Shown here piece after piece: positions 1 to 41,761 of a stretch of DNA of 41,761 nucleotides. Below the pieces are notes generated by a model that saw nothing but the letters and a program-made list of their open reading frames with translations, made no database searches and had not been told where the DNA came from. Location of the stretch: NCBI GenBank assembly GCA_016926155.1, contig JAFGPC010000094.1, positions 1 through 41,761 on the forward strand, given 5' to 3'. This DNA is from Sedimentisphaerales bacterium. GTDB taxonomy: Bacteria > Planctomycetota > Phycisphaerae > Sedimentisphaerales > Anaerohalosphaeraceae. Within the stretch, counting starts at the first letter, position 1. The number at the start of each line of letters is the position of its first letter. Made by a program: the position numbers and the translations under genes.

Positions 1-600
1 CGGCTATCTCGACTTCGCGCGTCTTTTTACCTTTACTCAAAACCTTTCCACATTCGTCACAAGAGCCAAAACCAATTTCGATTATCGTCGTCTTTATTAT
101 CGCCCCGTCAACAAGGCAACCGGTCTGCGGTGCGACCAGACAATCCGTCTCAACGGGTATTATGCATCGCAGGATTATCCTGCTGTACTTCGCCGGATCG
201 GCTATCGCGATATCGAAACAAACAAAAAATTCATCTTCCTGACGAACAACTTTTCCCTGGACGCATTGACGATCGCTCGGCTTTACAAGTGCCGCTGGCG
301 CATCGAAATCTTTTTCAAATGGATCAAGCAATACCTGCGCATCAAAACCTTTTTCGGCACCAGCGTCAATGCCGTCAAAACTCAAATATGGATCGCCATC
401 AGCGTTTACGTTCTGGCGGCGATTGTCAAGAAAGAACTCGGAATCGAGCTGAGTCTGGGCGAAATCCTGCAAATTCTCAGCATTATGCTTTTCGAGAAAG
501 TCCTTATTACGCAGGTACTTACGAAAAATGTTCCGCAAATGGAGAATGTCCAGTTTCATAACCAATTGGTATTATTCAACTTATAACGGGACAGTAGTGA
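1..600 (+). mobile_element. Right part of an IS4-type insertion sequence
   Basis: The transposase reading frame runs to 586 and is followed by a short GC-containing tail (ACGGGACAGTAGTGA, 586-600) before AT-rich DNA begins. That tail is a reasonable position for the right terminal inverted repeat, but the left end is outside the window, so neither the repeat nor a target duplication can be confirmed. The right boundary is approximate. Confidence 0.5.
2..586 (+). CDS. IS4-family transposase, 5' end outside window
   Basis: The frame is open from the left edge to a TAA at 584-586, giving about 194 residues of the C-terminal part of a DDE transposase. The IS4-family signature Y-x2-R-x3-E-x6-K is visible as YKCRWRIEIFFKWIK, around residues 97-111 of the visible fragment; its Glu is the third catalytic acid. 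The following segment (AVKTQIWIAISVYVLAAI) is also typical of the family. The protein would cut and join DNA ends of its own insertion sequence. The N-terminal part with the two catalytic Asp residues lies outside the window, so intactness cannot be judged. The family call is firm; the subgroup is not. Confidence 0.85.
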   Translation, partial: GYLDFARLFTFTQNLSTFVTRAKTNFDYRRLYYRPVNKATGLRCDQTIRLNGYYASQDYPAVLRRIGYRDIETNKKFIFLTNNFSLDALTIARLYKCRWRIEIFFKWIKQYLRIKTFFGTSVNAVKTQIWIAISVYVLAAIVKKELGIELSLGEILQILSIMLFEKVLITQVLTKNVPQMENVQFHNQLVLFNL

Positions 601-650
601 TAACCGTATTCTATTAATAATTAAATGTATTCAGTGACGAAGCCTCCTCC

Positions 651-2099
651 TTATGTATATTTTCCCTGAAGTTTGCCCTTGAGTCTTTCAACAACATCAA
701 TTGTAGTCTGTAATTCTGAACGAAACTTTGGGTTTATAAGATCGTAATGACTATATGGATTCATTACAAGCGTACGCTGCATTTCAACATCTGTTATTAT
801 TGTTTGATCTAATTTTGGCGTTGCCTTTTGTTGATCGTATTTTTTGATTGAATCCCAATAGTCTTTGGAAGGAATTTTTTCGATTTTCTTTCGAAAGGGC
901 ACAGGAAATTTATGTTTACTACAATGGTTCACAAGTATTTCCTCAAACGCTGATCGAATATAAACTGCTGAAGCTTTTAAGTCTCCTTCTCTTAGGTAGT
1001 GTCTGCTAATATCGATATAATTACCATTAGTCGCAACTGGAATTTCATAATCATCCTGGAACTGTTTTTTCAAATATAGTTCCCAATATGCCCATTCTTC
1101 TTTAAAGGAACTTTTAAAAAACCCATACCACTGTTGATCATAAGTTGCCATGATGATTTGATATTCACTAAAGTATTGTTTAAGAATATTCAATAACGGT
1201 AGCCTGTTTGATGTATCCAGTCCGATGAGTATATCATCAAGAACAAGAATTTTGTAAGGTGCCCCTTGAGGCATTATCAAAATCGAGGCAAGATAAATCG
1301 AGATTGCAATGGCTGTTAAGCGTCCCTCATTCAGAAAGAAATGATGTTTGTCAATTGCAGGTCGTCCAAAGAAATCAACTTTCAGAGTAATCTCTTGATT
1401 ATTAAAACCACGATCCTTCACCCTAGCTGCGTCTTTAATAGCAATACCGGGGAAAATGAAATGAATTTTTACATTATAATCGAAGTACTGAATGATCTCA
1501 TTGGCTTTGTCCTCGACCTCCTCTAAGAGTTTTTTTATGCTTTGATTCAAACCTTGTAGAATTTCAGGGCATTTTTGATACTCCGATGTATTTTTTCTTT
1601 GACGTATATTATAGTTTAACTGCACCCATCGAAAGGAAATATTTACATTACCTGTTATGGGATCAGGTGTGTTTTCAAATAAGGTGCAAATTAGCAAATT
1701 AAAAAGATTTACATTATCTTTATGAAGATAATGCGTTTGTAGAAGATCTTTGTACCCCAGAAAGCCTTTTATTTTATTAGCTTCGATGAGATATTGCTCT
1801 GGATTTTTCTTATTATCTTTATCAACGGCAAGTTCTGTCTCAGTTCCATTGTCATTAAATGTTACCTTGACATGAACATCTTCATCTGGATTCCCAGAAG
1901 CAAATATGTTCTTGTGCTGAGCAATATCAATTTCTTTGATGCTGGATTCAAAGAATACTTTCAAAGCCTGGCACAATGAGCTTTTGCCACTACCGTTTTC
2001 TCCATAGATCATCAAATTCTTGCCGGGATTACCCAGTTTAATCTCATGAGCACCATACAAGCCCCGGAAGTTCTTGATGTCTATTTTAGTTATTCTCAT
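651..2099 (-). CDS. RecF/SMC-like AAA ATPase of candidate defence operon
   Basis: This 482-residue protein has an ABC-type ATPase split as in RecF, Rad50 and OLD-like proteins. Walker A GENGSGKS is at residues 33-40, an ABC-signature-like LNEGR at about 256-260, Walker B KILVLDD at 283-289, and a GLDTSNR D-loop follows. Where an H-loop His is expected the sequence reads MATYDQQW, as in some DNA-repair-like members. The insert between Walker A and the signature is too short for a Rad50-like long coiled coil. A helical C-terminal domain (about 370-482) resembles those in defence-associated ATPases. ATG 2099 was chosen over TTG 2106-2108 because AAAGGG then sits 10 bp upstream. The start overlaps the methyltransferase stop by 14 bp, suggesting coupled translation. 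It probably senses DNA or gates the nuclease, but that is inference. Confidence 0.8.
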   Translation of the reverse strand: MRITKIDIKNFRGLYGAHEIKLGNPGKNLMIYGENGSGKSSLCQALKVFFESSIKEIDIAQHKNIFASGNPDEDVHVKVTFNDNGTETELAVDKDNKKNPEQYLIEANKIKGFLGYKDLLQTHYLHKDNVNLFNLLICTLFENTPDPITGNVNISFRWVQLNYNIRQRKNTSEYQKCPEILQGLNQSIKKLLEEVEDKANEIIQYFDYNVKIHFIFPGIAIKDAARVKDRGFNNQEITLKVDFFGRPAIDKHHFFLNEGRLTAIAISIYLASILIMPQGAPYKILVLDDILIGLDTSNRLPLLNILKQYFSEYQIIMATYDQQWYGFFKSSFKEEWAYWELYLKKQFQDDYEIPVATNGNYIDISRHYLREGDLKASAVYIRSAFEEILVNHCSKHKFPVPFRKKIEKIPSKDYWDSIKKYDQQKATPKLDQTIITDVEMQRTLVMNPYSHYDLINPKFRSELQTTIDVVERLKGKLQGKYT

Positions 2100-5000
2100 C
2101 CTTATCAAGCCCTTTGATGATGCGTATTTCGGGGATGCTGTCCATATAGAACAGATTGTTTCTTACGGGGTGAATTTTATCATAAAGTCGATTAAATTCG
2201 GATTCGATAATTTCCAATTTCTGCTGATCCGTCATATCATCGGAGATTGGTTTTAAGTCAGTCAGGTATTTTAAGACATCTCGATTAGCATTTTTAAGTT
2301 CTTCTTCAAAATACAATTCATAAACCATGCTATTAACAATTTGCTCAAAATATGGAGGCCATGTATTGTTATTATAATCACTATTTTTAAGCCATAGGAT
2401 GTAATCAACCACTAAATCGAAAAGTGACTGAGTCTTGAAGTCCGTTTTTTTTATAGGAACAGAATGTAATTCATATCCGCCTATAGTTGGCATTCTATAT
2501 TTTTTGCAATAGTAAAAATTGATCACATTAGAATTCATTAATCCACATAGATATTTCATTGATGTTTTCTTGTCCCAAGTGCTATAGTTAGAGACATTTG
2601 TTGTATCTAAAAAGTAATTTCCACATTTGTCATATGCAACTAGGAGTTGCATCGAACTGTTTACTCTTTGGGTTACAAGTTTAAATGGGACTTCAAAAAA
2701 TTCCACAGAGTGAGGAAGACAACCGGTTTTTTCCCTCATTAAATCCGGACGATACCAAACATATTCTCCTGTCCAATTTAATTGGAACGCTTTGATATTC
2801 TTGCCTCTGTATACTGGCTTACAATCCTTGTCTTTAGGATTATTGAGAATAAATTTATTATCATTACTAGTCTTAATTCCACGAGAGAATCGAATGATCT
2901 CTGACAACGGTATTGAGTTCAACTCAATTTTCTTAAATAGTTCTTTTTCTTTTGGTATATTAAGGGTATCTAATGAGTATTCTTGCTCTAATAACACCTC
3001 CCTAACATCAACGGTATTAACTTGAACAAACTCATCGTTATAGACTTTAATGGTATAATCATTGTGAGTTGTATTTTGTATCAAAACAACAACAGGTTTA
3101 ACAGTAGCTTCAAAAACACCAAAGTTAAGATCGACGATTTTCAACAACTTATAATTCGAAAATATTACTTTTCTTAATTTCTCAAAGCTTGTTGTAGCTT
3201 TCCATGTATGAGACACTATATATGACAATATGGCATTAGGTTTTAAAAGCTGAAGTCCCTTAACAATAAAATAGGCGTATAAATCAACTTTATTTTTTGT
3301 AATTGAAAATATTTTCTTATAGATAGTTCTGAATTTCTTTTCTAGGTTAACTATATTTACATAAGGGGGATTTCCAATTACAATATCAAATCCCTTTTGA
3401 TCATGCCAAATTTCCGAAAAATTTACTTGGAAGTCAAATGACAATTTAAAACCGAGAGATTTTTCTGTGCCTGCAAATTGTTTTTCTATTGCTGAGTCTA
3501 TATTTTGTTTTAGCTTTCTCTTTTCTGTGTTATTCGTTTCATCGAAAAAATCATTTTTCAACTCCTCTATTTTGTCGAGTCCGCTTGGACGGTAACCATA
3601 CCCCAGTAATGAATTTCCACAGACAATTTTGTAATCCAGATTCGGCAAGGCTTCAACTTCCGTAATGCTTTCTTCCTCCACGACGAGTGACAGCCAAAGC
3701 CGTAATTTGGCTACATCAATGGCAGATGGATCGATGTCAACACCGTAGATACTGTTATGGATGCAGTCACGTTTGAGATGATATGGTGTGCGATTGGGAT
3801 TACTTTCTGATTTACTCATAAATTGAGTTAATGCTTGTCTTGCATTGACGATCTCTGTTAATAAACCAACGGGAAATGCACCGGAACCGATGGCCGGATC
3901 ACAGATTTTTATCTTTTCCAATGCCTCATCGAAAACATCGGCATCATTTTGTATGGAGTCGGGAAGCTGCCAGGATTTCTTTTCCTGCCGGGTATCATTT
4001 ACAATCAAGTGACTGTGTTTGATAAAATCTTCAATATCCTCCCGTGGGATAATTATTTTGGTGGATGATTCTTCCAGTTTTAACTGGCCGGTTCGTTTTT
4101 TGTTACCGAACATATCGTACTGATTATCACCAATTGCCAAAAAACTGCCCTTTTGTCCATTAATAGTTGTGTCCAGATAATTGATCAAGCTTTCCTGGCA
4201 CATGTAATGAACGATTTCACGTGGTGTATAATAGGTGCCCTTGGATTTACGGTCCTTTACCTCGAGCAGATTCTCAAAGACCTTACCGAGCATTTCAGGA
4301 TCGACTGCCACTTCTTTTTCCAAAGGTTCATCTTCTTTGACTGTAAAGTTATAGCGGTCGAACACATCCAGAACACCAGTGCCAATGTCTCCTTCTTTGT
4401 TGACTTCAGTATTAGAGAAGATGTCGTTGGGGATAACGATCTCTGTGTTTTCCCAGTCATAGTCGGCAATCGGTTCAAACAGACCGCCATTTAGAAAAGG
4501 AATGCGGCAGTTAAAAGGTTTATACCAGCTTGGATCTGCAGATTTTCTTTCAATCGCTAATGCTTCGTAAAACAGAAACTCTAAATAGTCATTAAAGTAG
4601 TTCTTGCCTTCTGTTGTGGCTTTTTTAAACAAACTCCTCAAGAAGGATTTGTCACCTTCACCAAAATTCTTCTCTTTTGGCACTCCCAGCCATCCTTTTT
4701 TCTGAATGAAATACAAGAATACAATTTGCCCCAGAAGCTTTTTGGCAAAGGCAGATGTTTCAATGCTTTTAGATTCAAAATCCTCACGAATAGTTTTATC
4801 TTTCTTCAGAAGATCTTCAAGATGCTCCTGTACCTTGTGGAACAATTCTTTGTATTTGGTAAAGAATTCTTTGGTGACCTTTTCAATATTAAATGCTTCT
4901 TCCAATTGAGAAAGTGTGGGATTATTGAATGTATCCTGAAGTAAAGGCACAAACTGTTGTTGAGCTGTATGACTCGGTTCATTTTCTCCTACCAGAAACG

Positions 5001-5472
5001 AATATCTCCTTGCCGATGTGATTTGATTCTTTGTTTTAATCTTACCCTCATCATTCCGATAAGAGATTGTTTCCAACTTGATAAACGATAATCGCCAGTC
5101 CTTTGTATCGTCTGCATAAAAAGCGACCAAAACAGTATCACGGTATTCGCTGATCGCATTTCTGCCTTTGAGATATTCAATCGCCAAATTGCGAAGAGTT
5201 GTTCTTGCTCTTTCTAATTTTGTTCCCTGACTGACCTTAACGGTAAGGACATCTAGAACTGTTCCTTGAGGATCACGGTACTGTCCAATACGTTTGAAAC
5301 TGCTGATATGGTCACGAAAGGGTTGAAAAACACGATTTCCCTGCCATGGCCCCATTGTTTTGGAGGAATCAAAATCGTTGAATACATTGATCAGCAGCTT
5401 TAGAAGCTGTTCTTCTGAAAACGCTTTCTCAAAGGTGGTTTTTATCAGTTCAGCTGCCTGTCTTTTTTCCAT
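2086..5472 (-). CDS. Eco57I-like N6-adenine DNA methyltransferase
   Basis: This protein of 1128 residues has a gamma-class adenine methyltransferase core. A KGTYYTP segment is at 411-417, the SAM-binding motif I DPAIGSGAF at 525-533, and the catalytic motif IV NPPY at 701-704. An insert of about 105 residues lies between the YTP segment and motif I. The C-terminal third (about 830-1060) looks like a TaqI/Eco57I-type target-recognition domain. The N-terminal 250 residues are helical and resemble the leading region of type IIG and PglX-like enzymes, but I see no clear PD-(D/E)xK nuclease motif, so cleavage is more likely supplied by the neighbouring PLD-helicase. An AGGA site 6-7 bp before ATG 5472 supports the start. 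Only 15 bp separate it from the helicase gene upstream. It probably marks self DNA. Confidence 0.88.
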   Translation of the reverse strand: MEKRQAAELIKTTFEKAFSEEQLLKLLINVFNDFDSSKTMGPWQGNRVFQPFRDHISSFKRIGQYRDPQGTVLDVLTVKVSQGTKLERARTTLRNLAIEYLKGRNAISEYRDTVLVAFYADDTKDWRLSFIKLETISYRNDEGKIKTKNQITSARRYSFLVGENEPSHTAQQQFVPLLQDTFNNPTLSQLEEAFNIEKVTKEFFTKYKELFHKVQEHLEDLLKKDKTIREDFESKSIETSAFAKKLLGQIVFLYFIQKKGWLGVPKEKNFGEGDKSFLRSLFKKATTEGKNYFNDYLEFLFYEALAIERKSADPSWYKPFNCRIPFLNGGLFEPIADYDWENTEIVIPNDIFSNTEVNKEGDIGTGVLDVFDRYNFTVKEDEPLEKEVAVDPEMLGKVFENLLEVKDRKSKGTYYTPREIVHYMCQESLINYLDTTINGQKGSFLAIGDNQYDMFGNKKRTGQLKLEESSTKIIIPREDIEDFIKHSHLIVNDTRQEKKSWQLPDSIQNDADVFDEALEKIKICDPAIGSGAFPVGLLTEIVNARQALTQFMSKSESNPNRTPYHLKRDCIHNSIYGVDIDPSAIDVAKLRLWLSLVVEEESITEVEALPNLDYKIVCGNSLLGYGYRPSGLDKIEELKNDFFDETNNTEKRKLKQNIDSAIEKQFAGTEKSLGFKLSFDFQVNFSEIWHDQKGFDIVIGNPPYVNIVNLEKKFRTIYKKIFSITKNKVDLYAYFIVKGLQLLKPNAILSYIVSHTWKATTSFEKLRKVIFSNYKLLKIVDLNFGVFEATVKPVVVLIQNTTHNDYTIKVYNDEFVQVNTVDVREVLLEQEYSLDTLNIPKEKELFKKIELNSIPLSEIIRFSRGIKTSNDNKFILNNPKDKDCKPVYRGKNIKAFQLNWTGEYVWYRPDLMREKTGCLPHSVEFFEVPFKLVTQRVNSSMQLLVAYDKCGNYFLDTTNVSNYSTWDKKTSMKYLCGLMNSNVINFYYCKKYRMPTIGGYELHSVPIKKTDFKTQSLFDLVVDYILWLKNSDYNNNTWPPYFEQIVNSMVYELYFEEELKNANRDVLKYLTDLKPISDDMTDQQKLEIIESEFNRLYDKIHPVRNNLFYMDSIPEIRIIKGLDKDENN

Positions 5473-5487
5473 ATTCTGTCCTAAAGA

Positions 5488-8400
5488 TTATGACTTCAGT
5501 AAATAGCCAGAAAGAATCACTTCCCTTTTATTTGCACTAGGTATTGTGTAAAGGTGTAGAAATTTTTCGGGCTGGGGAATATGACGTCTTAGGATCATCA
5601 ATATTTTTAATGGTTCCTCAATGATCTCAATTTCGCCTTTAATATCTTTGGCAGTTCGTTTTGCAACACTACCATCTTCCAGAATCCGCCGAATCATATT
5701 CAAATAATCCTCATCAGACTCTGTAAAACCACCATAGGAAAGGAATTGTTTGTCGTTAAGCCGATTAAGAATGTATCGCAGGTTTGATCGTCCTCCCCGC
5801 CTTCCGGAAGGCTCATCACCGATGGTAGTATCCAGCTCAAATTTATGTTTGTTAGCTGACAGCATATCAAAATAATTCTCGGGTGGTTCTTGGCGTAAAG
5901 TCTCTGGCTTACATTCGAGCTTATCTACGGCATCAAAGAAGGTGATTTCCTCTACCTTCGTTCCTTCGTTTGTATAGAATTTTTTTAAGTGTCCCTGCCT
6001 AAAGAATGTAACCAAACGATTTTTTGAAATGGTCTCTGTTTTGAAACCGGAACGAGCCTTGCGAGGTAGTGACTTAATTTTTTTGAACAGAGATGAGTCA
6101 TTATCTCTTATTTGACGAATCACGTCCAGATACTTTAACTCTGTATCGCCTTCTTCCTCTTCACCAGTATAGGTTTTTTTGTTATTTAAAGTGTCAAATA
6201 ATTGCTGTGAACCTATTTCTTCTCCATCGGATAAATATTTAGCATCTTCTCCGAGAATGTTATGAAACAATTGTATTTTAGATACAATGTTAGCTTCCAA
6301 CCCCAAATGGACATCCGATTGAGTTGTCGGAAAGAAATTGAAAATATGGATATGCTGATGTTCAGTACCAAGTCGATTTACACGCCCGGTTCTCTGCATA
6401 ACACGGGTTGGATTCCATGGTAAATCATAATTAATAATAATATTACCTCTATGCAGATTAATTCCTTCAGCTAGCATATCAGTTGTTATCAGAATACGAA
6501 AGTCGTTTTGCTGCTCCGGATTATTAGGGTCGAAGTTGGCTTTAATCATATCGCGGGCAATCTGGTGTGTATACTTGGCGTTTTCGTTTGTATGCCGACC
6601 CCCTTGACCAGAATAAAAGACAACCTCCAAGGGAAATTCCTTAATCAAATTTTCATATAAGTAATCTCCGGTCTCCCTGGATTCAGTAAATATAATCAGT
6701 TTTTTCCCTGCAAGTGTATCATGAAATTTAAGCTTACTGATGAACTCATCCAACTTAGGATCTTCATTAACCGTTGCCCACAGATTTCGAATCCGCTTAA
6801 GGATATTCAGATCACTTTTGAGATGTTCAGAAAAAGATTCACTGAATTTATCAGACTTATATTTCTGAGCTTTCTCCTGCTCGACGTAGTCTTCAAGTTC
6901 TTCCACACTATCTTTTTCAAGTAGTTCATAAACATCAACTTTTTTGCTGATGTAAACCATACCCTCGTTAAACATTTTGATAAACTTTTCATACGACTCA
7001 ATAAAACGACCTATACTCTGACGGAACGCATAAAAACTGCTTTCTAGCCGTTTTACTAGCAGACTTTTCATAAATCCACCAATGTTTTTTTGTTGCTGAA
7101 GCTGAAAAGCAGTGAGTTGCTCACTTTCAACATAGGTTAAAGGTACATAGCGAGCATATTTAAAATCACGTAGCAATTTTATCGTTTTATTAAAAGTAGT
7201 CTCAATCGAACCACTGAAATGATATGTTATTTTTTTAGGTGGCGATACTTCAGGAAAAGAGAGCCCCTGTTTATGAATATCATCTGAGAAATAATTGGTA
7301 ACGTCGTTTCGGGTTCGTCTTACCATTATATATTTAAGAATCCTATCTCGTATTTCATTAGATACTTCGTTAAGAGCCAACGCATATTCGGGTGACCGTT
7401 TATCCAAACCTACCAGTTTTCCTCTGAGCTTACTAAAAAATTGTTCTAGATTAGGAACACCAGGAATCGCAGAGCGACGTGGTGCCTGGAATAATTTAAC
7501 CTGGGAAAAAATATCATCAATCGTATTATTTAATGGGGTTGCTGATACCAGTATTATTTTTTTTCTTCGACATATTTCAAAAAGACTAGCATAGGATTGG
7601 GTTGTTTCATTACGGAAACGGTGGGCTTCATCAATAATGACAATATCAAACCGATCTGGTGATTTGCGGATGATATGTTCAAGTTTACCGAGTGACTGCA
7701 CTTCATATCGTTGAATGCCAAAATCGAATAACGTGTCGTTCCAGTAAGATTGAAGAACCGGTGGACAAATAATTAATTTACGAGCCGTTGGCATCTGCTG
7801 TAAAAGTAGTGATGTAACAAAAGTCTTCCCTAAGCCGACTACATCCGCTAAAAAGACTCCGTTGTAGCGCTCGAGAATTTTTCGAGCTTGGATTGCCGCC
7901 TGTTTCTGATATTGTAACCGCAAAAATCCTTTGGGGAGAAATTCTTCGAACTCATCCTCAAGATTAATATCTTCTTCAAGATATTCATATATCAGTTTTA
8001 AATAAAGTTCGTAGGGGGTTATCTGGTCATTCAGCCATGTTTTCTTCTGAATTGTGTCAATATACTCTTGACTAAGGTCAACACTCTCTGCCCAAAGCTT
8101 TTCGAATTTTTCCAATGCGAATTTGACATCTTGTCGGTCTTTGAGTTCTACATTAAATTCCCGTTGAGCTACAAGACCAGATTGTGAAAAATTACTGGAA
8201 CCTGTTATAACACTGCCAAAAGTCACATTGCTAACTGGCTTACCATAACGGATGATATACACTTTTGCATGGATGTCCCGGCTGGGATAGGCTCTAATCT
8301 CAAGTTTGCCCTCTTGGATAAATTCTATGAATTTCTTAACTGACTGATGAACTTCTCTATTATCCTCTGAAGAAACCATCTCAGTTTGGAGTGAATCCGA

Positions 8401-8679
8401 AAATTGATTTCTCGTTTTTTTATGAGATTCAAAATCAAAAGTAGACTGTGGATTTGCCGAATTATAGATGTCAACTGCCTTCGAATCGACATCCAATCCA
8501 ACTAATATTCGGATCTTTTCAATGCCATCCAGGGCCCTGTAAATAGCATCAAAGCCACTGGTACGAAAATAACCGACTAACACATCAAAAAAACGGGCAT
8601 ATTCGAGTGTCTTTAAAAATCTGTCATACAGGGCGCTACCTGCCTCATTGGTAAAAAACTTTATATCAGAATCGTTCAT
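5488..8679 (-). CDS. PLD nuclease-SNF2-type helicase fusion
   Basis: This 1063-residue protein begins with a phospholipase-D-like nuclease domain (about 1-195) carrying one HxK...N half-site: H137, K139 and GSSN ending at N163. One HKD half-site implies that the nuclease works as a dimer. An SF2 helicase follows, with motif I GLGKT (282-286), DEAH (350-353), SAT (379-381), motif V TDMLAEGINL and motif VI QRTGRVNR, then about 250 residues of C-terminal extension. This is the likely translocase and effector of the operon, in the role HsdR plays in type I systems or DrmD plus DrmC play in DISARM. AAGGA lies 8 bp before ATG 8679. It is first in the operon and a promoter-like sequence sits just upstream. 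The domain calls are firm; the defence role is inferred from the partners. Confidence 0.88.
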   Translation of the reverse strand: MNDSDIKFFTNEAGSALYDRFLKTLEYARFFDVLVGYFRTSGFDAIYRALDGIEKIRILVGLDVDSKAVDIYNSANPQSTFDFESHKKTRNQFSDSLQTEMVSSEDNREVHQSVKKFIEFIQEGKLEIRAYPSRDIHAKVYIIRYGKPVSNVTFGSVITGSSNFSQSGLVAQREFNVELKDRQDVKFALEKFEKLWAESVDLSQEYIDTIQKKTWLNDQITPYELYLKLIYEYLEEDINLEDEFEEFLPKGFLRLQYQKQAAIQARKILERYNGVFLADVVGLGKTFVTSLLLQQMPTARKLIICPPVLQSYWNDTLFDFGIQRYEVQSLGKLEHIIRKSPDRFDIVIIDEAHRFRNETTQSYASLFEICRRKKIILVSATPLNNTIDDIFSQVKLFQAPRRSAIPGVPNLEQFFSKLRGKLVGLDKRSPEYALALNEVSNEIRDRILKYIMVRRTRNDVTNYFSDDIHKQGLSFPEVSPPKKITYHFSGSIETTFNKTIKLLRDFKYARYVPLTYVESEQLTAFQLQQQKNIGGFMKSLLVKRLESSFYAFRQSIGRFIESYEKFIKMFNEGMVYISKKVDVYELLEKDSVEELEDYVEQEKAQKYKSDKFSESFSEHLKSDLNILKRIRNLWATVNEDPKLDEFISKLKFHDTLAGKKLIIFTESRETGDYLYENLIKEFPLEVVFYSGQGGRHTNENAKYTHQIARDMIKANFDPNNPEQQNDFRILITTDMLAEGINLHRGNIIINYDLPWNPTRVMQRTGRVNRLGTEHQHIHIFNFFPTTQSDVHLGLEANIVSKIQLFHNILGEDAKYLSDGEEIGSQQLFDTLNNKKTYTGEEEEGDTELKYLDVIRQIRDNDSSLFKKIKSLPRKARSGFKTETISKNRLVTFFRQGHLKKFYTNEGTKVEEITFFDAVDKLECKPETLRQEPPENYFDMLSANKHKFELDTTIGDEPSGRRGGRSNLRYILNRLNDKQFLSYGGFTESDEDYLNMIRRILEDGSVAKRTAKDIKGEIEIIEEPLKILMILRRHIPQPEKFLHLYTIPSANKREVILSGYLLKS

Positions 8680-8703
8680 ATAGAAAATTCCTTCGTTTTT
8701 GGG

Positions 8704-8731
8704 ATACTACAATGAAAAAAGCTATTTTCAA
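8704..8731 (-). promoter_or_regulatory. Candidate promoter of the PLD-helicase operon
   Basis: On the minus strand, TTGAAA (8731-8726) is followed after 16 bp by TAGTAT (8709-8704). A start near 8697 would give a leader of about 18 nt containing the AAGGA ribosome site. The -10 box matches consensus at only 4 of 6 positions, so the call is tentative. The rest of the gap from 8680 to 9006 is AT-rich and shows no gene I can support. Confidence 0.4.
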
Positions 8732-9006
8732 CCCAATTCCAATATATAGTGGTACATAAGAGTCCGGAATTTCCAAAAAACGCTGGACAAGAATCTCTTA
8801 CACATAGAATTCCTCCAGATTGCCTTCGGTTCTCTGCTCTTCCTGTCGCCTATAATATTACTCGTAACAAAAATTTCATTCTATTTCAATTTAAACCAAT
8901 ATGATATCATGGTTTGTAAATGAGGCAAGAGTATTACGAGCAAGATGACGACCTTCCGGAAGCATACAACTGGCAATTCAAATACTCTATCATTGGGTGT
9001 AAAATC

Positions 9007-9651
9007 CTATCGGTATCGGGGACAACCTTCCGAAATCCACTCAAATGCCTGCATTCGGTCAATCGTTTCCGGCCAGAAAGGATCATCGACGGGATTTGTT
9101 TCCTCTTCATCCTCATGTACAAAAGAAGGATCTGGGGTATGAGTCCAGTTCCAAAACCATGCATAAAGCAAATTTACATTCCCAAAACCCGCAAGTAGGG
9201 CCTTGTAGACCTCATCTCTATGTTGCTCAACCAGAAAATCTAAGCTATTATCCTCAAGGGGATCCCAGGATTCTTCCTTGACGGGCTTCCAATCAGGATT
9301 TCGTTTCAATAAAGTTAGAATTACCTTTGGATCTAAATCAAGGGATTCCACCCATATGTCATAATCCAGGTATTCGTATGAATCAAAGGCAATATCACAG
9401 AACTCACGATATAATCCTCCAAGCATGAGAAACCGAAAGATACAGTCGTATCGTTCGAACTCTCCGGTATATCTCGTCAAGCCTGCCTTTTCCAGAATCG
9501 CCCAGGCCTCCTTGCCCCAATGAAGTCCTGGCTTGTGCATGAGAACTGAAAACATCTCCTCAGCAACATCATGCATTTCTTCCCAGATCAACTGTTTAAG
9601 GGGGCATGAAGGATTGTTATTTGATTCCGAATTGTGATGTCCTCCCTTCAT
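9007..9651 (-). CDS. Acidic hypothetical protein in the island
   Basis: I do not recognise this protein of about 214 residues. It is acidic and rich in Trp, Tyr and Phe, has no membrane segment or signal peptide, and looks soluble and mostly helical. The C-terminal part has a dense acidic patch (HEDEEETN) before a conserved-looking end. The frame extends to an ATG at 9684, but GGAA 6-8 bp before ATG 9651 is a better ribosome site and the first 11 extra residues are low-complexity; either start is possible. It reads in the same direction as the defence operon but lies 327 bp upstream of it, so it is probably a separate transcript. No function is assigned. Confidence 0.6.
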   Translation of the reverse strand: MKGGHHNSESNNNPSCPLKQLIWEEMHDVAEEMFSVLMHKPGLHWGKEAWAILEKAGLTRYTGEFERYDCIFRFLMLGGLYREFCDIAFDSYEYLDYDIWVESLDLDPKVILTLLKRNPDWKPVKEESWDPLEDNSLDFLVEQHRDEVYKALLAGFGNVNLLYAWFWNWTHTPDPSFVHEDEEETNPVDDPFWPETIDRMQAFEWISEGCPRYR

Positions 9652-9714
9652 ATGTCTTCCATTACCATCCCGACTATTCAACATTAAACCAAAGAATCAA
9701 TGCATAAAATAAGG

Positions 9715-9868
9715 GCACTGCTACATCGTGCCCAGTCAAGGCCCGCCAGAGCCCGCATGAAACACGCAAGCAGTGCCCCTTTCGCCGGGATGGCAAAGGG
9801 GCACCAACATCCGTGCGTTTTCATGCTTCAAAACTGGCGGTTCTGACTGAAACGCATTCGGTCAGTGC
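9715..9868. repeat. 154-bp imperfect palindrome with nested hairpins
   Basis: The arms pair around a centre near 9791. Matching blocks from outside inward are GCACTG/CAGTGC at both ends, AGTCA, CCGCCAG, GCATGAAA, CGCA, and an inner TGCCCCTTT/AAAGGGGCA stem around a short GC loop. The left arm can also fold alone, because GGGCACTGCT (9713-9722) is a perfect complement of AGCAGTGCCC (9769-9778). It lies between the divergent genes at 9007-9651 and 10005-11048. It could be a non-autonomous transposon with long terminal repeats, a recombination or transfer site, or a structured RNA. The symmetry is seen directly; the function is unknown. Confidence 0.8.
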
Positions 9869-9968
9869 AAATCGCTATTCAATTGTCTGTGATTCAGTAT
9901 ATCTAACGTGAAAGCCGATGTCAAAACGGATGTCTAATAATCAAAAAGTAGGGCAAAAGGTTGAAAAC

Positions 9969-9997
9969 TTTACCAATCACTGAAAAAAGTGTATAAT
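9969..9997 (+). promoter_or_regulatory. Promoter giving a probably leaderless mRNA
   Basis: A perfect TATAAT (9992-9997) is preceded after 17 bp by TTTACC (9969-9974). The expected start of transcription, 7-8 bp downstream, coincides with ATG 10005, and there is no Shine-Dalgarno sequence in between. The message for the next gene may therefore be leaderless. Confidence 0.55.
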
Positions 9998-10004
9998 CTA
10001 AACC

Positions 10005-11048
10005 ATGTTTATGGCTGATGAACATTTGAAATTACTTAAGCTTTTGCAGAGACACTTTGAGGAAGCAACAAGGCAGTTTCCTGGTTTAACCTTCGTTTCA
10101 GAAATACGGCCTAAAAAATCCCAAGAACCTCAAGTGCCAAAAGAATACCTACGTAATTCCCAAAATATTGTCAAATTTTGGGAACATAATGGAATAGATA
10201 AAAAAGGAAATCTTGTTATCGCAAGAAGGTGCTGGTTAATTAGGCCGAAAGGTGAAACTTGGAATAAGGACTCGGCTTATCGTAGGTTAAGGAAACTTGC
10301 CGAAGAAGGTATAAGCATTCTCCGATTTATTGACTATCTCAAAGAAGAACGTATCCAAAAAATGTCTCCCCATGATATTGAAATAATGAAAATGTATAGT
10401 CAGTCTGAGCCCATTTTTTTAGAAGGCGAAGAAGAATATAACCACATGAAATATGCGGCAGAGTGGATTTTGAGGTTACATCAACAAGTGAGAAATAACG
10501 TTTTCTGGAGTTCCTATGAATTACCTACCAAGTTCCGCTATGATTCTTGTTCTTGGATAGAGGATGTCTTCTATGAATCCACCCTATACTGCCAGCATAT
10601 GATGCATACCATGGAAGATTGTATGAAAGACCTTGGTGAAACACCGAAAGAAACAAAGCAGGAAAAAAAGATTGTCAAACAGAAAAAGCAAAAGAAGCGT
10701 CCAACTGCTGCTGAAATGGATAATCGCAATAGGTCCGTAGCAATGGCTGCAACAGATATAAAAATGAAATATGATAGATTACCTACAGTTTCAGAAATCA
10801 GTAAGAAGACAAAGCTTACTCATGACCAAATTTATGCAACAAAACCATATAAAGAGGGGGAAATAGCAAAACGGTCGGCCAAGTTAGCTACTGACATGAC
10901 TGGCGGTTGCATAGCATCTAGCGAACTGTTCAAAGACAAGTCTATTGAACACTCAAGGGCCAATAGACGAACAACGTCCGAGCAAATCGAACTGGAAGCT
11001 TTGATAGACCAGCAGGAAATTGACGACTCGAGTGATTCTGCCCCATAG
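10005..11048 (+). CDS. Hypothetical protein with C-terminal HTH-like region
   Basis: This is a 347-residue protein of unknown family. The N-terminal 200 residues are mixed and contain several Trp and Cys residues. A strongly basic linker (about 215-235, repeated KK and QKK) follows. Residues about 245-285 resemble a helix-turn-helix (LPTVSEISKKTKLTHDQIY), and an acidic tail ends the protein. Together this suggests DNA binding, perhaps control of the island's replication or excision genes, but that is inference. It is the first gene of the plus-strand module. The start has a TATAAT only 8 bp upstream and no ribosome site; a second ATG lies two codons further in (10011). Confidence 0.65.
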   Translation: MFMADEHLKLLKLLQRHFEEATRQFPGLTFVSEIRPKKSQEPQVPKEYLRNSQNIVKFWEHNGIDKKGNLVIARRCWLIRPKGETWNKDSAYRRLRKLAEEGISILRFIDYLKEERIQKMSPHDIEIMKMYSQSEPIFLEGEEEYNHMKYAAEWILRLHQQVRNNVFWSSYELPTKFRYDSCSWIEDVFYESTLYCQHMMHTMEDCMKDLGETPKETKQEKKIVKQKKQKKRPTAAEMDNRNRSVAMAATDIKMKYDRLPTVSEISKKTKLTHDQIYATKPYKEGEIAKRSAKLATDMTGGCIASSELFKDKSIEHSRANRRTTSEQIELEALIDQQEIDDSSDSAP

Positions 11049-11058
11049 CTAAACCATT

Positions 11059-11093
11059 ACTTGATAGACTTATCGAGTTTTATCAAGTTTTTA
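11059..11093 (+). terminator. Candidate terminator after the 10005-11048 gene
   Basis: ACTTGATA (11059-11066) and TATCAAGT (11081-11088) form a perfect 8-bp stem, followed by TTTTA. It lies 10 bp after the stop of the gene. The stem is AT-rich and therefore weak. Confidence 0.4.
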
Positions 11094-11255
11094 TCCAGTA
11101 GCCTCTAAAGTTCCTCCCTATCTAACCTCAACTTACTGAAGGATTAAACACGCAAAGTCCTCCCAATCACTGTCATTTTGTCAAATTCCAGACCATTACA
11201 GAGGCCATTAGGCCAAATAAAGCAAACATGTAAATTGAATGGAAAGGCGGACAAA

Positions 11256-11498
11256 ATGTCAAATAGGCAAACAACAAATCAAGTTTATCAACTCTGGGAC
11301 GCAAAAACATTCGGACAAAGACTTAGTCTCAGCAAGCGACAAATCTTTCGTTTGAACGCCTGTGGGAAGATACCTGCTCCTATCAGAATTGGAGGAAGCG
11401 TACGATGGTTATCGGAAGATATTACCGCATGGATCGACATGGGATGTCCTAACCGGCATGAATTCGAATCTAGGAAGGGGATAAATAATGTTGAATGA
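11256..11498 (+). CDS. AlpA-like helix-turn-helix protein
   Basis: This 80-residue protein is built around a MerR/AlpA-type winged helix-turn-helix (SLSKRQIFRLNACGKIPAPI, then IGGSVRW). That pattern is typical of prophage and satellite excisionases and AlpA regulators, which bend DNA for excision or switch on the integrase. The frame extends upstream to TTG 11178, but ATG 11256 has AAGGCGG about 7 bp before it and starts just ahead of the domain. It overlaps the primase gene by 11 bp, so the two are probably translated together. The domain is clear; whether it acts as excisionase or transcription factor is not. Confidence 0.8.
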   Translation: MSNRQTTNQVYQLWDAKTFGQRLSLSKRQIFRLNACGKIPAPIRIGGSVRWLSEDITAWIDMGCPNRHEFESRKGINNVE

Positions 11499-12438
11499 AC
11501 AAATAAATGTTATGGATCTGCTCGTTAGCCTTAGTCTGCAACCTACTGATGTTGGTGGGCAAATCCAAATTCCTTGTCCAAATTGCGGTGATAATAGGAA
11601 GCATTTTTATCTTGATCCGCACTCCGGGCTTGGGTACTGCCACAAGTGCCAGTGGAGCCCGAATGCTTACAAGCTCGTTGAAAAGCTCTCCCCCGGCAAG
11701 CAACCAGCAGACATCTTTAAGATTCTCGAACAGTTCGGCCTCCATGAATCTAACAAAACCCCACCCCCGAAGCCAAAATTACCAACCTATGAAGCCAAGG
11801 CACAACTTCGGCCAGCTACCGAAGAAGAGATCAACCAGCTTGCCCAGATCAAGAAGGTCAGTCCGGAAGCCCTGAAACTACTTCGGCCTCTCATGGAAGC
11901 CAATAACGATGTGATGGTTCTACCGGCTTGTGATCCGGGTAACGTGGATCTGCATTTTAAGCCTTGCGGCTATCTAAAGATTCGCATGGATGGGAAAATC
12001 TTTCGATGGAAAGACCCGAAAACAGACGAATGGAAAGAAGCAAAGTATCCTCAAGCTCCCGGCTCATGTCATGGGCTCTTAGGCTATCCGTGGTTGATGG
12101 ATCAGTTAGCCCTGGACAAGAAGGAAATTCTTATTACCGAAGCGTGGCGGGATATGCTCGCGGCGATAGAACAGGGGTATGTAGCTACGGCAAGTACCGG
12201 GGGAGCAAGCACCGGCTGGAACAAGCCGGACAAGGAGGCTTGGGGCAAGCTATTCTACGATACAGATGTTACTCTCATCTTCGACCAGGACGAGGCGGGC
12301 TTTCGTTGTTGTCGGAAGGCGGCTCAGAGGATTGCTATAGGAGGAGCCCGGTCGGTCCAGATTGCAACGCTACCCTATCCCCTACAGAAGTCGCATGGGA
12401 AAGACCTGCACGATTTTGTGAACGAGGAAAAACCGTAA
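11488..12438 (+). CDS. Zinc-ribbon/TOPRIM primase of the integrated element
   Basis: This 316-residue protein starts with a DnaG-type zinc ribbon: C30-x2-C33 and C51-x2-C54. A TOPRIM domain lies in the second half, with the acidic TEAWRDML segment and the metal-binding DQDEAG, followed by GKDLHDF. This is the short phage and satellite form of primase, which lays down RNA primers for the element's own replication. AGGAAGGGG precedes ATG 11488. The stop TAA shares one base with the helicase start (TAATG at 12436-12440). In P4-like elements primase and helicase are one polypeptide; here they are two coupled genes. The call is firm. Confidence 0.87.
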   Translation: MLNEQINVMDLLVSLSLQPTDVGGQIQIPCPNCGDNRKHFYLDPHSGLGYCHKCQWSPNAYKLVEKLSPGKQPADIFKILEQFGLHESNKTPPPKPKLPTYEAKAQLRPATEEEINQLAQIKKVSPEALKLLRPLMEANNDVMVLPACDPGNVDLHFKPCGYLKIRMDGKIFRWKDPKTDEWKEAKYPQAPGSCHGLLGYPWLMDQLALDKKEILITEAWRDMLAAIEQGYVATASTGGASTGWNKPDKEAWGKLFYDTDVTLIFDQDEAGFRCCRKAAQRIAIGGARSVQIATLPYPLQKSHGKDLHDFVNEEKP

Positions 12439-14009
12439 TGACTGCTTCTAATAAACAATCACGATTGTCCACTTTGATTGCTGCTGCTCAGCCTTTTTTG
12501 CTCTCGACTGTTGATGGGCAAAATCCCTGGGATTTTGAAAAACTACCCCTGGATGAATATGCCTGTCAGAACCATCCTTTTAAGGATGGCCGAATTGTCC
12601 TTGACAATGACCATCCAAGTACGATTGCCGAAAAGTTTTTCAAAATTGAATATGAGGAAGATGGTCGTATTCTACATCATGTTGTTTCCCTGAATACATG
12701 GTTTTTATATGAGAACGGCCAATACAGGGAAATTTCGGAAAAAGATCTGGAAAACCAGATTTGGCGAGTTTGCCAATCATATCAAATTTACCGAAATAAG
12801 AAAATAATTCGCCTAAAATTGACTATTTCATTAGTTCGAAGTATTGTGGCCGCTTTAGCTAGCCTATCGAAGATTGATGTCCCCTCAAACATTATTCCCC
12901 CAGCCTGGTTAAAAAAAGAAAATCAAACCAATCCAGACCAGATTCTCCCAATGGCTAATGGGCTCCTAGACCTATCCAAAGATACTCCCATTTTACTGCC
13001 TCAATCCCCGGGTTTTTTAACCACATTTTATTTGCCATACACATTTGAAAAAAATGTAACTGTACCAAAATTTGAGAATTTCTTGATTGAGATTACATGT
13101 GGCAATCATGAACTTGTGGAATTACTCATTCAATGGATGGGTTATTTACTCACTCGAGATCAGCGTGAACAGCGTTTTTTTCTTGGTTATGGCTCAGGAT
13201 CAAATGGAAAAGGAGTGTATAGCCATATTTGCACTGCTCTGGTTGGATCATTAAACGTTTCAAATGTCCCGCTTTCACGATTTAGCAATCCTTTTGCCAT
13301 AGGAGCGACTTTTGGTAAACGTCTAAATATTACCAACGAAGCATCACGAGAAATCGAACTTCATGCGGAATCTATACTGAAAGAATACACAGGGGGTGAC
13401 CGAATCAGTTTTGAACGAAAATATCGGGATCCTATTGATGATTTTCCAACGGCTAAAATGATGATTCTAACAAACGAATTACCACGATTTCGGGATCGTA
13501 GCGAGGGTGTCTGGCGTCGAGTAATCTTGTGCCCATTTAATGCGGTTATTCCCAAAGAAAAACAAAATAAACGCCTCAAAGAACAGCTTGAAGCGGAGCT
13601 TCCTGGTATTCTGAATCTGGCCATACTTGGATTGAAAAGTCTCCGAGAATCTGGTGGTTTCATCGAGCCAGCAGTATGTCGAGCAGCATTGGATGATTAT
13701 CGTCGGGAAGCAGATCCTATCCGTGCATTTCTGTTGGATAATTATGTACCCAGTTCAGAGTTGGATAAGGTGTACCGCGAGAAAATCTACAGGGAATTAT
13801 GCATTTATTGTGAGGAAAATGGGCATAAAAAACCAAGTGTTGTAACTCTTGGCAAGGAGATCAAACATCTATTTCCAAATGTTGATGCGAATGGACGAGA
13901 CTCTGTTCCTGATGAGAAAGGTAAAAGACAGCGATACTATTCAGGATTACAAAAGAAGGATGAACCTGACTGGAGTGAATATGGCGATGATGATCTCATT
14001 CCGGAGTGA
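12438..14009 (+). CDS. SF3/D5-family replicative helicase
   Basis: This 523-residue protein is related to the C-terminal part of P4 alpha and D5 proteins. The ATPase motifs are Walker A GSGSNGKG (252-259), Walker B-like KRLNITNEA ending near E301, motif C/sensor MMILTNELPRF with N346, and an arginine-finger candidate at RSEGVWRR (354-361). The N-terminal 200 residues match the D5_N-type region. It should assemble as a hexamer on the element's origin. The open frame reaches back to 11964, but that part overlaps the primase in another frame; ATG 12438, coupled to the primase stop, is the sensible start. The repeat cluster downstream is its likely binding site. Confidence 0.88.
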   Translation: MTASNKQSRLSTLIAAAQPFLLSTVDGQNPWDFEKLPLDEYACQNHPFKDGRIVLDNDHPSTIAEKFFKIEYEEDGRILHHVVSLNTWFLYENGQYREISEKDLENQIWRVCQSYQIYRNKKIIRLKLTISLVRSIVAALASLSKIDVPSNIIPPAWLKKENQTNPDQILPMANGLLDLSKDTPILLPQSPGFLTTFYLPYTFEKNVTVPKFENFLIEITCGNHELVELLIQWMGYLLTRDQREQRFFLGYGSGSNGKGVYSHICTALVGSLNVSNVPLSRFSNPFAIGATFGKRLNITNEASREIELHAESILKEYTGGDRISFERKYRDPIDDFPTAKMMILTNELPRFRDRSEGVWRRVILCPFNAVIPKEKQNKRLKEQLEAELPGILNLAILGLKSLRESGGFIEPAVCRAALDDYRREADPIRAFLLDNYVPSSELDKVYREKIYRELCIYCEENGHKKPSVVTLGKEIKHLFPNVDANGRDSVPDEKGKRQRYYSGLQKKDEPDWSEYGDDDLIPE

Positions 14010-14014
14010 AATGC

Positions 14015-14320
14015 GTCCAACATGTCCAGGAACGTCCATGATCAATCTCATTCTTTCTGGACGGGAAAACCTTGGTTTTTTGAATTTAAATTGGCTTTTT
14101 TGTGATTCTGTCCAGGATGTCCAGGTTAGATATAACAAATAGATATAAAAATAAATCGAAGTAGGTAAGAAGAAAAAGGAAGGGTATTAAGATGCATATA
14201 TATAAACAATGGGAAATAACATGGACAACTTGGACACTTGGACGGATCGCTTCTGATGATACCATAATCGCCGTTTTTTTTGTCCAGGTTGAGAAACCTC
14301 ATATTGGACGGCTCTTGGAC
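14015..14320. repeat. TGGAC/GTCCA repeat cluster, candidate replication origin
   Basis: Twelve copies of TGGAC or its complement lie in this gene-free gap of about 345 bp. GTCCA occurs at 14015, 14024, 14034, 14110, 14119 and 14282; TGGAC occurs at 14058, 14222, 14231, 14239, 14305 and 14316. Neighbouring copies are often 8-10 bp apart, about one helical turn, and many read GTCCAGG. An AT-rich stretch (14126-14220) sits in the middle. Less than one copy would be expected by chance in both strands. Its position directly after the SF3 helicase gene suggests iterons with an unwinding region. No gene is visible between 14010 and 14355. Confidence 0.7.
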
Positions 14321-14355
14321 GCTTAACAAATGTAGTCGAGCGGAATTCTGCTTCC

Positions 14356-14628
14356 ATGGATCATAAGAGCAAAAATATGATACCCTTAAACATACCCACT
14401 CCTGGGGAACCTAGGAGAATCACCCAATTTCCAGAAGTCTTGACGGAGGCAGAATTGATCGATTTCTTGCGTATTCGCGAGATCAGTAGTTCCAAAGATC
14501 CTCATAACGTAATCGAACATCTAAAACGGATGCGTGGCTTGCCCCGTCTGTCAATTTGTAACAAAGTGCTGTACCCACTGGAGGCAGTCCGGCAGTGGAT
14601 TGAGAAGGAAACTACCTATGGAAACTGA
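14356..14628 (+). CDS. Small HTH/excisionase-like protein
   Basis: This 90-residue protein contains LTEAELIDFLRIREI followed by LPRLSICNKVLYPLEAVRQWIE, the layout of the MerR-like HTH_17/excisionase fold (helix-turn-helix, then a wing, then a helix ending in xxWI). It lies between the candidate origin and the integrase, the usual place for an excisionase or recombination directionality factor. The start has no strong ribosome site; an alternative ATG eight codons further in (14380) would not remove the domain. With the protein at 11256-11498, the element has two such factors. Confidence 0.7.
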   Translation: MDHKSKNMIPLNIPTPGEPRRITQFPEVLTEAELIDFLRIREISSSKDPHNVIEHLKRMRGLPRLSICNKVLYPLEAVRQWIEKETTYGN

Positions 14629-14712
14629 TTTGACTGGCACACGTTTTTTTACCCTTTATAATGATCCCCGGATCAGCCCGAGCTGTTACCGGCATCAGAA
14701 AGGAGGTGAATT

Positions 14713-15927
14713 GTGAAAGTAATGGTAACACTCTGGCAAAGACCGTCCGCGAATGGCAAGCGGTTTACGTACTATCTGCTCTATACCGATGAGAATGGCC
14801 GACGGCGGCAGAAGTCACTTGGCCATGGCGACAGGCGGAGGGCGGAGAAACAGCGGGCTCAATTGGAACGGGAACTGCGGATGGGTGTTGTGGAACCGGA
14901 ATCCATGCGGCTTAGTGAGTTCTGGCAGGATTGGCTGAAACGAACGGGAGATCAGATAAGAGAAAGCACTCAAGTCGAGTATGCGACGGCGATGAAACAT
15001 TTTATTGAGGCAATTGGTGATATTGACTATCAGCAGATTGGTTTGCGTCATGCTGAGCGTTTCCTCCAGCTTCGCCTTGATCAAAAGGATAGTCCAGCCA
15101 CTGTGGGCAAGAAGCTTCGCGAATTGCGACGGATATTCCAACTGGCAACAGATCGGGGGCAATTGGAGAGCAATCCTCTTGCCAGAGTCAAACAGCCAAG
15201 GGTGCCCAAAAAGTCAGTGCGGACGTATTCCCAGAAGGAATGTGAGCAAATTCTGAGGGCTTCTCGGCAATGTCGTGAAAAATACGCTTTACGATGGGAC
15301 CTGCTTATCCCGCTCGCCCTTACCACAGCGATGCGTAAGAGCGAGCTTCTGAATCTGACCTGGGCAGATATTGACTTCGAGGCCCAAACCATTGAGGTCC
15401 GACCCAAAGCGGACACCATAGAGACGTGGCGTTGGGAGGTCAAGGATTCTGATTGCAGAACACTTCCGCTAACAGAGGAACTGATATCCTTGTTGACCGA
15501 GCACCAAGCCAATCAGAAACCTGGTTATCCGTATGTTTTTGTGCCCGCCCAGCGGTATGATCACATCCAGCAACTACGGACCAATGGCAAGTGGAGCTAC
15601 TCTGCTTCCCGGATCAAGGTCGTAAACAACTTTACCCAGCATTTTAAGCAGATATTGAAGAAGGCAAACGTGAGGCATGGCAAATTCCACGATCTTCGCT
15701 GTACCGCCCTCAGTAACCTGCTTGCTCAAGGACTCAGTCAACATGATGTGATGGTCATTGCTGGTCATGCCAAGTTTGACACCACCCAGAGGTTCTACCT
15801 TGCTGTAGCGGACGATCTGGTCAGTCGTGCAAGGCAAGCTGCGGAGAAAGTGGTCAGTAAAAGTCTGTTGCAATTCTGTTGCAGTGCCATTCCGGAGGGT
15901 TCCCATGAAAAAAGCTCCCAAACATAA
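14713..15927 (+). CDS. Tyrosine recombinase (integrase) of the island
   Basis: This 404-residue phage-type integrase has an N-terminal AP2-like arm-binding region, a SAM-like core-binding domain (about 65-160) and a catalytic domain. The catalytic set is R208 (AMRKSELL), K244, H326-x2-R329 (HDLR), H352 (GHA) and the nucleophile Y362. It starts at GTG 14713, decided by a near-perfect AGGAGGTGAA at 14701-14710. The gene points at the 3' end of tRNA-Asp, 27 bp beyond its stop, the usual arrangement for tRNA-integrating islands. It should catalyse integration into and, with an excisionase, excision from that tRNA gene. All catalytic residues are present. Confidence 0.93.
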   Translation: MKVMVTLWQRPSANGKRFTYYLLYTDENGRRRQKSLGHGDRRRAEKQRAQLERELRMGVVEPESMRLSEFWQDWLKRTGDQIRESTQVEYATAMKHFIEAIGDIDYQQIGLRHAERFLQLRLDQKDSPATVGKKLRELRRIFQLATDRGQLESNPLARVKQPRVPKKSVRTYSQKECEQILRASRQCREKYALRWDLLIPLALTTAMRKSELLNLTWADIDFEAQTIEVRPKADTIETWRWEVKDSDCRTLPLTEELISLLTEHQANQKPGYPYVFVPAQRYDHIQQLRTNGKWSYSASRIKVVNNFTQHFKQILKKANVRHGKFHDLRCTALSNLLAQGLSQHDVMVIAGHAKFDTTQRFYLAVADDLVSRARQAAEKVVSKSLLQFCCSAIPEGSHEKSSQT

Positions 15928-15954
15928 CTGCTTGGAAGCTTTAGACTTATGTAA

Positions 15955-16028
15955 CGAGGCCGAAGGGGCTCGAACCCTCAACCTTCGGATCGACAGTCCG
16001 ATGCTCTAACCAATTGAGCTACGGCCCC
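15955..16028 (-). tRNA. tRNA-Asp (anticodon GTC)
   Basis: The minus strand folds as a complete cloverleaf of 74 nt. The acceptor stem GGGGCCG pairs with CGGCCTC (one G-U), the D-arm is GCTC/GAGC, the anticodon stem TCGGA/TCCGA encloses loop CTGTCGA with anticodon GTC, and the T-loop is TTCGAGC. The discriminator base is G73, as expected for tRNA-Asp. CCA is not encoded. The 3' half is the likely attachment site of the adjacent integrase, and the gene appears intact after integration. Confidence 0.95.
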
Positions 16029-16047
16029 GAATATATTCAGACGCGTA

Positions 16048-16075
16048 ACTATAACCAACCTTTCCTGACTGTCAA
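16048..16075 (-). promoter_or_regulatory. Promoter of tRNA-Asp
   Basis: A perfect TTGACA (16075-16070) and TATAGT (16053-16048) are separated by 16 bp on the minus strand. The expected start lies about 12 bp before the mature tRNA 5' end at 16028. Confidence 0.75.
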
Positions 16076-16115
16076 GCGTTTTTCACTTAAAAGTCGCAAA
16101 ATTGCACTGTACGGA

Positions 16116-16934
16116 TCATATCAGATCGGCCGCCTTGTCCGGAATCCAGCCCCGATTCCCATCGGCCAACTCAATATGCCACCAGCCGGTCCGCTGCTCG
16201 ATAAGGTCAAACTCCGATCCGGCATGCAGGGACTCCTTGAATGCCTCGGCATAGGAAGCCCCATCCCCTTGCCGGGCTGTGATCGACTTGGCAATGATTA
16301 CTCCACTTCGAAAATGGTTCTCTATATAGTGATCGACCGCGACAGAACCGGCCATGCATAAGAAAATCATACCCAAGACAATCGAAGTAATGACGGTTCC
16401 TGGAATACGAGACCACCAGACTCGCGCTGTCAGCGCCAAGCAGCAAAAAGCGAAACACAAACAGGCCACAATAAATTTGGAGCGGGGAGAAAAATCATAA
16501 TGCCAGAAAAAGAGTCTCTGGAGAACCCGTTTCCGTGCCCGGGTCTGTACCTGGTCCACACTTTGGCTTCGCGCAAACATCAGATTTTTCTGAATGTCCG
16601 GATTGGTCGGGTCCAAGGCTTGGGCCCGACGATAATTAAGGATCGCCCTACCGATGTCGTCACTGAGCAAATATGCATTAGCCAGGTTATAGTATAATCC
16701 GGCGTTTCGGATACCTCCTTGTTCTATAATACTCTCATATCCAAGGACAGCCTGTTGATAGAGTTGACCCGCCGCCTGCGGATCATCAGTGATATTATTC
16801 GCCTGACGGAATGCATCATTGGCCTGTCGAAAAAGAGAATACAGATCTTGCTCATTCATCCTTGTAGCATAACAAGCCGGCATGCAAAGAATGGTGGCCA
16901 ATAAATATAGATTGAAAATGCTGCTTCGTCTCAT
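16116..16934 (-). CDS. batE: BatE-like TPR and SH3-domain membrane protein
   Basis: This 272-residue protein has a signal peptide, two to three TPR repeats (about 25-115, including GLYYNLANAYLLSDDIGRAI), two membrane helices in the middle (about 150-210) and a C-terminal bacterial SH3 domain (about 215-272, ending GNRGWIPDKAADLI). This is the usual BatE layout. TPRs and SH3 suggest a scaffold at the envelope that contacts other Bat proteins or the wall. Its ATG overlaps the BatD stop as ATGA, so translation is coupled. It is the last gene of the operon, and no clear terminator is seen before the tRNA. Confidence 0.85.
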   Translation of the reverse strand: MRRSSIFNLYLLATILCMPACYATRMNEQDLYSLFRQANDAFRQANNITDDPQAAGQLYQQAVLGYESIIEQGGIRNAGLYYNLANAYLLSDDIGRAILNYRRAQALDPTNPDIQKNLMFARSQSVDQVQTRARKRVLQRLFFWHYDFSPRSKFIVACLCFAFCCLALTARVWWSRIPGTVITSIVLGMIFLCMAGSVAVDHYIENHFRSGVIIAKSITARQGDGASYAEAFKESLHAGSEFDLIEQRTGWWHIELADGNRGWIPDKAADLI

Positions 16935-18772
16935 TTAAATTTCTTCTCAATTGCTCGTATCAAGGTCATAATCTCTTCGCTGTTTTCTTTAAAATCACTC
17001 AACTGTCCACCGGCATACACAGATGCCTGTAATGCTTCAAGCCAACGACGAAACTCCAGAGCGACGGAGGCGTCGTTGCAGCGGATTAGAATAAGCTGCT
17101 CGCAATCCAGAGAAGTCAAAGAAACCGCCGTGCGATCGAAATGGTCGGCAATATACTGTTTCATGGCGGCCGCCAATGCAGCTCGTTTCTCGTCTCCCAA
17201 TAAAGAGCCTGTTTTGCTTATCCTCGCGATAGCCCGGCTGCAGGCCGTTTTTCGCCGTCGAGCCGCCTTCTTTTGGGGGGATTGACGGGAGAGAAATTTG
17301 GCCATAATACTTCCCAGCAGTGTCACCAGAGGAAGACCCCATATCGCTGTATAAATCGGCTGGATCAGAGCAAGAGTTGGAACAAACTGTTGGTTCTTTA
17401 ACACATGGGCATCTTCAATATTGGCGCTGAGCCCCTTCTTAGCGGCTTCGACCTGTCGGCTGACGGAAATCATGGATCGTCCTTCGACATCCGCTGTCGT
17501 GACAATCTTGGTCGCTGCCACATCCAAGGGGATAGGTTCACTGTGAATAGTTATATATTGTTCTTGATCTGTATCAAAATACGTCAAAGGAATTCCGGGG
17601 ATCTCCGTCACATTATCTGATATCGCCCGAAGTGTCTGGGTGAATACCTTCCGGCCATCCTGAATCTCCGGGCCGGCCTGATCGGTGGGAATCTTGAACC
17701 AATCAGCCATATGCGGCACCGATTCCAGGTCCGGCCATTGGACCGGCCTCAAATAGTTCCCTCCTATAAGAATGGTAATCGTGATCGGATCTCCCACATT
17801 AACCGTAGTGGGCTGAGCCGTCGCGCTGATCGCATATCGGCCCACTAAACCATAGAAATCGGCCGGCTTGCCCTGCGCGGGAAGTGATTTCACATCAAGC
17901 TGAACCGGATTGGTCGAAGCGGCAAAACGCTGATAGCGGTACCGGGCGCCAAAAGGATCAGGAAAACCAAAACGATCCCGGCTTTGCACTCGCTCTACGG
18001 CAATATCCGCCGAGATGGTAACCGGATCGATCTCAGCTGGTCCGGACCTCTGTGGAATCAGGAGTTTAGCGAAAGATACTTTAACCGAGGCGACTCCATT
18101 GTGTTCCACCTGCTCGGCAGCATAAGGCACAGCCTGTCCGTTCACGTTCACCGTCCGATTGCCGGACCCGGACAGGCTTAAATCTTCTACGAGAAATGCA
18201 TGATTGTTCAGGACCGGCATATTGAAACCAAAATCATGGAGCAGTTGCCCCTGCACAATACTGGCCCATAGGTACCAATGAACAATGACTTCCACCGGTT
18301 CACCAACATAGCAATTGACAGTTGACACTTCGATCTCGATGTCCATCTGTTTCGTCGCTTCCGGTTGGATTACAGTGATCGAAATGGGATTGGTTTGGTA
18401 CGTCTTTCCCTTATGAGTAATGGAAAGGGAGGGCAAGGTAAAGGTTCCAGCGTTGGAAGCGGTTAGAATGTAATTCATTTCCAAACGCTTCGTCGTTTTC
18501 GTTTCCTGCCGATTTCCGATGATAGTCGTTACCGTCTGGGAAACATCCTTATTCCCGGCTGTGCGAGGCTGGAACTGAGCCAGAGGGGATAGATCGGGCT
18601 GGCCCGGTTGATTGTCTCCATCAATGACAATTTTATATAAAAATCCTTCCCCAACATAGATCGGCCTGGATTTGTCCACGGTTGCCTGAATTTGAACTTC
18701 TTCCTGTGCCACAACCACCACCGGCACGATCAATAAACAAAATCCAATCAGAATGCCCCGCATGTACGACAT
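16931..18772 (-). CDS. batD: BatD oxygen-tolerance-family membrane protein
   Basis: This protein of about 613 residues has an N-terminal signal peptide, a large periplasmic region of beta-sandwich domains (opening with VQIQATVDKSRPIYVGEGF, the standard BatD entry), one membrane helix near 470-495 and a cytoplasmic tail. Despite the family name, its biochemical role is not established; it is thought to be a structural member of the Bat complex. ATG 18772 was chosen; GTG 18775 is immediately upstream and has slightly better spacing from GGACTGG. It lies 4 bp or less after BatC and overlaps BatE by 4 nt. Confidence 0.88.
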   Translation of the reverse strand: MSYMRGILIGFCLLIVPVVVVAQEEVQIQATVDKSRPIYVGEGFLYKIVIDGDNQPGQPDLSPLAQFQPRTAGNKDVSQTVTTIIGNRQETKTTKRLEMNYILTASNAGTFTLPSLSITHKGKTYQTNPISITVIQPEATKQMDIEIEVSTVNCYVGEPVEVIVHWYLWASIVQGQLLHDFGFNMPVLNNHAFLVEDLSLSGSGNRTVNVNGQAVPYAAEQVEHNGVASVKVSFAKLLIPQRSGPAEIDPVTISADIAVERVQSRDRFGFPDPFGARYRYQRFAASTNPVQLDVKSLPAQGKPADFYGLVGRYAISATAQPTTVNVGDPITITILIGGNYLRPVQWPDLESVPHMADWFKIPTDQAGPEIQDGRKVFTQTLRAISDNVTEIPGIPLTYFDTDQEQYITIHSEPIPLDVAATKIVTTADVEGRSMISVSRQVEAAKKGLSANIEDAHVLKNQQFVPTLALIQPIYTAIWGLPLVTLLGSIMAKFLSRQSPQKKAARRRKTACSRAIARISKTGSLLGDEKRAALAAAMKQYIADHFDRTAVSLTSLDCEQLILIRCNDASVALEFRRWLEALQASVYAGGQLSDFKENSEEIMTLIRAIEKKFK

Positions 18773-18776
18773 CACG

Positions 18777-20000
18777 TTACCAGTCCTTTTCTACCTTTTG
18801 CTGTGATCGACGTAAAATCATTCGCTGCCGTTTATCCTTTTGCTCCTTATCGAGAATCTCTTCCATCTTTGCCTGGACAGCCTGCATTTCCTTGAGTTCC
18901 TCCTCGCTTATCGGCTGCTCCTGTTGTGATTCTTCATTCGTCTGCTGTTCTTGCTTCTGATCCTGTTGGTGTGTTGTCTCGTTCTGTTTTTCCTGGTTCT
19001 GCTCCCGGTTTTGCGGCTGTTCTTGATTCGCCTGCTGCTCCTGTTGCTGCTGATTCTTAGGCAGCTTATCAATCGCTTTTTGAATCTGCTCGGCCGCCTT
19101 GTCCTGTGCTTCCCCGGCTTGGGACGTGCGGGACTCGTTCAAGTCTTCAAGAGCCTTTTCCTGCTGTCCGACTGCCTCCGCTAATTCCTCTGCTGCCTGC
19201 GTAAGTGGTGGATTTTGTTGTTGAGGCATATCTTGCTCTTCGGTCGCTTCGGATGACTCATCTTGTGCCGCCTGCCGCATTTGTTCCAGCGTCTCCTGCG
19301 TCCGTTCCTTCAGGTCCGACTGTTGCTTGGCAATCTGCTGATTTTCCCCTCGGACCTGTTGCGCCGTTTTTTCTCCCTGTTGTTGCTCCTGTTGGTTTTG
19401 TTGCGTCTGTTCAGAAAGTTGTTGTTGTTCCTTAAGCAGTTCTTTAAGCTTTTCACCCAGATCCTGCTGCTGTTTTTGTTGCTGTTTCTCTTGTTTTTGT
19501 TTTTCAAGCCGTTCCTGCAATTGTTGAATGAGAAGTCGGCTCACTTCAATATTTCGAGCGGCGGATGAATTGTCCGCATCCATCTGCTGCGACTGCCGCC
19601 ACGAGTCAATCGCCTGTTCCAACGAATCGATAGCCGCCTCCGGTTCGTCCTCAGTCTGCTTCTTCCCTTTTTGGAAATATGCATTGCCTAGGTTATATTT
19701 GGCTACCGCCGCTAAGACAGGATCAAAGGATTGGGCGGCGGCCTCCCTATACAGTTCTATCGCATTGTCATAATCTTTTAACTTATAGGCCACATTGGCA
19801 CGATTGTATTGGGCCTGCACGCACTTTTTGTCATCCTTTATTGCACGATCATATGCCTGGGCCGCTTCATCATACTGTCCTCCGGAATACAGACGATTCC
19901 CTTCTTTTACCAGCCCGCGAACGGAAGCCATACAGGCGGATGATAAGAGGACAAAGTATATTACCCCAACAATCCAACGATTACGCCTTACGACGTTCAC
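18777..20000 (-). CDS. batC: BatC-like TPR protein with a glutamine-rich coil
   Basis: This 407-residue protein has a signal peptide (about 1-26), TPR repeats (about 28-105, including EGNRLYSGGQYDEAAQAYDRAI), then about 190 residues dominated by Gln, Glu and Lys that are likely to form a charged coiled coil or disordered rod. It ends in VEKDW, the conserved BatC tail. The start is GTG 20000, supported by GGGAGG 9 bp upstream and by the need to keep the signal peptide; it overlaps batB by 20 bp. TPRs probably dock to the VWA proteins BatA and BatB. The Q-rich tract is unusually long. Confidence 0.85.
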   Translation of the reverse strand: MNVVRRNRWIVGVIYFVLLSSACMASVRGLVKEGNRLYSGGQYDEAAQAYDRAIKDDKKCVQAQYNRANVAYKLKDYDNAIELYREAAAQSFDPVLAAVAKYNLGNAYFQKGKKQTEDEPEAAIDSLEQAIDSWRQSQQMDADNSSAARNIEVSRLLIQQLQERLEKQKQEKQQQKQQQDLGEKLKELLKEQQQLSEQTQQNQQEQQQGEKTAQQVRGENQQIAKQQSDLKERTQETLEQMRQAAQDESSEATEEQDMPQQQNPPLTQAAEELAEAVGQQEKALEDLNESRTSQAGEAQDKAAEQIQKAIDKLPKNQQQQEQQANQEQPQNREQNQEKQNETTHQQDQKQEQQTNEESQQEQPISEEELKEMQAVQAKMEEILDKEQKDKRQRMILRRSQQKVEKDW

Positions 20001-20991
20001 TTACCAGTGCCTCCCAAAGAAGTATCACAATTCCTAAAAACAGAAACACCTGAAATCGTTCATCATATTGCATCGCCGTCATCGACTCAAGTTCTCTCTT
20101 TTGTGCAGATGTCACCAGATCTTCATAGATCTGGCCCAGATCAAACGTGCCGGTCTCCACAGGAATATACCGGCCTCCCGGCGTGGCAGTAGCAATATCC
20201 CGCAGTGTCTTGCCGTCTAGTTTGGTCCATACCTCACGGCCTTCATACGTCAGGAAACTGCGATTGCCTCGCTCATCATACAGAGGAATTCGCGTTCCCT
20301 GAGTTTCATTCCCGAGCCCCACGGCAATAATGCGAATCCCAATTTGTCCTGCCTTGGCGGCCGCATCGACGGGGGCGCTGTCATGGTCTTCGCCGTCAGT
20401 GATCAAAATGATGTCCTTATATTGTCGCTCTTCTTCATCAAAAAGTTTATCCGCCGCATCCCGAATGGCATCCCCCACGTTCGTCCCGCCCCGGGTCGTA
20501 CTTTCCGTCGTAAGCTGATCCAGGACCATCCGCACAAAGGCATAATCCTGCGTAAGAGGACACTTGACGGAACTGTTTCCGGCAAAGGTAATAATCCCGA
20601 TCCGATCCCCCCCCAGTCGGTCGATCAGGTCATTGATGGCCAGTTTAGCACGCTCAAGACGATTGGGACGCAAATCTTCGGCGAGCATTGAACGGGAAAC
20701 ATCCAGCAGGATCACCACATCACGGCCTTGGCGCTTGACCGGGCGGGGCTGAGGGTTCCAGGCCGGCCGGGTAAGAGCAATAACTATCACTGCAAATGTA
20801 ATCATCAGAAGGATCATTTTGAATACCTGCCGACCCACACTGACCGAATTGTTGATATGGCCAAGTAAAGACGATTCCGCTAGCCGCCTCAAACCCCGCC
20901 TCTTGCGATAGAAATTCCAGACATAGGCCGGGATTAGCATCACAACGATGCAAAACAACAACCATAATGCATCATAGTTACCCAGTCGCAT
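19981..20991 (-). CDS. batB: BatB-like von Willebrand factor A membrane protein
   Basis: This 336-residue protein has two N-terminal membrane helices (about 8-27 and 55-75) and a VWA domain with an intact metal-binding MIDAS site: DVSRS in VVILLDVSRSML, then TRGGTNV and TDGEDHDS. A last helix near 308-325 anchors the C-terminus. The layout is that of BatB and BatA in the aerotolerance operon. The VWA domain likely binds a partner such as the TPR proteins through Mg2+. GAGG lies 5 bp before ATG 20991, 8 bp after batA. Confidence 0.88.
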   Translation of the reverse strand: MRLGNYDALWLLFCIVVMLIPAYVWNFYRKRRGLRRLAESSLLGHINNSVSVGRQVFKMILLMITFAVIVIALTRPAWNPQPRPVKRQGRDVVILLDVSRSMLAEDLRPNRLERAKLAINDLIDRLGGDRIGIITFAGNSSVKCPLTQDYAFVRMVLDQLTTESTTRGGTNVGDAIRDAADKLFDEEERQYKDIILITDGEDHDSAPVDAAAKAGQIGIRIIAVGLGNETQGTRIPLYDERGNRSFLTYEGREVWTKLDGKTLRDIATATPGGRYIPVETGTFDLGQIYEDLVTSAQKRELESMTAMQYDERFQVFLFLGIVILLWEALVSERRKA

Positions 20992-20999
20992 GTTCGCCT

Positions 21000-22070
21000 C
21001 TAAGGAATCTTTCGAAATATTGTACAGCCGGAGAGCATTTCCAAAAGCAACAACAACAATCCTCCCAATGCCCAGGGACTGAACTGCTCGGCAAAATCCA
21101 CATATTGTATGCTCTTGACCTCTGTCTTTTCCAGTTCATCGATCCGACGATAGATTTCACGTAAGGTTTCGGTATCCGTCGCCCGTCCGTAAAAACCACC
21201 GGTCATCTGTGCGATGCCGGTCAGCAAGCGATCATCCGGACCGGTCTGGCCTCGCAAGTCAAAAAAACCGCGGGGCAGAGTTTCCGAGCCGATCCCTATT
21301 GTATAAATCTTAATTCCCCAGTCGCGGGCCAAAGCTGCCGCTTCCAGCGGTTTGCTTTCTTCAATCGTGTCCCGTCCGTCCGTCAACAGGATAATAATTT
21401 TGCTCTTAATCGTAAAGTCCGGTGTTTCCGAGCTTTCATCGCCACCCGAATGCATCAGTCGGGCGTTGTTTTCCTGAATTTGCTGTTCCGCCTTCTTAAG
21501 CCGCGCCGCCGCAAGCCCAATAGCATTGCCGATAGCCGTTCCGTCTTCACTGCGTAATTGAACAATTTGCGTATCGCGCAAGAAATCCAGCAGCACCTCA
21601 TGACTGTGTACCAGAGGACAAAGCGTATCGGCATACCTGGCAAAGCTAATCAAGCCAATCAAATCCCCCGGACGCCCCTTCAAATCCTTCGTATTACCGA
21701 CAACAAACTCCTCGGCTACTTTTTTCACGACTTCCAGACGATTCAACTCTTGCCGGTCAAACAGCATTTTTTCCGACATACTGGAGGAGCGATCCACAAC
21801 GATCTCCATGGCAACGCCCTCCGTCGAAACCGATTCGATCGCCGTGCCTTTTCGAGGCCGGGCCAGAGCGACAATCAGCAGGACCAGACAGAACAGCCGA
21901 AGCCAGAACGGCAGTCCCTGCAATCGCTGCCGGACCGAAACCGGACAATCCCCAAAACGGCGAATATCGGAAAAACGCACTCCCGCCGTAAATCGCCGGC
22001 GGCGACGGAGCAGATAGAGCACCGGCACAAGGAATAGCAGTAACAATGCCCATGGAGAATGCAACTGCAT
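21000..22070 (-). CDS. batA: BatA-like von Willebrand factor A membrane protein
   Basis: This 356-residue protein has an N-terminal PWALLLLFLVPVLYLL helix, a basic loop, a second helix (about 55-73), a VWA domain and a C-terminal helix. The MIDAS is D-R-S-S-S in EIVVDRSSSM, with DGTAIGNAIG and LTDGRDT supplying the other ligands. It is the paralogue of the next gene, and the two probably form a heteromeric VWA unit at the membrane. Its ATG follows the stop of the upstream gene without any gap. A run of Ser, Gly and Glu (about 200-215) forms a surface insertion. Confidence 0.88.
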   Translation of the reverse strand: MQLHSPWALLLLFLVPVLYLLRRRRRFTAGVRFSDIRRFGDCPVSVRQRLQGLPFWLRLFCLVLLIVALARPRKGTAIESVSTEGVAMEIVVDRSSSMSEKMLFDRQELNRLEVVKKVAEEFVVGNTKDLKGRPGDLIGLISFARYADTLCPLVHSHEVLLDFLRDTQIVQLRSEDGTAIGNAIGLAAARLKKAEQQIQENNARLMHSGGDESSETPDFTIKSKIIILLTDGRDTIEESKPLEAAALARDWGIKIYTIGIGSETLPRGFFDLRGQTGPDDRLLTGIAQMTGGFYGRATDTETLREIYRRIDELEKTEVKSIQYVDFAEQFSPWALGGLLLLLLEMLSGCTIFRKIP

Positions 22071-23171
22071 CTATACCGCCTCCGTTTCCATGATTCGTTG
22101 TCCTGTCTTTACATCAATCTTGCAAAGTTCACTTTTCGAACGGTCGATAAATGTCCTTACCAACTCCAGCGACTCGTTCATTTGCTCCGTTCCGGACGGA
22201 TATCGGGCGAATTTGACCAGATCACAGTGTTCCATGAAGCGGGCCAGATCGTCTCTGGTCCGGTCCTCAAAAACCTTCGCCGCTTTTACCTCGACAAGAA
22301 ACTCTTCAGTCGTTCTTTCAGGCGCACGAAGGCCGAATCGATCCTCAATATAGTGACGCAGAATCCCGCTGATTCGTTCGGTAAATTCCTTAAAATGCCC
22401 CGATTCAATCAGTTGCTCGGCCAATAAAACACGCAGCCGTTCATAGGCGATCTCATGAGCGGATCGAAGTTCCCGCTTTGCCCCGGTCGCCATGCGCCAT
22501 CGTGACCATCGCCAAATGATCAATCCTACTCCCGCAAACAATCCGCATAACCCGACCATAATCCATACCCAAGAATATCGTCGCGGCACGGACACAACTC
22601 CTTCGATATCCGAAATCGTTAATTCCCCTCCCTGTTCGGCGATCAGGGAAGTAACTGTGATTTTCACAGGCTCGGTCGTCAGTGTACGATCGACAATCGT
22701 GGATTCCTCTTCGGCCTTTCCCTCCGCACGATACGTGAAGGCGAAGGCATCCAGCCACCATTGTCCCGGTTCGAGAGGTTCGAGTCGGTATTGAATGGTA
22801 TGAACCATCCTCCCCTTTTCACCAAAATGGTTACCCCCATCCTCCCAATCCAGCACATGGAATTTGCCAAGGTCCGATTCCAGAGAAGGCATTTCCACTT
22901 CATAACCGGACTCGATATCCGCTTCGAGTTCCAGAATCAGCACATCCGACAAGACAATCTCGGATTTACTGAGACGTTGAATCACCCTCAAAGGACCTCG
23001 CTGATACTCCGTTTCTACTTCAAAGCCCGCCCCATCGGATTCCCGTTTCTTGTCACTACATCCCATCAGAACCAAGGACAGAACCGGCAGGATCATAAAC
23101 ACAATCAACCCGTTTCGTCGGCTGATTCCTTCACACCAGACAGGAACAAATTGTTTTCCAAACGATTTCAT
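22071..23171 (-). CDS. Membrane lipoprotein of the Bat operon (DUF4381-like region)
   Basis: This 366-residue protein starts with a long n-region, a hydrophobic stretch and a lipobox (LVLMGC), so it is probably a lipoprotein. A beta-rich extracytoplasmic domain (about 50-190) resembles part of BatD, a membrane helix follows near 203-222, and the cytoplasmic C-terminal 130 residues contain the AHEIAYERLRVLLAEQLIESG...LRHYIEDRF segment common between DUF58 and BatA genes in planctomycetes. It lies 6 bp after the DUF58 gene and abuts batA. Its exact role is unknown; by position it probably bridges the VWA proteins and the membrane. Confidence 0.75.
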   Translation of the reverse strand: MKSFGKQFVPVWCEGISRRNGLIVFMILPVLSLVLMGCSDKKRESDGAGFEVETEYQRGPLRVIQRLSKSEIVLSDVLILELEADIESGYEVEMPSLESDLGKFHVLDWEDGGNHFGEKGRMVHTIQYRLEPLEPGQWWLDAFAFTYRAEGKAEEESTIVDRTLTTEPVKITVTSLIAEQGGELTISDIEGVVSVPRRYSWVWIMVGLCGLFAGVGLIIWRWSRWRMATGAKRELRSAHEIAYERLRVLLAEQLIESGHFKEFTERISGILRHYIEDRFGLRAPERTTEEFLVEVKAAKVFEDRTRDDLARFMEHCDLVKFARYPSGTEQMNESLELVRTFIDRSKSELCKIDVKTGQRIMETEAV

Positions 23172-23177
23172 GGTTCG

Positions 23178-24053
23178 TTACAGCCTGCGATGTCGCATGT
23201 GGAAAAAACGTACCAGGTCCTGGATATAAGAAACATCGGTCCGGACGGAGATACAGTCCACGTTGATGGACCGAAAGGTGCTCATAAGCCGTTGCGATTG
23301 TTGTGCATGCTGCTGCTCGTACTGCTTGCGAAAAGTCCGGCTGGACGTATCAATAAGCACAGCCTCACCGGTCTCGGCGTCGGCAAACTCGATCAGTCCT
23401 ACAGAAGACAGCGCCATCTCAGCCGGATCCCGTACCGAAACAGCGATGATATCGTGTCTTCGATTCACCAGCGAAAGGGTCTGGGCAAAGTCATCCGCCA
23501 TAAAATCGGACACCAGAAAAACCGTCGCCTTCTTTTTAATCACCCGGGCCAGATAATCCAGCGCCAGGGAGATATTTGTCCGTTTTCGTCGGATCTGAAA
23601 TCCAAGCAGTTCCCGAATCAGACGCAGCACGTGCCCGCTGCCCTTCTTGGGTGGAATAAACAGCTCGACCTCATCGGTAAAAATGATAAGCCCTACCTTG
23701 TCATTACTGCGAATCGCCGCAAAGGCCAGCACCGCACACAATTCCGCCGCCAACTCATTTTTCAGCCTGCCGACCGTCCCGAACGCCCCCGAAGCGCTTA
23801 AATCAACCAGTAGCATCACCGTCAGCTCGCGCTCCTCCACATAACGTTTGATATACGGCCGACCCGCGCGGGCCGTCACATTCCAGTCGATCGTGCGGAT
23901 ATCGTCCCCCGGAACATATTCTCGAACCTCCTCAAACTCCATCCCCCGGCCCTTGAACACACTTTCATACTGCCCCGCAAAGTCCGCATTGACCGCATGG
24001 GAGGTAAATATCTGTATCTGACGTATTTTCTTAACCAGTTCCGGATCGAGCAT
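23178..24053 (-). CDS. DUF58 protein of the MoxR/Bat operon
   Basis: This 291-residue soluble protein carries the DUF58 hallmark DDIRTIDWNVTARAGRPYIKRYVEE at about 50-73 (shown here as the family core with R-E-L after it), followed by a VWA-like fold with LLVDLSASG and a second acidic strand TDEVELFIPP. DUF58 proteins almost always follow MoxR and are thought to be its client or adaptor. It lacks membrane segments. Translation starts at ATG 24053, 38 bp after moxR, with only a weak GGATG-type ribosome site. Confidence 0.88.
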   Translation of the reverse strand: MLDPELVKKIRQIQIFTSHAVNADFAGQYESVFKGRGMEFEEVREYVPGDDIRTIDWNVTARAGRPYIKRYVEERELTVMLLVDLSASGAFGTVGRLKNELAAELCAVLAFAAIRSNDKVGLIIFTDEVELFIPPKKGSGHVLRLIRELLGFQIRRKRTNISLALDYLARVIKKKATVFLVSDFMADDFAQTLSLVNRRHDIIAVSVRDPAEMALSSVGLIEFADAETGEAVLIDTSSRTFRKQYEQQHAQQSQRLMSTFRSINVDCISVRTDVSYIQDLVRFFHMRHRRL

Positions 24054-24091
24054 GGAAACACATCCAATGGATAGAATAAGGAAACACCCCG

Positions 24092-25078
24092 TCAGGGTAC
24101 TTCGATGTTATCAAAAATCTGTTGAATGATGTCCTCACTGGTTTTCTCTTCGGCTTCGGCTTCATAGCTGACAATCACCCTGTGCCGCAGAACATCCATC
24201 CCGATGCTCTTGACATCCTGCGGTGTGACATAGCCGCGCCCCTGCAGAAAAGCCATCGCCTTGGCAGCCAGCGCCAGATAAATCGAAGCACGGGGAGAAG
24301 CCCCATAGTTGATCAACGGCTGGATCGACAATCCGTACTGCTCCGGCTGCCGTGTCGCCAGAACCAGATCGACGATATAATCCTTGATCTTGTCGTCGAT
24401 GTAAATCTGGTCAAGCACGCCCCGCACGGCAACAATATCCTCCGGCGAGATGACCGGCGCCACATCGAAGTGCTTATTCGTCTCGGCCATCCGGTCCAGG
24501 ATCGCCCGTTCCTGGGCCTTGTCCGGATAATCGATCTTGATCTTGAGCATGAAGCGATCCAGTTGCGCCTCCGGCAACGGATACGTACCCTCCTGCTCGA
24601 TGGGATTCTGCGTCGCCAGCACCAGAAACGGTTCCGGCACGGAATACGTCTCCTGTCCGATGGTCACCTGCTTTTCCTGCATCGCCTCCAGAAGGGCGCT
24701 TTGTACCTTGGCCGGGGCCCGGTTGATCTCGTCGGCCAGAATAAGATTGGCAAAGATCGGCCCTTTCCGCGTCACAAACTCCCCATCCGATGGCCGGTAA
24801 ATCTGCGTTCCCGTCAAATCCGCCGGCAGCAGGTCGGGGGTAAACTGAATCCGCTGAAAACGGGCCCGGATCGCACGGGCCAGCACGGTTACCGCCGTCG
24901 TTTTGGCCAGACCGGGAACGCCTTCCAGCAGAATATGCCCATTGGCCAGAAGCGCTACCAGCATCCGCTCCAGCATATACCGCTGTCCGACAATCACCTT
25001 GTCAAACTCGCCTAGAAGCGAGCGGACAAAACCGCTTTTTTCCTCTACCAACCTGCCCACCTGCGCCACATCTGTCAT
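24092..25078 (-). CDS. moxR: MoxR-family AAA+ ATPase
   Basis: This 328-residue AAA+ ATPase of the MoxR group has Walker A GVPGLAKT (about 54-61), Walker B LILADEINRAP (about 113-123), sensor 1 ATQNPIEQEG, and PEAQLDRF with the arginine finger. MoxR proteins act as chaperones that insert metals or remodel VWA-protein complexes, here the BatA/BatB proteins of the same operon. The frame extends six codons upstream to a TTG, but ATG 25078 has GAGGAG 10 bp before it and is preferred. It is the first gene of the operon. Confidence 0.93.
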   Translation of the reverse strand: MTDVAQVGRLVEEKSGFVRSLLGEFDKVIVGQRYMLERMLVALLANGHILLEGVPGLAKTTAVTVLARAIRARFQRIQFTPDLLPADLTGTQIYRPSDGEFVTRKGPIFANLILADEINRAPAKVQSALLEAMQEKQVTIGQETYSVPEPFLVLATQNPIEQEGTYPLPEAQLDRFMLKIKIDYPDKAQERAILDRMAETNKHFDVAPVISPEDIVAVRGVLDQIYIDDKIKDYIVDLVLATRQPEQYGLSIQPLINYGASPRASIYLALAAKAMAFLQGRGYVTPQDVKSIGMDVLRHRVIVSYEAEAEEKTSEDIIQQIFDNIEVP

Positions 25079-25177
25079 AGCACCGTTTCTCCTCAATCAA
25101 TACGGGGCAGAATGTCCCCCTGTCTGTGTTTTTATCCCCCGTACCGTCGTGTACGTCCTGACGGCTTAAAAAGTTCG

Positions 25178-25205
25178 ATTATCCTGCTCAGGAATTCAAT
25201 TTCAA
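25178..25205 (-). promoter_or_regulatory. Candidate promoter of the MoxR/Bat operon
   Basis: On the minus strand, TTGAAA (25205-25200) and GATAAT (25183-25178) are separated by 16 bp; each box matches consensus at 5 of 6 positions. The leader would be about 90 nt. The rest of the gap (25206-25846) has no gene I can support; it includes a CCACAGAGGCAAAG stretch near 25761 that resembles common intergenic debris in environmental bacteria. Confidence 0.45.
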
Positions 25206-25846
25206 GTAATTTTTCCCCGCTAATTCGTATTGGGATGCTGTTATAGGCATCTCTGGATCTACTCCAAAATGCGTTCTTTGTATTCGCTCTTACAAGGGCT
25301 TCCCACCGTGTCGTCGAATATGGGTGATATGCTGGTTTTTTTGCTTGCATTTCCAATAAATACCGATAGATTGATTCCTGACAGCTTGGATCGTATTATG
25401 CTTTTTTGCCTAACTCACAAAGTATATCGCGACAAGCTGGCTGCTTTGCCGTGTCTTCGGTAGTAAGTGGCAAAAACCGGGCTGATCACGCGTGAGGGGA
25501 GTATGCATTCTTTTGGGGAGAAAACGGGAGCGGAGGTTAGGGAATATGGGGATGGGGCATTTTTTAAAGTCTTCAAATTTTTAGTACCGATGAATCAGTT
25601 TTTTCCCGGCCTTTCAAGCTTCAAAGTGCGCCGCATGGAGACACGGAGGAATCAAAACGACATCCCGTATCCTGCAGGAAATAACGGATTGGTCCGTATC
25701 CGTTCTATTTTAAAATTCCTTCTGGAAATAAACTCGGGAGAGTGGACAAAAGAAAGACTTTACCACAGAGGCAAAGATCCGCCCACTTGTTTGAATTACA
25801 TCGTCGTGTAAGCAGTCAATCAATACCAATAGCGGGGGAAATATAA

Positions 25847-27502
25847 ATGAGAAATAAACGAAAAATCATGACAACCCTACTGCTGATAGGGTTAATTCTA
25901 TTATTGACTGGATGTCATTACAGTTGCAAAAGCTATTGCGCTAAGGAAGGTTTGGGGCCAGTCCCGCCCGAACTGGCCAAGAAGATGCATTGGTCCGATG
26001 AATGTGAAGCCTGGATTGATTTGCAACGTACAAAAATCGCGCAGGCCCAAATACCCAAGCCCGCACCCACACCTGCACCGAAACCCACCAGGACCGTAAC
26101 ACCTGAACAGGGCCCCAACGAGGTCACTCGTACCCTGCCCTGTAATGACTGTGGAATCCTGAAAATTGAAAAGATCATGCCCCAACAGGCGAATATAAAT
26201 GCGCCGTTCGACTATAAAATCGTGGCTACGAACCTGACTGATATGCCCCTTTCCAACGTGACGATCATGGAGGCCTTGTCGGACGGTTTTGTCTATCAGA
26301 AGTCGGAACCGAACGCTAAAAAGGACGGTCGTGTCCTCACCTGGGATATACCTGGTATGGGGCCCGGCGAGAGTAAAACTTTTCTCGTTTCCGGATATGC
26401 GGATAAGACAGGACAAATCGTAAATTGTGCCAATGCAAGTTATGTAATTCCCGCGTGTGCCAGGACAGATATTGTCGAGGCACAACTGGTTGTTGCACAT
26501 ACGATCCAGGAGGCTGTACTGATCTGTGATGAAATCCCCGTACGGATTATCGTACGAAACAACGGATCGGGAACCGCTTCTAATGTCAAAGTAGTCGCGG
26601 CTTTGCCGGAAGGGCTTACCACGGTCGAAGGACAGAAAACGATCAACATTAATGTGGGCGCTCTGGGAGCCGGACAGGCAAAGGAATACACCGTTAAAAC
26701 CAAAGCGGCCAAAGTGGGCCGTTATCCTCTGAAGGCGACGGCAATGGCCGATGGAGATCTCAAAGCGGAATCTGTGGCCTCCACGACAGTAGTGACGCAG
26801 CCCGTATTACAGATTGTTAAGGAAGGGCCCAAAACTCTTTATCTCGGACGACGGGCTGAATATACGATCACCGTTAAAAATACGGGAACCGCAACCGCAC
26901 AAAAGACTGTGGTCGAGGATACCATACCGGATGGGGTGGAAGATGTCCGCGTAACGGATGGTGGCAAGATGATAGGCTCCAAACTTCGATGGGAATTGGG
27001 CGAACTGCCACAGAATGCGTCAAAGACATTGCTGGTAACCTATATGCCTACGCGGGCAGCAACACTTTCCAATACTGCCTCTGCAACAGCCACGTGCGCT
27101 GCGGCCGTATCGGCGTCGGCTCAGACCTCTGTCAAGGGCATTGCTGCGATTTTGCTTGAAGTCATTGACGTGGAAGATCCCATTGAAGTCGGAACCAATG
27201 AAACCTACCAGATCACAGTAACCAATCAGGGAACTGCAGTGGATACAAACATCGTTATTAAAGGAATTCTCGAAGGACAGTTCATGGAATACGTATCCTC
27301 CAAAGGAGCTACACGAGGAACTCTGTCGGACGGTGTTGTGACCTTTGCTCCTCTGCCAAGTCTCGCCCCGAAGGCGAAAGCGACATGGGAGATTACAATC
27401 AAAGCGCTGAAAGAAGGAGACGTACGATTCAGGATCGTAATGAACAGCGATCAACTGGACAGGGATGTGGAAGAGACGGAAGCAACCAACTTTTATCAAT
27501 AA
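25847..27502 (+). CDS. OmcB-like lipoprotein with DUF11 repeats
   Basis: This 551-residue protein begins with a lipoprotein signal (LLLTGC, lipidated C23), a proline-rich linker (about 68-85) and four tandem immunoglobulin-like DUF11 repeats (about 105-205, 215-315, 320-425, 430-545). The repeats carry the pattern Y-x-I-x-V-x-N-x-G-T-A and end in variants of LAPKAKATWEITIKA. From memory, the last repeat follows chlamydial OmcB closely, including ITVTNQGTAVDTN and the G-x-V-x-F-x-x-L-P segment, but most OmcB cysteines are missing. It is probably an outer-membrane or periplasmic structural protein. GGGG lies 9 bp before the ATG. Confidence 0.82.
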   Translation: MRNKRKIMTTLLLIGLILLLTGCHYSCKSYCAKEGLGPVPPELAKKMHWSDECEAWIDLQRTKIAQAQIPKPAPTPAPKPTRTVTPEQGPNEVTRTLPCNDCGILKIEKIMPQQANINAPFDYKIVATNLTDMPLSNVTIMEALSDGFVYQKSEPNAKKDGRVLTWDIPGMGPGESKTFLVSGYADKTGQIVNCANASYVIPACARTDIVEAQLVVAHTIQEAVLICDEIPVRIIVRNNGSGTASNVKVVAALPEGLTTVEGQKTININVGALGAGQAKEYTVKTKAAKVGRYPLKATAMADGDLKAESVASTTVVTQPVLQIVKEGPKTLYLGRRAEYTITVKNTGTATAQKTVVEDTIPDGVEDVRVTDGGKMIGSKLRWELGELPQNASKTLLVTYMPTRAATLSNTASATATCAAAVSASAQTSVKGIAAILLEVIDVEDPIEVGTNETYQITVTNQGTAVDTNIVIKGILEGQFMEYVSSKGATRGTLSDGVVTFAPLPSLAPKAKATWEITIKALKEGDVRFRIVMNSDQLDRDVEETEATNFYQ

Positions 27503-27577
27503 TAACTCCTTGTATTGTTTCGCAATACTTTACTGGGACGGAAAGTCCAAAACAGACAGCACAGAAGCAGTTAAAAA

Positions 27578-27616
27578 ACCACACCAAGGACCCCCGACAA
27601 GGGTCTTTGGTGTGGT
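27578..27616. terminator. Long perfect hairpin downstream of the OmcB-like gene
   Basis: ACCACACCAAGGACCC (27578-27593) and GGGTCTTTGGTGTGGT (27601-27616) pair over 16 bp with one G-U and a 7-nt loop. The plus strand lacks a T-run after it, but the six A's just before it become a T-run on the minus strand, so it may act in both directions or mainly on antisense transcripts. A second hairpin, TATTGTCG/CGACAATA (27696-27718), lies further on; no gene is visible between 27503 and 27824. Confidence 0.55.
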
Positions 27617-27824
27617 GAGGTTGTATGTATTTTGGATCTACCGTATTAACGTGGAAAAGCCTGAAGGTAAGCAGCACAGAAACAAACTTAGCCTGTATTG
27701 TCGAAAGAACCGACAATATACGCCAAACTCTTTTTCCTTGTTATAGTGAACACAGCAGATAAACTATTTACAGGAAAATCCAGTTAAGCCGTTCTGAAAT
27801 TACCAGGAAAATAGGAGTATGTCC

Positions 27825-28862
27825 ATGAAGAATTCTATCTCTTTTTTAATTCTATTCGTGCTTCCATTCCTGCTTTTTGCAGAAGTCATGAAAGCCGACG
27901 AAGTACAGTTAACCAATGGAGATCGACTGACCGGAACAGTCGAGAACATCATCGAGGGGAAAATGTCCTTCACGACCGAGTTTATCGGATCGGTTACGAT
28001 CGATATGAAAAATGTCCGGACTTTCACTATGAAGGAACCGGCCAAACTTGTCCTGGCAGACGGCACTGTTCTGCAGCAATCGATTACCGGAAGCCAGACA
28101 GATAAAATCAAACTGTCGGGAAGCGATTTAATCCAGGCGCAGGAAATCGCCCTGTCCGACATCCAGGCCCTTAATCCCCCCGAAGTTGCACCTCCACAAT
28201 GGGAAGGCAGCGTCTCGGTGGGATTAACCAGTGTCCATGGTAATACAAAATCTGAAACGGTACAGGCCGGCGCCACCGCCTCACGCCGTACCGAAAAGGA
28301 CCGGACCACTCTTGGCGCCGACTATGGTCGCAGCAAGCAGGAAGATCCGGATACCGGCGAAGATGAGACTACCGAGAACTGGTGGAAAACCCGCGCGAAA
28401 TATGATTACTTCTTCACGGATCGATTATACGGATTCCTGGAAGGTCGTTACGAAACCGATAAAATTGCCAAACTGGACCGACGTGTCATCGGCGCAGCCG
28501 GAGGCGGTTACCAATGGATCGAAAAACCCGACATCAATTTCTCCACTGAACTCGGTGTTGCTTACCTGACCGAACGGTTCAAAAATGATACCGGCAATAA
28601 TAATGAAACCTCCCTGCACGCCGCTTATCACTTTGACACCAAACTCACCGATAAAATAAAATTCGTCAACGATCTGACCTACTACCCGAGTTTCGGTCGG
28701 TTTTCCGACTATTACCTCACCACCACCGCCGAGATCCGAGCTTCTATTACGGAAAATATGTTTACCAACTTCCGGACGATTTTCGATTACGATGCTACTC
28801 CTGCCACAGGCCAGGGAAGCACCGATGTCAAATACATTCTCGGCGTCGGCTGGAATTTCTAA
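27825..28862 (+). CDS. DUF481 outer-membrane beta-barrel protein
   Basis: This 345-residue protein has a Sec signal peptide, an N-terminal domain that starts DEVQLTNGDRLTG and contains repeated DG-T and SD-x-Q segments (about 20-120), and a DUF481/YdiY-like beta-barrel (about 125-345) with alternating strands and an aromatic end (GWNF), the usual C-terminal signal of outer-membrane proteins. Family members are salt-induced outer-membrane proteins of unknown function. ATG 27825 was chosen over ATG 27819 because AGGAG is then 7 rather than 1 bp away. The mscS gene follows after 36 bp, which fits an osmotic link. Confidence 0.85.
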   Translation: MKNSISFLILFVLPFLLFAEVMKADEVQLTNGDRLTGTVENIIEGKMSFTTEFIGSVTIDMKNVRTFTMKEPAKLVLADGTVLQQSITGSQTDKIKLSGSDLIQAQEIALSDIQALNPPEVAPPQWEGSVSVGLTSVHGNTKSETVQAGATASRRTEKDRTTLGADYGRSKQEDPDTGEDETTENWWKTRAKYDYFFTDRLYGFLEGRYETDKIAKLDRRVIGAAGGGYQWIEKPDINFSTELGVAYLTERFKNDTGNNNETSLHAAYHFDTKLTDKIKFVNDLTYYPSFGRFSDYYLTTTAEIRASITENMFTNFRTIFDYDATPATGQGSTDVKYILGVGWNF

Positions 28863-28898
28863 ACAGAAACCAATAATCACTTTTGGAAGGATCATATA

Positions 28899-29723
28899 AT
28901 GCAAGAATTATTGCAAAAGATCTATGAGTACCTGGCAACCAACAGCCTCAATTTGCTCTATGCATTGGTAATTTTGATTGTTGGCCGGTGGATTTCCGTC
29001 TTAGCAGGCAAACTCACGGAAAAAGCCCTTGCCGGGACCAAGGTCGATGTCACACTGCATAAGTTCGTTGCCGGCCTCGTACGGACCGCCCTTTTCATTT
29101 TCGTCATTGTCGCGGTCCTGGAAAAACTGGGGATCAAAACCACCTCATTCGTGGCCATTCTCGGTGCTGCCGGGCTGGCCGTCGGCCTGGCGCTGCAGGG
29201 TTCGCTGGCTAACTTCGCCGCTGGAATTCTGTTGACCATTTTCCGTCCCTTCCGGGTCGGTGACTTTGTCGAGATTGCAGGTACCAAGGGAATCGTCCGC
29301 CATATCGAAATCTTCAACACGATTCTCGATTCACCCGACAACCTGCGGATCATTATCCCCAACGCCCAGGTCACCGGCGGCAATATCGTTAATTATACAG
29401 TCAATGGCACCCGGCGCGTGGATATGGTGTTCGGAGTTTCCTACGATGATGACCTCAAGAAAGCCCGGGAAGTAATCCAGCAGGTAATCGCCGCTGATAC
29501 GCGCATCTTTTCCGATCCGGCCCCGGTTGTGGCCGTCTCCGCCCTGGCCGATAGCAGTGTCAACTTTGTCGTTCGTCCCTGGGTCAACGCCACTGATTAT
29601 TGGGGCGTATATTTCGACCTGACCGAACAAATCAAAGTCGCCCTGGAAAAAAACGGCCTGACCATTCCCTATCCGCAGCAGGATGTCTATGTCAAGCAGA
29701 TGGCCGCCGCACAGGCCCTATAA
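28899..29723 (+). CDS. mscS: Small-conductance mechanosensitive channel MscS
   Basis: This 274-residue channel is the length of E. coli MscS. There are three membrane helices (about 20-40, 60-82 and 88-115); the pore helix reads AAGLAVGLALQGSLANFAAG, with the alternating Gly and Ala that pack the gate. The soluble beta-domain follows (RPFRVGDFVEIAGTKGIV) and the C-terminal alpha-beta cage completes the vestibule. It releases solutes on hypo-osmotic shock. GGAAGG lies about 8 bp before the ATG. Confidence 0.95.
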   Translation: MQELLQKIYEYLATNSLNLLYALVILIVGRWISVLAGKLTEKALAGTKVDVTLHKFVAGLVRTALFIFVIVAVLEKLGIKTTSFVAILGAAGLAVGLALQGSLANFAAGILLTIFRPFRVGDFVEIAGTKGIVRHIEIFNTILDSPDNLRIIIPNAQVTGGNIVNYTVNGTRRVDMVFGVSYDDDLKKAREVIQQVIAADTRIFSDPAPVVAVSALADSSVNFVVRPWVNATDYWGVYFDLTEQIKVALEKNGLTIPYPQQDVYVKQMAAAQAL

Positions 29724-29799
29724 CACCATTCTAAATGAAAAATTAGCTCTGGTTGTTCTTCCGTCAGGACGGTTATACCTATCTCCTGTCTCTAGGTGG

Positions 29800-29850
29800 G
29801 TGTCATGCCTGTGCTTACGCGGGTATGCTTCTTTGTCACGCCGGCCTTAG
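29800..29850. repeat. Copy of a dispersed intergenic repeat
   Basis: GTGTCATGC (from 29800), then TACGCGG and GTCACGCCGGCC align with the segment starting at 31907. It is the most diverged of three related copies in the window and has no coding sense. Confidence 0.4.
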
Positions 29851-29936
29851 CCGATCCCGAGAGAAACCGAGAAAATCCGAGATAGTTCGATGTACTGGTT
29901 CGTGAAAATTCGTAATAGTCCTTTTCTTTATTCTAT

Positions 29937-29969
29937 AAAAAAACAGCCGGGACCATACAATCCCGGCTG
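29937..29969 (-). terminator. Rho-independent terminator of trpR-like/trpB2 operon
   Basis: On the minus strand, CAGCCGGGA (29969-29961) and TCCCGGCTG (29952-29944) form a perfect 9-bp stem followed directly by seven T's (29943-29937). It lies 30 bp after the trpB2 stop. Confidence 0.88.
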
Positions 29970-29999
29970 CCTCGGTTTACTTGATTATGATGGAACCAA

Positions 30000-31388
30000 T
30001 CACCATTTACCGCTTTTCCGCGCTTCCGCCTGCGGATGTTTCTTCAAGCATTCCTCCGTCTTCTCCAGCATCTCATCCGGCAGGCTGTACCGATCCAGTT
30101 TCCCCGATAAGTATGCATCGTATCCTGTCAGGTCCATTAAACCATGTCCGCTGTAGTTGAAAAGGATCACCTTTTCCTTACCCTCTTCCTTGGCCTTCTT
30201 GGCCTCCTGAATTGTCGCGGCTACGGCATGACTGGTCTCCGGTGCACAGATAAAGCCCTCCGTCTGCGCCCAGGTTATTGCCGCTTCATAGCATTCGATC
30301 TGATCGATCGCCCGCGGTGTATGCAGACCCTCGACTACGCACTGGCAAACCAGCGGAGCCATGCCGTGATACCGCAAACCTCCCGCGTGAATGGGCGGCG
30401 GCACAAAGTCGTGCCCCAGCGAATACATCGGCAGCAGTGGTGTCGTACATGCCGTGTCGCCGAAGTCATACGCAAACGGTGCCCGGGTCAGCGTCGGACA
30501 TGCCGTCGGCTCCACGGGAATAATCTCGATATCTGCACCGTTGATTTTGTCCGCAGTAAACGGAAACGCAAGACCTGCAAAATTGCTCCCGCCGCCGGCA
30601 CATCCAATCACCACGTCCGGCATCTTTTCGCCGATGCTCTTAAGCTGGGCTTTTGCCTCCTGCCCGATGATCGTCTGATGCAGCATTACATGATTCAGCA
30701 CGCTACCCAGCGAATATCGCGTCTTGCCGGCCGGATCGGTCACCGCCTGCTCGATCGCCTCGGAAATCGCAATCCCCAGCGAACCCGGCGTATCAGGCAT
30801 CTTCTCCAGAATCGCACGACCCGCATTCGTCTCGGTGCTCGGGCTCGCGATACAATTGGCCCCCCACGTCTGCATCATCAGCTTGCGGAACGGTTTCTGA
30901 TCAAAGCTGATCCGAACCATGAACACCTTGCACTCCAGACCCACCAGCTTGCACGCAAACGCAAGAGCTGAGCCCCACTGCCCCGCCCCAGTCTCGGTTG
31001 TCAGCCGCTCGATCCCGAACTGCTTGTTGTACCACGCCTGCGGCACGGCCGTATTCGGCTTGTGGCTGCCCGGCGGAGATGTGCTCTCGTCCTTGTAATA
31101 GATCTTGGCTGGCGTATCCAGATACCGTTCCAGATACACTGCACGACGCAGCGGCCCGGGACGCCATCGGTACAGGATATCCAGGATCTCCTCCGGAATA
31201 TCGATCCATCGCTCCGGGCTGACCTCCTGCTCGATCAGGTTCATCGGGAACACCGGTGTCAGCATTTCGGGATTGACCGGATTCCCGTCCGGCCCCAGCG
31301 GCGGCAGCATCGGCGTCGGCAGATCGGCCGCCAGATTGTACCATTTCTTCGGAATGTCTTTTTCGTGCAACAGGATCTTTCGGTCCAT
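30000..31388 (-). CDS. trpB2: Tryptophan synthase beta-like protein TrpB2
   Basis: This 462-residue protein is a fold-type II PLP enzyme of the TrpB2 group, which is longer than TrpB1. The PLP-binding lysine is K110 in GSHKPN, the substrate loop is [12 protein letters not shown], and the phosphate loop is [10 protein letters not shown]. It joins indole or a related nucleophile to serine; TrpB2 proteins often act without the alpha subunit as indole-salvage enzymes, and no trpA is nearby. The frame extends to ATG 31406, but that region contains the GGAGAGG ribosome site, so ATG 31388 is the start. The trpR-like gene ends 10 bp upstream and a strong terminator follows. Confidence 0.92.
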
Positions 31389-31398
31389 ATTTCCTCTC

Positions 31399-31671
31399 CT
31401 AGTCATGCGATTGTTCTTCCAGCAAATTCCGTGTTACGGACTTCTTGTCTTTCAGGATTTTCGCCCCTCGGGTGATCTTGCACAGGCTGATCCCCAGATC
31501 CGCCGCGATCTGACGCTGGGCTTGCCCCGCACGCAGACGATGCATCAACTCCCACCGCATTGCCAGATCATGACGCTCGGCGGGTGTAAAGATTTCGTCG
31601 AAAAACCGCTTCATCCGACGCGGATCGCGGATCTGACAAAATGCCTCTGCCAATGGATCAATTTCGGCCAT
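31399..31671 (-). CDS. TrpR/YerC-family repressor
   Basis: This 90-residue all-helical protein matches the Trp-repressor superfamily (TrpR/YerC/YecD). The helix-turn-helix is [21 protein letters not shown], preceded by [23 protein letters not shown]. TrpR dimers bind tryptophan and then operator DNA. As the first gene of an operon with trpB2 it probably controls its own transcript in response to tryptophan. Many YerC members do not bind tryptophan, so the ligand is inferred from the neighbour. The ATG overlaps the end of a candidate operator; AGGTG is the ribosome site. Confidence 0.88.
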
Positions 31672-31674
31672 ATC

Positions 31675-31689
31675 AACACACCTGTGTTT
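31675..31689. promoter_or_regulatory. Candidate operator for the TrpR-like protein
   Basis: ACACA-CC-TGTGT forms a short palindrome (within 31675-31689) between the predicted start of transcription and the ATG, overlapping the ribosome site. Binding here would block early transcription or translation. It does not resemble the E. coli trp operator. Confidence 0.3.
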
Positions 31690-31703
31690 CTGTAAAGAGT
31701 AGC

Positions 31704-31732
31704 ATTATACCCCCCCGCCACACAAATGTAAA
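31704..31732 (-). promoter_or_regulatory. Promoter of the trpR-like/trpB2 operon
   Basis: TTTACA (31732-31727) and a perfect TATAAT (31709-31704) are separated by 17 bp on the minus strand. Transcription should start near 31697, 26 bp before the trpR-like ATG. Confidence 0.78.
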
Positions 31733-31784
31733 CCCTGATTACCGACAAACATAGAGGAAAAATCCACACCCCCGGACAACCTTT

Positions 31785-31850
31785 GTCATTCACGCGAAGA
31801 GCCTGCCCCCGGCTCGAACGGGGGCGGGAATCCAGTTCTTTCCCTGGAGA
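31785..31850. repeat. Dispersed GC-rich repeat, copy with perfect hairpin
   Basis: GTCATTCACGCGAAGAGCCTGC leads into a perfect GCCCCCG/CGGGGGC stem (31805-31825) and GGGAATCCAG. It is related to the copy starting at 31907. No gene is visible between 31672 and 32116. Confidence 0.5.
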
Positions 31851-31906
31851 CGAGTGACTGGCGACTGTATTCTCTTCCCAAATAATCAATCGTTAATGAG
31901 AATCGG

Positions 31907-32000
31907 GTGTCATGCTCCATGTCTACGCGGACACGTTATGCTGTCATCCCGGCCAAGCCTGCCCCGAGCAACGTCGAGGGGAGCCGGAATCCGGAAAAAC
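31907..32000. repeat. Dispersed GC-rich repeat, longest copy
   Basis: GTGTCATGC, then GTCATCCCGGCC, CCTGCCCCGAGC and GAGGGGAGCCGGAATCCGG. When translated, the element gives CHPGQACPEQRRGEPESG, a peptide string recognisable from spurious annotations in many environmental bacteria, so it is a dispersed repeat and not a gene. Confidence 0.6.
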
Positions 32001-32116
32001 CGTCATTAAGCCTGTCCAGAGGAAACCGAGCGGAGAGATTTCTTTCTTTAATTTTCGATTTTTCAATTTTAGTTTACTCTTGACCCTGATATTAATCGAT
32101 TCATAGAATAGAAAAT

Positions 32117-32263
32117 ATGGTTAAATCCAAACGAAAAGGAATTCTTGATGTCACACGTAAACCGCTGATCGACCGAGAGGGCCGCGTCCTCGGTGAGTTT
32201 GATCCGTATGCGCCGATGGCTGAACAGCAACTCGAACAAGCCGGCTGCCAAAGGGATCTTTGA
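32117..32263 (+). CDS. Hypothetical 48-residue protein
   Basis: ATG 32117 opens a frame of 48 codons to TGA 32261-32263. The start is basic (VKSKRKG), followed by RKPLIDREGRVLGEFDPYAP, which reads like ordinary soluble protein. Codon use matches the neighbours. No Shine-Dalgarno site is seen, only an A-rich leader. It points in the same direction as, and lies 57 bp before, the membrane-protein gene. No function is recognised, and a chance frame cannot be excluded. Confidence 0.4.
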   Translation: MVKSKRKGILDVTRKPLIDREGRVLGEFDPYAPMAEQQLEQAGCQRDL

Positions 32264-32320
32264 CCTGCAAAATTGAAAGACGGGCTCTGTCTACAGAGTA
32301 ATTTCAATAGGAGACACATC

Positions 32321-32740
32321 ATGACAAAACGAATTATCCGATGGTTGGCTATGATTATGAACGTCTGCCTTCTGGGATTCACCATACTTGTCATTGTAGC
32401 CCTTATACGTGAATACGACCTGGAGTGGGCCCAGGCACCTCTGCTGCTCTTAATGGTGTTTACACCGATAGTAAACTTCCTCGCCCTTCTTCCCAAAGAT
32501 GCTCGTCGAGAAAGTCAACAGCGCCGTATGGAGCGCACCTTGAACGCGCTTACCGGACATCTCGATGTTGCCGTGCCCTCCGGCCTGTCCCAGGAAGTCG
32601 AACGCCTGGCCAAAGATCCAAAGCAGAAACAAGCTGCGATCAGGCTCCATCGAAAACAAGCCCGTCTCTCCAAGGCAGAAGCCAGGATCGACATTGAAAC
32701 TTTCCTCAAGAACATACAATCGAAAGTGAATCCGATGTAA
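32321..32740 (+). CDS. Small two-helix membrane protein
   Basis: This 139-residue protein has two membrane helices (about 5-28 and 40-58) and a charged C-terminal cytoplasmic tail (about 60-139) rich in Arg, Lys and Gln, likely helical. I do not recognise a family. ATG 32321 is chosen over an upstream frame extension because AGGAG lies 8 bp before it. The thioredoxin-like gene follows after 16 bp, so the two are probably co-transcribed; the product may assist or anchor that protein. Confidence 0.7.
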   Translation: MTKRIIRWLAMIMNVCLLGFTILVIVALIREYDLEWAQAPLLLLMVFTPIVNFLALLPKDARRESQQRRMERTLNALTGHLDVAVPSGLSQEVERLAKDPKQKQAAIRLHRKQARLSKAEARIDIETFLKNIQSKVNPM

Positions 32741-32756
32741 ATAAGGGATAAGGATC

Positions 32757-34145
32757 ATGCGACATTGGATTTGGATTGGTTTGGTATTGTTCGTCTTGAT
32801 ATTCTTGTTCCTCCCGCCGGATCTGATTACGCAGATCACGTATGGTGTTGCGGCTATTCTGGCATACATCTTGCTCGGCCTGTTGACAAGGGTGATTTTA
32901 CGAAAGAAAAAGCCTCTTCAGAGCCTATGGATCGCCATAACCTGCGCTTGCATTGTGACAATTGCCGTCTTTGTGTTTGTAAGCGCAAGAAAAGCACAGG
33001 ATCGCAGAGAATATCAACGCTCCGAAAAGTCCCAAAGACCTCTGAGCCGCCTGGAAGGGCGCGTCTGCGATCCGAACGGCATCCCGGTTGGCTGGATCAA
33101 AGTGCGGTACTTTTACTATTCCGGTGAAAAAGGAAAGGAATGGCCTTTCGAGGGACCCGAGAAAAACTCGACAGATGCCAATGGTCATTATAGCTTTATC
33201 GTGCCCGCCGGAAGAACGTATCATATTGAGGCGGGCGGATATTCCGCCACGGCCGGAAGAAGTAATAAAGTCACGACAAAACCCGACGAAGTATGCAGAA
33301 TTGAGGATATTACAGTCCGTCCGGCCAGAAGCAGTGTCAGCGGAATAGTGCTGGCTCAGAATGGAAATCCTGTATCCGACATAGAGTTTGTCGCGTTTTC
33401 CCGGAGTTTCCAACCGACACGCCATGATCGTAATCCTTACACACGTATCGGGGGAGAATTTCGTATTGATAATGTCCTGCCGGACGAACGGCTGGCCATT
33501 TGTATTCTACCTTCAAGAAACAGGGCCCAAATTTGGAAGAAGATCAAACCGGATTCGCACAACTTGAAGTTGATCCTGGATCCGGAAAAGGAAATCGAGC
33601 TGCCGCCGGGCTGGAGGTACACGGGAGGTCTCTGGAGTATGGCTCTGGCAAATACATCCGTTGCAGAGCAAGGATTGCGTTTCAGTCTGCTTGATTTCGA
33701 GAGGAATACAGTCTCCCTTGCAGACAGTAGATATAAGAACAAAGTGGTTTTAATTAATATCTGGGGCACATGGTGCGGCGGGTGCATGGAGGAGATCCCG
33801 CATCTGATCCAAATGCAGAACAAATACGCCGCGAGAGGTCTGGAGATCATCGGCATAGCCTTTGAGAGGGACAACAGCCCGGAGGGCTGGGAGAAGGTGA
33901 AAAACCTGGCCCGGGAAAAAGGAATCAACTATACAATACTCAAGGGCGGTCTGGAAAAACGTCTAAATGTCGAAACGACTTTAAGCGGCCTCCAGGAATT
34001 TAAAGGCTACCCCACCACGCTTTTTCTGGACAGAGACGGCAAATGCAAGCATATACAGGTGGGTTTTTTTAGCACAACCCCCCAGCAGCAGGAATGGCAG
34101 ATTCACCAGATGGAAATGAGGATAGAAGATCTGTTAAACAAATAG
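32757..34145 (+). CDS. Membrane-anchored TlpA-like thioredoxin protein
   Basis: This 462-residue protein has three N-terminal membrane helices (about 4-20, 25-48 and 55-77), a carboxypeptidase regulatory-like (CarboxypepD_reg) beta domain at about 95-190 and possibly a second one (190-280), and a C-terminal thioredoxin domain of the TlpA/AhpC type (about 305-462). The active site is W-C-G-G-C (C340, C343) and the cis-Pro is in GYPTT. It probably reduces disulfides outside the membrane. Planctomycetes often fuse such domains. AAGGAT lies directly before the ATG. Confidence 0.85.
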   Translation: MRHWIWIGLVLFVLIFLFLPPDLITQITYGVAAILAYILLGLLTRVILRKKKPLQSLWIAITCACIVTIAVFVFVSARKAQDRREYQRSEKSQRPLSRLEGRVCDPNGIPVGWIKVRYFYYSGEKGKEWPFEGPEKNSTDANGHYSFIVPAGRTYHIEAGGYSATAGRSNKVTTKPDEVCRIEDITVRPARSSVSGIVLAQNGNPVSDIEFVAFSRSFQPTRHDRNPYTRIGGEFRIDNVLPDERLAICILPSRNRAQIWKKIKPDSHNLKLILDPEKEIELPPGWRYTGGLWSMALANTSVAEQGLRFSLLDFERNTVSLADSRYKNKVVLINIWGTWCGGCMEEIPHLIQMQNKYAARGLEIIGIAFERDNSPEGWEKVKNLAREKGINYTILKGGLEKRLNVETTLSGLQEFKGYPTTLFLDRDGKCKHIQVGFFSTTPQQQEWQIHQMEMRIEDLLNK

Positions 34146-34165
34146 GTCCACCAAGTCGCTTGGGC

Positions 34166-34189
34166 AAAAAATCGCAGGCTGGGCCCTGC
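34166..34189 (-). terminator. Terminator after the GH76 gene
   Basis: On the minus strand, GCAGG (34189-34185) and CCTGC (34178-34174) form a short GC-rich stem, followed by GA and six T's (34171-34166). It is 50 bp after the GH76 stop. The short stem limits confidence. Confidence 0.5.
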
Positions 34190-34238
34190 CCACGCGGTTC
34201 CTGCCCTACGGGTTACTCCCATCTGTATATGAATTCCC

Positions 34239-35357
34239 CTACAGTGCGGATTCTTCATCCGTGAAACAAAGAATTGCCGTTATGGCACTGGCTGCCGTTT
34301 GGCTTTGAATCTTGGCTCCCGTGGGGACAGTCCAATCAGGCCCAATGAGATTGTCGGTTTTTCGGCGATTTTGCCAAGCGGAGTCGGCGTTGGCCTTCAT
34401 CCAGGGCAGAAATTCAGTGCGACCGCATTCATTGGTCAGTCGTTTCATGTAACGGACAAAAATACCCTTGAACGCTCCGCCATCGCCCTGTCCTTCACTT
34501 TTCAGGATATGCCGGTCGGTAACGCAAAGGTTGGCCTTGGTCCATTCCGCCGCCTTGATCGCATCGTCGAGATAGGTTCTGTCACCGGTCTGCTGATAGA
34601 GAAGGACGGCGGCTCCGATGAAGGTTCCCTGATTGTATGTTAATGAGAACCTGCGGACTCGACTGGTTTGACGGGCTTGGCTATAACGGATACTGTCATA
34701 GACTTTCCCGTTTCCGTCGGTCAGCGTTTTCTTTTGCCACTCATAAAGGCTTTTTGCTTTTTCCAGGTACGATGCATCCTTCAGCAATACAGAGAGCCGG
34801 GCGGCAGCGATGACCGCGGGGCTGTTGATACAACTGTTTTTTGATGTCCGCTCATTGATCCAGTAAATGCCACCACCCAACGTGTCATCCAGAAAGTTAT
34901 CATGAACATAATCAAAACTGCTCTTCGCTTTGTTCAGATAGCGTTCATCACTGGTGATCTTATACGCCCGCGTGCAGGCGATAGCCCACCACATGATGTC
35001 ATCATTATATTTATTCGTGGTCCAGTCCGGATATTCCTTTATGAAGCCGTCATAGATGTCATTTATCTGACGTTTGACCTCAAGACTGCCCGTGCGGTCA
35101 TACTGATCCATTACCGTATCCCAAAGCTGGGCCGACAGCCAGAAATCAGCTTTTGTCGAGCCATGTTCTTCCTTGCGAAAGAATTTGGCGGTGGAATCCC
35201 AGTAGACTTTATTCAAGGCGTTGAACGCGGTATCGGCTTCTGCTGGTGTCACGGCGAGGGCAGAATTGGCTGATAGTATCAAACCAAGAACCATAGGAAG
35301 GGAAAGGAATACCAAAAAAAGTAGACCGGTCTTATTTGGAATAAGGAATCCTCGCAT
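34239..35357 (-). CDS. Glycoside hydrolase family 76 protein
   Basis: This 372-residue secreted protein has a Sec signal ending SALA (about 32-35) and an (alpha/alpha)6 barrel typical of GH76. The catalytic pair is D119-D120 in KYNDDIMWWAIA, the family hallmark (nucleophile and acid/base Asp-Asp). GH76 enzymes are endo-alpha-1,6-mannanases that cut yeast or bacterial mannan. It is slightly short but complete. The start is ATG 35357, 7 bp after AGGAG; the frame runs eight codons further up. It is co-directional with namZ, whose stop is 20 bp upstream, so they may share a transcript. Confidence 0.87.
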   Translation of the reverse strand: MRGFLIPNKTGLLFLVFLSLPMVLGLILSANSALAVTPAEADTAFNALNKVYWDSTAKFFRKEEHGSTKADFWLSAQLWDTVMDQYDRTGSLEVKRQINDIYDGFIKEYPDWTTNKYNDDIMWWAIACTRAYKITSDERYLNKAKSSFDYVHDNFLDDTLGGGIYWINERTSKNSCINSPAVIAAARLSVLLKDASYLEKAKSLYEWQKKTLTDGNGKVYDSIRYSQARQTSRVRRFSLTYNQGTFIGAAVLLYQQTGDRTYLDDAIKAAEWTKANLCVTDRHILKSEGQGDGGAFKGIFVRYMKRLTNECGRTEFLPWMKANADSAWQNRRKTDNLIGPDWTVPTGAKIQSQTAASAITAILCFTDEESAL

Positions 35358-35377
35358 AGAGTTTCTCCTATGTATAT

Positions 35378-36583
35378 TCAATACAACAGATACGCCTTCC
35401 GCATTTTCTTGAACTGAGCCTCATCGGCCTTCCAGCTATTGCGCAGCACTACCAGCGAAGTACCCGACAAAATCGCTCTGCGCACCTGATCCGTCCCGCA
35501 CAGCCGGTCAAAGTGACTGTCCCGAAACTCCATCACATCCGGATATAACTTATGAAGCACCGCAACGATCTGGATCCCCGTCCAATACGCCTCTATCCTG
35601 TCCCGGTCTGTAATCAGAATGCGTGCGCCCTTGCACAATTGCCCCTTATGCTTGGATGCATCCGGAACAAACGAGGTCGGCTGAAACTGTACCCCCGGCA
35701 GATGCAGCCCATTCAGGGCCGTACACAGCGCCATCGCATCCACCCACGGCGCTCCAAACTGTAAAAACGGCTTATCCGTTCCTCGCCCCTCCGAAAGATT
35801 CGTTCCCTCGATCAGACACAACCCCGGATATATTGTCGCTGTCTCCAGGCTGGGCATATTCGGCGACGGATTGACAAACGCCAGCCCCGTCTGATCGTAC
35901 CACATCCTTCGCCGCCACCCCGTCATCCGCACAACGGCCAGATTCGGCTTTACCCCACCGGTCAGCCATCCCTGCCCGCCAAACATCTGTGCCAGTTCCC
36001 CGGCCGTCATCCCATGCCGCAACACGATTGGATACATGCCCACAAAGGAAGCAAATTCCGGTTCCAGCAGGTTCCCCTCCATCGTCACTCCGTTGATCGG
36101 ATTGGGCCGGTCCAGCACCACAAATTCCTTCCCATGCTCACCCGCTGCCTCCAGTGCCAGCGCCATCGTATAAACGTAAGTGTAGAAACGCGCGCCGATA
36201 TCCTGAATATCGAACACCAGCACATCTACATCCTGCAGCATTTCAGCGGTTGGTTTATTCGTAGCGCCGTACAGGCTGTATACAGGAATCCCATTGAGTG
36301 TAGCGTCTTCCACGTCGGCACCATCCTCGGCAACTCCCGCAAACCCATGCTCCGGCCCGAACAGTGCTGTCACCTTCACTCCGGACATGGCCCGAAAGAC
36401 TTCGACAATGGTGTTGCCCTCGCGATTAACTGCCGTATGGTTCATAATGATTCCCACGCGCTTGTCCGCGAAGAAGTGTGAATATTGACCGATATTATCC
36501 AGACCCGTCCGGACTTGCCCGGAACAGCCCATCCCCGCCAGCATCATACAAAAAAGGAATACAAGCATCTTTCGTCGGTTCAT
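35378..36583 (-). CDS. namZ: NamZ-type exo-beta-N-acetylmuramidase (DUF1343)
   Basis: This 401-residue protein is of the DUF1343 family, shown in other bacteria to be NamZ, an exo-muramidase that releases MurNAc from peptidoglycan fragments. Family landmarks are FGPEHGFAGVAEDG (75-88), DIQDIGARFYTY (125-136), DRPNPI and NPSPNMPS. An N-terminal signal ends in a lipobox-like LAGMGC (C20), so it may be an envelope lipoprotein. ATG 36583 has AGGAG 9 bp upstream; the frame extends 16 codons further without benefit. It is divergent from the serine hydrolase gene at 36674. Confidence 0.9.
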   Translation of the reverse strand: MNRRKMLVFLFCMMLAGMGCSGQVRTGLDNIGQYSHFFADKRVGIIMNHTAVNREGNTIVEVFRAMSGVKVTALFGPEHGFAGVAEDGADVEDATLNGIPVYSLYGATNKPTAEMLQDVDVLVFDIQDIGARFYTYVYTMALALEAAGEHGKEFVVLDRPNPINGVTMEGNLLEPEFASFVGMYPIVLRHGMTAGELAQMFGGQGWLTGGVKPNLAVVRMTGWRRRMWYDQTGLAFVNPSPNMPSLETATIYPGLCLIEGTNLSEGRGTDKPFLQFGAPWVDAMALCTALNGLHLPGVQFQPTSFVPDASKHKGQLCKGARILITDRDRIEAYWTGIQIVAVLHKLYPDVMEFRDSHFDRLCGTDQVRRAILSGTSLVVLRNSWKADEAQFKKMRKAYLLY

Positions 36584-36673
36584 GACAATAATCTCCTTGT
36601 TATTCAGGTTCGTTTGTCGGTATAGTACCATAGAGTCGCTCCAACAAATAGAATTTTTATTTGGGCTGTACGA

Positions 36674-37843
36674 GTGAATACAGGTAAAACACGAATCCGC
36701 TACAAATGGTTTATCCCCGGTATTCTTCTGGCCCTTGGCATTCTTTCAGGCATCTTCTTCCTGCTGCGTCCAACGTATCCTGAACTGGATCCCCAGGCGC
36801 TTTCCGGGATCGACGCCGTAGTCTCCGAACAGATCGCCCAGGGCAATATCCCCGGTGCCGTTGTCTGCATCGGCCAGGAAAAGATCATCTTCCTTAAAGC
36901 TTTCGGCAGCGCCATTCTCCAGCCTGTCACCGAGCCTATGCAGGAAGACACCATCTTCGATCTCGCCTCGCTCACCAAACCCGTCGCCACCGCAACCTGT
37001 GCCCTCATTCTCTGGGATCGCGGCAGGCTCACGCTGGACATGCCCGTTGGTACCTACATGCCCGAGTTCGCCTGCAATGGCAAAGAAACAGTCACCGTCC
37101 GTCAACTCATGACGCACACCTCCGGCTTGCCCGCCTATACCTCCGCTGCCCCGCTGGCCAAGGCCCACGGCACTCCCTGCCCGGATAAGGTCGTGGAAAA
37201 AATCTGTTCCCTCAAGGCATTGAGTGAACCGGGCACAGAGTTTCGATATAGTTGCCTCAACTACATCACTCTCGGTCGCATTATTGAACACATCAGTGGA
37301 CAAAGTCTCGCCGAATTTGCCCGTCAAAATCTCTTTGAGCCCCTGGGGATGACCCATACTGCATTCAATCCTCCTGCCGACTGGCAAAGCCGCATCGCCG
37401 CTACGGAAGTTCGCAATGGCAAGACCTTACGCGGCTCAGTCCATGATCCGCTCGCTGAGCTGATGGCCGGCAACTCGGGCAATGCAGGCGTCTTTTCTTC
37501 CGCTGCCGACCTGTCGATCTTATGTCGTATGCTGCTGTCAGGTGGACAATGGAATCAAATACAGATTCTCTCTCACGAGGCTGTTCGATTACTCACAACA
37601 GAACAGGCCCTCGGCCGGGCGTGCGGTTTCGATCTGTCATCAAGCTATGCCTGGATCAAAGGCCAATACGCCTCCTCTTCCGCTTTCTGCCATAGCGGCT
37701 ATACCGGCACCAGCCTCGTCTGCGACCCGGAAAATAATCTCTTTGTTATTATCCTCACCAACCGCGTCCACCCCAACGACAAAGGAGCCTCCAAACCCAT
37801 ACGCACACAGGTCGCCGACCTCACCTTCCAGGCAATACGGTAA
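36674..37843 (+). CDS. Serine beta-lactamase-like hydrolase
   Basis: This 389-residue protein has an N-terminal membrane anchor (about 12-31) and a class-C beta-lactamase/penicillin-binding fold. The nucleophile motif is S99-L-T-K102, followed by Y192-S-C in RYSCLNYITLG and a late H-S-G in CHSGYTGTS. The third residue of the Y-x-N-like motif is Cys where Asn or Asp is usual. Such enzymes near namZ are thought to be D-Ala carboxypeptidases or esterases in peptidoglycan recycling rather than antibiotic resistance. The start is GTG 36674, with no clear ribosome site; the 90-bp gap to namZ should hold divergent promoters. Confidence 0.85.
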   Translation: MNTGKTRIRYKWFIPGILLALGILSGIFFLLRPTYPELDPQALSGIDAVVSEQIAQGNIPGAVVCIGQEKIIFLKAFGSAILQPVTEPMQEDTIFDLASLTKPVATATCALILWDRGRLTLDMPVGTYMPEFACNGKETVTVRQLMTHTSGLPAYTSAAPLAKAHGTPCPDKVVEKICSLKALSEPGTEFRYSCLNYITLGRIIEHISGQSLAEFARQNLFEPLGMTHTAFNPPADWQSRIAATEVRNGKTLRGSVHDPLAELMAGNSGNAGVFSSAADLSILCRMLLSGGQWNQIQILSHEAVRLLTTEQALGRACGFDLSSSYAWIKGQYASSSAFCHSGYTGTSLVCDPENNLFVIILTNRVHPNDKGASKPIRTQVADLTFQAIR

Positions 37844-37950
37844 AAAGAGACCCTATTGACATCCTGAATAAGGGACGATACAATTCTTACCCATCGGGAG
37901 TCTGACAGGTTTAAAACCAACTATCAGGTTTCATTTGGGAGGATCGTGTG

Positions 37951-39210
37951 ATGGAAGCAAGGGCTGTACGGTCAGCAAACAGGGTATCATTAGGATTCGT
38001 TGTTAGTCTCCTCCTTGTACACTGCATCGGGCTCGTAAAAGGACAAGTTACTTGGGAACTCCTGCAATGGACCCAGGGGCCGTATCAATCCCGCATGCAC
38101 TACTATAACGGAGCAGGGGAACCAAGAGAAACGATCCGGACCTACTGGGGTGGGGGCATCAATATCGGAGGCGTAGGCATGCTCATGGCGGGCGAACCTC
38201 CATTCGCCGATTGGTTTACGATTCGCATGAATACCTCCGTCCAGTTTGTGGATGGCAAATTTGTGTTTCCCCAAGCCTCCGTGGAAGGCCAATTGACAGC
38301 AACCATGCCCGGCGATGTAACAATGGAATTGGTTCCTCTCCGGGTTTATGTCCCTGTCTTTACGGAACACGTATATGCCCACCTTTATAGTAATAACCGT
38401 TCCCTTGGCGAGGCGCATGTTCTCCTGGAAGATACCAGTACGGGTACTGTTTTGTTGGATCAGATGATCACACGAGCCGGCTGGCTCGGCGTCTTTGATG
38501 TCCCAGCCGGTCATGCAATCAGTCTCTATATGGAAAGTGCCAGCGATTTAACCACGGGCCATGATGGACAGTTACAGTCGTTGAATGTGGAGGTGCTTCT
38601 GCAATATGCCAAAGACCTGCAGCGAGGCCAGATCCAGCAGTATCCTGTTTTACCCAGTGAATTTCTTCTCGAGGGAGGTTTTGCCTTTGCCGATGTCCCG
38701 ACCCGCACATGGTTTGATCCACCCCTGGCTTGGGGCTACACCTATAGCATGACCGATGAAAGCCTCTTTACGGAAATCATGGAATTTCCCATTGGCTTCG
38801 ATCATCATTTCAAAGTCGAGGTCGAAGGCCAAAGATTCGGACCTTTCCAGGCCGGCCAGGATTTGGATTTTGTCACCGAGTTAGGACATCCTGTACAGGA
38901 ATTCAGCGTCATTGGAATCTTTCCGCTTGTCGATAGTGAAGATCCGACCGGATTTCCCCTGAAACTGGCCTTTGACCGTGATACCGCCGATTTTGAAATG
39001 CACCCGATCGAAGCGCCGGATCAGCTTGTCGGCGACTTTGATTCGGACTTTGATGTGGATTTTGACGACTTTACCATCCTTGCCGGCGCCTTTCTTTCCG
39101 TTTCCGGAGAAACGGTATATCAATCCCAGTGTGATATCGCCGAGCCGGCAGATGAACAAATCGATATGGCCGATCTTCTCGTGTTTCTCGATTCCTGGCT
39201 CACTCCGTAA
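37951..39210 (+). CDS. Secreted protein with C-terminal dockerin-like module
   Basis: This 419-residue protein has a signal peptide (about 10-34), a large central region of unknown beta-rich fold (about 36-350), and a dockerin type I-like C-terminus with two EF-hand-like segments: GDFDSDFDVDFDDFTILAGAF and CDIAEPADEQIDMADLLVFLDSWL. Planctomycetes use such modules on many exported proteins, perhaps for calcium-dependent attachment; no cellulosome is implied. ATG 37951 was chosen with GGAGG 8 bp upstream; a GTG at 37948 is possible. The central region matches no family I know. Confidence 0.8.
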   Translation: MEARAVRSANRVSLGFVVSLLLVHCIGLVKGQVTWELLQWTQGPYQSRMHYYNGAGEPRETIRTYWGGGINIGGVGMLMAGEPPFADWFTIRMNTSVQFVDGKFVFPQASVEGQLTATMPGDVTMELVPLRVYVPVFTEHVYAHLYSNNRSLGEAHVLLEDTSTGTVLLDQMITRAGWLGVFDVPAGHAISLYMESASDLTTGHDGQLQSLNVEVLLQYAKDLQRGQIQQYPVLPSEFLLEGGFAFADVPTRTWFDPPLAWGYTYSMTDESLFTEIMEFPIGFDHHFKVEVEGQRFGPFQAGQDLDFVTELGHPVQEFSVIGIFPLVDSEDPTGFPLKLAFDRDTADFEMHPIEAPDQLVGDFDSDFDVDFDDFTILAGAFLSVSGETVYQSQCDIAEPADEQIDMADLLVFLDSWLTP

Positions 39211-39331
39211 CATCCAAAGCAACGCAGGATCGGTCAGGAATTTTTCAATACTATAAATAGCTATGATATACAGACAAATGTATCTTGGAAATCTGTATGA
39301 TAATGGGCTTCTAGAAACTCGTGTTCCTCTG

Positions 39332-39607
39332 TCACGCTTTTTTCCTGCTCATGACCAGCAGCACCACGCCGACGATCCCGCTCAGAACGGCCCCTGCTGC
39401 GGCATATTTGGTCGCCGCCGGTGTCGCCGGCTTCAGAGGCCCCAGCATCCCGCCCATTCCACCCATCGGACTGCCTTGCTGCATCTGGTTCATCGCCTTC
39501 ACGTTATTGGCATTCGTCTGATACCGCTCCACCGCCACGAATAGTAGCGCAGCACAAATCACCAGACACACCACACCGATGATCATAAGAATCTGCTGAT
39601 TTGACAT
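39332..39607 (-). CDS. Small membrane protein, 91 residues
   Basis: Two membrane helices (about 5-27 and 66-87) flank a loop with a Met-, Gly- and Gln-rich stretch (MNQMQQGSPMGGMGGM) and a basic end (MSRKKA). I do not recognise a family. ATG 39607 is supported by AGGAG 7 bp upstream; the frame runs 37 codons further up but that part looks non-coding. It is convergent with the dockerin-like gene and isolated. Confidence 0.65.
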   Translation of the reverse strand: MSNQQILMIIGVVCLVICAALLFVAVERYQTNANNVKAMNQMQQGSPMGGMGGMLGPLKPATPAATKYAAAGAVLSGIVGVVLLVMSRKKA

Positions 39608-39725
39608 CGTTTGCTCTCCTTCGAATACGATTCCTTTTACTCGTCCATACTTGATAGACGCCGATGCCGACACAATGTAACAAAAAAACGAGAACAACCT
39701 GCCGGGAATCCGCCTCAATTTCCTT

Positions 39726-40004
39726 TCACCCCTCCGGAAAATTCAAACAGGCAAACTCCCCTCGCAATTCTTTGGCCTTTTTGTCGAAGGCGCGGGCCGC
39801 TTCTTCCTCGGTCGTATACTTCCCGATATAAACAGACCGATTCTCTTGTCTGATATACGTTCGCCAGTATTTCTTTTCACTGCTCCAGGACACGCCATGA
39901 TATCGAGAACGTCCCCGGCTGCGTTTGATATTCCAGGCATTGTGTTGCGTTGTGCAAACCCGAAGATTGCTCCGGGTGTTGTTGAGGGGCTTCCAGCCCG
40001 TGAT
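39726..40004 (-). pseudogene. Broken HNH-AP2 homing endonuclease remnant
   Basis: An open frame of 93 codons without an ATG lies between TGA 40007-40005 and TGA 39728-39726. It reads ITGWKPLNNTRSNLRVCTTQHNAWN, the second half of an HNH nuclease zinc-finger-like motif, then SRYHGVSWSSEKKYW...IGKYTTEEEAARAFDKKAKEL...ACLNFPEG, a full AP2/ERF DNA-binding domain of the type fused to HNH homing endonucleases. The N-terminal half with the catalytic His is missing or frameshifted (a VMNH string is seen in another frame just upstream). It probably represents a decayed mobile nuclease gene next to the rpmI promoter. Confidence 0.72.
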
Positions 40005-40063
40005 TCATGACCAGGATGGCCATGCCACCTCCCAAATCCCATCAAAAAATGCCGTTTTCCCGG

Positions 40064-40092
40064 TTGACGCCGCCGCCGATTTCCTGTACAGT
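40064..40092 (+). promoter_or_regulatory. Promoter of rpmI-rplT-pheS
   Basis: TTGACG (40064-40069) and TACAGT (40087-40092) are spaced by 17 bp. A start near 40100 would leave a leader of about 47 nt before rpmI, in which an L20-type autoregulatory fold was not obvious. Confidence 0.7.
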
Positions 40093-40146
40093 ACTTGACT
40101 TTCCAGCGTGCGAGCATTGGATTGCGTAGAATCAAAGGATATATTT

Positions 40147-40341
40147 ATGCCTAAACAGAAGACCCATAAGGGTTTAGCGAAACGGGTAAAAGTGACCGGC
40201 TCCGGCAAGGTCCGTCGCCACCGCTCGGGCCACAGCCACCTGCTGAGCAACAAGAACGCCAAGCGAAAACGCCGTCTGGGCCAGTCAACCCTGGTCAAGG
40301 GCCTCAACGCCAGCACGATCAAATCACTGGTCGGCGGCTAA
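40147..40341 (+). CDS. rpmI: Ribosomal protein bL35
   Basis: This 64-residue protein starts PKQKTHKGLAKRVKVTGSGK, the standard bL35 beginning, followed by a basic HLLSNKNAKRKRRL segment. Ribosomal protein bL35 belongs to the large subunit. The frame extends 13 codons upstream, but ATG 40147 gives the exact family length. It is the first gene of a conserved set with rplT and pheS. Confidence 0.97.
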   Translation: MPKQKTHKGLAKRVKVTGSGKVRRHRSGHSHLLSNKNAKRKRRLGQSTLVKGLNASTIKSLVGG

Positions 40342-40428
40342 ACCGGAACAAACGAATCGGGTATCCGCTTCTCGGCTCACATCGGCTGCCGTAGCGGATC
40401 CAACCCCATCAGGAAAGGAAAAGCTGAT

Positions 40429-40782
40429 ATGCCAAGGGTACGCAAAGGAGCCGCCCGCCGACAGGCGAAGAAGCGGATTTTAAAGGATGTCAAGGGTCAC
40501 CGCGGTCCACAGAGTCGGCAGCTTCGGCTGGCCAAGGAAGCCCGCGTCCGTGCCGGCGTGAACGCCTATGTCGGGCGGAAAGAGAAAAAACGCCAATACC
40601 GCGGCATGTGGATCATCCGTCTCAACGCCGCCTGCCGGATGCGGGGCGTGCGGTACAGCGAGTTCATCAACGGATGCAAGAAGGCCGGGATTGAGCTGAA
40701 TCGCAAGATGCTCAGCGAGATCGCGATTGCCGATCCCGCCGGCTTCGACGCCGTGGTGGAAAAGGTCAAAACGGCCCTGTAA
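40429..40782 (+). CDS. rplT: Ribosomal protein bL20
   Basis: This 117-residue protein is the normal length of bL20. It starts [17 protein letters not shown], with the long basic N-terminal arm that threads into 23S rRNA, and has the globular [16 protein letters not shown] segment. In many bacteria bL20 represses its own operon by binding the leader. AGGAAAGG lies before the ATG; rpmI ends 87 bp upstream. Confidence 0.97.
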
Positions 40783-40820
40783 CAAACACGAACCGGCCGA
40801 GAGGCCCTACAGGACCTGGG

Positions 40821-41761
40821 ATGCTGCACGAATTCGAACAGATCGGTCAGGAAGCGCGACAGAACCTGGACAACGTCTCAACACCCCAAGAACTGGAGGA
40901 TTACCGCATCAAGTACCTGGGCCGCAAGGGACTGGTCACCGGGATGCTCAGTCGGATCGGGCAGTTGCCCCCCGAGCAGCGCAAAGATGGCGGCCAGATC
41001 GCTAACCGCCTCAAGAAGGAGATCACCGAGGCGTTCGAGGCCCGTAAAGCCGGATTGGGAGAGGTAAAGAAGAAGGTCGAGCCCTTGGTCGATGTGACCC
41101 TGCCAGGTATACCTGTCCAAATGGGCAAGAACCATATCATTACCCAGACCATCAGCGAACTGCTGGAGATTTTCGGGCGGATGGGCTTTGGCGTGGCCTA
41201 TGGTCCCGAAGTCGAGGATGAGTACCACAATTTTGTCGCGCTCAATATCCCGCCGGAACACCCGGCACGCGATCCGATGGATAACTTCTATATCGATGAC
41301 GAGCGTCTGCTTCGCAGTCAGACTTCGACGATCCAGATTCGCGTCATGGAAACGCATAAACCTCCGATCCGCGTTGTTGCCCCGGGCCGGGTCTATCGCC
41401 CGGATACCGTGGATGCAACCCATATGTTCATGTTCCACCAGCTCGAGGCCCTGGTCGTCGACGAGGGTGTGACCATGGTCGACCTCCGCACCAGCGTCGA
41501 TCAGTTTATCCATACCTTCTTTGGCAGGGACACAAAGTGGCGGTTTCGGCCGAGCTTTTTCCCGTTCACCGAGCCGAGTTGCGAGGTGGATATTTTGTGG
41601 GTGGACAAGAACGGCGCTGAGAGCTGGATGGAAATCGGCGGCTGTGGGATGGTGGACCCGAATGTTTTTGACGTGGTGGGGATCGACAGCGAGACCTACA
41701 CCGGCTGGGCGTTCGGATTCGGGATCGAGCGGCTGGCGATGCGGAAGTACGGGATCACGGA
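40821..41761 (+). CDS. pheS: Phenylalanyl-tRNA synthetase alpha chain, 3' end outside window
   Basis: The first 313 codons are visible. The N-terminal coiled-coil tRNA-binding arm (about 1-95, including DYRIKYLGRKGLVTGML) is followed by the class II catalytic domain: motif 1 around IFGRMGFGVAYGPEVEDEYHNF, motif 2 with APGRVYRPDTVDATHMFMFHQLE, and FGFGIERLAMRKYGI as the start of motif 3. It charges tRNA-Phe as an alpha2-beta2 complex with PheT, whose gene would be expected downstream. The start is ATG 40821, with AGGA 7 bp before it. The stop lies beyond the right edge. Confidence 0.95.
   Translation, partial: MLHEFEQIGQEARQNLDNVSTPQELEDYRIKYLGRKGLVTGMLSRIGQLPPEQRKDGGQIANRLKKEITEAFEARKAGLGEVKKKVEPLVDVTLPGIPVQMGKNHIITQTISELLEIFGRMGFGVAYGPEVEDEYHNFVALNIPPEHPARDPMDNFYIDDERLLRSQTSTIQIRVMETHKPPIRVVAPGRVYRPDTVDATHMFMFHQLEALVVDEGVTMVDLRTSVDQFIHTFFGRDTKWRFRPSFFPFTEPSCEVDILWVDKNGAESWMEIGGCGMVDPNVFDVVGIDSETYTGWAFGFGIERLAMRKYGIT

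Follow-up and report, generated by a model that had tools for sequence, protein, structure and literature searches.

Positions 14015-14320 of the window (the 41,761-nucleotide stretch analysed here, one whole contig among the 222 of a 5.0-Mb genome) very probably constitute the replication origin of an integrated island, which would be bound by the C-terminal winged helix of the helicase encoded directly upstream. Twelve copies of the iteron TGGAC/GTCCA lie there in two mirrored half-arrays around an AT-rich core (Table 1), and comparable clusters of other short repeats occupy the same place after many related helicases. The first-pass annotation had proposed this candidate origin from the repeats, and the comparison with helicase relatives, in which 55 of 136 downstream regions carry a cluster, strongly supports it.

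Array architecture and the adjacent helicase

A motif search of the window recovered all 12 annotated copies of TGGAC/GTCCA between 14015 and 14320, in the left half on the minus strand at 14015, 14024 and 14034, the plus strand at 14058 and the minus strand at 14110 and 14119, and in the right half on the plus strand at 14222, 14231 and 14239, the minus strand at 14282 and the plus strand at 14305 and 14316. The array immediately follows the primase and helicase genes, as annotated, with the first iteron starting 6 bp past the last base of the helicase stop codon. Its count is far above the fewer than one copy that had been expected by chance: 2,000 dinucleotide shuffles of the gap (14010-14355) gave a mean of 0.64 and a maximum of 4 for TGGAC, and 12 copies of any 5-mer, homopolymers included, were reached in 6 of the 2,000. 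Among 320-bp stretches scanned across the window, only AAAAA ties the count of 12. The excess is purely local, as the whole window holds 76 copies of TGGAC against 76.3 expected. All six GTCCA-N3-6-GTCCA phased pairs in the window fall inside the gap (0.30 expected), and across the 5-Mb genome this pattern occurs 45 times, less often than the backwards control pattern (54); once the six gap pairs are set aside, any two pairs in the genome list are more than 5 kb apart. Same-strand neighbours within groups are spaced 8-11 bp apart, which bears out the claim of helical phasing in both directions. The half-arrays are also near-mirror images (---+-- on the left and +++-++ on the right), a symmetry absent from the first-pass annotation.

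Table 1 Features of the window discussed in the text
Feature	Positions	Strand	Description
Cargo	651-8679	-	AAA/SMC-like ATPase, type IIG restriction-modification enzyme, PLD+Snf2 helicase
Excisionase/regulator-like ORF	11178-11498	+	PHROG 2790, 66; real start possibly further in
Toprim primase	11488-12438	+	Pfam Toprim_2, PHROG primase; overlaps helicase start
D5/SF3-type replicative helicase (Rep)	12438-14009	+	C-terminal winged helix; candidate iteron-binding initiator
Left half-array	14015-14123		GTCCA x3, flipped TGGAC x1, GTCCA x2; spacings 9, 10, 24, 52, 9
AT-rich core	14124-14221		98 bp, 26% GC; TAGATATAACAA/TAGATATAAAAA direct repeats inside
Right half-array	14222-14320		TGGAC x3, flipped GTCCA x1, TGGAC x2; spacings 9, 8, 43, 23, 11; inverted relative to left
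Small HTH-like protein	14356-14628	+	PHROG 668, E 0.0013
Tyrosine integrase	14713-15927	+	Pfam Phage_integrase, E 2e-24; PHROG 1
tRNA-Asp, intact	15954-16029	-	ARAGORN, Rfam tRNA

The core between the half-arrays, annotated as AT-rich, is so in comparison with the remainder of the gap (44% GC), and it is the likely site of melting. Close to its right edge, at 14205-14213, lies AACAATGGG, which resembles AACAATAGG, a sequence that occurs in the corresponding gaps of loci L002, L041, L042, L112, L114 and L115. The two are possibly one fixed element next to drifting iterons. The box AATAGG was found in 16 of 36 close gaps (a set that includes the window and L002) against 5.7 expected; it is left as a lead, because the window gap itself lacks AATAGG and has AACAATGGG instead.

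The helicase, which we take to be of the SF3 type following the literature and the first-pass annotation, matches Pfam DUF5906 above the cut-off; its matches to D5_N, RFX and Pox_D5 fall short of the curated cut-offs, and its PHROG matches are primase/helicase families. A profile of nine relatives matched the SaPI5 primase-helicase (7ola) at E 3.6e-40 and, over the C-terminal winged helix, RFX5 at E 1e-8, and hhalign paired the helicase with P4 alpha at 99.3% probability. A Foldseek search with the AlphaFold model placed a 7ola chain at rank 1. The C terminus of the model contains helices at residues 447-460 and 468-478 and strands to 506, with pLDDT of 64-88 across 441-500 and blocks at 431-480 that reach 79-88; the model is moderate overall and serves as support only, because its mean pLDDT is just 61. 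Judged from these profile matches, the protein has a Rep-type C-terminal DNA-binding domain, spanning roughly residues 425-523, which would be the part that contacts the array.

In the proposed mechanism, the helicase would bind the TGGAC iterons via its winged helix, and the phasing of the copies would align helicase protomers along a single face of the double helix. The two mirrored half-arrays would load two opposed hexamers, which would melt the AT-rich core and unwind bidirectionally, with primers supplied by the adjacent Toprim primase and copying of the excised circle finished by the host polymerase.

A different origin type, in which the repeats matter solely through pairing, is very improbable. 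Its precedent is pRN1, whose origin is a stem-loop 3' of an SF3 replication gene (PMC4234260, in excerpt), and the gap here does contain inverted repeats. However, predicted folding of the gap does not surpass that of shuffled versions (z -0.65, equalled by 22 of 100), on which ground a large stable pRN1-type stem-loop was rejected, and phased same-strand copies are kept in relatives.

Iteron clusters after related helicases

Among 98 genomes from the family and the order, 24 encode the helicase or its relatives, counting the window's own. Relatives for the wider comparison were the best 80 of at least 549 and the best 80 of 309 confirmed, from genome and viral contig scans; removal of 20 loci whose helicase was at least 90% identical to another left 140 of 160, and four with less than 250 bp downstream were set aside to give 136. 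Each downstream or upstream stretch was shuffled 200 times and each control window 100 times. In this set of the best 80 per scan, a 6-mer cluster at P ≤ 0.01 was detected downstream of the helicase in 55/136 loci, upstream in 2/132 and in 19/840 control windows, and at P = 0 the counts were 44, 1 and 14. The remaining 81 of the 136 have no downstream cluster at P ≤ 0.01; among them, short arrays are visible by eye in L031, L033 and L036, and no array is visible by eye in L118 or L126. The first-pass annotation had named an absence of repeats from related islands as evidence against an origin, and the 55 clusters are the outcome for helicase relatives, islands or not.

Cluster-bearing loci come from Deltaproteobacteria, Gemmatimonadetes, Bacillota, Chloroflexota, Streptomyces, Corynebacterium and viral contigs, and their iteron cores differ (TGGACA, GTGACA, GGAACA, AGGACA, GGTAAC, CGGACG, CTCCAC, AAGTG and others). 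For example, a Paenibacillus relative has nine AAGTG sites at the matching place (L054), and L002, from the same family as the window, has six GGACA sites flanking a 111-bp spacer of 36% GC. Primase and helicase are fused in L002, L007 and L009. The 55 significant arrays, the window and L002, which is not among the 55, make 57 arrays, of which 42 comprise two blocks with two or more sites each. Main orientation is opposite between the blocks in 34 of these 42 and the spacer is more AT-rich in 36, both counts being purely descriptive because splitting at the largest spacer favours spacers. Same-strand phasing at 8-11 bp is common to the relatives though the repeat sequence differs: across the 56 arrays other than the window, 143 pairs at this distance are on the same strand against 14 on opposite strands, and 0 of 2,000 orientation shuffles reach 143.

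Iteron similarity among 53 proteins correlates with winged-helix identity (rho 0.19) and with helicase-core identity (rho 0.26), and the partial correlations are 0.12 for the winged helix (permutation P 0.002) and 0.22 for the core. After matching on core identity, two of three bins showed iterons to be more alike where winged-helix identity was higher. Covariation does not single out the binding domain, because the core tracks iterons at least equally well, and a recognition code read from it was set aside as not decisive.

These clusters also bear on the idea that the sites are operators, through which the small HTH protein or the excisionase-like regulator would control its own gene and the integrase. 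The gap does lie upstream of the HTH and integrase genes, and two of four weak sigma-70-like matches in it (1.7 expected) overlap TGGAC sites. Nonetheless, clusters sit at the same place in 55 of the 136 relatives from the best 80 per scan, whereas tblastn found a homologue of the HTH protein in 0 of 140 helicase loci, some of which end early; a protein of this small size also readily escapes such a search. An operator, moreover, would not need as many as twelve sites mirrored about an AT-rich core, and regulation is an improbable explanation of the array.

The distribution of clusters suggests, from sequence comparison, that they go with the helicase family rather than with phage-inducible chromosomal islands (PICIs). 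What stands out most in the result is that they occur after many helicases of the family and far beyond PICIs. Such downstream clusters offer a sequence-only route to the origins of uncharacterised islands and phages, and the pairs of iteron and winged helix form a series for testing recognition and double-hexamer loading.

The island and its presumed integration site

The left part of the window is an island: its integrase lies at a tRNA-Asp, its replication genes are a primase and a helicase, and it has an excisionase-like ORF and cargo of restriction/defence type. GC content is mostly 31-46% up to about 14000, with one 50% window near 12000, and 45-59% from 14500. Genes to the right of the tRNA-Asp are chromosomal in type and include a Bat aerotolerance operon; on that side, 18501-19500 has a strong AT skew (-0.44) and CAACAA repeats within a TPR protein gene. 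The island is incomplete here because the contig ends at base 1. PADLOC matches in the cargo include type IIG restriction-modification (E 1e-233) and the PLD+Snf2 helicase C3a139 (E 7e-62), and the cargo is possibly a single multi-gene defence system. Between ORFs 9007-9684 and 10005-11048, GC-rich inverted repeats GGGCACTGCT / AGCAGTGCCC were seen by eye at 9700-9860. The second of these ORFs (347 aa), which lies ahead of the replication genes, has no Pfam, PHROG or PADLOC match, and the excisionase-like ORF has no Pfam match at 1e-4. The primase has zinc-ribbon-like cysteines at its N terminus.

The tRNA-Asp, 26 bp from the end of the integrase gene, is the presumed integration site, and an Rfam scan of 8700-16200 returned nothing except this tRNA. 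A 40-bp copy of the tRNA-Asp 3' half (95% identity) is located on another contig (C161:30360-30399, equivalent to L192 1501-1540), about 0.5 kb from a transposase-like ORF and with no tRNA predicted there. From its sequence, this orphan half is a candidate distal att site. BatD, the chromosomal neighbour gene of the island, is present in 19 of 37 genomes of the family, a count that takes in the window's own. No empty site was readable: 16 of 19 BatD loci in other genomes were scanned for tRNAs, with 0 tRNA-Asp and 1 tRNA-Tyr, and the 20 kb around the L002 helicase (L198) contain no tRNA. The first-pass annotation had added that the element may replicate on its own after excision. The position of the integrase beside an intact tRNA-Asp, with chromosomal genes beyond, supports that proposal in part; for the second att site there is no more than a candidate, and excision, with replication following it, would fit the arrangement seen.

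Arm-type sites for integrase or excisionase and partition/incompatibility sites are likewise short phased repeats, and an integrase is encoded nearby. Such a role is scarcely credible for the array, which is separated from the tRNA by about 1.6 kb that include the integrase gene. In relatives, clusters follow the helicase, and a similar integrase was found in just 16 of 140 loci (best 80 per scan). The Pfam search found no partition gene among 10 proteins. An origin bound by the helicase remains the preferred reading of the repeats.

Comparison with known origins

The array would represent an established type of origin carrying an iteron of its own, in a host for which no report of such an origin was found among titles and the starts of abstracts, in a search little aimed at Planctomycetes. 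In gram-negative PICIs, two iteron sets lie around an AT-rich region 3' of rep, and the rep-ori of one such PICI, EcCICFT073, supported plasmid replication in E. coli (PMC6092414, in excerpt). The window has the same arrangement, with iterons directly 3' of rep in two sets flanking an AT-rich region, and its helicase is homologous to that of SaPI5 (7ola). In SaPIs, the Rep C-terminal domain recognises an iteron origin downstream (PMC7581432, in excerpt). Unlike in these elements, the iteron here is TGGAC and the host is a planctomycete, the Toprim primase is a separate gene (the SaPI5 and SaPIbov1 primases are AEP in the same excerpts of PMC7581432), and HTH and integrase genes directly follow the origin. 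In the PICI gene order, int lies by the rpr regulator, followed by xis-pri-rep-ori, with induction by a helper phage; in the incomplete element here, the excisionase-like ORF, primase, helicase and origin occur in that order, and the integrase comes after the origin.

Cch2 of SCCmec binds direct repeats downstream of its gene, and its isolated C-terminal domain binds them too (PMC7581432, in excerpt). The likeness extends to the D5 type of the helicase, its C-terminal DNA-binding domain and the short iterons that closely follow its gene, whereas the putative SCCmec origin is reported to have three AAGTG iterons, and priming is by the CCPol-MP pair (same excerpts).

In the sequence record of phage P4, the origin carries six annotated type-1 repeats, spaced 10, 11, 22, 43 and 10 and with one copy flipped. 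This six-site plan of three copies, one flipped and two is that of the left half here (9, 10, 24, 52, 9), and the right half, read from the outside in (11, 23, 43, 8, 9), differs in having two outer and three inner copies, the counts being swapped. The helicases are homologous (hhalign 99.3%), and the primase matches the N terminus of P4 alpha (BLASTP E 1e-5). In contrast, the P4 iteron is GGTGAACAG, P4 has a single six-site origin array and a distant crr in place of two facing half-arrays, and its primase and helicase are fused in alpha, whereas here they are two overlapping genes. TGGACA and TGTCCAG are each similar to the repeat of P4, so the orientation of the iteron with respect to the AT-rich side can be read either way. 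No second, crr-like TGGAC cluster was found in the window, which holds an incomplete element.

Tests of a finer conserved geometry were mixed, making it a lead and not a result. With the window excluded, the order of 22 bp outside and 43 bp inside occurs in 11 of 56 arrays, where 5.9 would be expected (P 0.011), and the reverse order in 4 of 56, where 4.8 would be. A looser test with no inner/outer rule gave 13 against 11.4 expected, not above chance, and enrichment of opposite-strand pairs was not significant under orientation shuffling (22-25 bp, P 0.087; 40-45 bp, P 0.52). A tentative and rather doubtful proposal is that a single origin class of conserved geometry is common to P4, PICIs, SCC elements, planctomycete islands and many viruses. 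It would consist of two opposed half-arrays of phased iterons, each with one flipped copy that lies some 22 bp from the outer group and some 43 bp from the inner one; on that proposal the geometry would position two hexamers, because it stays while the iteron sequence drifts.
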